From: Paracyclopina nana
Taxonomy: Eukaryota; Arthropoda; Copepoda; Cyclopoida; Cyclopettidae
Reading direction: 5' to 3'
Assembly: GCA_019096065.1 (NCBI GenBank)
Contig: JAGUCH010000005.1
Coordinates: 4,650,001-4,714,000 of the forward strand
DNA length: 64,000 nucleotides
Made by a program: the position numbers and the translations under genes. The stretch's first letter is position 1. Each line of letters begins with the position of its first letter. The notes under the pieces were generated by a model. The model made no database searches. It saw nothing but the letters and a program-made list of their open reading frames with translations, and was not told the DNA's origin. Below, in pieces: positions 1 through 64,000 of the stretch.

Positions 1-3000
1 AACTGACTATCGTCCAGCCTTTTTCAAGCAACTTAAAAAAATGAGCAAAAAATACCTTCAAAATTGGAGTTAATCGATGGTTTTTCCAAGATGATCCATA
101 GCATAAGGTGAGCTCTAAGCGCAGCTTTAGGGTTTTTCTTTTTCAGGAATGTCTTCAGTCACTCTTTATTCCACGGCTGATTCTACAAAATTGGTCTATG
201 TCGGATCGATTTAAGGTCAATTTAACATAAATAAATCTAACGTTTAATTGCGCATGAGCTTAACTTGGAATGTTCCCATCTGCATATAACATTAAAAAAT
301 TTTAGTTGACAAATTTACGATATTTTGCACCAAAATGGCAATCTTTGACAAAATTATAGTTCTAACTTATTCGCATTAGCCTTAAAAAATGCTGCTCGGT
401 TTTTGTTTAACAAGTTGCCGAAAAAAATCAAAAAAAGGTAAACAAACAACGGAATTTGTTAAAAAACAAGCTTGCTAAAACTGTTGAAACATTAGTTTTT
501 CTTTTTTTACAGCTTAGATGATGTAGACATTGACCCTGTTCTGGCTTAGTCACGAGACATCAATTTATCCAGACAGAAAAAGTGAGGGAAACGAGTATAT
601 TCCCGCAGACGGGTCATCAAAGAAGCCAGATGACAATTTAGCTGTGAAAATGATGATCCTTCTCAACATGTTTTTGTCCTTGAGGTAAATGACGACATGT
701 CTCCGGATGATGATGAGGACGATGATGCACTTGCTCAATACTTTTGCATAATTGAGTTTCATGACATTTCCAGCAAAAGACAATTGGAAATGCCAGCATC
801 ATTTTGGAGCCACAAGATGACCTATGCAGATGCCGAAATAGGTACCTAGATTTCATCTCTAGATCGGAAAGTTTTGCCGTGACATCTGATAGACACATGC
901 CACAAACAAAGCCGACTCGCGGATGTGCAATGCTAAGTTGACAATGTCGTTAGACATTCCAAACCAAGCAAACTGTCCCTGCATTCCTCTGGAGCAAAAG
1001 ATGAAAGGATTGCAAAATGCTATACAACTAGCTCACTTGGTAGATAGTATGTGTGTTTTAAGACTTGCCTGATATGAATCTCAGGACTTCTTTTTTCCCA
1101 CTGGTTTCTCAACATGTAAGTGCTATTGTACAAATGCTACTAGCTATTTCCAGAGAGACTCGCGAGCTGCTGCCAGCCATCAATTATGTGCCATAGAATT
1201 TGTGTTTTGAAATGGCCCAGGCGAGAGTCACAATTGCATTTAAGTAGCAGTCAGTAATATAGTGGAGCCCTCAATTTCTCTGAATGCCACAACAATAACA
1301 GAGATGTTGTAATAATAGCTGTCCCCTGTCTACTATAGAAATGTCAAGACAGATAATGAACGGTCCAAGACTTGTCAATGGGCAAGGTTCAATGCCACAA
1401 TAATGGCAGGCTTTTTGGCTCTGCGAGTATTTAAAATGTAGCAACTTTTGTGCAACATCCCACAGCATTGCTGCACGAGGCTGAGAGACTAAATCAAGAA
1501 AAGCTGCTTGCAAAATGAAGTGAAAATGGCGCATTGTGTCAGTGGCTGGTGGGGTGCATACTGCAAAATGCGAAATACGACTTTCAGGGCACGCACCCAC
1601 TAACTCTTTTTTTCGATGTTGTTGTTTCCTGACTTCCACCCACTTCTCTTGCCTTGGTTGGATGACAATGCGGTATTCTATCTCTCAAAATGAAGAGGAA
1701 CTACCACTGGCCTGCTCTGTCGAGAGACATCTCCAAAAAGGTAACCCAATTTTCACTTCCTTGATTTGAAGCCAGATTGAGTACAACAAGAGCTACAAAA
1801 AAAGATGAGAACGAGATGCCCTGCAGGGGAAGAAATGTGATTGAATTCGGAGCCTGATTTAATTTTTTCCCCAATCTGAGAGAGTGCTGAGCCTTATACG
1901 TCACAAAAAACTCTAGTTTATTATAAATGAAAGTTCTGACGTGCAGAATCAACCATTACAAAATAGCATGCTATACTGGCAATCAAATTGAATGATGTCG
2001 ATGCTCGAAATAGAAAACCAGCTGGTAATTAAAATTTCGTGATCATCCACTTAGAGAATGAAATCTTGATGTTATCTGGGTGGATTACAAAAAAGCAGAC
2101 ATATCTTCTATTGTGAAAAAAACAATGGCAAAGCTAGGAAAGAACGTCTTTTCATGGGGCGCAGTATTTAATAAATTCTTCCTTTTTGTTTGGTGATCCA
2201 GGAGGTCGGTGTTGTTCTTGAATAATTTAGACTATATAGCAGTAGTACAATAGAGTTTAGACGGTCCATTAATTCGTTTTATTTGCTAGTGGAAAAATTT
2301 GCAATTTCCTCCTCTGGCATTCTTGAAATTAGCTTCCAAAGCCAATCCAAGCTGCTGCAAATTGGACCCAAATAGCAGTGGTGGCAATACAAAAAGTTAG
2401 CAGCAAGCTCAGCACCTTCTCTGAAAATTGCTTCGTAAAGCACAAGAACTTTTCAATACTGTGCCACGACCAAAGTGGATGCGACTTGTTATATAAGTTG
2501 GGCAGCCCCTTAAAAAGACGAAGGAGCGCTTAGCTCCCCCAAAACGGTTATATTTCTTTCCAATCAGGCCGTGGTTGGCTATAATTCATTTTGGACGAGC
2601 TGATGATAATTAGCCCCAAGTTTAGTCTTGCGAGTCACGGATCCATAACAATTTGACCCAGGGGTAAGGTCGTAAATCCGCAGTTTTATCGTCGTTTCTT
2701 AAGTTCACTCCACCTTGTAGACCTACGAAGCTCGTAAAGTATGGTGAAAAGACTGCGCGCTTTTTTGTTTGCCGAATTGCTACGAGAGTAGGAATATACA
2801 TGAAATTCTTTGGTTTTTTAAAGACGTTCTGCGGAAATCGGGTTCACAGTTCACATTTTATTGGTGGGGCTAACGAACGAAGGAAAGAGCTCCATGGCAA
2901 TTGGACCGACTCAATAAATCTTCTTTTCCCAAGAAATTGCTCTTTTAACTGAAAAAAGAGCTGGGTTTATTTCGCAATTAAGATTTATTTGCCGACTTGT

Positions 3001-3081
3001 ACTTTTTGCCTCCAGAGGGGGCCATTTTGTGATGCTCGTACCACGTGTCATCTATTATACTTTCTCTCTCAGCATACAAAG
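1..3081. other. gene-poor stretch, no supported gene
   Basis: No recognisable protein, RNA gene or repeat family was seen on either strand. Open frames are short and look like chance. The only mildly coding-like piece is an acidic plus-strand frame at about 688-849 that starts after a possible splice donor and ends at TAG; it matches nothing I know. Confidence 0.5.
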
Positions 3082-3234
3082 CTATGGCTTAGTCTCTTCT
3101 GGAGATTTCATAGTGACCAAGCCACGGTCATTATCGATTCTTATGTAGTTCCATCGCAACCCACTCAGTACATAAGAAACGATAATGACCGTGGCTTGGT
3201 CACTATGAAATCTCCAGAAGAGACTAAGCCATAG
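3082..3234. repeat. near-perfect inverted repeat (66-bp arms)
   Basis: The left arm (3082-3147) and right arm (3169-3234) are reverse complements over 66 bp with one mismatch, separated by a 21-bp loop (3148-3168). A transcript would fold into a long hairpin much more perfect than a typical pre-miRNA. It could be a young foldback element, a hairpin-RNA locus, or an assembly or replication foldback artefact. No coding capacity is attached. Confidence 0.9.
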
Positions 3235-6200
3235 GCGAAGTAGTAGCCAGTTTCTTGCCCAGTGTAAGGTAATGTTCAGTTGGGGGGAAGAAGATCAGTT
3301 TGACAACATGCATGAATCTTTACTTGTCAGTCTCTCGCTTATCTTCGCATATATCGGTGTCACTGCACACTCTTCACTCTTCGCCACCACTAAGCAAAAG
3401 GACAATTTCGAGTTTCGCAGTTGTGCGCTAAAATGCCAAATTCGTGAGAGCAGCACTTGGCCCGTTTTTTCCTCATGTTTTTAAATAGGTTCAAAGATTG
3501 GTCTGGGAGCTGATGTGCTAATTGGCTTTCGAAGATTGTTTGCTTACACAACTGTAACTATTGTGTCGGGAATTGGAAAGCTAAGAATCTGTTCATCGTT
3601 TTGTTTGGACGATGGGAAACGAGGATAAGGTGATGATTTATGGCTGCCTGCTGCACGTATACGTACTGCTGAAACATTGCAGCATTTTACTACTAACTGT
3701 TGATCTGTTGTTCTGATTAGCTAATGGATAGTTTTGCAAGCGCCGCGCTGCTGGCACTGTTCCATATGACCTGGTACATTTTTCAAAATCTTTTGGGCTG
3801 CTATTTTATCGATTTTCGTTGGGATGTGCGGGGGGCAGCTGCACCTGGTGCCCATTGAGTCATATCATAGTTTGTTGACTTTGCATCATTTGATTCCTGG
3901 GTGTGTGGATGATGACCACGACGACTATCTAGAGGATCATCTGTATTTGCTCCACTTTTATGGCCAATTGATCCCCTGCTCATTCTGCAATGTGTGCGAT
4001 ATGACAATAGTAGAATTTTTCACATATGGCTCAAAGATCCAGTTGCATTGGAGAGAGGAGCACATTTTCTTTGAGAAGCAGCAGCAGATTTTAAGCCCCA
4101 AAGTGAAGTCATTTATCTTGAGCAAAGATGGCTGTCAAAATAGCCCAAAGAATAAGTGGCAATACTACAATTCCGCGGTCGAACCTTCAAACTTCAAGAG
4201 TGCCATTGACAGCTAGGTGCACTTCAATATTGGATAAAGCTACTTTCGAGTGTGTGCGCAGGGAAAAAATTCCTCTCTTTTGGCTTTGTTAAAAACGTGT
4301 CTCGATTGGGATTTTCTGCAAGATGTGGGGTGGAATATGCAATTGGATTTTAGCTGCACCCAGTTGACGGATGGAAGTTTTGCACTTTCTCGCTTTCTGG
4401 CTTTAGTTCTCCCTCAATGAAAGCAGGTCATTTGCAAAGGAGAAGAAGGCTAAACTTTGTTTAGTGAGAGATACACATCTCTAAAACAAATGTGCCGTTA
4501 AGTTAAATTCAAAAAGGGTAACCCGTTTCAAAATGAGAGGAGGAGAGCGTTTGCTCTTTTTTGGGCATAAACTTTGCATGAACTGCAAATTGAGGTGCTG
4601 GAAAGCTACTACGTACGAAATATGCACTGCATAGAGAAGTCATAGCACGAAAATTAGTCGAGAGAATTCGTTTCCTGTTCCCTGCAGTCCAGTTAGAAAG
4701 CCATCTTCCAAAAAGTTTCTGTTTTACTCAGAGCTCGAGGTTCGAACAAAGTGCTCTCACGGGAAACTTTTGCAGCCTAGCCAACAACAAATTCGGAACA
4801 AAGCTTGTTGGCATCTGATACCAATTTTCATAAGAGCAGCTATGTATGTAAGTTTTGGCGCAGGAAAATGCGAAAAAATCAAGTTGTACCCTAATCAACG
4901 CGCCCCTCCAGACAAGGTGAGTGCACGGAGTGTAAAATGGGGTGTAACCGACTTATAGATGCACTGAGGGCTATGATTTGCTAAAAAAGCGTTTCACGCA
5001 CGTGCCCATGCAAAAAGCACCCAGCATTTTATTGGCTTTTCTCCAAAAATGCCAATTCTTTTCCAAGATCTAATTTCGAATTAACCCAACGTGCGCGCAT
5101 AGGGGGAAAAGCAAGCTTTTGCTCTTGCGAGACAGCGTGGGGCCAAGACGTTTTGCCGTTACTTTTAAATCATAACACATGTGACTTCACAAAGTGTAAT
5201 CGGAGAACCTGGGGTAGTTTCTTCTGCTGCAGTCAATTGACTCATCAAACCTCGAGGAAAATTATCACTTGCACGAACTATATGCAGTTTTGGTTACGAT
5301 ATCGAGGAGGGGAACGACAACAAGTCTGCTTGTGAAAAATGATCTTGTCTTTCTTCAAATGGCCCCCTAAACGTTTTGCTGATAATCCTCAAGTTCTCTC
5401 TCACGTGGGAGTGCAATGGACTAGAAGAATGTCCCAACAATTTAGCTAGGCGCTTGCATTTTACTTGTACGAGTGGGTTATATACTGACTAGTTGCAAGC
5501 AACTAATGCACTACTACTACTATATAGCCTCTCGTTTTATTAGCACTTTGAGACAACGCGTTTTCCTTCGATTTGGTCTCTCGCTTTGCGTTTAAAAGCT
5601 TTAGTGCCAAGTCATGTTCTTTCGTGCAAAAATGAGCTCGAATACTCGACATTCTTGATCCAAGGGGTGGCCCCTCCGCCAAGCTAGTGTAGTACATATA
5701 TGTTTAATAGATCAAAAGAGTTGCTGAAATTGTCATCTCTTTCCTAGATTGCTCAGACTTCACATTTCAGTCGACAGCCAGCTGGGGATTTTTTCCCTTC
5801 CCCTTTTGATGTCACCGCAGCGAGCAGCGTTGCAGTAGCCCCGTAACTTGGGGAGCTTTCTGCGCTGAGCGGGAAACAATGCCGAAAAAAGTCTTTCCAG
5901 CGAAATACAATATGTAATGAAGTGCGAGGGTGGCTTCATTTGGAGCTCGCGAGGTCAACTTTCCCACACTGCTAAACTTGTAAGTGGACTTTTCTTGAGA
6001 CTCGCGCATTTCTTCTCTCGTCTTAGTATGAGAAGAGTAGCATCCATCACAATTGTAGGGGCGTAATTGCTCAAAGGACATTTGTGGCATAGTTTCCCCC
6101 TCGCTCGCTAGCTTTCCCAGATACACATTTCACGGTCCAGATTTGCCGAAAGAAATTCCTCCAATCTTAATTGCCGAGATGAGATACTAAGCATCTCGGT

Positions 6201-7938
6201 AATCTCCCAAGATCGGCAAGGGGCCACCACAAAGATGCTTCTTCAATCAAGCCATTTCGACGGGGGGCTCGCGCACTCATCTGGAAGGAATCTCCTTTAA
6301 TTAAGAAATAAATTCCCCGAATGGAGGATTTTTCCTCGCGCCAATTGCTCGTTATTTATGCTTAAATGGCCGCGAAAAATTGAAGCTAAGTAATATAATC
6401 GGGCGCTCCGTATTATTGGGATAAACCCACCACAGAAGACGCCTATTGCGCGAGCACAATGGTCAAATTATAATCAATTGGTCAACGTTGCGGAAAATTC
6501 CCAATGGCGAGAGCTCTCAACTTCTCAAATCATCGATTCAACACACAATTTCGACAGTGTATGCATGGTCGTAGTGCAAGCGTTTTTTTCCCACTAGGTT
6601 CTCGTAATCCTTCCGGCGAGACTGTGAGCACTTTTTAAGCCCCTCTTTTCGCATTGTCACATTCGTTTGTGCGTCTTCAAAAATGAGCGCAACTGTGTGA
6701 AAATGCTTCTCTCCTCATTTGGCCCAGCAGTCGCAATTCACGAATGTAATGAAGACTTTGGGGAATACTCACGAAAAAGGTTTTTGTTCTGTTTTGCTGC
6801 GACACCACGCGCACGCTTTTCCATTTTTTCACGAGTCGCGTGGATCCAATAATGAACATGTCCCGGGGGAGTGGCAGGAGAAAAAGCAGCTTCAGACCTT
6901 TTCCATGTCAACTCATCAACGTTTGATGTCAAGGTGGCAGTCAAAGGAGATTTTTTGCCCTAGCTATGTTTGCAGCCAGGCAAAAAACTCGAAAAAGCAT
7001 TTACTTTTGGTGTAGAAACTCTTCTGAGCGGATTAACAATTGGCAATTTCATTTAACAAGCTACGTCGTCGTCAACCTCGTGCGAGCTCAAAATAAGCCG
7101 CGCGCCATCATGAATAATAACATCATTTGTATGCCAATCTAATCTTGTTTGCCAAAGGGGCGATGATGGCCTGGTCCCAATTTGATGAGGGCTACTATAG
7201 CTACGACTGCGAGGAACATAAAGCTCCGCAGTCAACACCCAGCAATTTCTTACATTATTTATGACGTCCAATCAGCTCAACCAGAGCTGAAACCTCTTTT
7301 TTCGAGCAGGTGGCGTTTTTTCGAATTGCAGCAGCAGCAGCTTTCACATATCCATCATTTGAGAGCTTCCCATGTGTAGTAAAAAGGACGTGTTGCATCT
7401 GCCTTGACATCCACGCATTGTTGTCGTATGACAACTGAAATGGAATACCGATATCAGAGCGGAATTCAGATTGATAAAAAATTAAGCAGCTTCTATGTAT
7501 ACAGTATACTACATGTGGAATAAACGAGCTGATTATTCCGCGAGACAAGGAATGGAGCTTTGAACCACCACCCTCATGCAAAGGAGATGAATGTCTGGTT
7601 CTCATCAATTAGCAAATACCTTCTGCTTTTCTACCGCTTCAAAGCGCATTTCATTGTCGACCTAAATTATGCGTTCCAAATGTTGATGCTCCAAGAAGTT
7701 GAGGGGGAGTAAAAAGTCTGTCAGCGAATAAAAAGTCAATGTTGACTTAGAGTCGACTCAAAGGCCATTGAATGATATGGTGGCGGTGGGGAATACTCGA
7801 TAACGAGCTCAAGTTCAGTGCTAATTACCAAAGGGCGTATTTTAAAAACTGTCTCAAAATCAGTTCGGAGATGGGAAATAACTTGGCATTTCCCACGAGA
7901 TCGTTTATCTTGCTGAATTTTGGCGGAAACTGGCCATT
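3235..7938. other. gene-poor stretch, no supported gene
   Basis: Only short open frames without recognisable domains occur here. The longest plus-strand one (3824-4216, 130 codons) has a loose Cys/His pattern around residues 50-80 but no convincing family match. No tRNA, rRNA or tandem array was seen. The stretch may hold regulatory DNA, which cannot be told from sequence alone. Confidence 0.5.
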
Positions 7939-9174
7939 CCCCACCAGAATTTTTGAAATATAATGTTCCATTTAATTACAGTTATGTTACCTTATGGGTG
8001 GAACCGTTATTAATGGTTCATTAAAGTAACATGATAATAACTTTATAATACCTTTTTCTCTTAAGCGTTAAATTGCCATAATAAAAAGTACAATAATGGA
8101 AGTTATATTGTCTTTAAACAGATTTTAAAATTTTTCTTTAAATTACCATTGACAACAGTTGTGTAATGTTAAGTACACCTATCATTAAGCACCCTTTCAT
8201 TTTTTAGCATTTTATTGCTTTTAGAAACTTAAAGTTTCTTGCCATTAAATAACTTTATCAAAATTAGGAAGTAAAATGGTTATATTAAGTTAGGATAATG
8301 TAAAATAATCATATCCAAAACTGTTATTTCAATACTTATTTCAAGCTTCACTTTGATGAATAACATTCTGTTCACTTGATAATTGGCAAGTTTTAATTAT
8401 AATATTACCATTTATGTATACAGTTAATGTAGCTTTATACAGACTTTTCAAAATTAGTTCTTAAAACTAATAATAGATGGCGCTGAGCATCAAACAACTT
8501 TTTCTCACTAAAATTGATTAGAAGTAGCTAATTCTTAGCTGTTATATGATTTAATACACATTACTTACTTTGGCTAATTGTCTTATTTCTCAATAATTAG
8601 CAATGTTTTCAAACAAATAATAATAAGAAAAGTATACCTTTTATTGAAAATATTCAAAATATTTATTGTGGGTAAATATATTATGACTTCTAACTTGTAT
8701 ACTTACAAATTTAAATTTCTGCTGAAGCATCTTAATGTCTAATGCTAAGTTAGAAGACTGAAAATGTAAATACTTGACTTGAAAGTATTTTAGGTTTATA
8801 AGAGTGATTGCTCTGGAAGTTTACTTCCAATAGCAAATATTCACAAACCATTATACAACCATTAAGAATTTTAAGAAAAACTAAATGAAATTTGAAAGCT
8901 TTTGCTTGCATACCATTTTATCGATTATAATGTTGACCAACTGCTATATAATGAAGCATCCAAAAAAATCTCAAATCAAAATCTAGGGCTGTTTAAAGGT
9001 ATCTTAAAGTTAATATAAAGTCACAGGAAAATGTAAGTTAATGGCTATTTGACTTAACATTATTTTAACAAATTCTTTGGTATATGTTACTGGAGCAATT
9101 TTGTAATGGTTATGTAACACTAGACATAACTTTAAGTTACATTGCCATTATTGACACTTATCATTCTGGTGGGG
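7939..9174. mobile_element. AT-rich segment with 12-bp terminal inverted repeats, possible non-autonomous DNA transposon
   Basis: The segment starts with CCCCACCAGAAT (7939-7950) and ends with its exact reverse complement (9163-9174). Base composition inside is visibly more AT-rich than in both flanks and changes close to these boundaries. Motifs of the form GTTATGTAAC and TAACTTTA recur near both ends. No transposase frame exists, so if mobile it would be a non-autonomous MITE-like element. I could not see a clear target-site duplication, which keeps confidence moderate. Confidence 0.45.
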
Positions 9175-11689
9175 TTTACAAGCACGGCAGTATCCTTCAT
9201 GTGTATATATGACTTGACTGGCTAATTGGGCTTCAGCTCAAGTCAAACTTTTTGCCTTTGCACTCGGTGACACATTCATATTTTTTGGTCTGTGCGTTGT
9301 GTTGATCTCTCTCCAAATTTTTGATTGATGCGTAGCACTCGCGTGAATCTAGCTTTTGAGACCTCCTAGCTGGCATCTATTGGCAAAACAAAGAGATGGC
9401 AGCAAAAACGTAAATAATCATCAACACGTCCATCTCACGCTGGGTGGCTTTTGGAGTGGAAAAAAGAGTCTTGCTCGCATACTTTTATGATATTTGCATA
9501 AAGATACAGCTGAAGTACAGCAACAGCAGCCCTGATGCTCTGCTACACGAACCACGATAAGATCTACTTAAAATACAGATTGTTTCTCAAGATAGCTCTG
9601 TTTGTAGCTCATCATCATTTGATGCCAAAAATGTGGCTCCTATATATTGCCAAATTAATCAGCCTGCCACTGCGGGAAAGGGATGTGTCAAAGAGCAGAT
9701 GAACAAAAAGTGCTCAAGCTCTCACAAATTGAGGCCACACGCATACTTTGCGAGGAGGAGACCCCAATAGATTTTGGCACCAAAAGGGAATAATTTGCAT
9801 CCTCATCTTGAAGAACCAATTCAACCGCAGCAGCACACTTTGCGACACTCTAATTAACGCTGCATTTCGATCGATTTACATGGAATGCTTTCATCTGGAT
9901 TATAAGTGCTATCTAAATTATATTGCAAGTGTTGCTTGCAGCATTAATAAGATTGGTCATGTCAGCAACTCATTAGCTGTGGCTTACCAAGTGTGACACA
10001 AGGCAAGCTTGCTCTAAGTTGGCCATAGGTTTCCTATATACTATACTATATTAATAATGGAGTTGGGCCAACTTGGCCATCGGATGAGTGAGTCCTGGGA
10101 GCCTGATAAGACAAAAGTTACGAGCAGCAGGCTAAGCAAAGAGCATCTCTGTGATGACAGCCACCCACCGAGTGTGACATTTCTGAAAAATATTTTAAAA
10201 AGGGTTGAAGGAAGTTTGGCAGACTGCTCCGTCGCGTCACATAGCGTGCCATTAAGAGACGTTTTGCCGATACTCGATCTTTTCCGCCAAGCGCAATCTC
10301 ACATAATGTTGACAAAATTCCTGACCCTGGAGCAAGGTTGAATTCTGCTGGGACTTTGCTGCGAGCCTCGATTCTCTCGAATTTCATGGAATTCTCTCTG
10401 GAAACAAGCAAATACAATTCTCCAATACGCGACGCATTATTGGAGGAAAACATGATTTCCCGCATATATTTGTAGGAAAAAAGCTCAAAAATGAATGCGA
10501 TGGTAAATGGACACCGTGCTATGTAACAAAAGCCCAAATTAGGTTGGCCCATAATTTTGCCTAGCCCAAATTGGTTGTTGTGAGCGTGGAGCTGCGCGCA
10601 ACCAATTTCGGTATAATTCAATTTTCCCTGCTTAATTTGAGCTGTCATCGGCCATCCATAATTGGAAGCTTGTGTCAGCAGTCTATTTGCGGATAAACAA
10701 CCAACAGATGACGACGACGATGAAAGGGTTGATTATGTTTGGCACAAGTCTGTGTTTACAAAAATGGCCCAAGTGTAGTATTTAGTGTTCCAGCTGTGTG
10801 ACCTCTCCTATGTACTCATCGTGGCGTCATCTGACAATTTACTTTAGCTCTTCAAATATAACGCGCGAGCTGCATCCAATAACTGCAATTTAATCTTAAT
10901 GAGCTCTTCAACGGCCCCATAACCCACCGCATAAATTCCTGACCACCGTGATCATTCCAATCTTTTTTATTTAAGAGTCCTTGGAGAAAATGGTGCCATT
11001 AATGGCATAACCATGTTGGCAAAAGATATGCCCCATAAAGGAAAAAGATGCGCTGATATTAAATGGTTTATAACAGCTTTAGATGTTATGGGGTGATTAG
11101 GGTGAAAATAGCTCAATTAAATGATTTAGTTACCACAGATTTATCCTGGTTGCACTTGTGCGCGCGCGCATTTGAAGTGGATTATGTCGTGAAAGCCATC
11201 TGTCGCTGTAGAAAATATGCTACTCTGTCCAGGTTGCAGAACAGCATCGTACCACCAGAATCCACTCTGCAATTCCTTTCTGTCATATATCCTTTATAAG
11301 ATAAGTCAGGTACGTAACGTGGTAAAAGGTAGTACATATATTAAAGTTACACACGCCCTTCCAGTTGGTGAACCACGATACACACAATAAGAAAGCCTAT
11401 GTACTTTAATGGCTTATTCGGCTTTCCCACGCACATAATTCCCTGCACTCGTTCGACTACGGCATCGATTAAACGCACCCTTCTCTGTATATAGTGTATA
11501 GAAGTCAGTAGGTGCGTGGATTGGCAAACCTCAGCTGCTATATTCAAAAGCACACAAACAAGGCCTTCAATAAAGGTCGTGAGTTTCTCTGCAAACAAGC
11601 GCTAAACGCTGTGCAACAAAGGCGGCCTTTCACACCATGAAGGCCTCAGTAGTTCAAAGCCCTCGTGCGGGCTGGTGGCCAGCTAGGTC
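9175..11689. other. gene-poor stretch upstream of the vasohibin gene
   Basis: Nothing recognisable is present. The largest open frame is on the minus strand (10118-10648, 176 codons) and shows no domain or splice context. The last few hundred bases should contain the promoter of the vasohibin gene, but no clear core promoter element could be assigned. Confidence 0.45.
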
Positions 11690-12520
11690 ATGATGCCTGG
11701 CAAAATTTCCCCTCCGCCCAAACAACCCGGTGCCAAATGGCCCGGGTTCCTCATCAACCGATCCGGATTGCCTTTTGACGAGCTCACCTGGAACGAGCTA
11801 TGGGACTTTGCAGCCCATCTATATCCGGAGGCCAAAGTGACCCTACGCGAAATTCAATCAGCTCCACTGTTGCAAGATGTTCACTACCCCAGTCCGCCAC
11901 CGATCAGCGTAGCCAAACAAGGCCGCATTGTCGAGTACCTTGAACGCATCAACGAGTACATGAAGACCCTGACGTACAACCATACGGGAACCCAGTTTTT
12001 CGAGACGAGGCCCAACTCCTCGATGCTGACTTTAATGGAAACAGCCAAGACAATGATAAGGGAAGCCCTACCCATCAAATGTATGGAGGCGGTGGTCCTT
12101 TCAATTTACTTGACGAATGGAGTGCCTTGCTTGGGGAGATTCCCCATCAACTTCAAGTCCGAGCTGCCAGCTCGAGTGGGGATGCCACAAAAGTACTTTT
12201 ACCATGTAGTCCTTGGCTTAGCCCATGGCAACCGTTTCGGAGCTCTAGGGTTGAGTCGGAGGTCGACTCTGATGAGCAAGAATCTAGAGCATACTTCCCT
12301 CTATGATCTTATCAACAACTTTGACGAGGCTTACAAGGACTGTGGCCATCGGCTGGTCAAAGTTCGAGTTGGTAACCTCATCTCGCACGACGCTTACTCA
12401 ATTGCCCCAATTCCTTGGAAGGGCATCACAATTTACCCCCGAGTGGAGGAGCCGCAGGATGTCAAGAACAAAGTGGATAGATTTTCGCGAGAGCTCAAGA
12501 GCTCGCTTCGCTGCAGATAA
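11690..12520 (+). CDS. VASH: vasohibin-like tubulinyl-Tyr carboxypeptidase, intronless
   Basis: This single-exon gene encodes 276 aa and clearly belongs to the vasohibin family. These transglutaminase-like cysteine proteases remove the C-terminal tyrosine of alpha-tubulin, normally with the small chaperone SVBP. Family signatures are NHTGTQFFE (residues 97-105), ALPIKCMEAVVL (126-137), a YLTN segment with RFPINFK (150-156), and RFGALGLSRR (182-191). The predicted catalytic triad is Cys131, His172 and Ser189; the His-Ser spacing of 17 equals that of human VASH1, and the Cys-His interval carries a six-residue insertion. The protein is shorter than vertebrate VASH1 (365 aa) because the terminal extensions are missing. 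Two ATGs sit in tandem; the first is taken as the start. The lack of introns beside intron-containing neighbours could mean retroposition. It converges on BPTF. Confidence 0.92.
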   Translation: MMPGKISPPPKQPGAKWPGFLINRSGLPFDELTWNELWDFAAHLYPEAKVTLREIQSAPLLQDVHYPSPPPISVAKQGRIVEYLERINEYMKTLTYNHTGTQFFETRPNSSMLTLMETAKTMIREALPIKCMEAVVLSIYLTNGVPCLGRFPINFKSELPARVGMPQKYFYHVVLGLAHGNRFGALGLSRRSTLMSKNLEHTSLYDLINNFDEAYKDCGHRLVKVRVGNLISHDAYSIAPIPWKGITIYPRVEEPQDVKNKVDRFSRELKSSLRCR

Positions 12521-12889
12521 AGAACGAACGAGTGGGAAACAGAAAACTATATTTCCGGATAATTGGCTTCCTCCTTCTCAGAGGTGGCTGCTAACGGCAG
12601 CTTTACAAGCAACGATGTGTATCATAATGATAAACAGTTTCATTTATGAGGCTTTACTTGAATAATATTACTTTGTGTAGTTGTTGTCCAAAAAAATCAT
12701 ATCTTGATATAGTGGAGGAATATTGTGTTGAGGCTGGAATATTATAGGTGGCGGTGACTCTTACGGCACTTTCTAAATCGCACTTTTTGCAGACGGTTTC
12801 TTTTTCTACGCTTTTCCGCTTGTTTTTTCAGAGTGTGTATATATTGTCGATCTTATCATACATTTGTACACGTGAATGCGTCAAACTTG
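12521..12889. other. convergent intergenic gap
   Basis: This 369-bp space lies between the stop codons of the vasohibin gene (+) and BPTF (-) and should contain both 3' UTRs. No canonical AATAAA could be assigned with confidence on either strand. Confidence 0.4.
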
Positions 12890-15800
12890 TTACAGGGCTC
12901 CGCTGGCCGCTGTGCTGGCTACTTTTTCACGTAACGGGACAAGCTTTTGCGCAAAGAACGACTCCAAGGATTCGGCCGATTTCATGATCGAACTGTTGGG
13001 CTGGTTGAAGAAACGGCAGTTCTCGAAAATACGCATAATGTCCCCAACAAACTCGCAGAGCTTATTGTAGTCTTCGTTGGTCACTTTCTTTTCGATTTTG
13101 GAAAGATCTGAAAGGACAAACAGAAATACGTCAGATACAGAGAGTGGAATTTTTCAGTTGATTGGCTTACCCATGGGCTCCTTCACGACCTTGTAGTAAT
13201 TGGGTACTTCGTTAGGATTTACCGGCTGTTGGAATGGAATGCTGCAACGGTTAGCCTGAAAATTGAGAATTTAAAGCCATTATGGAAATCTGAGAACGAG
13301 GAGTTGTTTTTATAGCTTACAAATAGCAGTTTAACGAGCTTCTTGAGGGCTTCATAATCATCGGCAATAAGCTGCTTCTGGTTGGGAATATTCAGCTTTG
13401 AGTTGGGGTCGCAACGAGGACACAAATATTCGTCAATCGTATCGGCCTCTGATTGCAAAATGCCTACGCATCGGCCATGAAACCAATCACTGCAGCGTTC
13501 GCAGCCAATGTAAAACCTAAAAAATATCCGATAAGACAAAATGTGACAATGTATTTTTTTTTTCTAAACTTACTGTGTTTCATCATATGGCTGCTGACAG
13601 ACGCAATAGATTTCTCGGTTTTCGCGAGCGTTGCGGCACTCGTCGCATATGTATTCAGTCATGGTTTTGGCCTTTGACTCACTAATGCCAACGCAAGAGC
13701 CATGGAACCAATTGTTGCAGACATCGCAACCAACATAGAATCTGAAAACATCCAATTAGTAACTCAAAAGACTTCATCTATAAATAATGACAAATAAGCT
13801 TACTTCTTGGGATCATATTTCGTCTTGCAAATGCAGTAGACTTTGTCCTTTTTGATGCTCGGTTGTCCTGAAGATGGCCGTTTCTTTTTGTGCCGCGGTG
13901 GTCCCGTGCTTTCGTTGGTTTCATCACTATCGCGTCGCTTTCGTTTGTTGGTGGCGATGGAGTTTTCCATGCTCGAGGCTACTTCATAGGAGTTTTGCAG
14001 AAACGAGGTCGGTGGCAAAGGCTCAACTTGTTCGATATTTATAGCAGTAGGCTGTTCCGGCTGCTGCTGTTGCACTGGAGGCTTCTGCACAGCAATCGGA
14101 GCATTGTTTGTAGATACCACAGCTGGTGATGCCAATGATGGCACAGTGGCGCTTACAGGAGGGCCAGCAGTCAGTGTGACAGTTTTCACTGGTCCTTTGA
14201 TCTTCTCAATCTCACGTTTAATATCCATTTGTAACTCCTTCTCCTGCACTCCACGCTTCTTGCTGATGTCCCTTTTCAGTTGCTCTTTGTGCCTCAACAG
14301 AGCTGAATTGAGCCTTTGTTGAAAGAGCTGCTTTTGCTTTTCTTCCGTCATGGGTGCCAAAACTGAAGCAGATGAAGGCGTTGTCGAGTTCAGAACCGTC
14401 CTAGGATTTCGGTTGACAGTTGCCCTGGCCGAGGCTGCTGCTGATGGGGTAGACACCTTGCTTCCGCTCTCCACCTTCTTCCTCCGATTTCTGCTAGCAA
14501 TGGCTCTGTCTGCATAGGACGCTCCATCCCATTCATCATCCATAGGCTCACCCGTCGCTGGATCAATCAGCTTCTTCTTTTCAGATTTGCCACCCTTGTT
14601 GATCAAGATGCTCTTGTCAGTCGCGTTTTGCTGTAGTGCAAGCAACTTTTGCTCAATTTCTGGAGACAAGTTGTCCTTTTTTAAGGCAGCTTGAATGGTT
14701 TCCTGAATGTACTCTTGAGTCAGCTCAAACTTGTCAGGACTGCTGGCTGCATTTGAAAGCACAACTTGCTTTTGCCCCTTATTGGGTGACGTCAGAGACG
14801 TCATGAGAAGGCTCTGCTGAGGCTTTTCCTGGTCGCTAGGCACATTACTTTGTGGCACAGTGACAACTTGCTTTTGAACCGGATTTGGGGTGCCCATCAC
14901 GATTACTCGCTGCCCACTCGGAGTAGTGATTACTTGACGGGACACTGACGCCTGTGCCGGTGAAGACACTGTAGCATTGGGCGCCGAAGTGGGAGCCACC
15001 GTACTTGGTTGCTGAGGTAAGGCCGCAGCTGGCTTTGCCATTGGCGGCAACTGGATGGCAATTTTGGTGGGAGGTACTTTTCCTTGCTGCTTGGCTTCAG
15101 CTTGAGCCTTCAGCAACTGTTCTTTGACTTGCTGCTGAATAATGAGCAACTGCTCCTTGGGGAGGTTTGCGCCCTGTATACCCTGAAGCACGATACGGGG
15201 ACCTTGTGGTGTTTGTATGAGTTGAGCAGTAACTTGCACAGGACTTGCTGCAGCAGCTTGCTCATCTGGCTTAGCTTCATCCTTGATGGCAGTCGGGGGC
15301 AACGGCTCAGAGGGCAGTTTCACATTATTGGGAATCTCGGTCTTGACAGGCAGTACACTTCCAGCAGGAGTCGTCTTCGTAGGAGAAACCGTTGCAGGAC
15401 TGCTTGAAGGAATAATGGTTGGCTGCGTGGAGATGAGAACTTGCTTTCCATTGAGTGTAGCGAGTCTAGCAGCGCCGGTGGACAACTGCTTGGCAATCAG
15501 TTGAGCCTGGGCAATATCAGGTCCCGACACAATCATTTGGTTGCCCTTCACAGTCACCGTGTTCTGGCCCAGGGACTTCACTTCAACCATCTGCTTTTGA
15601 GTTCCAGCAGGACTTTGAGCCTGCACCGTACCAATAGTTGGTGTGGTGGGAGAAGCTGAAGTGGCAACAGTTTGCTGTTGTTGGAGTTGCTGTTGAGGAA
15701 CAGGGTTGACGGGTAACGTTGGAGTGGTCGTAGTAGCTGTGGTCATTTGAGTCTGTTGATTGGCCTGGGTCATGGTGGCCTTGGGAATGCAATAAGTCTT

Positions 15801-18800
15801 CCCACCCGACATGAACACAGTTGTTCCAGGCGGAATTGCTTGGCCTGGCGTCAAAGGAGTGGCCACAATATTTTTGGTCGGAGTTGCAGCAACAGTTGGC
15901 TTCGGACTATTGATAATCTGAGGAGATCCTCCAATTGTAGTTGCAATGCCTCCAGGATGCACAACGATTCGACTGGATTGAGATGTTGTCACAGGAGAGG
16001 CTGCTTGTTGCACGATAGTCGCTGTTGGACCTGCAGCCCCTGGCTGAGACAATGGCTGAGAAAATATTTGCAACTTTCCATCAGGCATTTGAACGAGCTG
16101 TTGTCCAGGCAGCAATCCTCGAACCTGAATTTTCCCATCACTAGAACGGACAATTTGTACTTTTTGTTGAGGTTGGGGGCTTGCTTGAGCCGGAGACAGA
16201 ATGGTTGGCTTAGAAATGGCTTGAGACTGGACATTGCCTCCCACGGGACTGGGCAAAGTAATTTTGGTGGTAGCATTGGTGGCTGGCTGCTGAACGTATT
16301 GTGAGCCGATAATCTTGCCATCCTTGGAAATGAAAACTTTCCTAGTGCCAGGCTGGATTGTTGACACCTGCTGCTGTGGTTGTGCCTGAGCGCCGTTGTT
16401 CAAAGGCCGACCCATGGTGGTCCTGACAATGCAGACTGTACCGTCAGGATTTTGAATTTGCCGAATGATTGTAGGTGCCGGAGTTGATTGGCTGTTGGGT
16501 TGCACAACGCGTACAGCAGCCTGCTGCTTCAGCTGCTCATCCATCTTTGCCTTAAGATCCGTGGGCCGTGAGCGGTCAGCGGCACTAGGATCCAGCCTTT
16601 GAGGTTCCCTTATTCCAACTCCAGAGCGGGTTCTCGTGACGGAAGCATTCCTATCGCGGTCAAGCCGATCACGGTAGGCTCTGATTTCCCAAAGCTCAAA
16701 TTCCTCTTCCGGGATCCATTTCTCAATCACCTCGGGCTCAGTCTGCTGAGGAGCCTCTTCACGCTTTCGCTTTCTCAAACCAGAGCGAATTGGAGTGATT
16801 TCTTGCTTGGTCCTAGGCACATCCAGTGGAATGGTCACCTTACGTTGATAATACTCGGTTTTTTCCATGAATCGGCCAACATGGCGATGCTTGATGATCT
16901 CTTTTGTGGTGATGGCCGAATCTGTGGTTTCTTGGTGCTTGCCATCCATACTCAGAGGCTTGGTCTGGATGTCATCCCATTTGATGCAAGTCCACAAAAT
17001 ACGAAGCTGCATAGCCACCGTTTGAATGGAGCCAAGGCAAGCAGTGCGAAACAGCCAGGCAGTCTTAAAGCTGGGCCGAGGACACGGGTAAGGCCATACG
17101 AGGGAATTTGGCTTGGAACTATACACAAAGCCTTCGCAATTGATGAGACCAGAACGACGAGCCAACCTTTTAGCATCATGTTTTGCCAAAATGAGAATGT
17201 TGTGCGTTTTCCTTGCGGGTGAAAAGAAGTGCGGAGCCAAAGGATACTTGATGATTTTGCTCTGCTTTTTGGACTCTGCCACCGTTTGGATCCGCTTGAG
17301 GTAAAGTTTCCCCGACGCATCAGTGCTCGAATAAATTCTAACAACATTGGTATCACTTTTAGCCCCAACCTTCTCAGGCTCTGCTTTGGGCGCATCTTTG
17401 TTGGCCTCATCACTTTCAATAGAAGGAGCTTTGACAGCGTCTCCAGATGCAGTTGGTGTGCCATTGACTTGAGGCTGCTCGTCAGCTTTAGCTGGGGCAG
17501 CAACAGCCGAGATCCCAATTGACAAATACCCCTCAGCTTCATCTTTGGTTTTCATCAGAACCTTCACTAGATTCTGGAGCTTGGTAATGGCCTCATCGGG
17601 TGTATCGAGGGGTGCCAACGCATCTAATGTGTGCAGTTCCAGTCCATGGGTTTTTCCGTCTCGTATCAGGTTAGATGCTAAAGTGGAGGCCTCTTTGACA
17701 AGTGGTGAGATTTTTCGATAGTTGCTACAAGTCACGGAGTAACATCCTTTTTCATTGCACATTGCAGCGTAGCATTGAAGGTCGGATGGCCTATGGACCA
17801 GAGCAGGGACGGCCAGCTTGGCAGAGTCCTTCAGTTTCGCAATTATGTTCCAGATATTTTTCTTGCCAAGATCAACAAACTTCTTGCAATCGCGCTCCTT
17901 GTCTTCACTCGTCTTCTCAGCAAGATCTGATGTGATGATCGTCTTGGTGTCGGATTCTCCCTCAACGTCCACGGTACCATCTTCTTTAGTCTTGGTCACA
18001 GCGCTGGTGGTTGTGTTGCTAACAGCAGTACTCGGAACAGCGGCTTGGTCACCTTTGGGCGGTACAGCGCTTGAGGCTTCAGCAGCTTTTCCGAGTTTTA
18101 GCTCAATTCTTCTCTCCTCAAGATTCTTAAGCTGCAGTCTGCGAGCCAAAAAGTCGTCCAAGTATCGGGTCTTTTTGGCCACTTTCGGAAACAGAATTCG
18201 AGTGGGATTGGAGAGGCCTCCGCTCACGTCAACAACACTTTCAAACAGCTCATCACCGGGAACTTGGCGCTCAAGACGAGCGTGCTTTAAAGCCTGTTCA
18301 AGTTTTTTCTTCTCAATCCCAATCTTGGAATCGCTATCAGCCTGTTCAACCGTCTCCTTGTTGTTCTCATCATTTTCTTTACCCTTGGTGCTGTCCATAG
18401 CTTCTTGCTTGGTCAAAAGATAGTTGAATGCTTTGGGCTCCATCAGCACAATTTTAAACGAGTTGTTTCGAGTGTCAGTGTACTTGACAGCCAATCTATG
18501 AGGGCCAGCACGCAGACCAACAGTTCGGGCATCTTGTGGCTTGAAACTGCGGGTGGATGACAGCCACAGCCATCCATATTGGCCATGAGCTCGGTACTCT
18601 TCACCACGCTGCTTTGCGATTTGGTGCTTCAGGCCCAAGGTATACTTGACAAAGTTCATGTAGGGTCGCAGCCTCTCGGCCTCATCCTCATTTTCCTTGC
18701 GCTCTCGCTTCTCCATCTTTTTCTTGTCATCTCTCATCTGCTGTGTGATCTTTTTGAGCTGAGTGTGGCCCAATGACTCTGTCCAAACGCTAACCATCAA

Positions 18801-21800
18801 ACAAGGCTTAATGCATCGCTGAATTACTGTGAGAGCCCTGGCAAATTCTTTGGGAGAGTGGCTAGAGTTGAGTGCCTGAATCCAAGGCTTTCTCATCAAA
18901 TGCCAATTCGCATGCATAAATATCAAAGGCACGTTGGACTCGAGTTGAAGCATTGTCTGTCGGAGGGTGTTGACTAGCTGAACTCTGGTTCCAAATAGCT
19001 GACCCATCCAACGGAAAGCAGATGCATCGGTAAGTGAAAACTTGTGCGACATGTGAGTTCGCTTGTTGCGCTCTTCGTTGGCTTGCACCTTACTCAAGGC
19101 GCTTGCATTGGCAGTGAATTGATTGATATACTGCCTGAAAGTTCCCTCTTGGCCAAGCTTAAAAAATAGAGTGCCTTGGTTGATTTCTTGCACAGTTTTT
19201 CTTGTCATTCTTAGCGGCTCATTAGCAAGAATAGCATCGGGAGGTGGTCTCACAATGATTGTTTCCTATAAGAAAATGAATGTGAAAAATTGTCGCGCTC
19301 ACAATGCTAGAATATTCTGAATAGCCATCTAAAGCTCTAAAGAAAGCGCAAGAAAACCTTTTTTCATTAATACCTAACGCGCGAGACAACCAGTTTGAAA
19401 TACATAAATAAAGCAAGAAAAAAAATTAAAAATATAGGGAAAAGCACTTTCTATTTTGAAATAAACCTAGAAAATGATCATTTCAATAAGCCTTGCAGTT
19501 AAGCGTAAGAAAATAAAGAGGGAGCTCATTCCCCGCGTTTCAGAAAATTCCTCCGCTGATCTAAGCACATTTCAATTGCTATGAAATATTTCTAGACTTT
19601 GTTAATTTGAAAGTCTCATGACTAAAAACGTTTTTTAAAAGTCCTTGTTTTTCTTTAAAGAATATTAAATTAATATTGGACGATTTCAGGGTGCCTTAAT
19701 TGCCACAAAAAGTCTCTAATTAGAACACCAGGTACTTGGGCTTAATTTTCGAAACTCAAAATGGCACTTGCTTATTGGTGAAATATTGCTTAAGAAAATA
19801 ACAAATAATAATAAAAAACTATCTGGAGCAATTTCTCATCAAGTAAATTTTCCCACATAAAAATATATCAATTTAATATGGCAAGATAGAAATTAGTAGT
19901 GCTACACTAATTTCTCTAGGCTAATTTATGATAATTACCTTGTTATCTTTAGGAGGCTCTGTCTTGATTTCGGTTTCCATCGGCTCGGTTTTCACTTCTT
20001 CCTCCTTAATCTCTAGATCATTTGCAACACTTTCAGCAGGTGGAGCAGAAGTGTCCATTGCAATGTCATCATCAAGGAGAGAGTCGGGGAAACCGTCACC
20101 ACGATTTTCTTCACGTTTCCTCAGGCGAACCTCCCGCTCCCGCCTCCTTTCTTCCTCTTTCTTAGACCTTTCGTCATCTTCAGCCTTCCTCTTGGCGTCC
20201 TCTTCTTCTTTAGCTTGTCGGATTATCGCATCAGCGGCCTCTCGGCGCTCCCTTTCTTCTCTGAGTTGCTTTTCTTGGCGATCTTCTTGCGCTTTGACAA
20301 TAGTTTCTAAATAATAATATCTTTTAACATCGGAAAAAAGTTTGGAAAATAGAAAACAGACTTACGATTTTCAAGCTCTAGGAATGACTTCTTGCTGTTA
20401 GATTTAAACTGGGCAGTGAGCTTCTCAGTTAAGAGCATTTGTCGCTCAATTTCAGATCTGTCTGCCTCGATTGCCCCACAAAGTTCGGATTCAAAGTAAC
20501 GTGCGTCAATTGTCTCCATCAGCTCTTCAAATTGGGGGACACTGGAATAATACCGGGCTTCTCCGCTGGCTTCTTCAATAAAGATTCGGCGGCAAAGGAA
20601 CCAATACTTATTGCCAACCCTGTCAAACCCCAAGGCCTGATGGCGAATTTTGGTGCCGGATTTTTCCTGATCGTCCACACAATCAATGACACCTTCCACC
20701 TGGTGGGCTTTGCAAACATGGCATTGCCAATCAAAGTCAGGGACGTCATCCAGAGGGGGATCCAAGCAGGCCAAATGGTACACGCCGTTACACATCTCGC
20801 ACACCACCATATCACCAAGTCTGTGGCACACACGGCAATGGTCCTCAGTCGCAAGTGCACCCTCGTTGGTAATGTCTTCTCTGACTGCATTGGTTGTGAG
20901 GAATTGGTCAGCCATGAAGCCCAAAAGAGAAATGCGTGCATCGATGAAGGACCTGGAATCTTTAGCCTCAGCCACTGGGTATTCAGGGTACTCATTGAGA
21001 ATGGCCAAAGGCTCAGCATTCAAGACCGGATCAGCAGCCAGGTACTGACGCAAAGCTTCAGGCCAAGTCATGCAGTCAACAAAGTACAAGAGAGCATTGA
21101 TGCTGTCTTTGTGGTCCATTGGGCCGAATTGGGTGTTGTCCTTTTCCTCAGCTCTCACAGTTGCCTTAAGAAGGGCAATATGAACTTCGGAAAGAAGGTT
21201 GCTCTGCTCCTCTGAGGCAAGAGCGGCGCAAAAGTCTTCAAATCTGAAGAGTGACAGCCTCAACAAAAGGTAGTAATGCCTCAGGACTTCATACACCCCA
21301 CTGGCTTTGAAGGCTTGATTAGGATCGATCAAAAGATCGTCAGAGGACTTGGGCAGCTCAAGCTTAGGGACAACTTCCTCCTCTGGAGTTTTAAGCCAAA
21401 AGGGCACGGGAGTGGTGCTCCTGGTGATGGCCTGGCCTTGCCCTGAAGACCCTTCAGGCCAGTCAACGTCGCTTTCCACCAACTCGTCAGACTCTTCGCC
21501 AGATTGGCTTTCATTGTCGGATGACTCGTTATCTTTTTCCTCCGCGTCATCATCTATGTAATCATCTTCGGACTCGTCAAAGTCAGAGCCGTAGTGGTAC
21601 TCGCTTTCTTTGTAGTTCACCAAAGAAGGATTGTAGCCCCGTCCAAGCTTTGTTTTCACCTTCGGCTTTGATTTGACATTTTTTCTCGAGCTTACACTGG
21701 ATGACCTGGAGGCTCGGCTGAGAGGGGTGGCAGATCCACTGCGACCATTGACAGTCTTGACACTTGCCGTTGGCGTCTTCTTGATTCTGGACGAGGCTCT

Positions 21801-22094
21801 AGAAGGCGGGGCCGACGTGGTCAGGCTGCTCTTGCGTCTCGAGCTCGACGACATAGTTTTGGTTGGTGGAGTGGGCGACCTCGAGGTCGCTCTAGAAGAG
21901 GTCGGAGTCGAAATTCTGGATCGGGACGAGCTCGGAGTCTCGGAGCGTTCAAGCGACTCCAAATACTTGGGCTTTTGCACGACTCTCTTCCCCTTTGACC
22001 CTGTCGGGGTCTGAGCGGGAACCGAGTCTTGTTCCTCCGAATCGATAAGCCGTTGAGTTTTGGAACGGCGTCTTGAGCTTGCGCGCCCACTCAT
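12890..22094 (-). CDS. BPTF: BPTF / NURF301, large subunit of the NURF chromatin remodeller
   Basis: Seven exons (22094-20366, 20306-19939, 19265-13804, 13741-13574, 13516-13321, 13255-13171, 13107-12890) join in frame to 2741 aa. The product is the nuclear scaffold of the ISWI-containing NURF complex. Visible domains in order: Ser/Arg-rich basic N-terminus; acidic stretch (about 172-213); DDT domain (about 245-355); PHD finger 1 (Cys420-Cys461); a WHIM-like segment with GNKYWFLCRR (494-503); a charged coiled coil in exon 2; a very long Gln/Pro/Thr-rich region; two tandem PHD fingers with C-x-C-x-W-F-H-G cores; and a C-terminal bromodomain with NYYKVVKEPMD and ENCRFFNQ. The last PHD keeps aromatic residues expected for an H3K4me3 cage (IYCVC, PYDE, FYIG, DWFHG). 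Length and order match insect NURF301. Exon 3 alone is 5462 nt. Antisense open frames here are shadows. Confidence 0.96.
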
Positions 22095-24789
22095 GTTTGT
22101 TTCAACGCAAATTGCGTCAGTTCATCAAAATCACATAGTATAATTGCGTAAACATCTGAGCCGGTATCAACAAACACTTTGGCTAGCGACCTTGGGCCTA
22201 TTTGTCCCGTCGGAGACCAAAAGCGGTGATTTGGCCTCTGGAGCGGTCGTCACACTTACCAACGGCGTCTCCCACCCCAAAATCGGCCACAATAGCGATT
22301 TTGCTGAGATCGAATTTTGCCAGGTGAAAGCACGGACACCGTCGAAGCAGTTGAAGCGGCGCTCAAAAGGAGCCCTCAAGGATCAAAGTCGCTTAATACA
22401 ACACTTTACTACTAAAGAATTGCAAACAGCCAACTTTCGGTCCAAGCACCATGGAATACTTTCCTGCGTTACCCGGTAAATCCGCACTCACTTTTAACAA
22501 CAGCCACTTTGACGAGATTTATTGTGACCAAAAAGTGCGCGGGTAACCATGCTATAGGCACGTTGTCCGCCAAGAAAAACGGGCTGAATGGGCGGATTTG
22601 GCGGAAAACCGCCGAGCCGGCCGCAACTGTGCTTGGGCAGTAAGTCTAGAAAATCATTGCTACAGCGCGCCTGCTTAGTCATTTAGCCCGGCCCGGCTCG
22701 ACTTTCCTGTGAATAAACCGTTGTGAAATCTAAAAAGCAATGAAAGAAAAACGCAAATGTTTTCATTTTTTCCTATATTATTAAAATGATAAGGTACAAA
22801 TGAATATTGAATTTGCTATTATTTCACTAAATGAAACCATTTAATAGTGTATAGATGGAATTCAAGAACAGTTAGTAGTGATCCTAGTTTTCAATAAGCG
22901 ACACTGATTGGCGGAAAAAAATGTCCTATCGGGGAATCAGCCAATCAGCGCTTTGTCTCACGTTTTTGTTTGTTTACAAAAGTTCCTTCGTCGCCGAAAG
23001 ACACGTGTTGAAGATCCCTCTTAGCCTTGGGGTGCCTCAAGAGCCTTTCTTTAACCTGGTGCCCGTTTGCAACACCTTTGTCAATGATACTTTCCGTGAA
23101 TCTGAAAGCTATAGTCCTTTTTTTGTCAGGGAAACTTTTCTTTGTATCGCTGCTCTTTTGGGATAACGATTGAAAATAGGGGAAATAGTAATTACTCTTG
23201 CTATTTGCTTAGGGCCCGAGCTGTAAGGGATCATGAAAGTACGTAACATTGATTTTATTGAACTTTTTTTAGATCTGCGAACATTTTGGCTTTGTCCCTT
23301 TTCCGCCTTATGTCAAAGAGGGGACAAGTAAAATCTTAGCATTAGGGTTATTTAAGAGCCTTTTGCATATAGATTGAGCTTGAAACCTGAAATTTGGCGC
23401 GAGCATTCCTCTTCCAATTATATATTTTAGTGTCAAAATTGTCGGTACTGAGAAAGTATTTGTTGAAGGTGCTCCGATTCTTCATCCGGATTAGCTTAGT
23501 ACCAATCTGGCCGCTCCTATCTCGAACCCATTTGAAATCACATGAAGGCTCCGGCTTTCACCACTTCACCATGAATGCCACTTTTTTGACCTTCCAGCCT
23601 TTTGCTCTTCATAGGTATGCCTAACCGCAGTGTTCATGTCATTAGACTCTAGGTATTTCATCAATGCATAATGTAAGGTCGCTCATTTTCCATATCTACA
23701 TTATGTAATTAAATGTGCTCACTATTATGCGTCAGCTATCAATTCCCATTTTACGAAAAATGGGAAAATGAGAAGGGGAAGGGGAGGACACATGGCCCTT
23801 GCCTCAGATATTAAGCTTAAGAACAGATCCTACACATTGGTTATGGTGAAGGCAAAAAAAATTAAAGTTGATATTCCAAAGTTAAAGCGGTAATGGCTTT
23901 CAGCAAAAGTAAGGACACCTCTAGTACATATTCTTTTTTATAAGAATTGAGAAAGCAATGCCATTTTATTTTTATGGCACATTTACATGCTATGAATCAA
24001 TAACATTTTTGTATCATATAATTGTTCAACGTTAGATAGCTTTTTCTAAAACTTCATGAAATGAAAGTTTGCTAAATACTCATAGTCAATCAATTATCCA
24101 ACTTAATTAGAGTTTTGAACCTATTTTAGTTTTAACCTTAAGTTTTTTTTTTGAAAGATCACCTAAAAGTTTAATTGTGTGCTTTTGATTTTCGATCGTG
24201 ATTTTCATAGATATGAACTTACTCCAGTAGTCGTATAAATAAGTCTTGTAAACGTAGTTTTGACGTTGGCATACGAGATACTTACTACATAACGCATCTA
24301 TTTATTGTTGTATTTTCATAAGAGCTCCTTTACAGCTCCAGGGCACGCCAGTGGAGCAGAGCTATTTACCGTAAGCATAAGGAAAATAATTTTATGAATG
24401 ATACTAAATTAACAATAAATGTTGAATGTACTTATGAGTGAGTGAATTTTTCGTAAAATCTAATTAAGTGAAGCTTAGAACGAAGCTATTTGAAATTGTT
24501 TGCAATAGCTTCGCATTGATAATTTTGATTCTGAAAGTTTCAGCTTGCTATCAGGAATTAAGCTCATAAATTGGTGCCAGTCGAGGTGCATTATTATTAG
24601 TATATGGCTCAAGTACGACATGACGCATGCACTCAACTGCAGTTTATGTGATTGCTTCCCACACTCGTGAGTTTTTCCATCTGACAGTTTTCTTGTATCA
24701 TGGAGGGCAACGTCTACTTATATTTGCGCGAGTATCATAGACAAGTAAGCTAGCAAGATAAGGATGTAAATTGCAAGTCAGTTGCCGAG
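22095..24789. other. divergent intergenic region, BPTF / MFS transporter
   Basis: About 2.7 kb separates two divergently transcribed genes. A possible BPTF 5' UTR exon ends at a donor-like GGTAAGTG on the minus strand near 22257. Two CCAAT boxes lie close together near 22935-22948, with an ATTGG (reverse CCAAT) near 22908. No coding gene is supported; the open frames at 22921-23166 and 23394-23624 lack recognisable features. Confidence 0.45.
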
Positions 24790-26320
24790 ATGGAAGGGGG
24801 AGGTTATATAGATTATCCCGCAAGATGGTCAGTTCTGACGGCCGTATTTATGCTAAATATTGCAAATAACGCGCTATGGATAAGTTACTCTGCAGTTGCG
24901 ACAGAGTCTGCAGAATATTACAACAAGGATGTAAGTGACATTGATTGGCTCGGAACAATTGGCTTTCTGGTAGGAATTCCCACTTGTTTGGCGTCCACTT
25001 GGATAGTCGACAGGTTTGGTCTCAGGTAATGAAACCTGACAAGAGCTCTTGCTCTCGTACAAGCAAATAATCAACGTTTCCAGATTTGCTATAATGGCTG
25101 GTACTGTATTGACATTCCTCGGTGGCCTTGTACGATGCGTGAGTAGCTTCCCTGGGCTTGGAGAGCATATCGACCTTGAATTGCAGTATTGGCTCTCTTT
25201 CCTGGGTCAAGCCCTGACAGGCATGGGTAATCCGATGGCAGTCTCAGTGCCTACGAAAGTAAGCCAGCATTGGTTTCGCGAGTCCCAACGCACGTTTGCG
25301 ACAGTTGCCTTGGCTATGTCATTGCCGCTTGGGATAGTGCTTGGTCAAGGCATTACTCCGCTGATTGTGAAGGAGAAGAGTGATATTCCTACCATGAACT
25401 GGATCTGGTTCATCCCGTCAGCAATTACCCTAGTGATTTTTATTTTTGGTGTGCGATCTTCCAAACCTCCAACACCACCGAGCAGAAGCTCTGAAATCGA
25501 CCAAGAAAGCGTCCCATATCTTCTAAGGTTACTACTTAATTTTAATTGAAAAGACTATTTTTGGGCAAAAAAGCCAATTGCTTTTGGCTCTCCAACAGGA
25601 TGAAGATGTTGGTGACAAATCCTGCGTACTTGATGATTAATTGCGCTATTGGCGGCGCGGTTGGCTTCTTTAATTGCTTTGCTACCCAACTGCAACAGTT
25701 TATGTGCTCTAGGGGGTATTCTAACGAGTTTTCTGGGCTGTGCGGCTCCATGTTGCTAGGTACTGGATTTCTTGGCTCCATAGTGACTGGAGTGGTTTCT
25801 CATAAAACTGGGAGAATGGAAGAAGTGGCCAAAATATTTTATGCACTAGCTAGCCTTGCAGGCATAGGCGTCACGCAGCTCTTACGTAAGTCAGATCAAG
25901 GAGTTCCCATAGCCATTTGCTGTGCCCTATTTGGGGTCTTTGGCTTTGGCATGTACCCCATTGGACTCGAATTGAGTGTGGAAAATTCGTATCCCGTGGA
26001 TGAAGCTGCTGGTACAGCATTGATATTTTTGTCAGGGCAAATTCAGGGAGCTTTGCTAATTACAATTGCTGGCTTAATGGAGCAAGACTTGCCTCTAGAT
26101 TCATACACACCAACAGTAATCAGTTTTAATTTCTGAAACCTATTGACAAATCAATATAGTATTTTTTCAGACATGCAAGAATGCTAAAGATCACACCAGA
26201 TTCCTCATGTTCATTGCTGGCTACATCACTCTATTGACCGTCACATTCATTATAGGCCTTAAGACCACTTACAAAAGATCTCAAGCAAACAAACTGCTCA
26301 CGGACACGACGACAAAATGA
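24790..26320 (+). CDS. SLC49A3 (MFSD7)-like major facilitator transporter
   Basis: Four exons (24790-25025, 25084-25527, 25599-26115, 26171-26320) give 448 aa with about twelve hydrophobic segments. The protein resembles the SLC49/FLVCR family, closest to SLC49A3: YPARW near the N-terminus, a DWLGTIGFL segment after TM1, DRFGLR in the TM2-TM3 loop, PPTPPS in the central cytoplasmic loop, and FSGLCGSML in the second half. It is predicted to sit in a membrane; SLC49 members move haem, choline or related small molecules, but the substrate cannot be inferred here. An apparent in-frame start at 25546 is intron sequence: a polypyrimidine tract with CAG at 25596-25598 gives a 71-nt intron and removes an insertion absent from the family. 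A poly(A) signal lies at 26435-26440. Confidence 0.85.
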
Positions 26321-26434
26321 GCTCCAAATACACTCTTTGGTATGACGAAGAGATTTTCGTTTTTCCTTTGGGCTCTCAAGAGATTTTCGATCCACTGTTG
26401 AAAAGCTTTTACGTAACACACCATGAATATACCG

Positions 26435-26440
26435 AATAAA
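26435..26440 (+). promoter_or_regulatory. poly(A) signal of the MFS transporter gene
   Basis: AATAAA is located 115 bp after the transporter stop codon. Cleavage 10-30 nt further on would fall at or inside the last coding exon of the convergent guanylate cyclase gene, so the two transcripts would overlap tail to tail. Confidence 0.55.
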
Positions 26441-26453
26441 TAAGTGTATTTTC

Positions 26454-29400
26454 TCACATTTGCTCAATATCCTGAATGAGATCAAATTTTTCATCGGCTT
26501 TCTCCTTTGTTTGAGTAGCTACTTCTGAGTTGACCTGGAGCTTGCCTTCAGTGGTGCTAAGTCTTTTTTTCCCACCATTTCTCCCAGTGAGCCAAAATGT
26601 TCTCATGTTACCCTTCCCCTAAAAAAATTTCCAGCTGCGCCTATCCCATTAAAAGGGTCAAGTTAAGCGGTATAAAATACCTTTATTTTGATGATGCCCC
26701 TTTCTTCGTAGGTGAATTCTTCGTGAGTATCTAGAATTTGTTTTGTTTGGTCAGACATGTGTATTTTGCATGGCTCCCCACTCGACTCCATCCTGGAGGC
26801 TGTGTTAACAGTGTCTCCAAATAAGCAATAGCGAGGCATCTTTCTGCCAACCACGCCAGCAACACAAGGACCAGAATGGAGACCAACTCTTAATTTCAGA
26901 AACTCCACTGGTCTGTGTGGAATGGCGAAAAATTTGATTTCCTGCATCAAATGAAGTGCCATTGAGGCCACCTCTGATGCATGCATTTTCTCGTTCCACG
27001 AGACTACCATGTAGGCATCTCCTATGGTCTCCACTTTGTAGACATCGTAGGCTTCAATGATGGAGTCGAAACAGGTATAGAGGTCGTTGAGTAGTGTCAC
27101 CACTTGCATTGGAGTGCTGGTGGCTGAGAGAGAGGTGAAGTCGACCACGTCGCTGAAGTAGATAGTTACACATTCGAAGCTTTCAGCCTCTACTTTGCGT
27201 CCTTGCTTCAGGTCATCTGCAACTGGCCTAGAAATAGAGTGACAGCTTGCTATTTCTAATGTGGGTTTAGCAGCCCGATTCAGCATAGTATAAAGAGCAC
27301 ATATATGTTGTGACATTTGCACCAAAAGGTGCTTACTCACAATATTCTCTGGAAAATAATTTCTTCCAAATTTAAAGTGGAAGTAAGATAAGTAAACTGT
27401 GGGGTAAATCCATAACTTACCTTGGTAGCATGCTGTAAAGCAAGGCATCCGTTTTCTTCTTTTCTTCGGTTAAAAGATGCGTTCTCTCAGCGACTTGCTT
27501 TTCCAAATTGGACGCATGCTTCTCTAGGATGGCAACCATGTTGTCGAAAATGTTTGGTTTCCTTTGGATAAAAAAGCTTTGAAAATTCTGCAGAATGTAA
27601 TAAAAGAACTATTAGAATAGAAGAGATGAAAAATGCTCACAAGCCAGCTTGAAGTGCTCTTAATGAATTTCGTACTGAGCGAAAATCTGGTCGTTGAGAC
27701 GGATCTTCTTTCCAACATTCAACAATGCATTTTTTGATGTATTCCTCGCAGCTCAGAACCTAACATAATTTACGCAAATGATAATTTATTCCATAGAGGA
27801 TTCCCAACTTACATCGATTGAAGGCCTCACTTCACCGAAAATTGCAGGGTTTCGTAACTTGTTAAGCAAAACTGAAAAAATAGAAGACTAACAAAAGTCG
27901 CGAGTGTGATTAATTAATTATCTCACATGAAACTTCGCGTGAAGATACAAATACTTTTCCCCATGGGCCTTTTCTTCCAATAATTTCATAGAGTATGAGA
28001 GCAAAGGAATAGACATCGCCCTTTTGCGATCCAGCGTTTGCTTTGGTGGCTACAAAGGATATGGGCTCCCAAACGGATTCTGCCGAAATTGCAGTCGCAA
28101 GTGAAGCAAGGCTGGGAGCTGGTACGGTTGAGTGATGGTGGCTTTCTTTGTTTGACCTCAAAAATTCAGGGGCTTTCCAAAGCAAGTCGAAACGGTTGAC
28201 TCCAATCCTCATATCTTCTCCGGCTTAATTAGAAATGGGGGATGTTAGAAAAAGATTACTTTTTTTATTTTCCACTTTAATTACCCTTGAAATGTCTGAG
28301 GCCAAAGTCAGAGATTTGCAGCACCCATCTCGAGTCCACGAGGCAGTTGGCTGGCTTCAAGTTGCCATGATACACAATTTCACTTTCATGCAAGTAAATC
28401 ATGCCCCGAATGAGATCCCCAACCAAAGATGCGATGAACATATTGTCCAGTCTGTAGTCGCTATTATTAAGCACATGGTGCAAGTTTCCCCTGGCACAAA
28501 GCTGGGTAAGAATGGCAATGTGACCAGTCTCGACGCAAGCTCCAATAAATGGAACAAGATTTTCGTGCCTCAGATCTCTCATCTATATAAATTGGAGGAA
28601 AAGCATACAAGATTACGAGTTTCCTCGTTAAGTTGCGACCAACACGATCGATATTTGATGCGATCATAATTATCATCCGCTAGCTCACCGAATTGAGTTC
28701 CTTCAAAATGGTCCTGTTCAAATCAACCGTCTTCTTATTGACCCTCCTAATGACAACCACATTTCCTCGGTACACTCCAACTGTAGCAGTCCTTGATCCC
28801 TGATGATGAAAGCTGCTACATTTCTTGGGAAAGAAATAACGAAGGTCCTGGAAAAGGATAAATCAACCAATTATGCAATACGCAAGGCTTCATATTGCAC
28901 CCTCTCGTTGATGTTATAGGGACTTTGTTCCATTTTTTCTTGCAATGTTAGGATATCCTTAAAGTCAACTTTCCACAAAAGTCTGGCCAACTTTTGCTCG
29001 TATTGGTAATGCCTATGACGAAGTTCATTTTTCCTTCCTCATCATTCATGTACGAAATGTATCTACCTGATCCCAAACCATATGAGGATGAGGACCATGG
29101 CAAAGAGGAAAATCAAGCCGAAAACAAGCTCAGTGGCTAGTTTGCAGTGCTCATTGTCGAATCCGCACGAAGGTTTTCCCAAGGGAGGGACAGGATAATC
29201 GGATTCATTCTTTGTGGTCCACATTATCTTTCGAGAAAAGTTGAGGCGCAACTCCTGCGCATAAAAGTAGTAAAGAGGGCATAACAGTGTCACAAAGTTA
29301 CACCTATACATACTGGGATTTCGTGGTCATTTTCGGTCACAAAGTCTCCGACTGTTTCGAATTTGGTCCCACATTTTGGGCTTTCTACCATTGCAAGTAG

Positions 29401-31202
29401 CATAGACGAGCCTTCAGAATCTGCGTTGCTATCAATTGTCACCTGCGGACAATGAAAGAGGCAATTTATTTTTACTAAGGCAATTAAAATTTCTTTTGTT
29501 CTTACGTTGATCCCCAAGATGTCTGATGGGTAAGCTCTCATTCTGACAATGGCGTTGACGACTTCGGTGCCGTTTCGAATGTCTCCCCCTTGGGACATGA
29601 TTTGATGAGCTGCCAATGCATACACCTTAACTGCATCGTAAGTATAAACTGCTTCCATGGGAACCTTAGAAATACCGCTCGAAATTATTATCGAAACAAT
29701 AAAAGGGGAAATTGACGACTCACAATGGAATTTGCAAGGAATGAATGGTTTTGCTCGAAAAAAGGTGCCTTTGTCGAATAATCTTTGATAGCGTCCATCA
29801 TTTTCCTACGGGAAGAAAAGCCAATTCTTGCAGAAACTTTGCTAAAAAGATCTATAATTTGGCAAACTTACTTTTTTACCCTCAGATCTTTGATTGCCGG
29901 CACAATACGCAAAACCGATCGATAGAGCCTTGCAAACCTTTTAGAGTTGGAACCACTTTGAGTGTGATAAAGAGCTCGGCTCCAAGGAGGAGCAATAAAT
30001 TGATGACATTCGGTGGTATTGTCCATCGAATCGTCTATTGAGTTGTCAACAGCCAAGACGACGTAATCATCCAAATTCAGGTCACCTTTGTCATGCAAAT
30101 CACCCAAGAACGACATCAAATCAAGGAGCGCAACGTTTTCGCCGATGAATACATAAATGCGAGTCTTGTCCTTGCTGTACTCAACGACATCCTTGTAAAA
30201 TGTCTCCTTATAATCTTCGCGGTAAAAATCAGGCAGGATGAAAGTGTCGTTGACATTGATGCCATATTTATCAGCTAGAGCCTGTAAATCAATTGTTTTG
30301 TTTCAAATAGGGTCCGATTCATTTTTCAACTTACGGTGACGCTATAAAAAAATTATGAAATTGCTGAACTGATCAATGGAAATTCTATGTGAAATCTGCT
30401 GGCCTTAGCTAACTTTAGCTAACAATTTAGAGGGTTTTTCCTTTTTTAACCTGATGTCAGTAGTTTAATATCCTGACTTTTACTATAGTTTTTTCACGAG
30501 GATAGTGACTTTTAATTGCTTTTGCCAAGCAATTCGCAATGTAATTTGGTGGCCAAGGAAAAAGCGAAGTACTTACGACAAAAGCATCTTTGATGTAGAT
30601 AAATTGTTTGGAGTGCTCGCCGGCCAATACAACCACTCTGTTCCACTTAAAGTGTCTTAGGACACTTATGATTGATTTTGCTATTCGCTTAGATGGCTGC
30701 ATGGTCCGAGCAAACGTTGGGTATTCCGTTTTGTTTGAAAGCGCCGAGTCGGAACATTTCTAAGCATATAGAAATATAAGTAATTTTCAGCTTGTGTAAT
30801 AGAGCGTGAGAATTGCCTTACGAAAGCAATCATTGGGAGATTCCAAGCTGAAGCAACCAAGGCTTCATTGCGGCAAGTCTCATCTGGGCCTATAAAGGCC
30901 GCAACCCCAGAATCTCTGAAATCTGACATCCACCGTAGAGGTTCTAACTTATCAAGATCTAAAAAACACAACTAGTTTAAGCTAATTTCTAAAAATGTGC
31001 GAAACTCACGCGTGAGATTGGCAAACTTGAACTTCAATGTCACATTTGGCAAAATGCTTGCGTCTTTATTTATATTCTCTACTGCGAGAGACACAGCACC
31101 GAGCACCTGAGGATAACGCTTATGGGTCAAGTAGCCAAACTCAAGCACGCTTGAGCATTTTGCAACTGCAACAAGTCCTAGCACAACCAAAGCTGGAATC
31201 AT
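26454..31202 (-). CDS. receptor-type (natriuretic-peptide-receptor-like) guanylate cyclase
   Basis: This is a multi-exon single-pass receptor that makes cGMP from GTP. Exons in order begin with a signal peptide (start 31202; an upstream in-frame ATG at 31247 is possible) and an ANF-receptor ectodomain (31202-31010, 30958-30822, 30759-30577, 30281-29872, 29805-29724, 29664-29506, 29442-29314). The transmembrane exon is 29254-29067, containing KPSCGFDNE just before the membrane. Kinase-homology exons follow down to about 27641, with [13 protein letters not shown] replacing the catalytic HRD loop, so it is a pseudokinase. A coiled linker leads to the cyclase domain (27227-26681), with [18 protein letters not shown], Cys in HSGPCVAG (guanine type) and NTASRMES. 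A last exon (26618-26454) gives [10 protein letters not shown] and a short tail. Asp replaces the usual Gly in FSD-x-x-G-F-T. The splice around 27641/27576 is uncertain. Gyc32E or Gyc76C type cannot be decided. Confidence 0.92.
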
Positions 31203-31667
31203 TGCCTTGGCAGAGACGAAGACCAATTGATCGCAAGGCCTGTTCATCGTCAAGCAAAGAAGGGCGCGCAGTAAAAAAGCTCTCTCTTCTCGCTGCACTG
31301 CTTGCTCGCGTAAAAGCATTAAGGTCTGTTGCCAATCGCTCCAGGAAAACAATCCGCTGCATCGTAATTACTGTTATTAAGAAGTTTTTGTGTATTTGAG
31401 GACTCAACGTCAAAGATACACTGAACAACTCGTGAGCTCAATTCAACTCTCTACATAGCAAATTAGGTAGTTGTGGTGTGAGAGCAGAGCACTCATATTC
31501 TACAAGTAGTAAATCGAGCAGTGAAAAGGAGAATGATGGTAACAAGAAGAGGAAATAGTTCCGCGTATACATACGGGTTAGCAGCTCAGCGTTACGTCAT
31601 CTCTGGTTAGGCCACTTTTTAAGTTTCGATCGTTGTAGTGGTTGTAGCAGGCAAGTTCGTTGATTGA

Positions 31668-34613
<2,946 letters not shown>

Positions 34614-36032
34614 ATGTGTGGAGGATTCAGTTGCTCGAGAAATACCCTTATTGGGCTCAACATATTCTACATCGTAAGCCCATTTCATGAATTCATGCTC
34701 GTTTCTCACTTCTTCTAACTTTTTCGTTTTTCAGTTCGTATCTTTGCTTCTGATCGGAGTGGCAACCACTGCAAAAACGAGCAATCTACTCACCAACCTT
34801 CCAATAGTGGGTGGAATTGTAGCCTGTGGAGTCTTCCTCTTGTTTATCGCCATTGTCGGCCTTTATGGAGCCTTCAAGCACAACCAAGTCACACTCTTTG
34901 TGTACATGGTTGTTCTGTTCACCATTTTTGTCATCCAATTCTCAGTGGCCTGTGCTTGCTTGGCGGCCAATCCAGAAGATGAAATGTCAGCTGCCGAACA
35001 AGTAACTAATGAAAAATGAAGATAAAGCTTTAGCTACAAGTTCACTATTGCAGGCATTCAATGGCTCTGCAAGCCTTGCAGTCGACGTTGAAAAACTCTT
35101 CAACTGCTGTGGCTTCGATTCTGTTCCAGCTAACTTTACGACAATATGTAGCACAATCCCTTGTGCCCAGGGTGAAAAGCCCTCTTGTGACCCTTGCAAG
35201 CCAAGCATCGAAGACAAAATCGACGGTGCATTCAATGCTTCCGGTGGATTAGGACTGTTCTTTGCCTTTACTGAGGTACTTTAACTGGGATTGGGATGTT
35301 TGCTGCCATCTTAAGCTATAGCCATGTACCCGATCAAATCATGCATTATTTTTTCAGCTTGCGGCTATCTTGGTTGCCCACAGGCTCAGGGTCCACTTGA
35401 AACAGGGCGAAATTGCCTAATTTTTGCCGAAATTCTACTTATCTGCAGCATTTCATTTTATTTCTCTACACACACAACATACTCTGCACATGGTAAATTT
35501 TTTTTGACAAAATCTATTCATTTTTACCTGCATGAAAACAGCTTCTCTCTCTCTCTCTGTTCTCCTCTGGGACAAACATACTTTTCATGTGCACATGTTG
35601 CTCGGGTACATTGCTTAGCTAACACATGTCCTCTTTTGTATAAAACTAACATAAAATTTCCAGTTCGTTGGAATCTGCTTGGCCATCCGCTTTCGTAATC
35701 TCAAGGACCCAAGAGCAAATCCGGGGGACTTTCTTTGACAACCATATTCGCATAGTAGCTTAGTGTTCCCGTCCATCAGAATCTGATCAAACTGTACGAT
35801 AGCCTTGTAAGAAATCGTGTGCAGCTTTTGGGTTTTTCTGCTTTTTTGTAATACTTGGGCTCTCTACAGATTAATGACTTTTGGGCGGTGATGGTGTCCT
35901 TTATCATATGTTGAATAGTAGCATTCTTATTATTTTTTTCAGATAATTGGAGCAGTCCTTGCCTACCGGTACAGAAATCTCATGGATCCTAAAGTGTTAA
36001 ACCGACCGCCTCCAACATTGGACTTTGAGTAA
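34614..36032 (+). CDS. TSPAN13/TSPAN31-type tetraspanin with three alternative last exons
   Basis: Constitutive exons (34614-34673, 34735-35001, 35054-35275) encode 183 residues ending inside TM4. The start MCGGFSCSRN, the TM segments, the cytoplasmic KHNQV loop, the NCCGF motif of the large extracellular loop with its further cysteines, and GLGLFFAFTE before TM4 identify the TSPAN13/31 subfamily of four-pass membrane organisers. After the donor at 35276 three candidate terminal exons follow, each preceded by a good acceptor, each in phase 0 and each with its own stop: 35358-35420, 35664-35738 and 35943-36032. The middle one gives the family-like tail NLKDPRANPGDFL (207 aa in total); the others give 203 and 212 aa. 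A poly(A) signal follows the last exon. Confidence 0.92.
35358..35420 (+). other. tetraspanin alternative last exon A
   Basis: A TTTTTTCAG acceptor precedes this 21-codon exon including the stop. It completes TM4 with LAAILVAHRLRV and ends in the short tail HLKQGEIA. It lacks the NLKDP-type tail of exon B. Phase and position match the other two candidates. Confidence 0.7.
35541..35560 (+). repeat. (CT)n microsatellite
   Basis: A short run of CT dinucleotides lies in the tetraspanin gene between alternative exons A and B. It is pyrimidine-rich in the sense strand, so it could influence splice choice as a PTB-type site; this is inference only. Confidence 0.75.
35664..35738 (+). other. tetraspanin alternative last exon B (canonical tail)
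   Basis: After a TTTCCAG acceptor, 25 codons including the stop encode FVGICLAIRFRN followed by LKDPRANPGDFL. This closely resembles the C-terminus of vertebrate TSPAN31, so it is probably the ancestral terminal exon. Confidence 0.85.
35943..36032 (+). other. tetraspanin alternative last exon C
   Basis: A T-rich tract ending in CAG precedes 30 codons including the stop. It encodes IIGAVLAYRYRNLMDPK and a proline-rich tail ending TLDFE. The YRYRN-x-x-DP part keeps the family pattern while the tail differs from exons A and B. Confidence 0.8.
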
Positions 36033-36117
36033 AATATTAATTGCGCCTTTTCTCGTTGTTACATTAATATCCTTCCGACTGCTACCTTTTACATATTTAT
36101 TAACAGAGTGTATTCTT

Positions 36118-36123
36118 AATAAA
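36118..36123 (+). promoter_or_regulatory. poly(A) signal of the tetraspanin gene
   Basis: AATAAA lies 86 bp after the stop of alternative exon C, on the coding strand. It would serve isoform C, or all isoforms if A and B use read-through 3' UTRs. Confidence 0.65.
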
Positions 36124-36192
36124 AACCTGAATGAATTGTATTGAGTCTAATCAAATGCTTCAATTAATGGTAGAGAAAGAAAAATTCCACTA

Positions 36193-36198
36193 TTTATT
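36193..36198 (-). promoter_or_regulatory. poly(A) signal of the small secreted protein gene
   Basis: TTTATT on the plus strand is AATAAA on the gene strand, 42 bp downstream of the stop codon. It supports the exon ending at 36240 as the terminal one. Confidence 0.55.
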
Positions 36199-36239
36199 TA
36201 CAGCTAATGCTTTTTAATGAGTAGAAGCTTAAAAGTAAG

Positions 36240-36739
36240 TTACCTTTTGTGCTCAATACTGCAGTCAGCAAAGCGGTAACAGTTTGCATGAAAATCAACG
36301 CAGCAAGGATAGAAATGGAAATTTTGCGTTGGAATTTGGCGAAATTTCAAAGGTCCTATACTGAAGCTAAGTGGTCCTTCGCGAAAAACAAAAGGCTGCT
36401 CATTTCTTTTCTCGTCGTAGACAGGCTGACGAAATCTGAAGGGCCCAAAGTTGAAGCTCAATGGGCCAGGCTCATCTTTCACATATGGGGGCCCTTGTGG
36501 CTTATCTTGCTCATTAAAGCGGACGTCGTAGGGTCTGATTGCTCCAAATCTCCTTTTATTGCGAGCCTAGAATAAAGTCTTACGATCGACCATAAAATCA
36601 ACTGGCGGGAATAATTACTTACCAAAGAGCCAAAGATATTCCACAACCAGGAGAAAAGTGGCAGTCCTCCAATCGAGGTAATTAGCAGGGCCAATACCAT
36701 TAAGAGTTTGATGGGCGCAAAGGGTACTTTCATTTTCAT
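36240..36739 (-). CDS. small secreted protein with repeated GPLSF..GP..FRQ blocks, unknown family
   Basis: Two exons (36739-36623, 36566-36240) join in phase 0 to 147 aa. A clear signal peptide (about residues 1-27, KLLMVLALLITSIGG core) is followed by a dibasic NKRR site just after the splice. Two tandem blocks then share GPLSF-x-x-GP-x-x-FRQ (GPLSFNFGPFRFRQ and GPLSFSIGPLKFRQ), separated by a segment with an EKR basic site. The C-terminus carries four cysteines in CC-x7-C-x5-C. I know no matching family. The layout suits a secreted peptide precursor or a small extracellular or cuticle-type protein, but that is inference. An AATAAA on the coding strand 42 bp after the stop (36198-36193) supports the gene end. 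A donor-like AAAAGGTAACT overlaps the stop, so further exons are not fully excluded. Confidence 0.72.
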
Positions 36740-37340
36740 TGCCCTCCGCGAAAGAACTGACTTGAGCAAAAAACCAGCGCCAGCCCATAAGGAAGGCAGT
36801 AATTTCCAATTTCTATTCAAAAAAGTGACATGCATTCTCGTATGCACAAAAAGATTTGAAATGTGAGATCAGTTCCTGTGCAGGTCCCACTACACCCTAA
36901 TTACACCCATACCATAGTATGAAAAACGTAAAAGTAGGATGATTGTTCAAGGTCTACAAACCAGTCCGTGCAGGTTCTGCTTTGCCGTGCTCATTATGAT
37001 CAAAAAGTACAATTAATTTTATGATGATAGTTGCATAACGTTCGAACACATGCTGAAGACTTGACATAATAGCTGGCAGAGCTTCATATAATTAGCGTAA
37101 GATGTACGTACATTGCCCTATTTTACGTACAGCACTCAAGAAAATTAGTAGGCAACTTTAGAGCTGGAAAATCGGGCTTAATTCACACAGAAGAATCATT
37201 GCATCAAGGATACATAATGTTGAGCTATATTGAGAGAGAACATTGATTTTCGGCGCAGAAGGAAACAATGGATCATCAATTAATTGAAGCACGAATTTGT
37301 ACGATATAATATGAGATACATAGTAGAGATCTCTAGGGCT
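36740..37340. other. intergenic, nothing recognised
   Basis: About 600 bp upstream of the small secreted protein gene. No open frame, RNA gene or repeat could be supported; the promoter of that gene should lie here. Confidence 0.4.
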
Positions 37341-37556
37341 ATTAATATTAGTGTTCTTGATATTCCTCCGCGACTTCGTTTTACTACGTTATAGGGTAAC
37401 GCGTAGAGGCATCAGCTGACCCCATTTTGTTCAGTTCATGGGGATTTCTATGTAGTGAATTGAACAAAATGAGTACAGCTGATTTTCTCTACGGTTCACC
37501 CTATTACGTAGTAAAACGAAGTCGCGGAGGAATATCTAGAACCCTAATTAATATAT
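37341..37556. repeat. imperfect foldback element (about 100-bp arms)
   Basis: The sequence starting near 37345 (GTGTTCTTGATATTCCTCCG and on) reappears as a reverse complement ending near 37553. The best-conserved part is GATATTCCTCCGCGACTTCG (37359-37378 against 37536-37517). Pairing continues inward through the GTTTTACTACG, CAGCTGA and TTTGTTCA parts, with scattered mismatches, to a small centre near 37440. The shape is that of a MITE-like foldback or a long hairpin RNA. It lies in the gap between two minus-strand genes. Confidence 0.85.
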
Positions 37557-37669
37557 ACTATATGTATAGCTGACAAGTAGGAATGCAAAGGCTGGAAAAA
37601 AAGCAGATCACAATTGGAATATCGTTTGTCAAAGAGTTATCAGAGCAAAAATACACTGCTGCTGGGAAT

Positions 37670-40600
37670 TCACGTGGTGAGCTTGTTGGGTATGGACTTG
37701 GATCCCCTCCCAAGAATCTTAGCCTTCGTGTCGGGGAAACGACCTCGTTTGGTGCGCGCATGCAAGGTCACCACGGGAAACTGGTCTTGTATGCTCACAT
37801 TGACGTCCACTGGGTAGGACAGGAGATGGCCTGAGGTTTTCTCCGCAGACATATAATCATTCCAGTTTTGCAGGGAGGCCTCGCGCACCGATCTTGCGCA
37901 CGCTTCCGATCCGGGGTCGGTGAAAACGGGGTCGGACCTGCCCAAGTGCTCTGCGAACAGGTTGACGCGGAACGCATGAACCTCGCCTCTAGGCAAGGTT
38001 TCGTAGTCTGAGCAAATGTGGCCCACTTGGTAGCACCCAATGGCCAACTCGGAGTCGCGGTCGCCATCGAGGGACCTCTGATTGATATTTGCGCTCCCTG
38101 TGATCACATACGCGTCGTCGACCACCATCAGCTTGGAATGAACGTAGATCATGGATCGTCGGTTTCTTCGCAATCGTGCGGCTCGAGAGCCCTTGGGCGG
38201 GATGGGCAACTGAGGCGGAATCGAATTTGCGCCCTCCTTTTTGCCCAAGCAGAAGAACATGAGGTATTCGGTGGGATGATTATCGAGGCCTGAAGCATAA
38301 ATGGCCTGGGCGATGCGAGAGTACATCATTTGCATGGTGTGCCTCTGCCAAAAGAGCATCTCTTGGATGGCACTGTCCGTGGGAACGCCCTCGGGGTGCA
38401 TAGGGATGACGATGTACACAGTGAACCTACATATATGTAATGATACAATAAATTGCAAAAAAATATATACGGGAAAACAGCACCTTCTGCCTGCAGTTAA
38501 GGCCTCGCATATCTGCTGCGTGATTTCCATAGGGATGACGTTGTAGCAGTGCACATCATTGTCGTCGAGCCACCCATAGGCAGATCCCATGAAGTATTGG
38601 TTCTCAATGTAGATGAACCTTTTAGCTCTCCGTATCGCGTTGGTGTAGGCTCGCATTATCGAGTTGTCCACAGACCGACCTTTTTTGGTGGTGAACGAAG
38701 TCTCATTTTCCAGCTGGAACCTATAACAGAGAGGAAAAACGCCCGGCTAATTGGCTTTTCTTTCAAAAAATAATAATCTCCGGCAGTAGCAGCGAGCAAA
38801 TAATAAGCCTCGTTAAAAGAAGAGATTTTCACTCATGCCATATTCCACTTTATAGTATGTAACATTCATTGATATAGGTATATGTGACAAAAAAGGATGA
38901 TAAAGTACCTGGCTGAATCCGAGGTGATTGAACGGAATACTTGAACGGCCCACGAGTCTGCATCCCTTTCACCGAGACCAGGAACGAGATTGATGTCGTA
39001 GTCAGGCAATTCGATGCTCTGTATAAGAAGTCGACTATTGAGAGGCCTCTCCTTGCCCCACCTGAAGGAAACGTCAATAACACGCGCGAATGCTGTACAT
39101 ATTTAGATGACGCGTACCTTTCAACAAAGTTAATCATGATATCCCTCGCGGCTGGGCCCTCCACGCGCGCGTGAATGTCTTGCCAAGGCATTCGAGGCCC
39201 AAACATGGCCTTAATGGATGGCTCACAAGGCTGGTAAAAGTCGTCTTTGTGAACGTTCAACAAGGTAGTAAAAAGGCTGTGGTCCGGTGTGTCGTATCGC
39301 CCATCTTGCAGAGAAGAAAAGCACTCTAAAGCTAGGCCCTTTTCACTCTATATACACTCCTCTTGTTCACTTACCAGTTAAATCAATCCCTCCCACATAA
39401 GCCACAATGCGTCGGCTGGATTTGTGCATAAATTGGCTTTTCGCACTTATGTGCTCGCCAGGTGGACTCCCATCAGCATCGACTATCACGGCCTTTTGGT
39501 GATGGCTGTAACCTAAGTTAGCCGTGAAGTGAGCCTCCAGGTCCTTGTATTCTCTCGTTTTTGTTTGGCGGCCAACGCGAGCAACAAAAACGCGAGTACC
39601 TGCAATTATAAGCCCACGTACCAATATTGATCAAGTACATTGGTACATTTGCTACAACACCTTTGAAGAAGTTTTCCGTCTCAGTATCGTGAGTTCCCAT
39701 AATGGATGTAGTCTCTCCCCAAATCATCAATAAGACTCGGACTCCATCCTCTGCCTTTTTCTTCAGCAGTTCTCCCAGGCTTAGATTAGCCAAACTCACC
39801 TCCTCTTCCGTTTGTAGAAGCTTCCAATCATCTCCTCTGTTTTTTAAAGTGGAAAAATAATTATTTCTTCGGCCTTTCTTGCTGGAAGACAATAGAGTTC
39901 CCAGAAGAGCAGACGATAAACTTTTCATGCTTCCCCTTTGTTCCCACTCTTCTGGCTCTCGCTTACCTCAACATTTTTATGCTCGCATTCACAGACCAGC
40001 CAGTGATGTAAATGAATTTTTCTGCAGCCACGAGGCTACGGTAGAGATCAATCCATAGAGAAGGGGGATGCGAGGATCTTTGAAGTTTTTTGCCATCCGA
40101 GTCGACGATCATTTTGCTTCTTGAACACGAGTAGAGAGTAACACGGTTTCCTTTCCTGAGTGGAAAATAAGTATCTGGACAAGGCAGCTCACTCTGGCCT
40201 AAATTGTCTTCGTAAGGCTTGTATATGATTTTGATAAAAAGCTGCCCTTGAGGCTTGTTCTGCGCATCGAGGACGTCATGCCAGCCTGAAATGATGGCTA
40301 TATAAATAGCAAACCGGGAGATTTATGATCCAATTTAATTCTGATAGGCAGATGTCATTTATCCTTTTCCCAAGGAGAGCAATTTCGCAGCTCTGCAGTT
40401 TATTAAGGCGCGGAGGCAAACATCACTTGCTCTTCATTTGTGTAAAGTGAATTAAAAAAGCCCTTAGAGAAAGTTGGCTGCGAGCAGCTAATTTTATGAG
40501 CAAGGAGCCGTTGACTGAATAGGCTATAATTCTATTTTGAGCTACGGACAGAGAGCACCTTTCGTCAAAGTTTCAGTTGAGGCTCAAATTGAGTTTTCTA

Positions 40601-41613
40601 TGTTTTCCACATAACTTGCTCTTTACAAGCGAGCAAGTGAAAACTCCATGTGTTGCGGAGGGAGAAAGTAATTTATTGCAAAAATCTGAGCACATTTCTT
40701 CTCTTCTTGATCAGCGCAAGATGCGAAACTAAGCCAATTATAGCAGAAAAGAGCAAGACGCGCTCTCAAAAAGAGTAGCATGGCCAAATTATGTCCTTTG
40801 GGAGCAACATTTCAGCACCAAGCCTTTCCACCTAAATTAAGCTTTCTTCAAGGCTCTCGCAAATTAATGTTAGGCCAGGAAAAAATCCCAAGCTGCCTTA
40901 AACAGAGACATTGTTCAACAAACCATTATGCAATCCTATGTCAAAAATAAGAGCTTGCAAATATGCAAGGTTCACTGAACAAAGACTGCTGACCATCAAA
41001 CGTAGGATTGCCAAGAGACAGCCCAAAAGTACTATAACTTTTGATACTCGACATGATGCCAAGCCTTTTTTCATTTAGCCACATACCACATACCTGATAT
41101 GCTCATTTTAGGCCTCCTCAGAAGCTCCTCAACTGGAATGCTAACCTCTCCAACTTGATCTGTGCCAAGCTCATCTTGATCCTTTATGCGGAACAGCAGT
41201 TTTTTTGCATAATGGCAAACTGATACTCTGAAAAACTCGTTCCATTGAGGGCACATGTTGTTGTAGATCACCTGGCAGAAATTGAAATTTGCCCTTATTG
41301 TAAGATACTGACATGACCGCATATTGCATCACTAGTCTGTAAAAAAGTATCTACTCACCGATGTTGTTATTATGCGGGTGCTGTCAAGGAAGACTGCGAC
41401 ATACGGATCTGTGACGTCTTTTTCTTGGCCAAAACACCGTTTGATATTGAACAAGAAGTTGTCAGTATCAGGCAGATCTTTGGCCTCTTGAATGTCAACC
41501 TCAAGTTCGCCATGAAGGAAAAGTCCTTCACGTAATCTCAGAGATTTCCTCCGAAAGTCATCCTCTCGTTCACGCCTAGACTTTGATCGCCACCAAGTCG
41601 TCATGGATCCCAT
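37670..41613 (-). CDS. C2-domain phospholipase D of the plant type
   Basis: Nine exons (41613-41359, 41271-41094, 40285-39967, 39836-39622, 39599-39375, 39304-39118, 39061-38909, 38720-38484, 38426-37670) sum to 842 codons (841 aa). The enzyme class cleaves phosphatidylcholine to phosphatidic acid and choline. An N-terminal C2 domain (LHGELEVDIQEAKDLPD, then DPYVAVFLD) precedes two HKD motifs, HHQKAVIVDAD and VHSKLMVVDDAYVITGSAN. Between and around them are typical plant-PLD blocks: ITGWSVN, LLKKKAEDGVRVLLMIW, YVGGIDL, DIHARVEGPAARD, YIENQYFMGS, EYLMFFCLGKKE, INQRSLDGDRDSE, and a terminal FPDTKAKILG ending in LTT. The PX-PH modules of animal PLD1/2 are absent. The C2 is followed by WHDVLDAQNKPQG as in plant enzymes. 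A splice acceptor just before the ATG suggests a 5' UTR intron. Confidence 0.93.
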
Positions 41614-44600
41614 ACTGCAAATGTAGTAGTAGTAGTCCTAAAAAAGAAAGAAAAGTCAGACAGTATTCAAACAACCATCCATTTTTGATGACACCTTGGC
41701 TTGCTAGCTGCTGCTGCTCTCTAGTTTCATCTTTCAGAAAAAGCAAAAAAGAAAATCAATTGCGTGAGGCGAAACACACAATTACTCATGCTTAAACTTA
41801 TTTGAGCCAGAATGGCTTTTATGCCGGGTTGAACGTACGCTAAAAATTCCCAATATTCGATTTGTAGCACAATTTTCCTAGTGCCAACTGAAATTGAAGG
41901 AAAAAACAATTTGTCAGTGGTTGGAAAACAGTACCAAAATAGGATTTCAAGTAGCACTCCATGCACCTTCCTTCCAAAATAAATTGGCCGTCCTCTCTTG
42001 GTGAGCACATGTCTCATTTTCAGACCGTCATACTCCAGCACACTTCAGGTTAATTTGACTCTTGTTTGTTTTTGTTTTGATGAGAGTGCCGCGCTTCCAG
42101 ATAGCATGCTCACTTTTCAAATTGTTTTTAACGCAAAATGCCTAGAGTCAATCTGTCAGAGTGCAATATCATCCAAAGCTTTGGAGACATTTTTCTGCAC
42201 CACTGATCAGCCTCGTGCGAGCGTGACAAGGCAATGCTTTTACAAATACTGATGGATAATGCGCCCATGTGGGAATATTTACTTGCTATGAGAGCCTAAA
42301 AAGTATTTTATGGCAAAACTTTTATCAGGTACAAGCAGCAATAGTTGGAAATAAATTATGATGGCAATGTGAGGAAATTAATAAGAAACTGGCTCTGGAG
42401 TGAACATATTGTCTCCCTCATTGTGACTTTTGCGGATAGGAAAAGCTGCTAAGTTTCTGGTCAGAGACCTATGGAGAAAAATATATCTGCTTCTAGTCAT
42501 GTTGACAGCTGACACAATTTTCCAGGCTCTGAAGAGGTCTTTCAATGTAGTCACTGAGGATAACATTGTGCTTGAGGCCTCATTGAACATGGAGGTTAAT
42601 TTCAACTCTTCAAAGAGAGAACAAAAGTTGGACAAAGTCTCACGTTCCAAGCACTTTTATTTAAGCTCCCCTTGAAAATGCAACATATTTTAAAATTGTT
42701 TGAAACGTTCTATTTTCATTTAGGCCTTGGCAGTGAAAATGACCAATGTTGACATAGGCTACTGGAAATTACAAACAAGCGGCTGCTACAAAAAAAAGAA
42801 AGAATTTCACAATGAAAGACAGATACAGAATTCGCAGTTGATGTGCCACAATGTTCACAACTTTTTTTTATGTTACTACACTATATAGTCCCTCGGAGAC
42901 CTGAAAGTGCTGCTTTTACTCCCATTTATCTTACACACATGCTTTGTGAAGTAGGAACGTGCGTATACTAGTTGAAAATTCTGTCAACAGTTTACAGATG
43001 TACTGGAACTTTTCTCCAGGAATGATAGTATTTATGAGAACGCGCTCCTCAAAGAGATGAAAACAAATGTACTAATTAGGCTCATTAGTCTGCAATAACC
43101 TCGAGCCCTATCACCATAATCTTTTACGACACATTTCATGAATTTTGACTACCAAAATAGCTGTATGTTTGATTTTGAACGATGCGTATTCTCTTTGAAC
43201 AAAAGTATACATACATCAATTACATATCACTATAAGCAAATGGCTGGAATGTATGTTTGTCGCGACAAGCTAATTTTACAACTGTAGTCCAAACTGTTCG
43301 TGACAATGTAGCATCAACTAAAAGAAAGACAACATGTCGTAATTCATGTTGTTAATCGTGGTCACAATTGCTTCGAATTCAGAGTGTTATTCTCTTTTTT
43401 ATTTGAAGCCCAAACCAAGATTGGAACTGAGATAAATTGTGACAACATTGAGTCTGATTGATGGATATTATCCTTACACAAGACGCATTGTGTTTCATTA
43501 CTTGGATCGCGCCCTCCTAAAAAGCCTTATAATGCAAGCAGGAGAAGAAATGCCTGCAAGCAATTGCTCTTCAAGGCAAATGGTTGAAAGTACAAACTTT
43601 AAAAAGCGAGCTGGCTAATAAGAGCCTTATTTAGTGGCCATGCCGACTCTCCAAGCATGTACTATAAAAGAATGACGATGAAATGCGTTTTAAGTCATGG
43701 TATACAAGATTTTCTTTATAAATTTTCAGCATAGCACTCTCTACCAAATTTGAAGTCCTCAACTTCATTCAATTCTCCTCATCTAATAGATGTTGCCTTT
43801 TGCGGAATATAGCGGAATATATCATAGAAACACACAATACGAGCATGTACTTATGGATGAATACAGGCATATTGACAAAGTTTTTTGTAATGATCTACTT
43901 ACCGATTAATTAACGTCAACAAGATGGTGAGAGAGCTCCACAAAAATGTCCAACAGAAGTCACATTACAGCACATGCTTCATGGCAAAAATGAGATTTGC
44001 TATGGTTGTTGTAGCAGTATGTCTCCAAAAGATTTGCTGCCATGGCCCACAATTTTTTGGCTTATGACTATCTACGATCCATAAATGTAGCTTACACTCA
44101 ACGTGTGCGATGTGCTAGTGCGGAGCCTGCAACTGGTTGCTTTGTTTTGTAAGCATCTGCGCCTTTCTCGGCGAAAAAGCGCGGCCCCCTATGCTATAGT
44201 AGAACAGTATCCTGAAAAAAGACTGCAACAGTCTGGATGTAACGAACGCGCGCGCACTGTATCAGTACAAAGTGTGCGTAGCGCAGTGCTCTCCTCTTTT
44301 GCTGAACTCCCCAGAGAACTCTCTCCAGCCAACAGCTCGTACAAGTCTTCCCTTGGATATGGATATATGTTACATCAACCTGGCCTCGTCTCCCTTGATC
44401 TCTAGAATCATATGTCTCCTGTAAGACGTGCAGCAGTTGCTTTTATCTTTCTCAATTTGCTGCTCCACTTGGTGATGCAGGTGACAAAAAAAGTGATGCG
44501 GTCAAAAGTTTTCCTTATCCTACACATGTGCTTATTATATCACCAACTCTATAAGGAAAAGTGTCGGAGTTTCGCTCAAAGGAGAGATTATAAGAGCTTT

Positions 44601-44809
44601 ACTAAAAAAACCTGCATGTACCAAAGCGACGCAATCAAGATGTCCAATTTCCAATGAGGGCTTTATAAGCTGAGCAACAAAGCTCTGTATTTGGATTAGA
44701 GCAATAAAAAATGCTCAAATCAGGGAAAATAAATCCGGACAGCATTACAAACATCTAGCTATATGCGAATACAACATAGAGTACTAAAGGAATCAAGCTA
44801 TAGGTTACT
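41614..44809. other. intergenic, nothing recognised
   Basis: About 3.2 kb between the PLD start and the carboxypeptidase 3' end. It should hold the PLD promoter and a 5' UTR exon (an acceptor-like TTTGCAG lies just upstream of the ATG). Open frames such as 42430-42675 or 44103-44405 show no domain. No RNA gene or tandem repeat was seen. Confidence 0.4.
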
Positions 44810-44815
44810 TTTATT
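44810..44815 (-). promoter_or_regulatory. poly(A) signal of the carboxypeptidase gene
   Basis: TTTATT on the plus strand reads AATAAA on the gene strand, about 20 bp after the stop codon, in the expected position for 3' end formation. Confidence 0.6.
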
Positions 44816-44834
44816 ACACGTTTTAGCGTCAGCC

Positions 44835-47800
44835 TTAATAAACAAGAGTGCGGCTGATTTGAACGGCCAAAGCTCGAATTCCACGATAAATAGAAAAAGC
44901 CGTGGGCTTAATTTCTTCGGGTGGAAGTAAAAATCCACGAGATCCTTTGTCTGGCAGTTCAAACAAAAATACCCATTTTATACCCATGCTCCCACGAGCC
45001 CAGTCATCGGAGCCTCCGCTGGCAAAGTACTGAATGTGAGGTGAGGATCCGACTGAGTAGCTGCGACCACTGGCAGCCTCAATTTCACTGGCTACAAGTT
45101 CACCCATGATTTGCAGGTCCCGCCAATCCGGAATCCGCTCCTCGGTGTAGCTCCACGGGTAAAGCACTTTCTGCCCGTAGCTGTGAATCATTAGGTAGCT
45201 CTACAAGTAGAATTAATGGACCTTTTTTAGTTCCTACGGAGGAAAGCAGTTGCTTGTTGCTCCTTTCTTGGGCTTTGGTTCTCTCCCAATTACGCGCAAC
45301 CACATTATACAGGATTATACATATGATTATGATATGGCTTGAAAGCTTTTGGCCATGTGTAATTAGTCACAAAAGGAAGTGAAATTCAAGTAGACTTCGG
45401 TGTGAGGAAAAAGGTACCACAAAATTCGATTATTGGTCTTCTACCATTATTGCAAATATTGGTGGAATAATTTAGGCTCCTTCATCACTGGAATTACTCT
45501 TCGTATAATGAAATAGTATTATGCAAGCCTCAGACCCAGAATAGGAAAAGTTTGTGTGCCTAGAGCAATTTTTCATCTACTTTGCTTTACAAGCCTGCAC
45601 TCTCCCTCTGAAAGATTCAAATAACCTTGACGACATATCCCTGCATGGCATATAAGAATCAAGCCGTAAGTTGATGTTGCTCGCGCTTAGTTGTACTCCA
45701 TTGCGTAATGGGAAAATAACCTGAGAAAAAGGTTAGCTTTACCACGAGATTCGTGCGAATGGATGTGACAAATTTGGCAATATTGCGCGACTCCGGCTCC
45801 GAAAATGGGAATGGACCGGAGTACGTTTCAATGCAGTTCAACTGAGTTCCTCCTTGGGGGTTCAGTGTGGAAACGTCGGACCAGTGATAGCCAAAGTTCC
45901 TATTCAAGTCCACCCCATTACAATTGGCCACGAGAAGAGCTGCCAAGCCTCCATTGGAGGCACGATTTTTTCTCCACAGTCGGTTACCCCAAAACGAGTA
46001 CTCGTATCTGTAACATAATAAGAAATTGGGAGCTTGATATGCTTGGCATGGTACAAAAATAGATGCTACGCATACCCGTCAGGATTTGCCACTGGAAGTA
46101 TGTAGAAGTCATAAAAGTCAAGAATATCCATGTTCTCCGCGTAGTTTTCGACAAGTTCTCGCATAAGGAAAGTTGCGGTCGCCGGTGAGATCCATTCTCG
46201 TGCGTGGATTCCTGAAGAGAAGAAGCCATCATTTCATGCACTGATCAATTCCACATAATTATGCCAACATCATCATTAGGATTGCAGCTTAAAAGCCGTT
46301 CGTGGCAACAAAACTGGTTGCAGCTCCGCCAAGGTCAATGTATGTAAGGTCGTCCAACTGAATTTTATGCAGTGGCCAGCCAAAGCCAAGCAGGAAAAGA
46401 AATTGATTTGTATAGTTAAATGGTCAGTGCATTGCGGCGTGGGCAAAAAAATTAGTCTCACAATAAACGCGTGGAAGACGAGGAAGAGGAGGCAAAAGTT
46501 CAGCTAGCTTTAGCTGGAAAACACCATTAAGGAAACCCACTCCCTCGTCTCAACCTCATGGCCACTTAACGTAGCAAATAAATATTACCAGCTTCGATGA
46601 AAATCGCAGGCTTGTCGGAGTACTTCTTTGACCCAATCTTCAGTACGCGCATTCTCCGCTTTTGCACCGAGGGCCCAATGTCGATCACTTTGGCCAACTG
46701 GGGATAGTTGTCCTCCAGATAAAACATGTACTCGTTGATGACATTAAGCCTTTGGTAGTTGTCCCAGTTCATTGGGTGACCTGAAATTATTCAAGGTGAG
46801 GAAAACCTCTGTGGGCATTGACCTTGTACTCCAAAACCAGAATATAGTATTTTCTTGGGCCAGCTTTAGCATGGTTCAAAATGTACTACATAAGCCAATG
46901 AGTGACATTGACCACTCCGTGTGTAAAGCCCGAGGGTGGAAGGTCATTGCACCGGCCAACTAACATAGATACGATCGCAATTGCTTGGTAACTGAAGGTC
47001 AGCAGCTACTCTTCATTTGATACGCGTATGATTTTCAGTGAATTTAAATACTTGGTAATCTAATGATGAGGGAGATGTGTGCATCTCGCATGATCAACAT
47101 TTTCAATGGCACCATTTTTCCTTAAAGCTTCTCAAGGACGAAGAAGAACCCTTTTGAATAGCATATACTACTACTTTTCAGGAAGTATAATTTTTCGCTA
47201 AAGATTTTTCACTTTTTATAGCGGCATGGCCGCACCCTTATAGCATGTCTGAATATGGAAAAGAATATCTTTTTGTTTTCGTGGTTTTTGGCATATCCTT
47301 GGCTACATCGTGATAATAAGGTTGTCGATTTTCCTCTACGAAAGTGCCAATGTGAATTTGCTTATTGTCACGCAATCTTTCTCACCTTTTCGGAATTTGC
47401 GATGCTTCCTGGGAGGAGACGAGCCTTCAAACGATTGTCGGCTAGGATTCTGATAAATGTAGTCAAATGGACGCATTAGAATGCTAAACAACCGAGAAAA
47501 CGGCCCATTTCCTTTTGGAGAAATAGAAAAAGACAGAGATGGGAAAATTATAATACAAAAGCCAAATACCCAACCGCATATTTCTTGATTTCTAATTAGG
47601 GCTTACCTTGTCTTCTCCATCCTGAATTACCAACACGATCTGATGCACTATCCGGGATTACATTGGTGTCAACTCTCCTCATTTGACTATCAATTTCGTG
47701 CTGCACATCTCTCATGAGAACCTGCACGCAACAAGTTATATTTGTCGAAAAAAGCTACTTTATAATATGCTTTCCTAGTCTGCATGTAGCACACAAAAAG

Positions 47801-48187
47801 CTAGCAGTCTCCTTATAAATCATGTACCTGGTACTCTACTCGGTGCTGCCTAAAATAACGCTCGACATTTCTGTATTCACGAGGAGAAACCATGAAATCC
47901 ACACTGGAATTGTAAGCAGGATTTGTCCAGTAATCCACTCCTAAATGAAAAAAAATTATATGCTTCTTCAAGCAAGGAAAGGTACGAATGTGCTACAGGT
48001 TTCACTTACTTGGAGAGAGAAATTTGAATAAATCCTCCAGATGGCCTAAGCCACGCGTGTCCAGTCTTACGAGCTTGAAATTGCCATAAAAAGGCTGCTG
48101 CTGTTGATGGCTGTGGCCATAATTTTGAAGTTTACCCAATATTGGAGCAAGAGTGATTATGAAAATGGCTAAGACTGGAGGTTTCAT
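44835..48187 (-). CDS. secreted M14 metallocarboxypeptidase, B-type specificity
   Basis: Seven exons (48187-48010, 47940-47828, 47721-47607, 46780-46589, 46211-46076, 46007-45743, 45200-44835) sum to 455 codons (454 aa). A signal peptide (MKPPVLAIFIITLAPILG) and a propeptide-like region come first, then the catalytic domain. Zinc ligands are His and Glu of GIHAREW and the later His of YLMIHSYG. Substrate-binding Asn-Arg lies in GVDLNRNFGYHW, and the general base Glu in FLFELPDKG. The S1' pocket segment GGSDDWA carries Asp where carboxypeptidase A has Ile, pointing to cleavage of C-terminal Arg/Lys. The zymogen would be activated by proteolysis in the gut or haemolymph; the tissue is unknown. 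A 5' in-frame ATG at 48289 would hide the signal peptide and is less likely. Confidence 0.93.
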
Positions 48188-49359
48188 TTTCCTAGCCACA
48201 TTATTGGGAGGTGAGCTCGCGAACACTGAACGCACAACTTGCGTCAACCACCGAAGACAGGATAATGTTGCACGCGTCTGTTGACGCACTTCAAGGCATA
48301 TATACAGTTGAATAACATTTCGTACGTGAAATTCCTACTTGTTCATTAAACTGCAGCTTTATCGCGCTGACTTTTTTTTTGACACGAGTTTCTAACATTT
48401 CACGTTAAGTTCATACTTTATTATTGTTGCACAAAATAATGACAATCAGAAAAAGGTTATGTTTCCTTCTAACAGGTAAATAACTTTATCTTATAAAAAT
48501 AATCGTTTCATTTTAGGGTGAAAAATATCATAAAATATAGTTATTGCTTGGATGTAGCTTTAAGATTGCATCCGCAAAAGCCAAGGGATTTGGATTGATC
48601 AGCTTTGCAGACCTAGGAGCAAGTTTTAGTAAAACCCTAGTGGTCACGATAATTAATTGCAATTTTTAGTGCATTCAAAATCATCCATAAACACAGCATT
48701 GCAATGCATTTCATGCATAGTTGACAAACGATTTGGACAAACTGTCAAAGTACGTTTCTGAACAAGGTGCACAAAGAGTTTTTTTTATTAATCAACCGAA
48801 TATCGAAATTTTCCTTTCAAATGCAAATGAACATTTATTAAGTTATGCACATGAAAGAGAGTCATAATTTTGGTTGCAAGATAGTGAAACAGACTCCCAT
48901 TTAGCACTGACATATGGTTCCTTTTTCCTAATAGCAATCATATGTACCTTCACGTGGTTAAACTTCCACTTGAGACTAGGATATTCAGCAAATTGGATAT
49001 GTCACCGTTTCATTAATTTTTGTGTTAGAAAATTGCCATTTACACTCTTCTCTTGCAAAGGCCATGGGTGGGGAAGGTTTAAATGGAAAATTGTTTTAGC
49101 ACTGGCTCGCCTTGGTTGTTTCCTGCATCATACAGTGGATTCCTGTGTAAACTGCATTTGCCAGTTGGAGGCTGTTTGTAGCACTCAGCGTTTATCGTTC
49201 TGATTAGCCACATCATAAAGCAACTTGCCTGCAACAGAAAAATCAAGAATAAATTACTGGCCAAACCAATCAATGCAGGCTTATTTTAAAGTCAACATTT
49301 TACCACCCTTTCTTCTGAAGGGCTCTTATCAGCTGGAATCTGTAATTGGCACTCTGAGA
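48188..49359. other. AT-rich intergenic, nothing recognised
   Basis: No gene is supported between the carboxypeptidase start and the decayed end of the AAA ATPase gene. Short open frames (48874-49203, 49079-49273) show no family match. Confidence 0.4.
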
Positions 49360-52300
49360 TTGTTTTCACGGTCGCTTAGCAAACAAAGACACATCAAATT
49401 AGTATTGGAAAGATGCATTTCCATTAAGGCGAAAATATTTTCAGGAGAAACCTCGAGGTCCCTTCAACTTACAATGAATTGGTCAATGTGTAGCTTTTTA
49501 TCAACAAAACTCAAAAACCTAATAGTGTCTCCAAAATGAAAAATTTGCTAGATATCATTGTTAAAAAGGACTTAGTTATGATACTGCTGTCTATTCATCT
49601 GGAACCAAAAAGAAAAATCTTATGCCAGGCAATTTCAAGATTTCTTATTTTTACAAGTACAAAGATATGATACCTTGAGGCCTGTTTGTTGCGCAAATGA
49701 TGATTAATTTGCTTTGCTCTTCAACAAGACTTGAAAATTGAATGAGAAGTTCTGACATCACTCCTTTGAGACCAGAAGATTCTGTCTGCCCTCTGTTAAC
49801 AGCAATGCCATCAAACTAATGGAAAAAAGCATCCTGAAATTAATTTTGTCGCTCTCACAGATAAATTATGACTGCCATACCTCATCAAAGAAAACTATGC
49901 ATGGTTGATGTTTCTTCGCAAAGTTGAAAGCACTTGAAATCAGCCGTTCACTCTCACCAATAAACTTGGACAGAAGGGTGCTGCCACTCACCCTTATGAG
50001 TGGTAGTTTGGCCTCTGCTGCAAGGCTGCGTGCAATCAGGGTTTTGCCATTTCCTTAAGAGAAGTCATTAGAAGTCAAAAAAGATATAAAATAAGTAAAA
50101 AAAATTTTTTTGAATAATTAAAGAAACATATTTTGATTTTGATGGCTAAAGAATGCATCAAAAACTTGTCATCGTTGCTCAATCTACACTAGCGCCATCT
50201 ATGGCTGGAAATCGGCAAAACTTAAAAAAACATGTGCAAACAAAGACCAAGCTCCTCAAAATGTTTCAAAATAACAATTTGAAAGACTTGGGTGTTGAGA
50301 AATGCAAAAAAAAAGATTTTTTTACTGCCATTTTTGGCAATTTGCCATAAGAAAACTCGTTCATGAAATTCTCTATAGACAGGTCATTTTTAAAGCAAAT
50401 GAAAAATAAAAAAGCCAGTCTTAAAATTTCACAATTGTCATCATTTCTTATTTTATGAAAAAAATTGTGGCAAGAAAAACAGATTTTGCTCAATCTACAC
50501 TAGCGCCATCTATGGCTGGAAATCGGCAAAACTTAAAAAAACATGTGCAAACAAAGACCATGCTCCTCAAAATGTTTCAAAATAACAATTTGAAAGACTT
50601 GGGTGTTGAGAAATGCAAAGTAAAAAAAGATTTTTTTACTGCCATTTTTTGCAATTTGCCATAAGAAAACTCGTTCATGAAATTCTCTATAGACAGGTCA
50701 TTTTTAAAGCAAATGAAAAATAAAAAAGCCAGTCTTAAAATTTCACAATTGTCATCATTTCTTATTTTATGAAAAAAATTGTGGCAAGAAAAACAGATTT
50801 TGCTCAATCTACACTAGCGCCATCTATGGCTGGAAATTGGCAAAACTTAAAAAAACATGTGCAAACAAAGACCAAGCTCCTCAAAATGTTTCAAAATAAC
50901 AATTTGAAAGACTTGGGTGTTGAGAAATGCAAAAAAAAAAAGATTTTTTTACTGCCATTTTTTGCAATTTGCCATAAGAAAACTCGTTCATGAAATTCTC
51001 TATAGACAGGTCATTTTTAAAGCAAATGAAAAATAAAAAAGCCAGTCTTAAAATTTCACAATTGTCATCATTTCTTATTTTATGAAAAAAATTGTGGCAA
51101 GAAAAACAGATTTTGCTCAATCTACACTAGCGCCATCTATGGCTGGAAATTGGCAAAACTTAAAAAAACATGTGCAAACAAAGACCAAGCTCCTCAAAAT
51201 GTTTCAAAATAACAATTTGAAAGACTTGGGTGTTGAGAAATGCAAAGTAAAAAAAGATTTTTTACTGCCATTTTTTGCAATTTGCCATAAGAAAACTCGT
51301 TCATGAAATTCTCTATAGACAGGTCATTTTTAAAGCAAATGAAAAATAAAAAAGCCAGTCTTAAAATTTCACAATTGTCATCATTTCTTATTTTATGAAA
51401 AAAATTGTGGCAAGAAAAACAGATTTTGCTCAATCTACACTAGCGCCATCTATGGCTGGAAATCGGCAAAACTTAAAAAAACATGTGCAAACAAAGACCA
51501 AGCTCCTCAAAATGTTTCAAAATAACAATTTGAAAGACTTGGGTGTTGAGAAATGCAAAGTAAAAAAAGATTTTTTTACTGCCATTTTTTGCAATTTGCC
51601 ATAAGAAAACTCGTTCATGAAATTCTCTATAGACAGGTCATTTTTAAAGCAAATGAAAAATAAAAAAGCCAGTCTTAAAATTTCACAATTGTCATCATTT
51701 CTTATTTTATGAAAAAAATTGTGGCAAGAAAAACAGATTTTGCTCAATCTACACTAGCGCCATCTATGGCTGGAAATCGGCAAAACTTAAAAAAACATGT
51801 GCAAACAAAGACCAAGCTCCTCAAAATGTTTCAAAATAACAATTTGAAAGACTTGGGTGTTGAGAAATGCAAAGTAAAAAAAGATTTTTTTACTGCCATT
51901 TTTTGCAATTTGCCATAAGAAAACTCGTTCATGAAATTCTCTATAGACAGGTCATTTTTAAAGCAAATGAAAAATAAAAAAGCCAGTCTTAAAATTTCAC
52001 AATTGTCATCATTTCTTATTTTATGAAAAAAATTGTTGCAAGAAAAACTGATTTTGCTCAATCTACACTAGCGCCATCTATGGCTGGAAATTGGCAAAAC
52101 TTAAAAAAACATGTGCAAACAAAGACCAAGCTCCTCAAAATGTTTCAAAATAACAATTTGAAAGACTTGGGTGTTGAGAAATGCAAAAAAAAAAAAGATT
52201 TTTTTACTGCCATTTTTTGCAATTTGCCATAAGAAAACTCGTTCATGAAATTCTCTATAGACAGGTCATTTTTAAAGCAAATGAAAAATAAAAAAGCCAG

Positions 52301-53392
52301 TCTTAAAATTTCACAATTGTCATCATTTCTTATTTTATGAAAAAATTTGTGGCAAGAAAAACAGATTTTGCTCAATCTACACTAGCGCCATCTATGGCTG
52401 GAAATCGGCAAAACTTAAAAAAACATGTGCAAACAAAGACCAAGCTCCTCAAAATGTTTCAAAATAACAATTTGAAAGACTTGGGTGTTGAGAAATGCAA
52501 AGTAAAAAAAGATTTTTTTACTGCCATTTTTTGCAATTTGCCATAAGAAAACTCGTTCATGAAATTCTCTATAGACCGGTCATTTTTAAAGCAAATGAAA
52601 AATAAAAAAGCCAGTCTTAAAATTTCACAATTGTCATCATTTCTTATTTTATGAAAAAAATTGTGGCAAGAAAAACAGATTTTGCTCAATCTACACTAGC
52701 GCCATCTATGGCTGGAAATTGGCAAAACTTAAAAAAACATGTGCAAACAAAGACCAAGCTCTGATTTTCAGTTTTTTTTTTAAATTGAAAAGTGCTATTT
52801 CTTTTACAAGACCCTAATTTCTGGATTTTTTAGTAATATTTGTGTTTGAAGAAACATATTTTATGAGGTAACTGAAGTTCTAGGAAAAAAGATTTTGTGA
52901 CAAAAAGCCAAGAATTAAAACTTTAATAATTTGTTACTTACCAGGAATGCCATACAAAAGGAAAGTGCGTTGCTGGGTCTCTTCAGAAAATTTTTCCTGG
53001 TATTGAGGATGTTCTGCAGGTCCTTTGATGCTGCTCCACAACTCGGCCATCTCTTTTTTCATTCCTACAACAGGGATGCACTTTTGCGGATATGAAATGG
53101 GAAAGGAAACTTCAGGCACTTCAGATGAATTGTCTTGATCTGCTGCTTTGTTCATTGCCTGCTTAAGAATCCCTACTCTTTCTTGCAGGTCACTTTTAAT
53201 GTCTCTCAGAGCTTGAATTCGCCGGCTTTTAATGTACTGCTCCTCTTTTTCAACAAATGGAAGAGCAATGCTTATAAGCTCTGATCCAATGATGGCATGA
53301 TCGAGTTCACTTATAGTGTCTCCACTTCTTTGACAAGATAATGCTGTTCTGTAGCTCTCTTGAGCTTTCCCAAGAAGATGTTCCACATCCAT
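49360..53392 (-). pseudogene. AAA ATPase (Vps4/katanin-like) with decayed 3' end
   Basis: Exons 53392-52942, 50053-49881 and 49815-49674 join in frame. The N-terminal 95 residues are helical and MIT-like. The AAA core starts at PVVGMKKEM and has Walker A GIPGNGKT (split by the first intron), SKFIGESER, Walker B IVFFDE and the sensor segment ICATNRP. Such meiotic-clade ATPases remodel ESCRT-III or sever microtubules. After that the frame breaks: both read-through and the next plausible acceptor give early stops. Further on, minus-strand remnants FLSFVDKKLHID and SPENIFALMEMHLSNTN lie in one frame (about 49511-49360), interrupted by TGA, and resemble the next AAA segment with the usual RR of the arginine finger lost. 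It is either a pseudogene or a truncated paralogue with an intact N-terminal half. The first intron is 2.9 kb and filled by a satellite. Confidence 0.6.
50177..52761. repeat. tandem array of about 314-bp units (8+ copies) inside an intron
   Basis: Roughly eight complete copies and a partial ninth follow one another with 313-314-bp spacing and very few differences, mostly in A-run length. Each unit contains the motif CTAGCGCCATCTATGG. Short open frames of 69-79 codons repeat on both strands, but they are products of the array, not genes. The array occupies most of the first intron of the AAA ATPase gene. Confidence 0.96.
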
Positions 53393-53466
53393 ACCTAAAA
53401 TGATAAAAATCATATAGCTCTTTTTTGGTTAAAACTTTTTAAATATTAGTGAATTATATTTCATGC

Positions 53467-55122
53467 TCAAAATTCAAAATGCAATTTCTCTTCAGGATCC
53501 TTTTTTTTGGATTGCTGCACAACTTCTACTGCAAATGATTTGAAAACAGTCCCAGGGCAGGTTAAGCTCAATAGTGAAAGTCCAAAAATTTGAGAGCAGT
53601 TGCAATTCAAGACAACTTCTTCCTTGAAATCCAACAATTCAAGTTCCATGCTCATGATGTGCCACCTGAAATGAAAATTCTCAAAGTCAAGAATTATTCC
53701 TAGCATGACATCACAAACCTTTTTGGTGCTATGATGAATGCTCCAACAGAGATCAAAGTGTATGCGCAATCAATAGCAAATACCACACTGTAGAGTAGCC
53801 ACATAACAAGCAGTCCATTTGTCATTGGAGTTGATAAGTTAAGATTACATGTAGCAATAGACACTTCCTGTGAATCCTCATCAAACCCAAAGGTGATGAA
53901 GTAACAAAATGCTGAGCTTGGAAACAAATCTGATAGCAGAGGATTGGCCGTATTGGCATTTCGTGGATTCCATAAGACTTTAATAATGTTGGACATATTT
54001 TCATCCAGACAATAAAAAAGGAGATAGATGGACAATGCATCTTGCAGTAGGCAAATGGTCTCTAGAACTTGATAGGTCAATGAAAGGCGCCACAATCTGT
54101 TTTTTGATTCCAAGAATCGTCGTGCTACTTGATCAATTTTCATCTCATATGCTGCTTTGGGAAGCTTTTCCTGAAATTGCAGCATATAGGTATGTGAATG
54201 AAGAAAAGGAATTGTAATTCAGATTTCAGTTCAAAGTTTTTGGTGGATGAGAATCCCCATTTGATCTTTATCTGAATTGTGCAAAAAAAGCAGGTAAAAT
54301 AGAGGGTCATTCTTTGTTTGTGCTGGGCTTACTGCATGGTACGGCTGACTTTTTGACAAAATATGGGATCAGAATTAAGTAGAAATTGATGTAATTTACA
54401 TTGCTGTAATATGACTTCTGGTACCAAAAGACCAATTAAGAAAGGCCTTGACTTTGAAAATAACAATATCTGAAAATTTCAGCTTTCAGTATGCAGATAT
54501 GACCCTCATTTTGCAGAAAGTGAACCTTCAGAAGTTGCTTGTTTTCAGGTAAATTATTTCTATCTTTGATCTCATTTTTTCAAAGAAATGTTCAACAATC
54601 GGTTTTAATACTTAAACAGTTACCAATTTTTGAAGGTCCGATGAAAATCCAGCAAAAAAGTTCCCTTGCGCCATTTCCCACAGAGACAGAGAAACCATCT
54701 GAATGATTGCTGTGCACAATACATAATCCAAGACATGGTTGTAGTACCTGTAATATTTGGAATTAATTTTTAGCAAGGTTTTTGTAAAAAATCACAACTG
54801 TGTGTTGACTCAATAATGAAAGTATTCTTTAAAACATTACTTACCACATATCTGTGGCATAAGGGCCTTTTGGGAGTCCTTGATGATCAAGTCTTCTTAT
54901 GAGATGTCCATTTTGGCAATGTTTGTTGCACTCATCGACTTGAATTCCATTATGAGGTGGTGAACACGACAAATGTCCGTTTTGGAGCTCAGCAATTTTT
55001 AGATAAGCAAACACACCCAAAGTGAGCATCGACAAAAACTTTCCATGAAGCTGTATGAATTTGAATGCCTTACTCTTTGATGTGCTGTCTTTTTTAAAAA
55101 AAGACAAAAGATCGTTGAGCAT
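53467..55122 (-). CDS. divergent innexin-like gap-junction protein
   Basis: Four exons (55122-54845, 54747-54624, 54170-53719, 53665-53467) sum to 351 codons (350 aa), the usual innexin length. Four membrane segments are visible: near residues 25-50, about 100-120, about 165-190 and about 230-260. The first extracellular loop has cysteines in HLSC and DECNKHC and ends with YYNHVLDYV, the place of the innexin YYQWV signature. The second loop has DLFPSSAFCYFITFG and ATCNLNL, matching the FP-x-x-x-C-x-F-x-x-x-G and C-x-L-N pattern. Innexins form invertebrate gap junctions and hemichannels. The YYQWV motif is poorly kept, so it is a fast-evolving member. The stop lies 75 bp upstream of the AAA ATPase start, on the same strand. 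Confidence 0.75.
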
Positions 55123-56259
55123 TTTAAGGCACAATGAAACATACAGAGTTATCACTAGTGGCCTTGTTTTCTTTTTGACTACAAGCAGAACTGTTTAATT
55201 TGAAAAAAATAATTCATACAAATAATAGTCTATGGGCAAATTGTAAAAAATCATTTCATATCTAGCGAATTCAGATGTAGCACTGACAGTCCTGAAAATG
55301 TAATGGTAGTTACTTTTCATCCTCTAGGCTTAATCTGTGCAAAGCATCCAATTTGGTCATTTATTTCTTACAAATTCTGGCAACAACTGGCAACACTACT
55401 TCATCATCACAGCTTGCTAGAATATGGTTTAAATCAAGATTTTTGATTTACAGCAATGCTTGATGAATTTATTGATATGATTCATGCAATTCATTTAATA
55501 AAGTATTAGGCATTATTCATTAATTATGAGCTAAAAAATAAAAAATAAATGTGGAAGTTAACAGTCAAAATTAAAGTATCACTCAGCATGCTGAGAAGAA
55601 TTTGAAGTTGCGTCATACTGGAGAGCTTCCATTTACACCCTTGGGAATATGTAGCGAAGTAGTACAACAAGAAAATTAAGGCTTTGTTGCCAAAGTTGAG
55701 TTGTTCATGAGCCAAAAAAGACTATTTCCATTTATTAAATAACTTTCCAATTTTTGTAATTTCCTTAAAGCATCATATTTTTACAAAATGCAAATCTTAT
55801 AAAGCAATCATTTTTCATTATGTTCATATTAGTGCCTAGGATTGTCTCACATTTGCTATAATTCGGTCGAAATGGGACAGAAAGCTGGACTCACACCTAT
55901 GAAATAATCTCCTACATGAAAAAGGTAAGTACTATTTGTAGCATACTATACGTAGCCAGAAATGAATTATTTTTTGTGAATGTAATTATGAAAAAAAATT
56001 GCAATGTATATTAGTAGAATCTTACCTAACATTTGTATTAAAATGGCAACTTCAATCTTTTAATTGAGTTAGTTGTGCAATAATTTATCAAATCAATAAT
56101 TTGAAATGAGTAGAAGATAAGTTGATGATCAACAGTGGAGTCATCCTGTCGCAAAAAGTGTCGTTTGGATATCTCGCGAAATGAATATATTTTTCTAACT
56201 TTCTCAAAACATGGTAGTTTTATAAAGGCCTAAAACAATTCAATGATGACTGACAATTT
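55123..56259. other. AT-rich intergenic, nothing recognised
   Basis: About 1.1 kb upstream of the innexin-like gene without a supported open frame or repeat. The innexin promoter should be here. Confidence 0.4.
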
Positions 56260-56614
56260 CCAGCCTTGCCACCCGCCATTTCACGAATTTTAAAATCAGA
56301 GTTATCAACAGATTTTAAGGCTTCCGACCACCTTTTTGGCCCAAAACGACCACTTTTGCGACCACAATTTTTCAGACCATTTCAAAAACGACCACTTTCC
56401 CGACCACCTACCAAAAAACGGCATAAACTCACCGAATTCATGCATGAAATGTCTTTTTTTGCATCTACAAAGTCTTTTTAGGCAATGTTGCAGTAAAAAA
56501 TTAGTCACTTCTAAAAAATCTTCAATGAATTTGGAATAATTATTTTGGTGCCCAAGCACTGAGCCAAAAGTAGCATGATTCTTCTTAAGCTGTTGTTCAT
56601 CCAAGTGAAGCTTT
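56260..56614. repeat. repeat fragment related to the adjacent element
   Basis: The start (about 56263-56291, CCTTGCCACCCGCCATTTCA) is nearly repeated in direct orientation at about 56791-56819 inside the neighbouring inverted-repeat element. It is followed by several CGACCAC repeats (56325-56405). It may be the remains of an older copy. Confidence 0.45.
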
Positions 56615-58605
56615 GGCGGTGTAACCTTTCGCGCTACAACTCTACAAAATTGAGACGTTGCTTTTTTTCGCTAATAAGTGCCCAATTTATTGTTGCTCGG
56701 TGCATCACTAGTCCCATGGGATCGCCAAAACACCCAAGTTTTTTTCTCTGCGTGGCCGGGAAGTGCCCCGAAATCAAGGTTTTTTCCTGCCTTGCCATCC
56801 GCCATTTCGCGATTTTTATTATTTGTCGGATTTAATATTTTCCGTCAAATTGTCGCGCGCTCACTACGTACCGAAGCAGTGGCTGCTAGCTTTGCAGTAA
56901 AGTGGAAACGTGAGACGTGCCGTTGGAGACCTGGGCGTGGCCCAGACCCACCTTCAAACCCCTGGCCAAGTTCGCCTGGGCTGGCTCAAGGTTCTGGAGG
57001 ACAAGTATTTCTTCCTGGCCCCGCCCTCGGCTTCCTGGGCATACCTCAGCTTGGCTGCTAGCTTTGCAGTAAAGTGGAAACGTGAGACGTGCCGTTGGAG
57101 ACATGGGCGTGGCCCAGACACACCTTCAAACCCCTGGCCAAGTTCGCCTGGGCTGGCTCAAGGTTCTGGAGGACAAGCATTTCTTCCCGGCCCCGCCCTC
57201 GGCTTCCTGGGGATACCTCAGCTTGGCTGCCAGCTCTGCAGTAATGTGGAAACATGAGACGTGCCGTTGGAGACATGGGCGTGGCCCAGATCCACCTTCA
57301 AACCCCTAGCCAAGTTTGCCTGGGCTGGCTCAAGGTTCTGGAGGACAAGTATTTCTTCCCGGCCCCGCCCTCGGCTTCCTGGGCATACCTCAGCTTGGCT
57401 GCTAGCTTTGCAGTAAAGTGGAAATGTGAGACGTGCCGTTGGAGACCTGGGCGTGGCCCAGACCCACCTTCAAACCCCTGGCCAAGTTTGCCTGGGCTGG
57501 CTCAAGGTTCTGGAGGACAAGCATTTCTTCCCGGCCCCGCCCTCGGCTTCCTGGGGATACCTCAGCTTGGCTGCCAGCTCTGCAGTAATGTGGAAACATG
57601 AGACGTGCCGTTGGAGACATGGGCGTGGCCCAGATCCACCTTCAAACCCCTAGCCAAGTTTGCCTGGGCTGGCTCAAGGTTCTGGAGGACAAGTATTTCT
57701 TCCCGGCCCCGCCCTCGGCTTCCTGGGCATACCTCAGCTTGGCTGCTAGCTTTGCAGTAAAGTGAAAATGTGAGACGTGCCGTTGGAGACCTGGGCGTGG
57801 CCCAGACCCACCTTCAAACCCCTGGCCAAGTTTGCCTGGGCTGGCTCAAGGTTCTGGAGGACAAGCATTTCTTCCCGGCCCCGCCCTCGGCTTCCTGGGC
57901 ATACCTCAGCTTGGCTGCTAGCTTTGCAGTAAAGTGGAAACGTGAGACGTGCCGTTGGAGACCTGGGCGTGGCCCAGACCCACCTTCAAACCCCTGGCCA
58001 AGTTCGCCTGGGCTGGCTCAAGGTTCTGGAGGACAAGTATTTCTTCCTGGCCCCGCCCTCGGCTTCCTGGGCATACCTCAGCTTGGCTGCTAGCTTTGCA
58101 GTAAAGTGGAAACGTGAGACGTGCCGTTGGAGACATGGGCGTGGCCCAGACCCACCTTCAAACCCCTGGCCAAGTTTGCCTGGGCTGGCTCAAGGTTCTG
58201 GAGGACAAGCATTTCTTCCCGGCCCCGCCCTCGGCTTCCTGGGCATACCTCAGCTTGGCTGCTAGCTTTGCAGTAAAGTGGAAACGTGAGACGTGCCGTT
58301 GGAGAAAGAATCTTTAAGCATAAGTATATTGTGTCATTACAGCTTTTTATAAATAAACACTTGTCTTACTTGTCTTGGCCAAGTACTTGTCTTAAGCTAA
58401 CTAACTGAGTGAGATGTGCCAATTTGACGGAAAAATTAAAACTCTGTGATTAAAATAATTCGCAACGCTGAGAAAAAAACTTTGGCATTTTAGTGATCCC
58501 ATGGGACCAGTGATGCACCGAGCAACAAAAATTTGGGCACCTATTTGTGAAAAAAAGCCATGTGTCTCAATTTTGTAGAGTTGTAGCACGAAAGGTTACA
58601 CCGCC
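56615..58605. mobile_element. 2-kb element with about 250-bp inverted ends enclosing a satellite
   Basis: The left end begins GGCGGTGTAACCTTTCG and the right end (58605 inward) reads the same on the other strand. Similarity continues through CTACAACTCTACAAAATTGA, GTTGCTCGGTGCATCACT and GTCCCATGGGATC, and more weakly to about 56865 on the left and 58405 on the right. No transposase is present; the whole middle is the 172-bp tandem array. It looks like a non-autonomous TIR element whose core was filled by tandem amplification. A target-site duplication is not certain (CTTT on both sides is possible). Confidence 0.75.
56880..58305. repeat. 172-bp GC-rich satellite, about 8.3 copies
   Basis: Units repeat every 172 bp with high identity. 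Each contains CTTTGCAGTAAAGTGGAAAC, GTGCCGTTGGAGAC, GGCTCAAGGTTCTGGAGGAC and CCCGCCCTCGGCTTCCTGG. The array is strikingly GC-rich within AT-rich surroundings. Since 172 is not a multiple of three, the overlapping 72-115-codon frames change frame at each unit and are not genes. Variants alternate (GACCTGGG or GACATGGG, AAGTATTTC or AAGCATTTC), suggesting higher-order amplification. Confidence 0.96.
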
Positions 58606-58871
58606 TTTCTAATCTTCTATTTTTGCTTTGTCTTTGTGATCACAAATTTATTCATGCTGTGTGTAAATTATAAAAGGCTACAAACAATAATTGTATTGCT
58701 AACAGCACCTATCAGTGTTTCTGTCAAGTTTTGCTTTTTGGCAAGTTTAGCAAGAAATTGAACAATGCATAAATTTTGTTGAATTGAGCAGATAAAAGAT
58801 AATAGAGTGTTTTCAATTGTGTAATCAGCTTCTAGGGTAGTGTTTAGATAGTTGTTTTACTTTGCAGGAAA

Positions 58872-61189
58872 ATGGATTTTGCTTTTGAAAAGAAAACGAA
58901 AAAAGTTGGGAGCCTCAAAACACAGACAAAAAGAAAGCAGGAATCTAGTCAATTTGAGGCAACAAATTCTAAGAAAGAAAATGCTGTCACTGAGGATAGA
59001 AAAGTGCTCCTTATGTCAACTGCTATTGATGCCTTGATACAGTTAAGGGAAGAATTCTTGAGTGAAAACAAGAGGAACGCTGCCAAAGTGAAGCAAAATG
59101 AAAATACGCATCAAAAGCAGGAAGAAATAAGTCTGTGTGATGCCTTATCACTTGCATCGAATCAAGATACCGCTATTAATCAGTTTGAGTTAAGTCACAC
59201 ATCTGGCCATTGGGATGAAGACTTCACCTCAAGGGCAAAACTATGTGATAATCGGCCTAACCTTGACTACTCCACAATTGAAGGGCCTCAAGCCAGCCAT
59301 GATGGCAAAGAATGTTTTGTGACATCAACCCCCATCACTGAGGAAAATTCACTTGAACTGCTATTATCTCTAAAGAAAGTTTTTGATTCTGAAGGGCTTC
59401 AAGGTACAGCAAAGATTGCTGCTCAAATTCAAAGTCAAATTGGAGAATTCATTCCATTGAATGCCAGAACTCATTTCCATAGTTCAAAGGAAATTGATGT
59501 TGTGGCCCAGCATTACCTAAGGCATTACTGTCCCGGATTTGAAACATGCTCAGCCATTTCAACAAAAGCTGATGGAAATTGCTTGATGAATTGCATCTCT
59601 CTTGGTTTGAATAATTCGTACCATCAAACAAATGAAATGAGACTTCGAGCAGCATTGGAGTTTGCTCAAAACCATGATGCAATTGAATCGGAAGGACATT
59701 CAGCTGATGGAATTCAGGAGCTGTGGGCTATCACTGCCTTAGGTAAGAAATATATTAGGCTTCTGGCCTCTGTGCACCATGTTTGTCAATTGTTGGAATT
59801 GTTGGTCAATTAGCACATGAGGACAGTAGGGTTTTGTTGTATTACTCTGAGTATAGTATAAGAATATATATTTTTTCAGGTGGAGAAATGACAATGAAAG
59901 CCTTGCTTAACGACAAAGAACATTTAGACACGTTTGCCATATCTTCACTAGCTCGAGCTCTCTCAATTGAGATCAATGTTATTTTCCCCAACGTTGGCAG
60001 TGAAGAGCAAAGCCTAGGGATGTCAAAAAGCTTCAACAAGAATAATGTCAACAAATACAGTGTCACCATTTTATGGCACAATACAATGCTTGAGACTCAT
60101 CATGGTGTGCTACGAGGAGGATTCAATGCCAACCATTTCAGCTTTGTGGTTGGAGATGGACTGTACAGCAGTCCTTTCATCAAAGATTCTCTGTCTTCAA
60201 AGTTTGAGGCAATGCTGCTCCTGAGAAAAAGTAAAATTGAAAAGAAAGAATCAAAGAAGGTCACTGACAAACAGAATCCTATCAGTGTTCATGACATTAG
60301 CAGCAGTGTTGAGGATCAAAATTCGCCCATGAAAGAATCCCCTCTGTCACACCCATCAATTTCCTCTGCAAAAGAACTTGAAGCCAGCACTGGGGATCAT
60401 AAGTCTCAAGTGATTCAACCCCTTGACAAAAATCCAGATATAAGAAGTGGAGACTGCTGCCCGAAGCCCTCAAGTCTGCTATCAGATGAATCTGGCATTG
60501 AGGAATACCTTAACCAAGTCTGTAATGACGAGGATGAGGACAACTTGCTTGCAAATGAATCTTCTTGTAGTAAAGCTTCCAGCAAAGCTGAAGAGAGTTT
60601 GGTCCAAGGGATTGCAGAAACTGAGAAGAGAGAGCTGAAACAAATAGTGCCTGAAGAAACCACTTCTCTGATTGAAAATGGCATGTATGCAACAAACTTT
60701 CGCCCAGTGGATGAGGTTCTTAGAATATTGAGAGAGGAAAAAGTCCTGGAAAATCCACCCCTTGGAAATTGCACTGGCAAGGCATTTTCAATCAAAAATG
60801 ACTTGAATGCTGAGCGCCACAAACACGGCCTACGAATGAGGTTTTCGGAGAGCCATGGAGCTTTTGATGGGGGAAGACAGCTTATTCGAGTCTATGAAAA
60901 GATGGAAATTGAAGGACAGATCTTTGTGAAACCAAGCCGAAATTTGGATTTTAGAAAAGATGGAAGATACATCGATTTGAAGACTAAAGCCCCAATCCCT
61001 TTAAGTGAAACAAAAAATTTGATTGCTTTGAAGATGTATTACAATGCAAACAAGGCAAATGCTGGATTCAAAAGGAGAATTGCCATAGTTCTTCAAGCAC
61101 CACAAGAAGACTTGTTTCTTCTAAATCGATGTTGCTATGAGTACATTGGTGAGTGGAAGAAAAGAGTCCAACATGGAAACTCAAAGCAG
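58872..61189 (+). CDS. OTU-like cysteine protease domain protein, 3' end not seen
   Basis: Two exons (58872-59742, 59880-61189) join in phase to 727 codons and end at a good donor (CAG|GTATGC), so more exons should follow, possibly beyond the window. A splice acceptor right before the ATG suggests a 5' UTR intron. Exon 1 encodes a Lys/Gln-rich N-terminus and then TKADGNCLMNCISLGL, the Asp-Gly-Asn-Cys core of OTU peptidases. Exon 2 supplies the matching His in GFNANHFSFVVGDG after a LWHNTMLE segment, with spacing fitting an OTU fold (deubiquitinase class). An acidic Ser-rich linker follows, then a conserved-looking basic block (HKHGLRMRF to NRCCYEYIGEW) that I do not recognise. OTU domains occur both in host genes and in some transposons. 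Flanking satellites make a mobile or domesticated origin possible. Confidence 0.7.
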
Positions 61190-61419
61190 GTATGCAAAAA
61201 TTGTATTTTATATGATGGAAAGCAATTTTGGCATGTATAATTCAGTTTACCAATTTGTCTCAGTTCATATAACTACACATATATAAAAGTTCTGACGTTT
61301 TACTTTATCAAGTGACACACATTATAAAGTATTTTATAAGGTGTGTTGCTCCTCTGTTTGACCAGAGACCATGATATTGTCCAAGAAGTAAATCACATTG
61401 CAGAAAAAAGGGGGAAAAT

Positions 61420-61480
61420 GCCTTGTTTGGGGGTCGAACCCTGATCATCTGGATTAAGAGTCCGACGTTCTACTGATTCA
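61420..61480 (-). pseudogene. tRNA-Lys(CUU)-like relic
   Basis: On the minus strand the segment reads like the 3' three quarters of tRNA-Lys: CAGTAGAACGTCGGACTCTTAA (anticodon CTT in the loop), a T-arm GGGTTCGACCCCC with a good B box, and AAGGCA at the 3' end. The 5' acceptor half and most of the D arm are lost, and stems have mismatches. It is probably a tRNA pseudogene or the head of a tRNA-derived SINE. Confidence 0.5.
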
Positions 61481-61531
61481 TAAAGAATTTTGTTGGTAAA
61501 TTTTGTTTTAAGAATGACATTTGTGCTCGTC

Positions 61532-61557
61532 TACTAAGCTCAGCTCAGCTTAGTAGA
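61532..61557. repeat. short palindrome
   Basis: CTACTAAGCT and AGCTTAGTAG form a 10-bp perfect stem around a CAGCTC loop, just before the decamer repeat. It could form a small hairpin; its role is unknown. Confidence 0.75.
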
Positions 61558-61599
61558 AGGGTACATACTAAAAACCGCACCCTAAAGCATTATTCCGCA

Positions 61600-61670
61600 C
61601 CAAACCGCACCAAACCACACCAAACCGCACCAAACCGCACCAAACCGCACCATACTAAAAACCGCACCCA
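61600..61670. repeat. decamer repeat (CCGCACCAAA)n
   Basis: About six copies of a 10-bp unit CCGCACCAAA stand in tandem with one or two substitutions. The same CCGCACC core occurs once or twice in every unit of the following satellite, so the two are related. Confidence 0.9.
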
Positions 61671-61737
61671 AAAAAAAATTAATAATAAACTGAAGCTTGA
61701 TGCTTATAAAACTGAATGGCAACAATAGAAGTAAAAC

Positions 61738-64000
61738 AGAGGCCAAAAACGCGGCTACCGCACCCATAGAAGTAGAACAAGGCTATGATATGAAAATTAC
61801 TTTGAGGCATCTCATGGCCCAAAACCTGACTGGACCTCATGAGTTAGGTCCCAGAGAGTCCAAAACCAGTCCTAACTCAAAAACTTTACTACACGGTGCG
61901 GTACGCTAGAGGCCAAAAACGCGGCTGCTACCGCACCCATAGTAGTAAAACAAGGCTATGATGTAAAAATTACTTTGAGGCATCTCATGGTCCAAAACCT
62001 GACTGGACCTTATGAGTTAGGTCCCAGAGAGTCCAAAACCAGTCCTAACTCAAAAACTTTACTACACGGTGCGGTACGCTAGAGGCCAAAAACGCGGCTG
62101 CTACCGCACCCATAGTAGTAAAACAAGGCTATGATGTAAAAATTACTTTGAGGCATCTCATGGTCCAAAACCTGACTGGACCTCATGAGTTAGGTCCCAG
62201 AGAGTCCAAAACCAGTCCTAACTCAAAAACTTTACTACACGGTGCGGTACGCTAGAGGCCAAAAACGCGGCTGCTACCGCACCCATAGTAGTAAAACAAG
62301 GCTATGATGTAAAAATTACTTTGAGGCATCTCATGGTCCAAAACCTGACTGGACCTCATGAGTTAGGTCCCAGAGAGTCCAAAACCAGTCCTAACTCAAA
62401 AACTTTACTACACGGTGCGGTACGCTAGAGGTCAAAAACAGGGCAACCGCACCGAACCGCACCCATAGTAGTAAAACAAGGCTATGATGTAAAAATTACT
62501 TTGAGGCATCTCATGGTCCAAAACCTGACTGGACCTCATGAGTTAGGTCCCAGAGAGTCCAAAACCAGTCCTAACTCAAAAACTTTACTACACGGTGCGG
62601 TACGCTAGAGGCCAAAAACGCGGCTGCTACCGCACCCATAGTAGTAAAACAAGGCTATGATGTAAAAATTACTTTGAGGCATCTCATGGTCCAAAACCTG
62701 ACTGGACCTCATGAGTTAGGTCCCAGAGAGTCCAAAACCAGTCCTAACTCAAAAACTTTACTACACGGTGCGGTACGCTAGAGGTCAAAAACAGGGCTAC
62801 CGCACCGAACCGCACCCATAGTAGTAAAAAAAGGCTTTTGGGTAAACATTACTTTGAGACATCTGATGGTCCAAAACCTGACTGGACCTTATGAGTTAGG
62901 TCCCAGAGAGTCCAAAACCAGTCCTAACTCAAAAACTTTACTACACGGTGCGGTACGCTAGAGGCCAAAAATGCGGCTACCGCATCCATAGTAGTAAAAC
63001 AAGGCTACAATGTGAAAATTACTTTGAGGCATCTCATGGCCCAAAAGCAGATTGGACCTCATGAGTTAGGTCCCAGAGAGTCCAGAACCAGTCATAACTC
63101 AAAAACTTTACTACACAGTGCGGTACGCTAGAGGCCAAAAACGCGGCTACCGCATCCATAGTAGTAAAACAAGGCTACAATGTGAAAATTACTTTGAGAC
63201 ATCTGATGGTCCAAAACCTCACTGGACCTCATGAGTTAGGTCCCAGAGAGTCCAAAACTAGTCCTAACTCAAAAACTTTACTAAACGGTGCGGTACGCTA
63301 GAGGCCAAAAACGCGGCTGCTACCGCACCCATTGTAGTAAAAAAAAGGTTTTTGGGTAATAATTACTTTGAGGCATCTCATGGCCCAAAAGCTGATTGGA
63401 CCTCATGAGTTAGGTCCCAGAGAGTCCAAAAGCAGCCCTAACTCAAAAACTTTACTACACGGTGCGGTACGCTAGAGGCCAAAAACGCGGCTGCTACCGC
63501 ATCCATAGTAGTAAAACAAGGCTACAATGTGAAAATTACTTTGAGGCATCTCATGGCCCAAAAGCTGATTGGACCTCATGAGTTAGGTCACAGAGAGTCC
63601 AGAACCAGTCCTAACTCAAAAACTTTACTACACGGTGCGGTACGCTAGAGGCCAAAAACGCAGCTACCGCATCCATAGTAGTAAAACAAGGCTACAATGT
63701 GAAAATTACTTTGAGACATCTGATGGTCCAAAACCTGACTGGACCTCATGAGTTAGGTCCCAGAGAGTCCAAAACCAGTCCTAACTCAAAAACTTTACTA
63801 CACGGTGCGGTACGCTAGAGGCCAAAAACGCGGCTGCTACCGCATCCATAGTAGTAAAACAAGGCTACAATGTGAAAATTACTTTGAGGCATCTCATGGC
63901 CCAAAAGCTGATTGGACCTCATGAGTTAGGTCCCAGAGAGTCCAGAACCAGTCCTAACTCAAAAACTTTACTACACGGTGAAGTGCTACTGCACCGAAAG
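61738..64000. repeat. 172-180-bp satellite, about 13 copies, running off the window
   Basis: Units share GAGGCCAAAAACGCGGCT, ACTTTGAGGCATCTCATGG, CATGAGTTAGGTCCCAGAGA and CTACACGGTGCGGTACGCTA. Spacing is about 173 bp, rising to about 180 bp in units with an extra CCGCACCGAA next to the CCGCACCC core. Later units are more diverged. No coding frame of note runs through it. It reaches the last base, so its full size is unknown. Confidence 0.96.

What the first reader, a model, noticed from the sequence alone, without database searches (positions are those of the whole stretch)
37670..41613. A plant-type C2 phospholipase D in an animal genome
The predicted 841-aa protein is C2-HKD-HKD with block after block of plant PLD signatures and no PX or PH domain, unlike animal PLD1/PLD2. 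It has nine exons with animal-sized introns and sits between normal animal genes, so it is resident and not contamination. It may be an ancient eukaryotic C2-PLD kept in a few animal lineages, or an acquisition by horizontal transfer. It could give phosphatidic-acid signalling with calcium control through C2.
Basis: partly seen in the sequence, partly recalled or inferred. Interest (0 to 1): 0.75.

Follow-up and report, generated by a model that had tools for sequence, protein, structure and literature searches.

The report
Plant-type phospholipase D in an arthropod
An arthropod chromosome carries an intact, intron-rich gene for a kind of phospholipase D usually described from plants, and three relatives sit elsewhere in the same genome; it is a real resident gene, but a similar gene was already reported in a comb jelly.

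Summary
Confirmed. Best solved relative: Arabidopsis PLDalpha1, 534 bits, against 111 for human PLD1. Animal genes on both sides and a host-wide palindromic repeat about 120 bp from the stop codon rule against contamination. Trees place it with plant C2-PLD in three of four sets holding both PX-PH and bacterial rows; the fourth is unresolved. Transfer versus ancient retention stays open: it is about as far from its paralogues as from the plant. Plant-type PLD in an animal is not new in print: PMC6005172 lists two in a ctenophore. Two of four active-site calcium ligands are changed here; the C7 and C5 copies keep all four, the C2 copy also departs at two others. Calcium may act mainly through C2.

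The parts
41359..41613 (-). Exon 1: start codon, basic N-terminus, first part of C2 domain
   Evidence: splice model; Pfam C2 at residues 35-146
41094..41271 (-). Exon 2: rest of C2 core
39967..40285 (-). Exon 3: end of C2, linker, ITGWSV block
39661..39836 (-). Exon 4: MGTHDxET block
39375..39599 (-). Exon 5: HKD1 (HQKAVIVD, H343/K345/D350)
39118..39304 (-). Exon 6: DGRYDTP and PWQDIH block; position 426 is Gln where PLDalpha1 has His406
38909..39061 (-). Exon 7: FRSITSDS block
38484..38720 (-). Exon 8: IYIENQYFMGSAY block
37670..38426 (-). Exon 9: HKD2 (HSKLMVVD, H673/K675/D680), GSANINQRS, PLD_C tail ending in LTT, stop
37347..37548 (.). Palindromic repeat (MITE-like) about 120 bases beyond the stop codon; copies on contigs C1-C9 tie the locus to the host genome
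31674..33845 (-). Neighbouring gene: RMI1_N + Tudor (TDRD3-like on my reading)
26669..27469 (-). Neighbouring gene: guanylate cyclase catalytic domain
20313..22121 (-). Neighbouring gene: DDT + WSD + PHD (BPTF-like on my reading)
11687..12517 (+). Neighbouring gene: Vasohibin
   Evidence: 9.7e-80
45665..46078 (-). Neighbouring gene on the other side: M14 zinc carboxypeptidase exon

Best explanation
This is a resident, intact gene for a plant-type C2 phospholipase D in an arthropod, one of four in the genome. The encoded enzyme should be a cytosolic protein that is drawn to membranes by its N-terminal C2 domain when calcium rises, and whose paired HKD motifs cut phospholipids such as phosphatidylcholine to phosphatidic acid and a free head group. 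Shown here: gene structure, domains, both HKD motifs, family relationship, genomic residency, three paralogues, and the change of two of the four catalytic calcium ligands. Inferred: expression, enzyme activity, substrate, calcium-driven targeting, and that this copy relies less on catalytic calcium than PLDalpha1. Its presence in this lineage looks old: it goes back either to an early eukaryotic family kept in few animal lineages or to an ancient transfer, not to a recent acquisition from a land plant.
For: Nine GT-AG exons, uninterrupted 828-aa frame. C2, PLDc x2, PLDc_2, PLD_C above Pfam cut-offs. PLDalpha1 534 bits over 777 residues, human PLD1 111 bits. Four PLD_C matches among five candidates in the own genome, on three contigs; the C7 and C5 copies, scanned by Pfam, have C2, PLD_C and two PLDc stretches each. 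Identity of the window protein 46.2, 44.6 and 42.7% to the three paralogues, 41.9% to PLDalpha1, 33.0% to human PLD1. The PLD1/2-type gene on C3 matches human PLD1 at 434 bits and PLDalpha1 at 115. The five C2-PLDs form one group at 100/99, 96/96 and 99/98 (one search set A). GC3 0.57, within the 0.34-0.61 of eight flanking ORFs. No intron position shared between the four copies. Active-site calcium ligands named in PMC11174929 (passages) are D187, H372, H406, E722; here C198, H393, Q426, E736.
Against: No transcript or enzyme data. In one search set B (15 rows) the five-row group has support of only 27/21, and a tree holding this protein next to the PX-PH rows is not rejected (p 0.239; 0.238). 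Only one plant sequence (PLDalpha1) and no algal, ctenophore, amoebozoan or other arthropod sequence could be put in the trees, so origin cannot be settled. The D187 position lies in a weakly aligned stretch. The change of two calcium ligands could also mean reduced activity.
Confidence: 0.85

Rival explanations
1. Ancient retention: C2-PLD was present in early eukaryotes, duplicated before plants and animals split, and has been lost in most animals but kept in a few lineages such as this arthropod and perhaps ctenophores.
For: The window protein lies 1.30-1.44 changes per site from its paralogues and 1.50-1.52 from PLDalpha1, while the arthropod and human PX-PH enzymes are about 1.0-1.2 apart (sums of branch lengths). 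PLDalpha1 falls among the four animal copies in the best trees. No shared introns between copies. Red algae and mosses have C2-PLDs (passages), and a ctenophore has two plant-type PLDs.
Against: The support for PLDalpha1 among the copies is mixed (38-98), and one clade of the four animal copies is not rejected at 0.05 in any test: p 0.072, 0.102 and 0.252, 0.436, 0.054 and 0.458. The C7 and C5 copies are a younger pair (about 0.65 apart). Mammals are stated to have no C2-PLD (PMC11174929 passage), so many losses are needed. Arthropod rates may be fast.
Confidence: 0.45
2. Horizontal transfer: an ancestor of this arthropod took up a C2-PLD gene from an alga, plant or other eukaryote, which then gained introns and duplicated into four copies.
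For: A 2011 paper calls C2-PLDs unique to plants (PMC3056787 passage). The two ctenophore genes were classed as transfers after topology tests (PMC6005172). Intron positions differ in every copy, as would be expected if introns were gained after arrival.
Against: Identities to PLDalpha1 are only 40.2-45.8%, within or below those between copies, 42.7-59.2% (set with PX-PH rows); a recent land-plant donor is unlikely. The animal copies do not group to the exclusion of the plant in any best tree built here, though weakly so.
Confidence: 0.45
3. Contamination or assembly join with plant or algal DNA.
For: Only the plant-like similarity.
Against: 7.6-Mb contig, animal genes on both sides, host-like GC3, four diverged copies on three contigs, and a host-wide repeat about 120 bases from the stop.
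Confidence: 0.01
4. A divergent member of the ordinary animal PX-PH PLD1/2 family that lost PX and PH and gained a C2 domain.
For: With one of the four taxon sets, placement next to the PX-PH rows is not rejected (p 0.239, one search set B; 0.238).
Against: Rejected at p 6.6e-8 and 2.9e-5 (one search set A). PX-PH rows are a separate group at 99-100 support. It carries the PLD_C tail, and the genome has a separate PLD1/2-type gene.
Confidence: 0.03

Closest known systems
Arabidopsis PLDalpha1 (PDB 6kz8/6kz9), plant C2-PLD
   Same: C2-HKD-HKD-PLD_C order, both HKD motifs, conserved blocks throughout, same LTT C-terminus; 42% identity
   Different: Host is an arthropod; C2 has Asp where PLDalpha1 has none (TDPYV against TQLYA); two of four catalytic calcium ligands changed; eight introns
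Mnemiopsis leidyi ML00555a (PLD alpha 1, C2 + PLD) and ML49231a (PLD gamma 1), ctenophore genes classed as transfers in PMC6005172
   Same: Plant-type PLD in an animal, with introns (14 and 6)
Bacterial PLDs of Abditibacteriota and Myxococcota MAGs (L030-L032)
   Same: Best-scoring prokaryotic relatives found; next to the C2-PLDs set A; L030 carries a PLD_C match just over the cut-off (28.7 against 27 bits)
   Different: No C2 domain by Pfam; 27-31% identity; not next to the C2-PLDs set B
Animal PLD1/PLD2 (PX-PH)
   Same: HKD-HKD catalytic core and, on general knowledge, the same reaction
   Different: PX and PH in place of C2, no PLD_C (recalled); 33% identity in the core

Membership tests
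C2-PLD (plant-type) | N-terminal C2 domain | tested here: met
   Pfam C2 6.9e-16, residues 35-146
C2-PLD (plant-type) | Two HxKxxxxD motifs | tested here: met
   H343-K345-D350 and H673-K675-D680
C2-PLD (plant-type) | PLD_C (PF12357) C-terminal domain | tested here: met
   1.2e-12
C2-PLD (plant-type) | Groups with a plant C2-PLD in a tree | tested here: met
   100/99, 96/96, 99/98 (A); unresolved, 27/21, in 68 B; one plant sequence only
C2-PLD (plant-type) | Typical, not defining: four active-site calcium ligands (D187, H372, H406, E722 of PLDalpha1), reported conserved in the plant C2-PLDs listed in PMC11174929 | tested here: not met
   C198, H393, Q426, E736: two of four kept. C7 and C5 copies keep all four; the C2 copy has D, F, H, A. 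Bears on mechanism, not on membership
C2-PLD (plant-type) | Calcium-dependent phospholipase D activity | not testable with these tools
   needs enzyme assay
PX-PH PLD (animal PLD1/PLD2) | PX and PH domains | tested here: not met
   no PX or PH hit at E <= 0.001
PX-PH PLD (animal PLD1/PLD2) | Falls inside the PX-PH clade | tested here: not met
   PX-PH rows form a group without it, 99-100 support; being next to that group is not excluded in 68 B (p 0.239)
Horizontally acquired gene | Nested within a donor lineage | tested here: inconclusive
   one plant row only; AU p 0.054-0.458 for one clade of animal copies

The most novel reading that the evidence does not exclude
C2-PLD is not a plant invention but an early eukaryotic enzyme family, already duplicated before plants and animals parted, and lost from most animals; this arthropod keeps several of the ancient paralogues, one of which (the window gene) has altered its catalytic calcium site and takes its calcium control mainly through C2.
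Probability: 0.25. Interest if true: 0.6.

Novelty: new member of a known kind. Interest (0 to 1): 0.4.

Why it matters
C2-PLDs have been described as unique to plants (PMC3056787, 2011). Four copies in an arthropod, beside a PLD1/2-type gene, show that the family also persists in some animals. Animal phosphatidic-acid signalling may then have a second, calcium-controlled enzyme class there, and the origin of the family (early eukaryote or repeated transfer) becomes testable with wider sampling.

Tried and rejected
Strict patterns from alignment A2 (window protein, C7 and C5 copies, PLDalpha1) found no relative among 130 prokaryotic and 40 viral candidate stretches; the broader A3 found relatives in 477 of 544 prokaryotic stretches (best 80 kept) and 0 of 75 viral stretches. 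The window protein plus the PX-PH rows as one clade was rejected in two sets (A), not in a third (B). Shared introns between copies were looked for and not found: 19 model introns (8, 2, 4, 5; one of the C2 copy's two, 46 bases, may be an artefact of its frame breaks), no common position; nearest are window column 328 phase 1 and C5 copy column 331 phase 0 in a gappy stretch. No COX1 match in the held assembly, so the species could not be read from it (control rang in 8 of 14). The nematode cuticle collagen and mite Blo t 5 families gave no match, but nothing rang in the controls either, so this shows little; 80 cuticle-protein (PF00379) matches point to an arthropod (that this family marks arthropods is recalled). 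PMC3095279, PMC12090732 and PMC7864903 were looked at by passages and gave nothing on animal C2-PLD. No Rfam family or tRNA in the window. Structure prediction was not tried: the spliced protein is not readable letter for letter from the DNA, as that tool requires.

Full report
What is there. The finding is real. On the minus strand from 41613 to 37670 nine exons with GT-AG introns join into an open frame of 828 codons. Pfam finds C2, two PLDc stretches, PLDc_2 and the plant-type PLD_C tail, and nothing else at E <= 0.001. The best solved relative is Arabidopsis PLDalpha1 (6kz8) with 533.6 bits over residues 52-828; human PLD1 reaches 110.7 bits.

Is it resident? Yes, as far as sequence can show. 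The window lies at C5:4650001-4714000 of a 91.95-Mb assembly of 10 contigs; C5 is 7.65 Mb. Of ten flanking ORFs scanned, five have Pfam matches: vasohibin, a BPTF-like gene, a guanylate cyclase domain, a TDRD3-like gene and an M14 carboxypeptidase exon (the names BPTF and TDRD3 are my reading of the domains). GC3 of the gene is 0.57, within the 0.34-0.61 of eight flanking ORFs. A palindromic repeat at 37347-37548 (62-nt arms, 90% complementary) lies about 120 bases beyond the stop codon; a search with 37340-37560 gave 91 matching rows, about 41 main places since each copy matches on both strands, spread over contigs C1 to C9 and up to 100% identical; only 40 of 140 candidates were scored, so this is a lower bound. 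That repeat family is the host's. The genome has 80 matches to the cuticle-protein family PF00379, so it is most likely an arthropod; the small genome would suit a mite, which is a guess.

A family of four. The genome has three more C2-PLDs, at C2:8794671-8797042, C7:4801629-4804554 and C5:374367-377493, and PLD_C is found at these four places (four matches among five candidates). Identities to the window protein are 46.2 (C2), 44.6 (C7) and 42.7% (C5); the C7 and C5 copies are 59.2% identical to each other. Their intron positions share nothing. The C2 copy reads out of frame around HKD1 and apparently once more further on, which may be assembly error or decay. The genome also has an ordinary PLD1/2-type catalytic core on C3, 434 bits to human PLD1. 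Of 22 PX matches in the genome none lies near that gene; the search reads exon by exon, so a split PX domain could be missed, and PH was not searched.

Where it belongs. With 32 rows the window protein, its three paralogues and PLDalpha1 form one group at 100/99, and the three PX-PH rows another at 100/100. With 18 rows the five-row group has 96/96 and joining the window protein to the PX-PH rows is rejected at p 6.6e-8. With 17 rows, without PDB 7v53, these are 99/98 and p 2.9e-5 (one search set A). With a different set of 15 rows the five-row group falls to 27/21 and the join is not rejected, p 0.239 (0.238, the same rows), though the PX-PH rows still exclude the window protein at 100/100 (one search set B). 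So the deep placement leans on the choice of bacteria, while domain content and pairwise identity (41.9% to PLDalpha1, 33.0% to human PLD1) agree with C2-PLD. The best-scoring prokaryotic proteins are from Abditibacteriota and Myxococcota MAGs at 27-31% identity, without C2 by Pfam.

Origin. PLDalpha1 falls among the four animal copies in the best trees, but one clade of animal copies is not rejected at 0.05 in any test (p 0.072; 0.102 and 0.252; 0.436; 0.054 and 0.458). The window protein is 1.30-1.44 changes per site from its paralogues and 1.50-1.52 from the plant enzyme; arthropod and human PLD1/2 enzymes are about 1.0-1.2 apart, and the C7 and C5 copies only about 0.65. This argues against a recent land-plant donor and leaves ancient retention and old transfer about equally likely. 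One plant sequence cannot decide it.

How it probably works. Both HKD motifs are intact, so hydrolysis to phosphatidic acid is expected from knowledge of the family. PMC11174929 (passages) names four active-site calcium ligands of PLDalpha1: D187, H372, H406 and E722. In the window protein these are C198, H393, Q426 and E736. The C7 and C5 copies keep all four; the C2 copy has D, F, H and A, so it departs at the other two. The C2 domain, in contrast, has aspartates (TDPYV, KDQD) where PLDalpha1 has TQLYA and KDDN; the paper says non-alpha plant enzymes have aspartates in the C2 loops that alpha enzymes lack, without naming positions in the passages I saw. I infer a division: calcium acting mainly on membrane targeting in this copy, and on both targeting and catalysis in the C7 and C5 copies. 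None of this is tested.

What is known. PMC3056787 (passages) states that C2-PLDs are unique to plants; PMC11174929 (passages) that mammalian cells have none; PMC8991923 (passages) describes three in a red alga; PMC9607936 (passages) finds the earliest alpha/epsilon-clade members in red algae. Against novelty, PMC6005172 (section 12 and passages) lists two plant-type PLDs of the ctenophore Mnemiopsis, one with a C2 domain, as transfers from non-animal eukaryotes, with 14 and 6 introns. In the listings of my ten searches of the open-access library I saw no paper on an arthropod C2-PLD; three of the listings were cut (15 of 82, 15 of 151 and 15 of 28 papers shown), and most subscription papers and all protein databases lie outside that search, so automatic annotations of such genes may well exist.

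Verdict. Correct and resident, more interesting than a single gene because there are four, but a new occurrence of a known enzyme kind rather than a new kind.

Noticed in passing
window 37347-37548: About 200-bp palindromic MITE-like repeat, some copies 100% identical, about 41 main places on contigs C1-C9 as a lower bound.
   Followed up: partly
window 50175-52761, 56880-58305, 61738-63980: Three long tandem arrays with units of 314, 172 and 173 bases.
   Followed up: no
window 58848-59810 and 59759-61237, + strand: Long open frames of 321 and 493 codons with low GC3 (0.34, 0.38) and no Pfam match.
   Followed up: no
L021 (C2:8793500-8798500), about 2060-2200: The C2-PLD copy on contig C2 reads out of frame around HKD1: assembly error or decay.
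   Followed up: partly
L030, L031, L032: Bacterial PLDs from Abditibacteriota and Myxococcota MAGs that lie next to C2-PLDs in three of four trees; L030 has a PLD_C match.
   Followed up: partly
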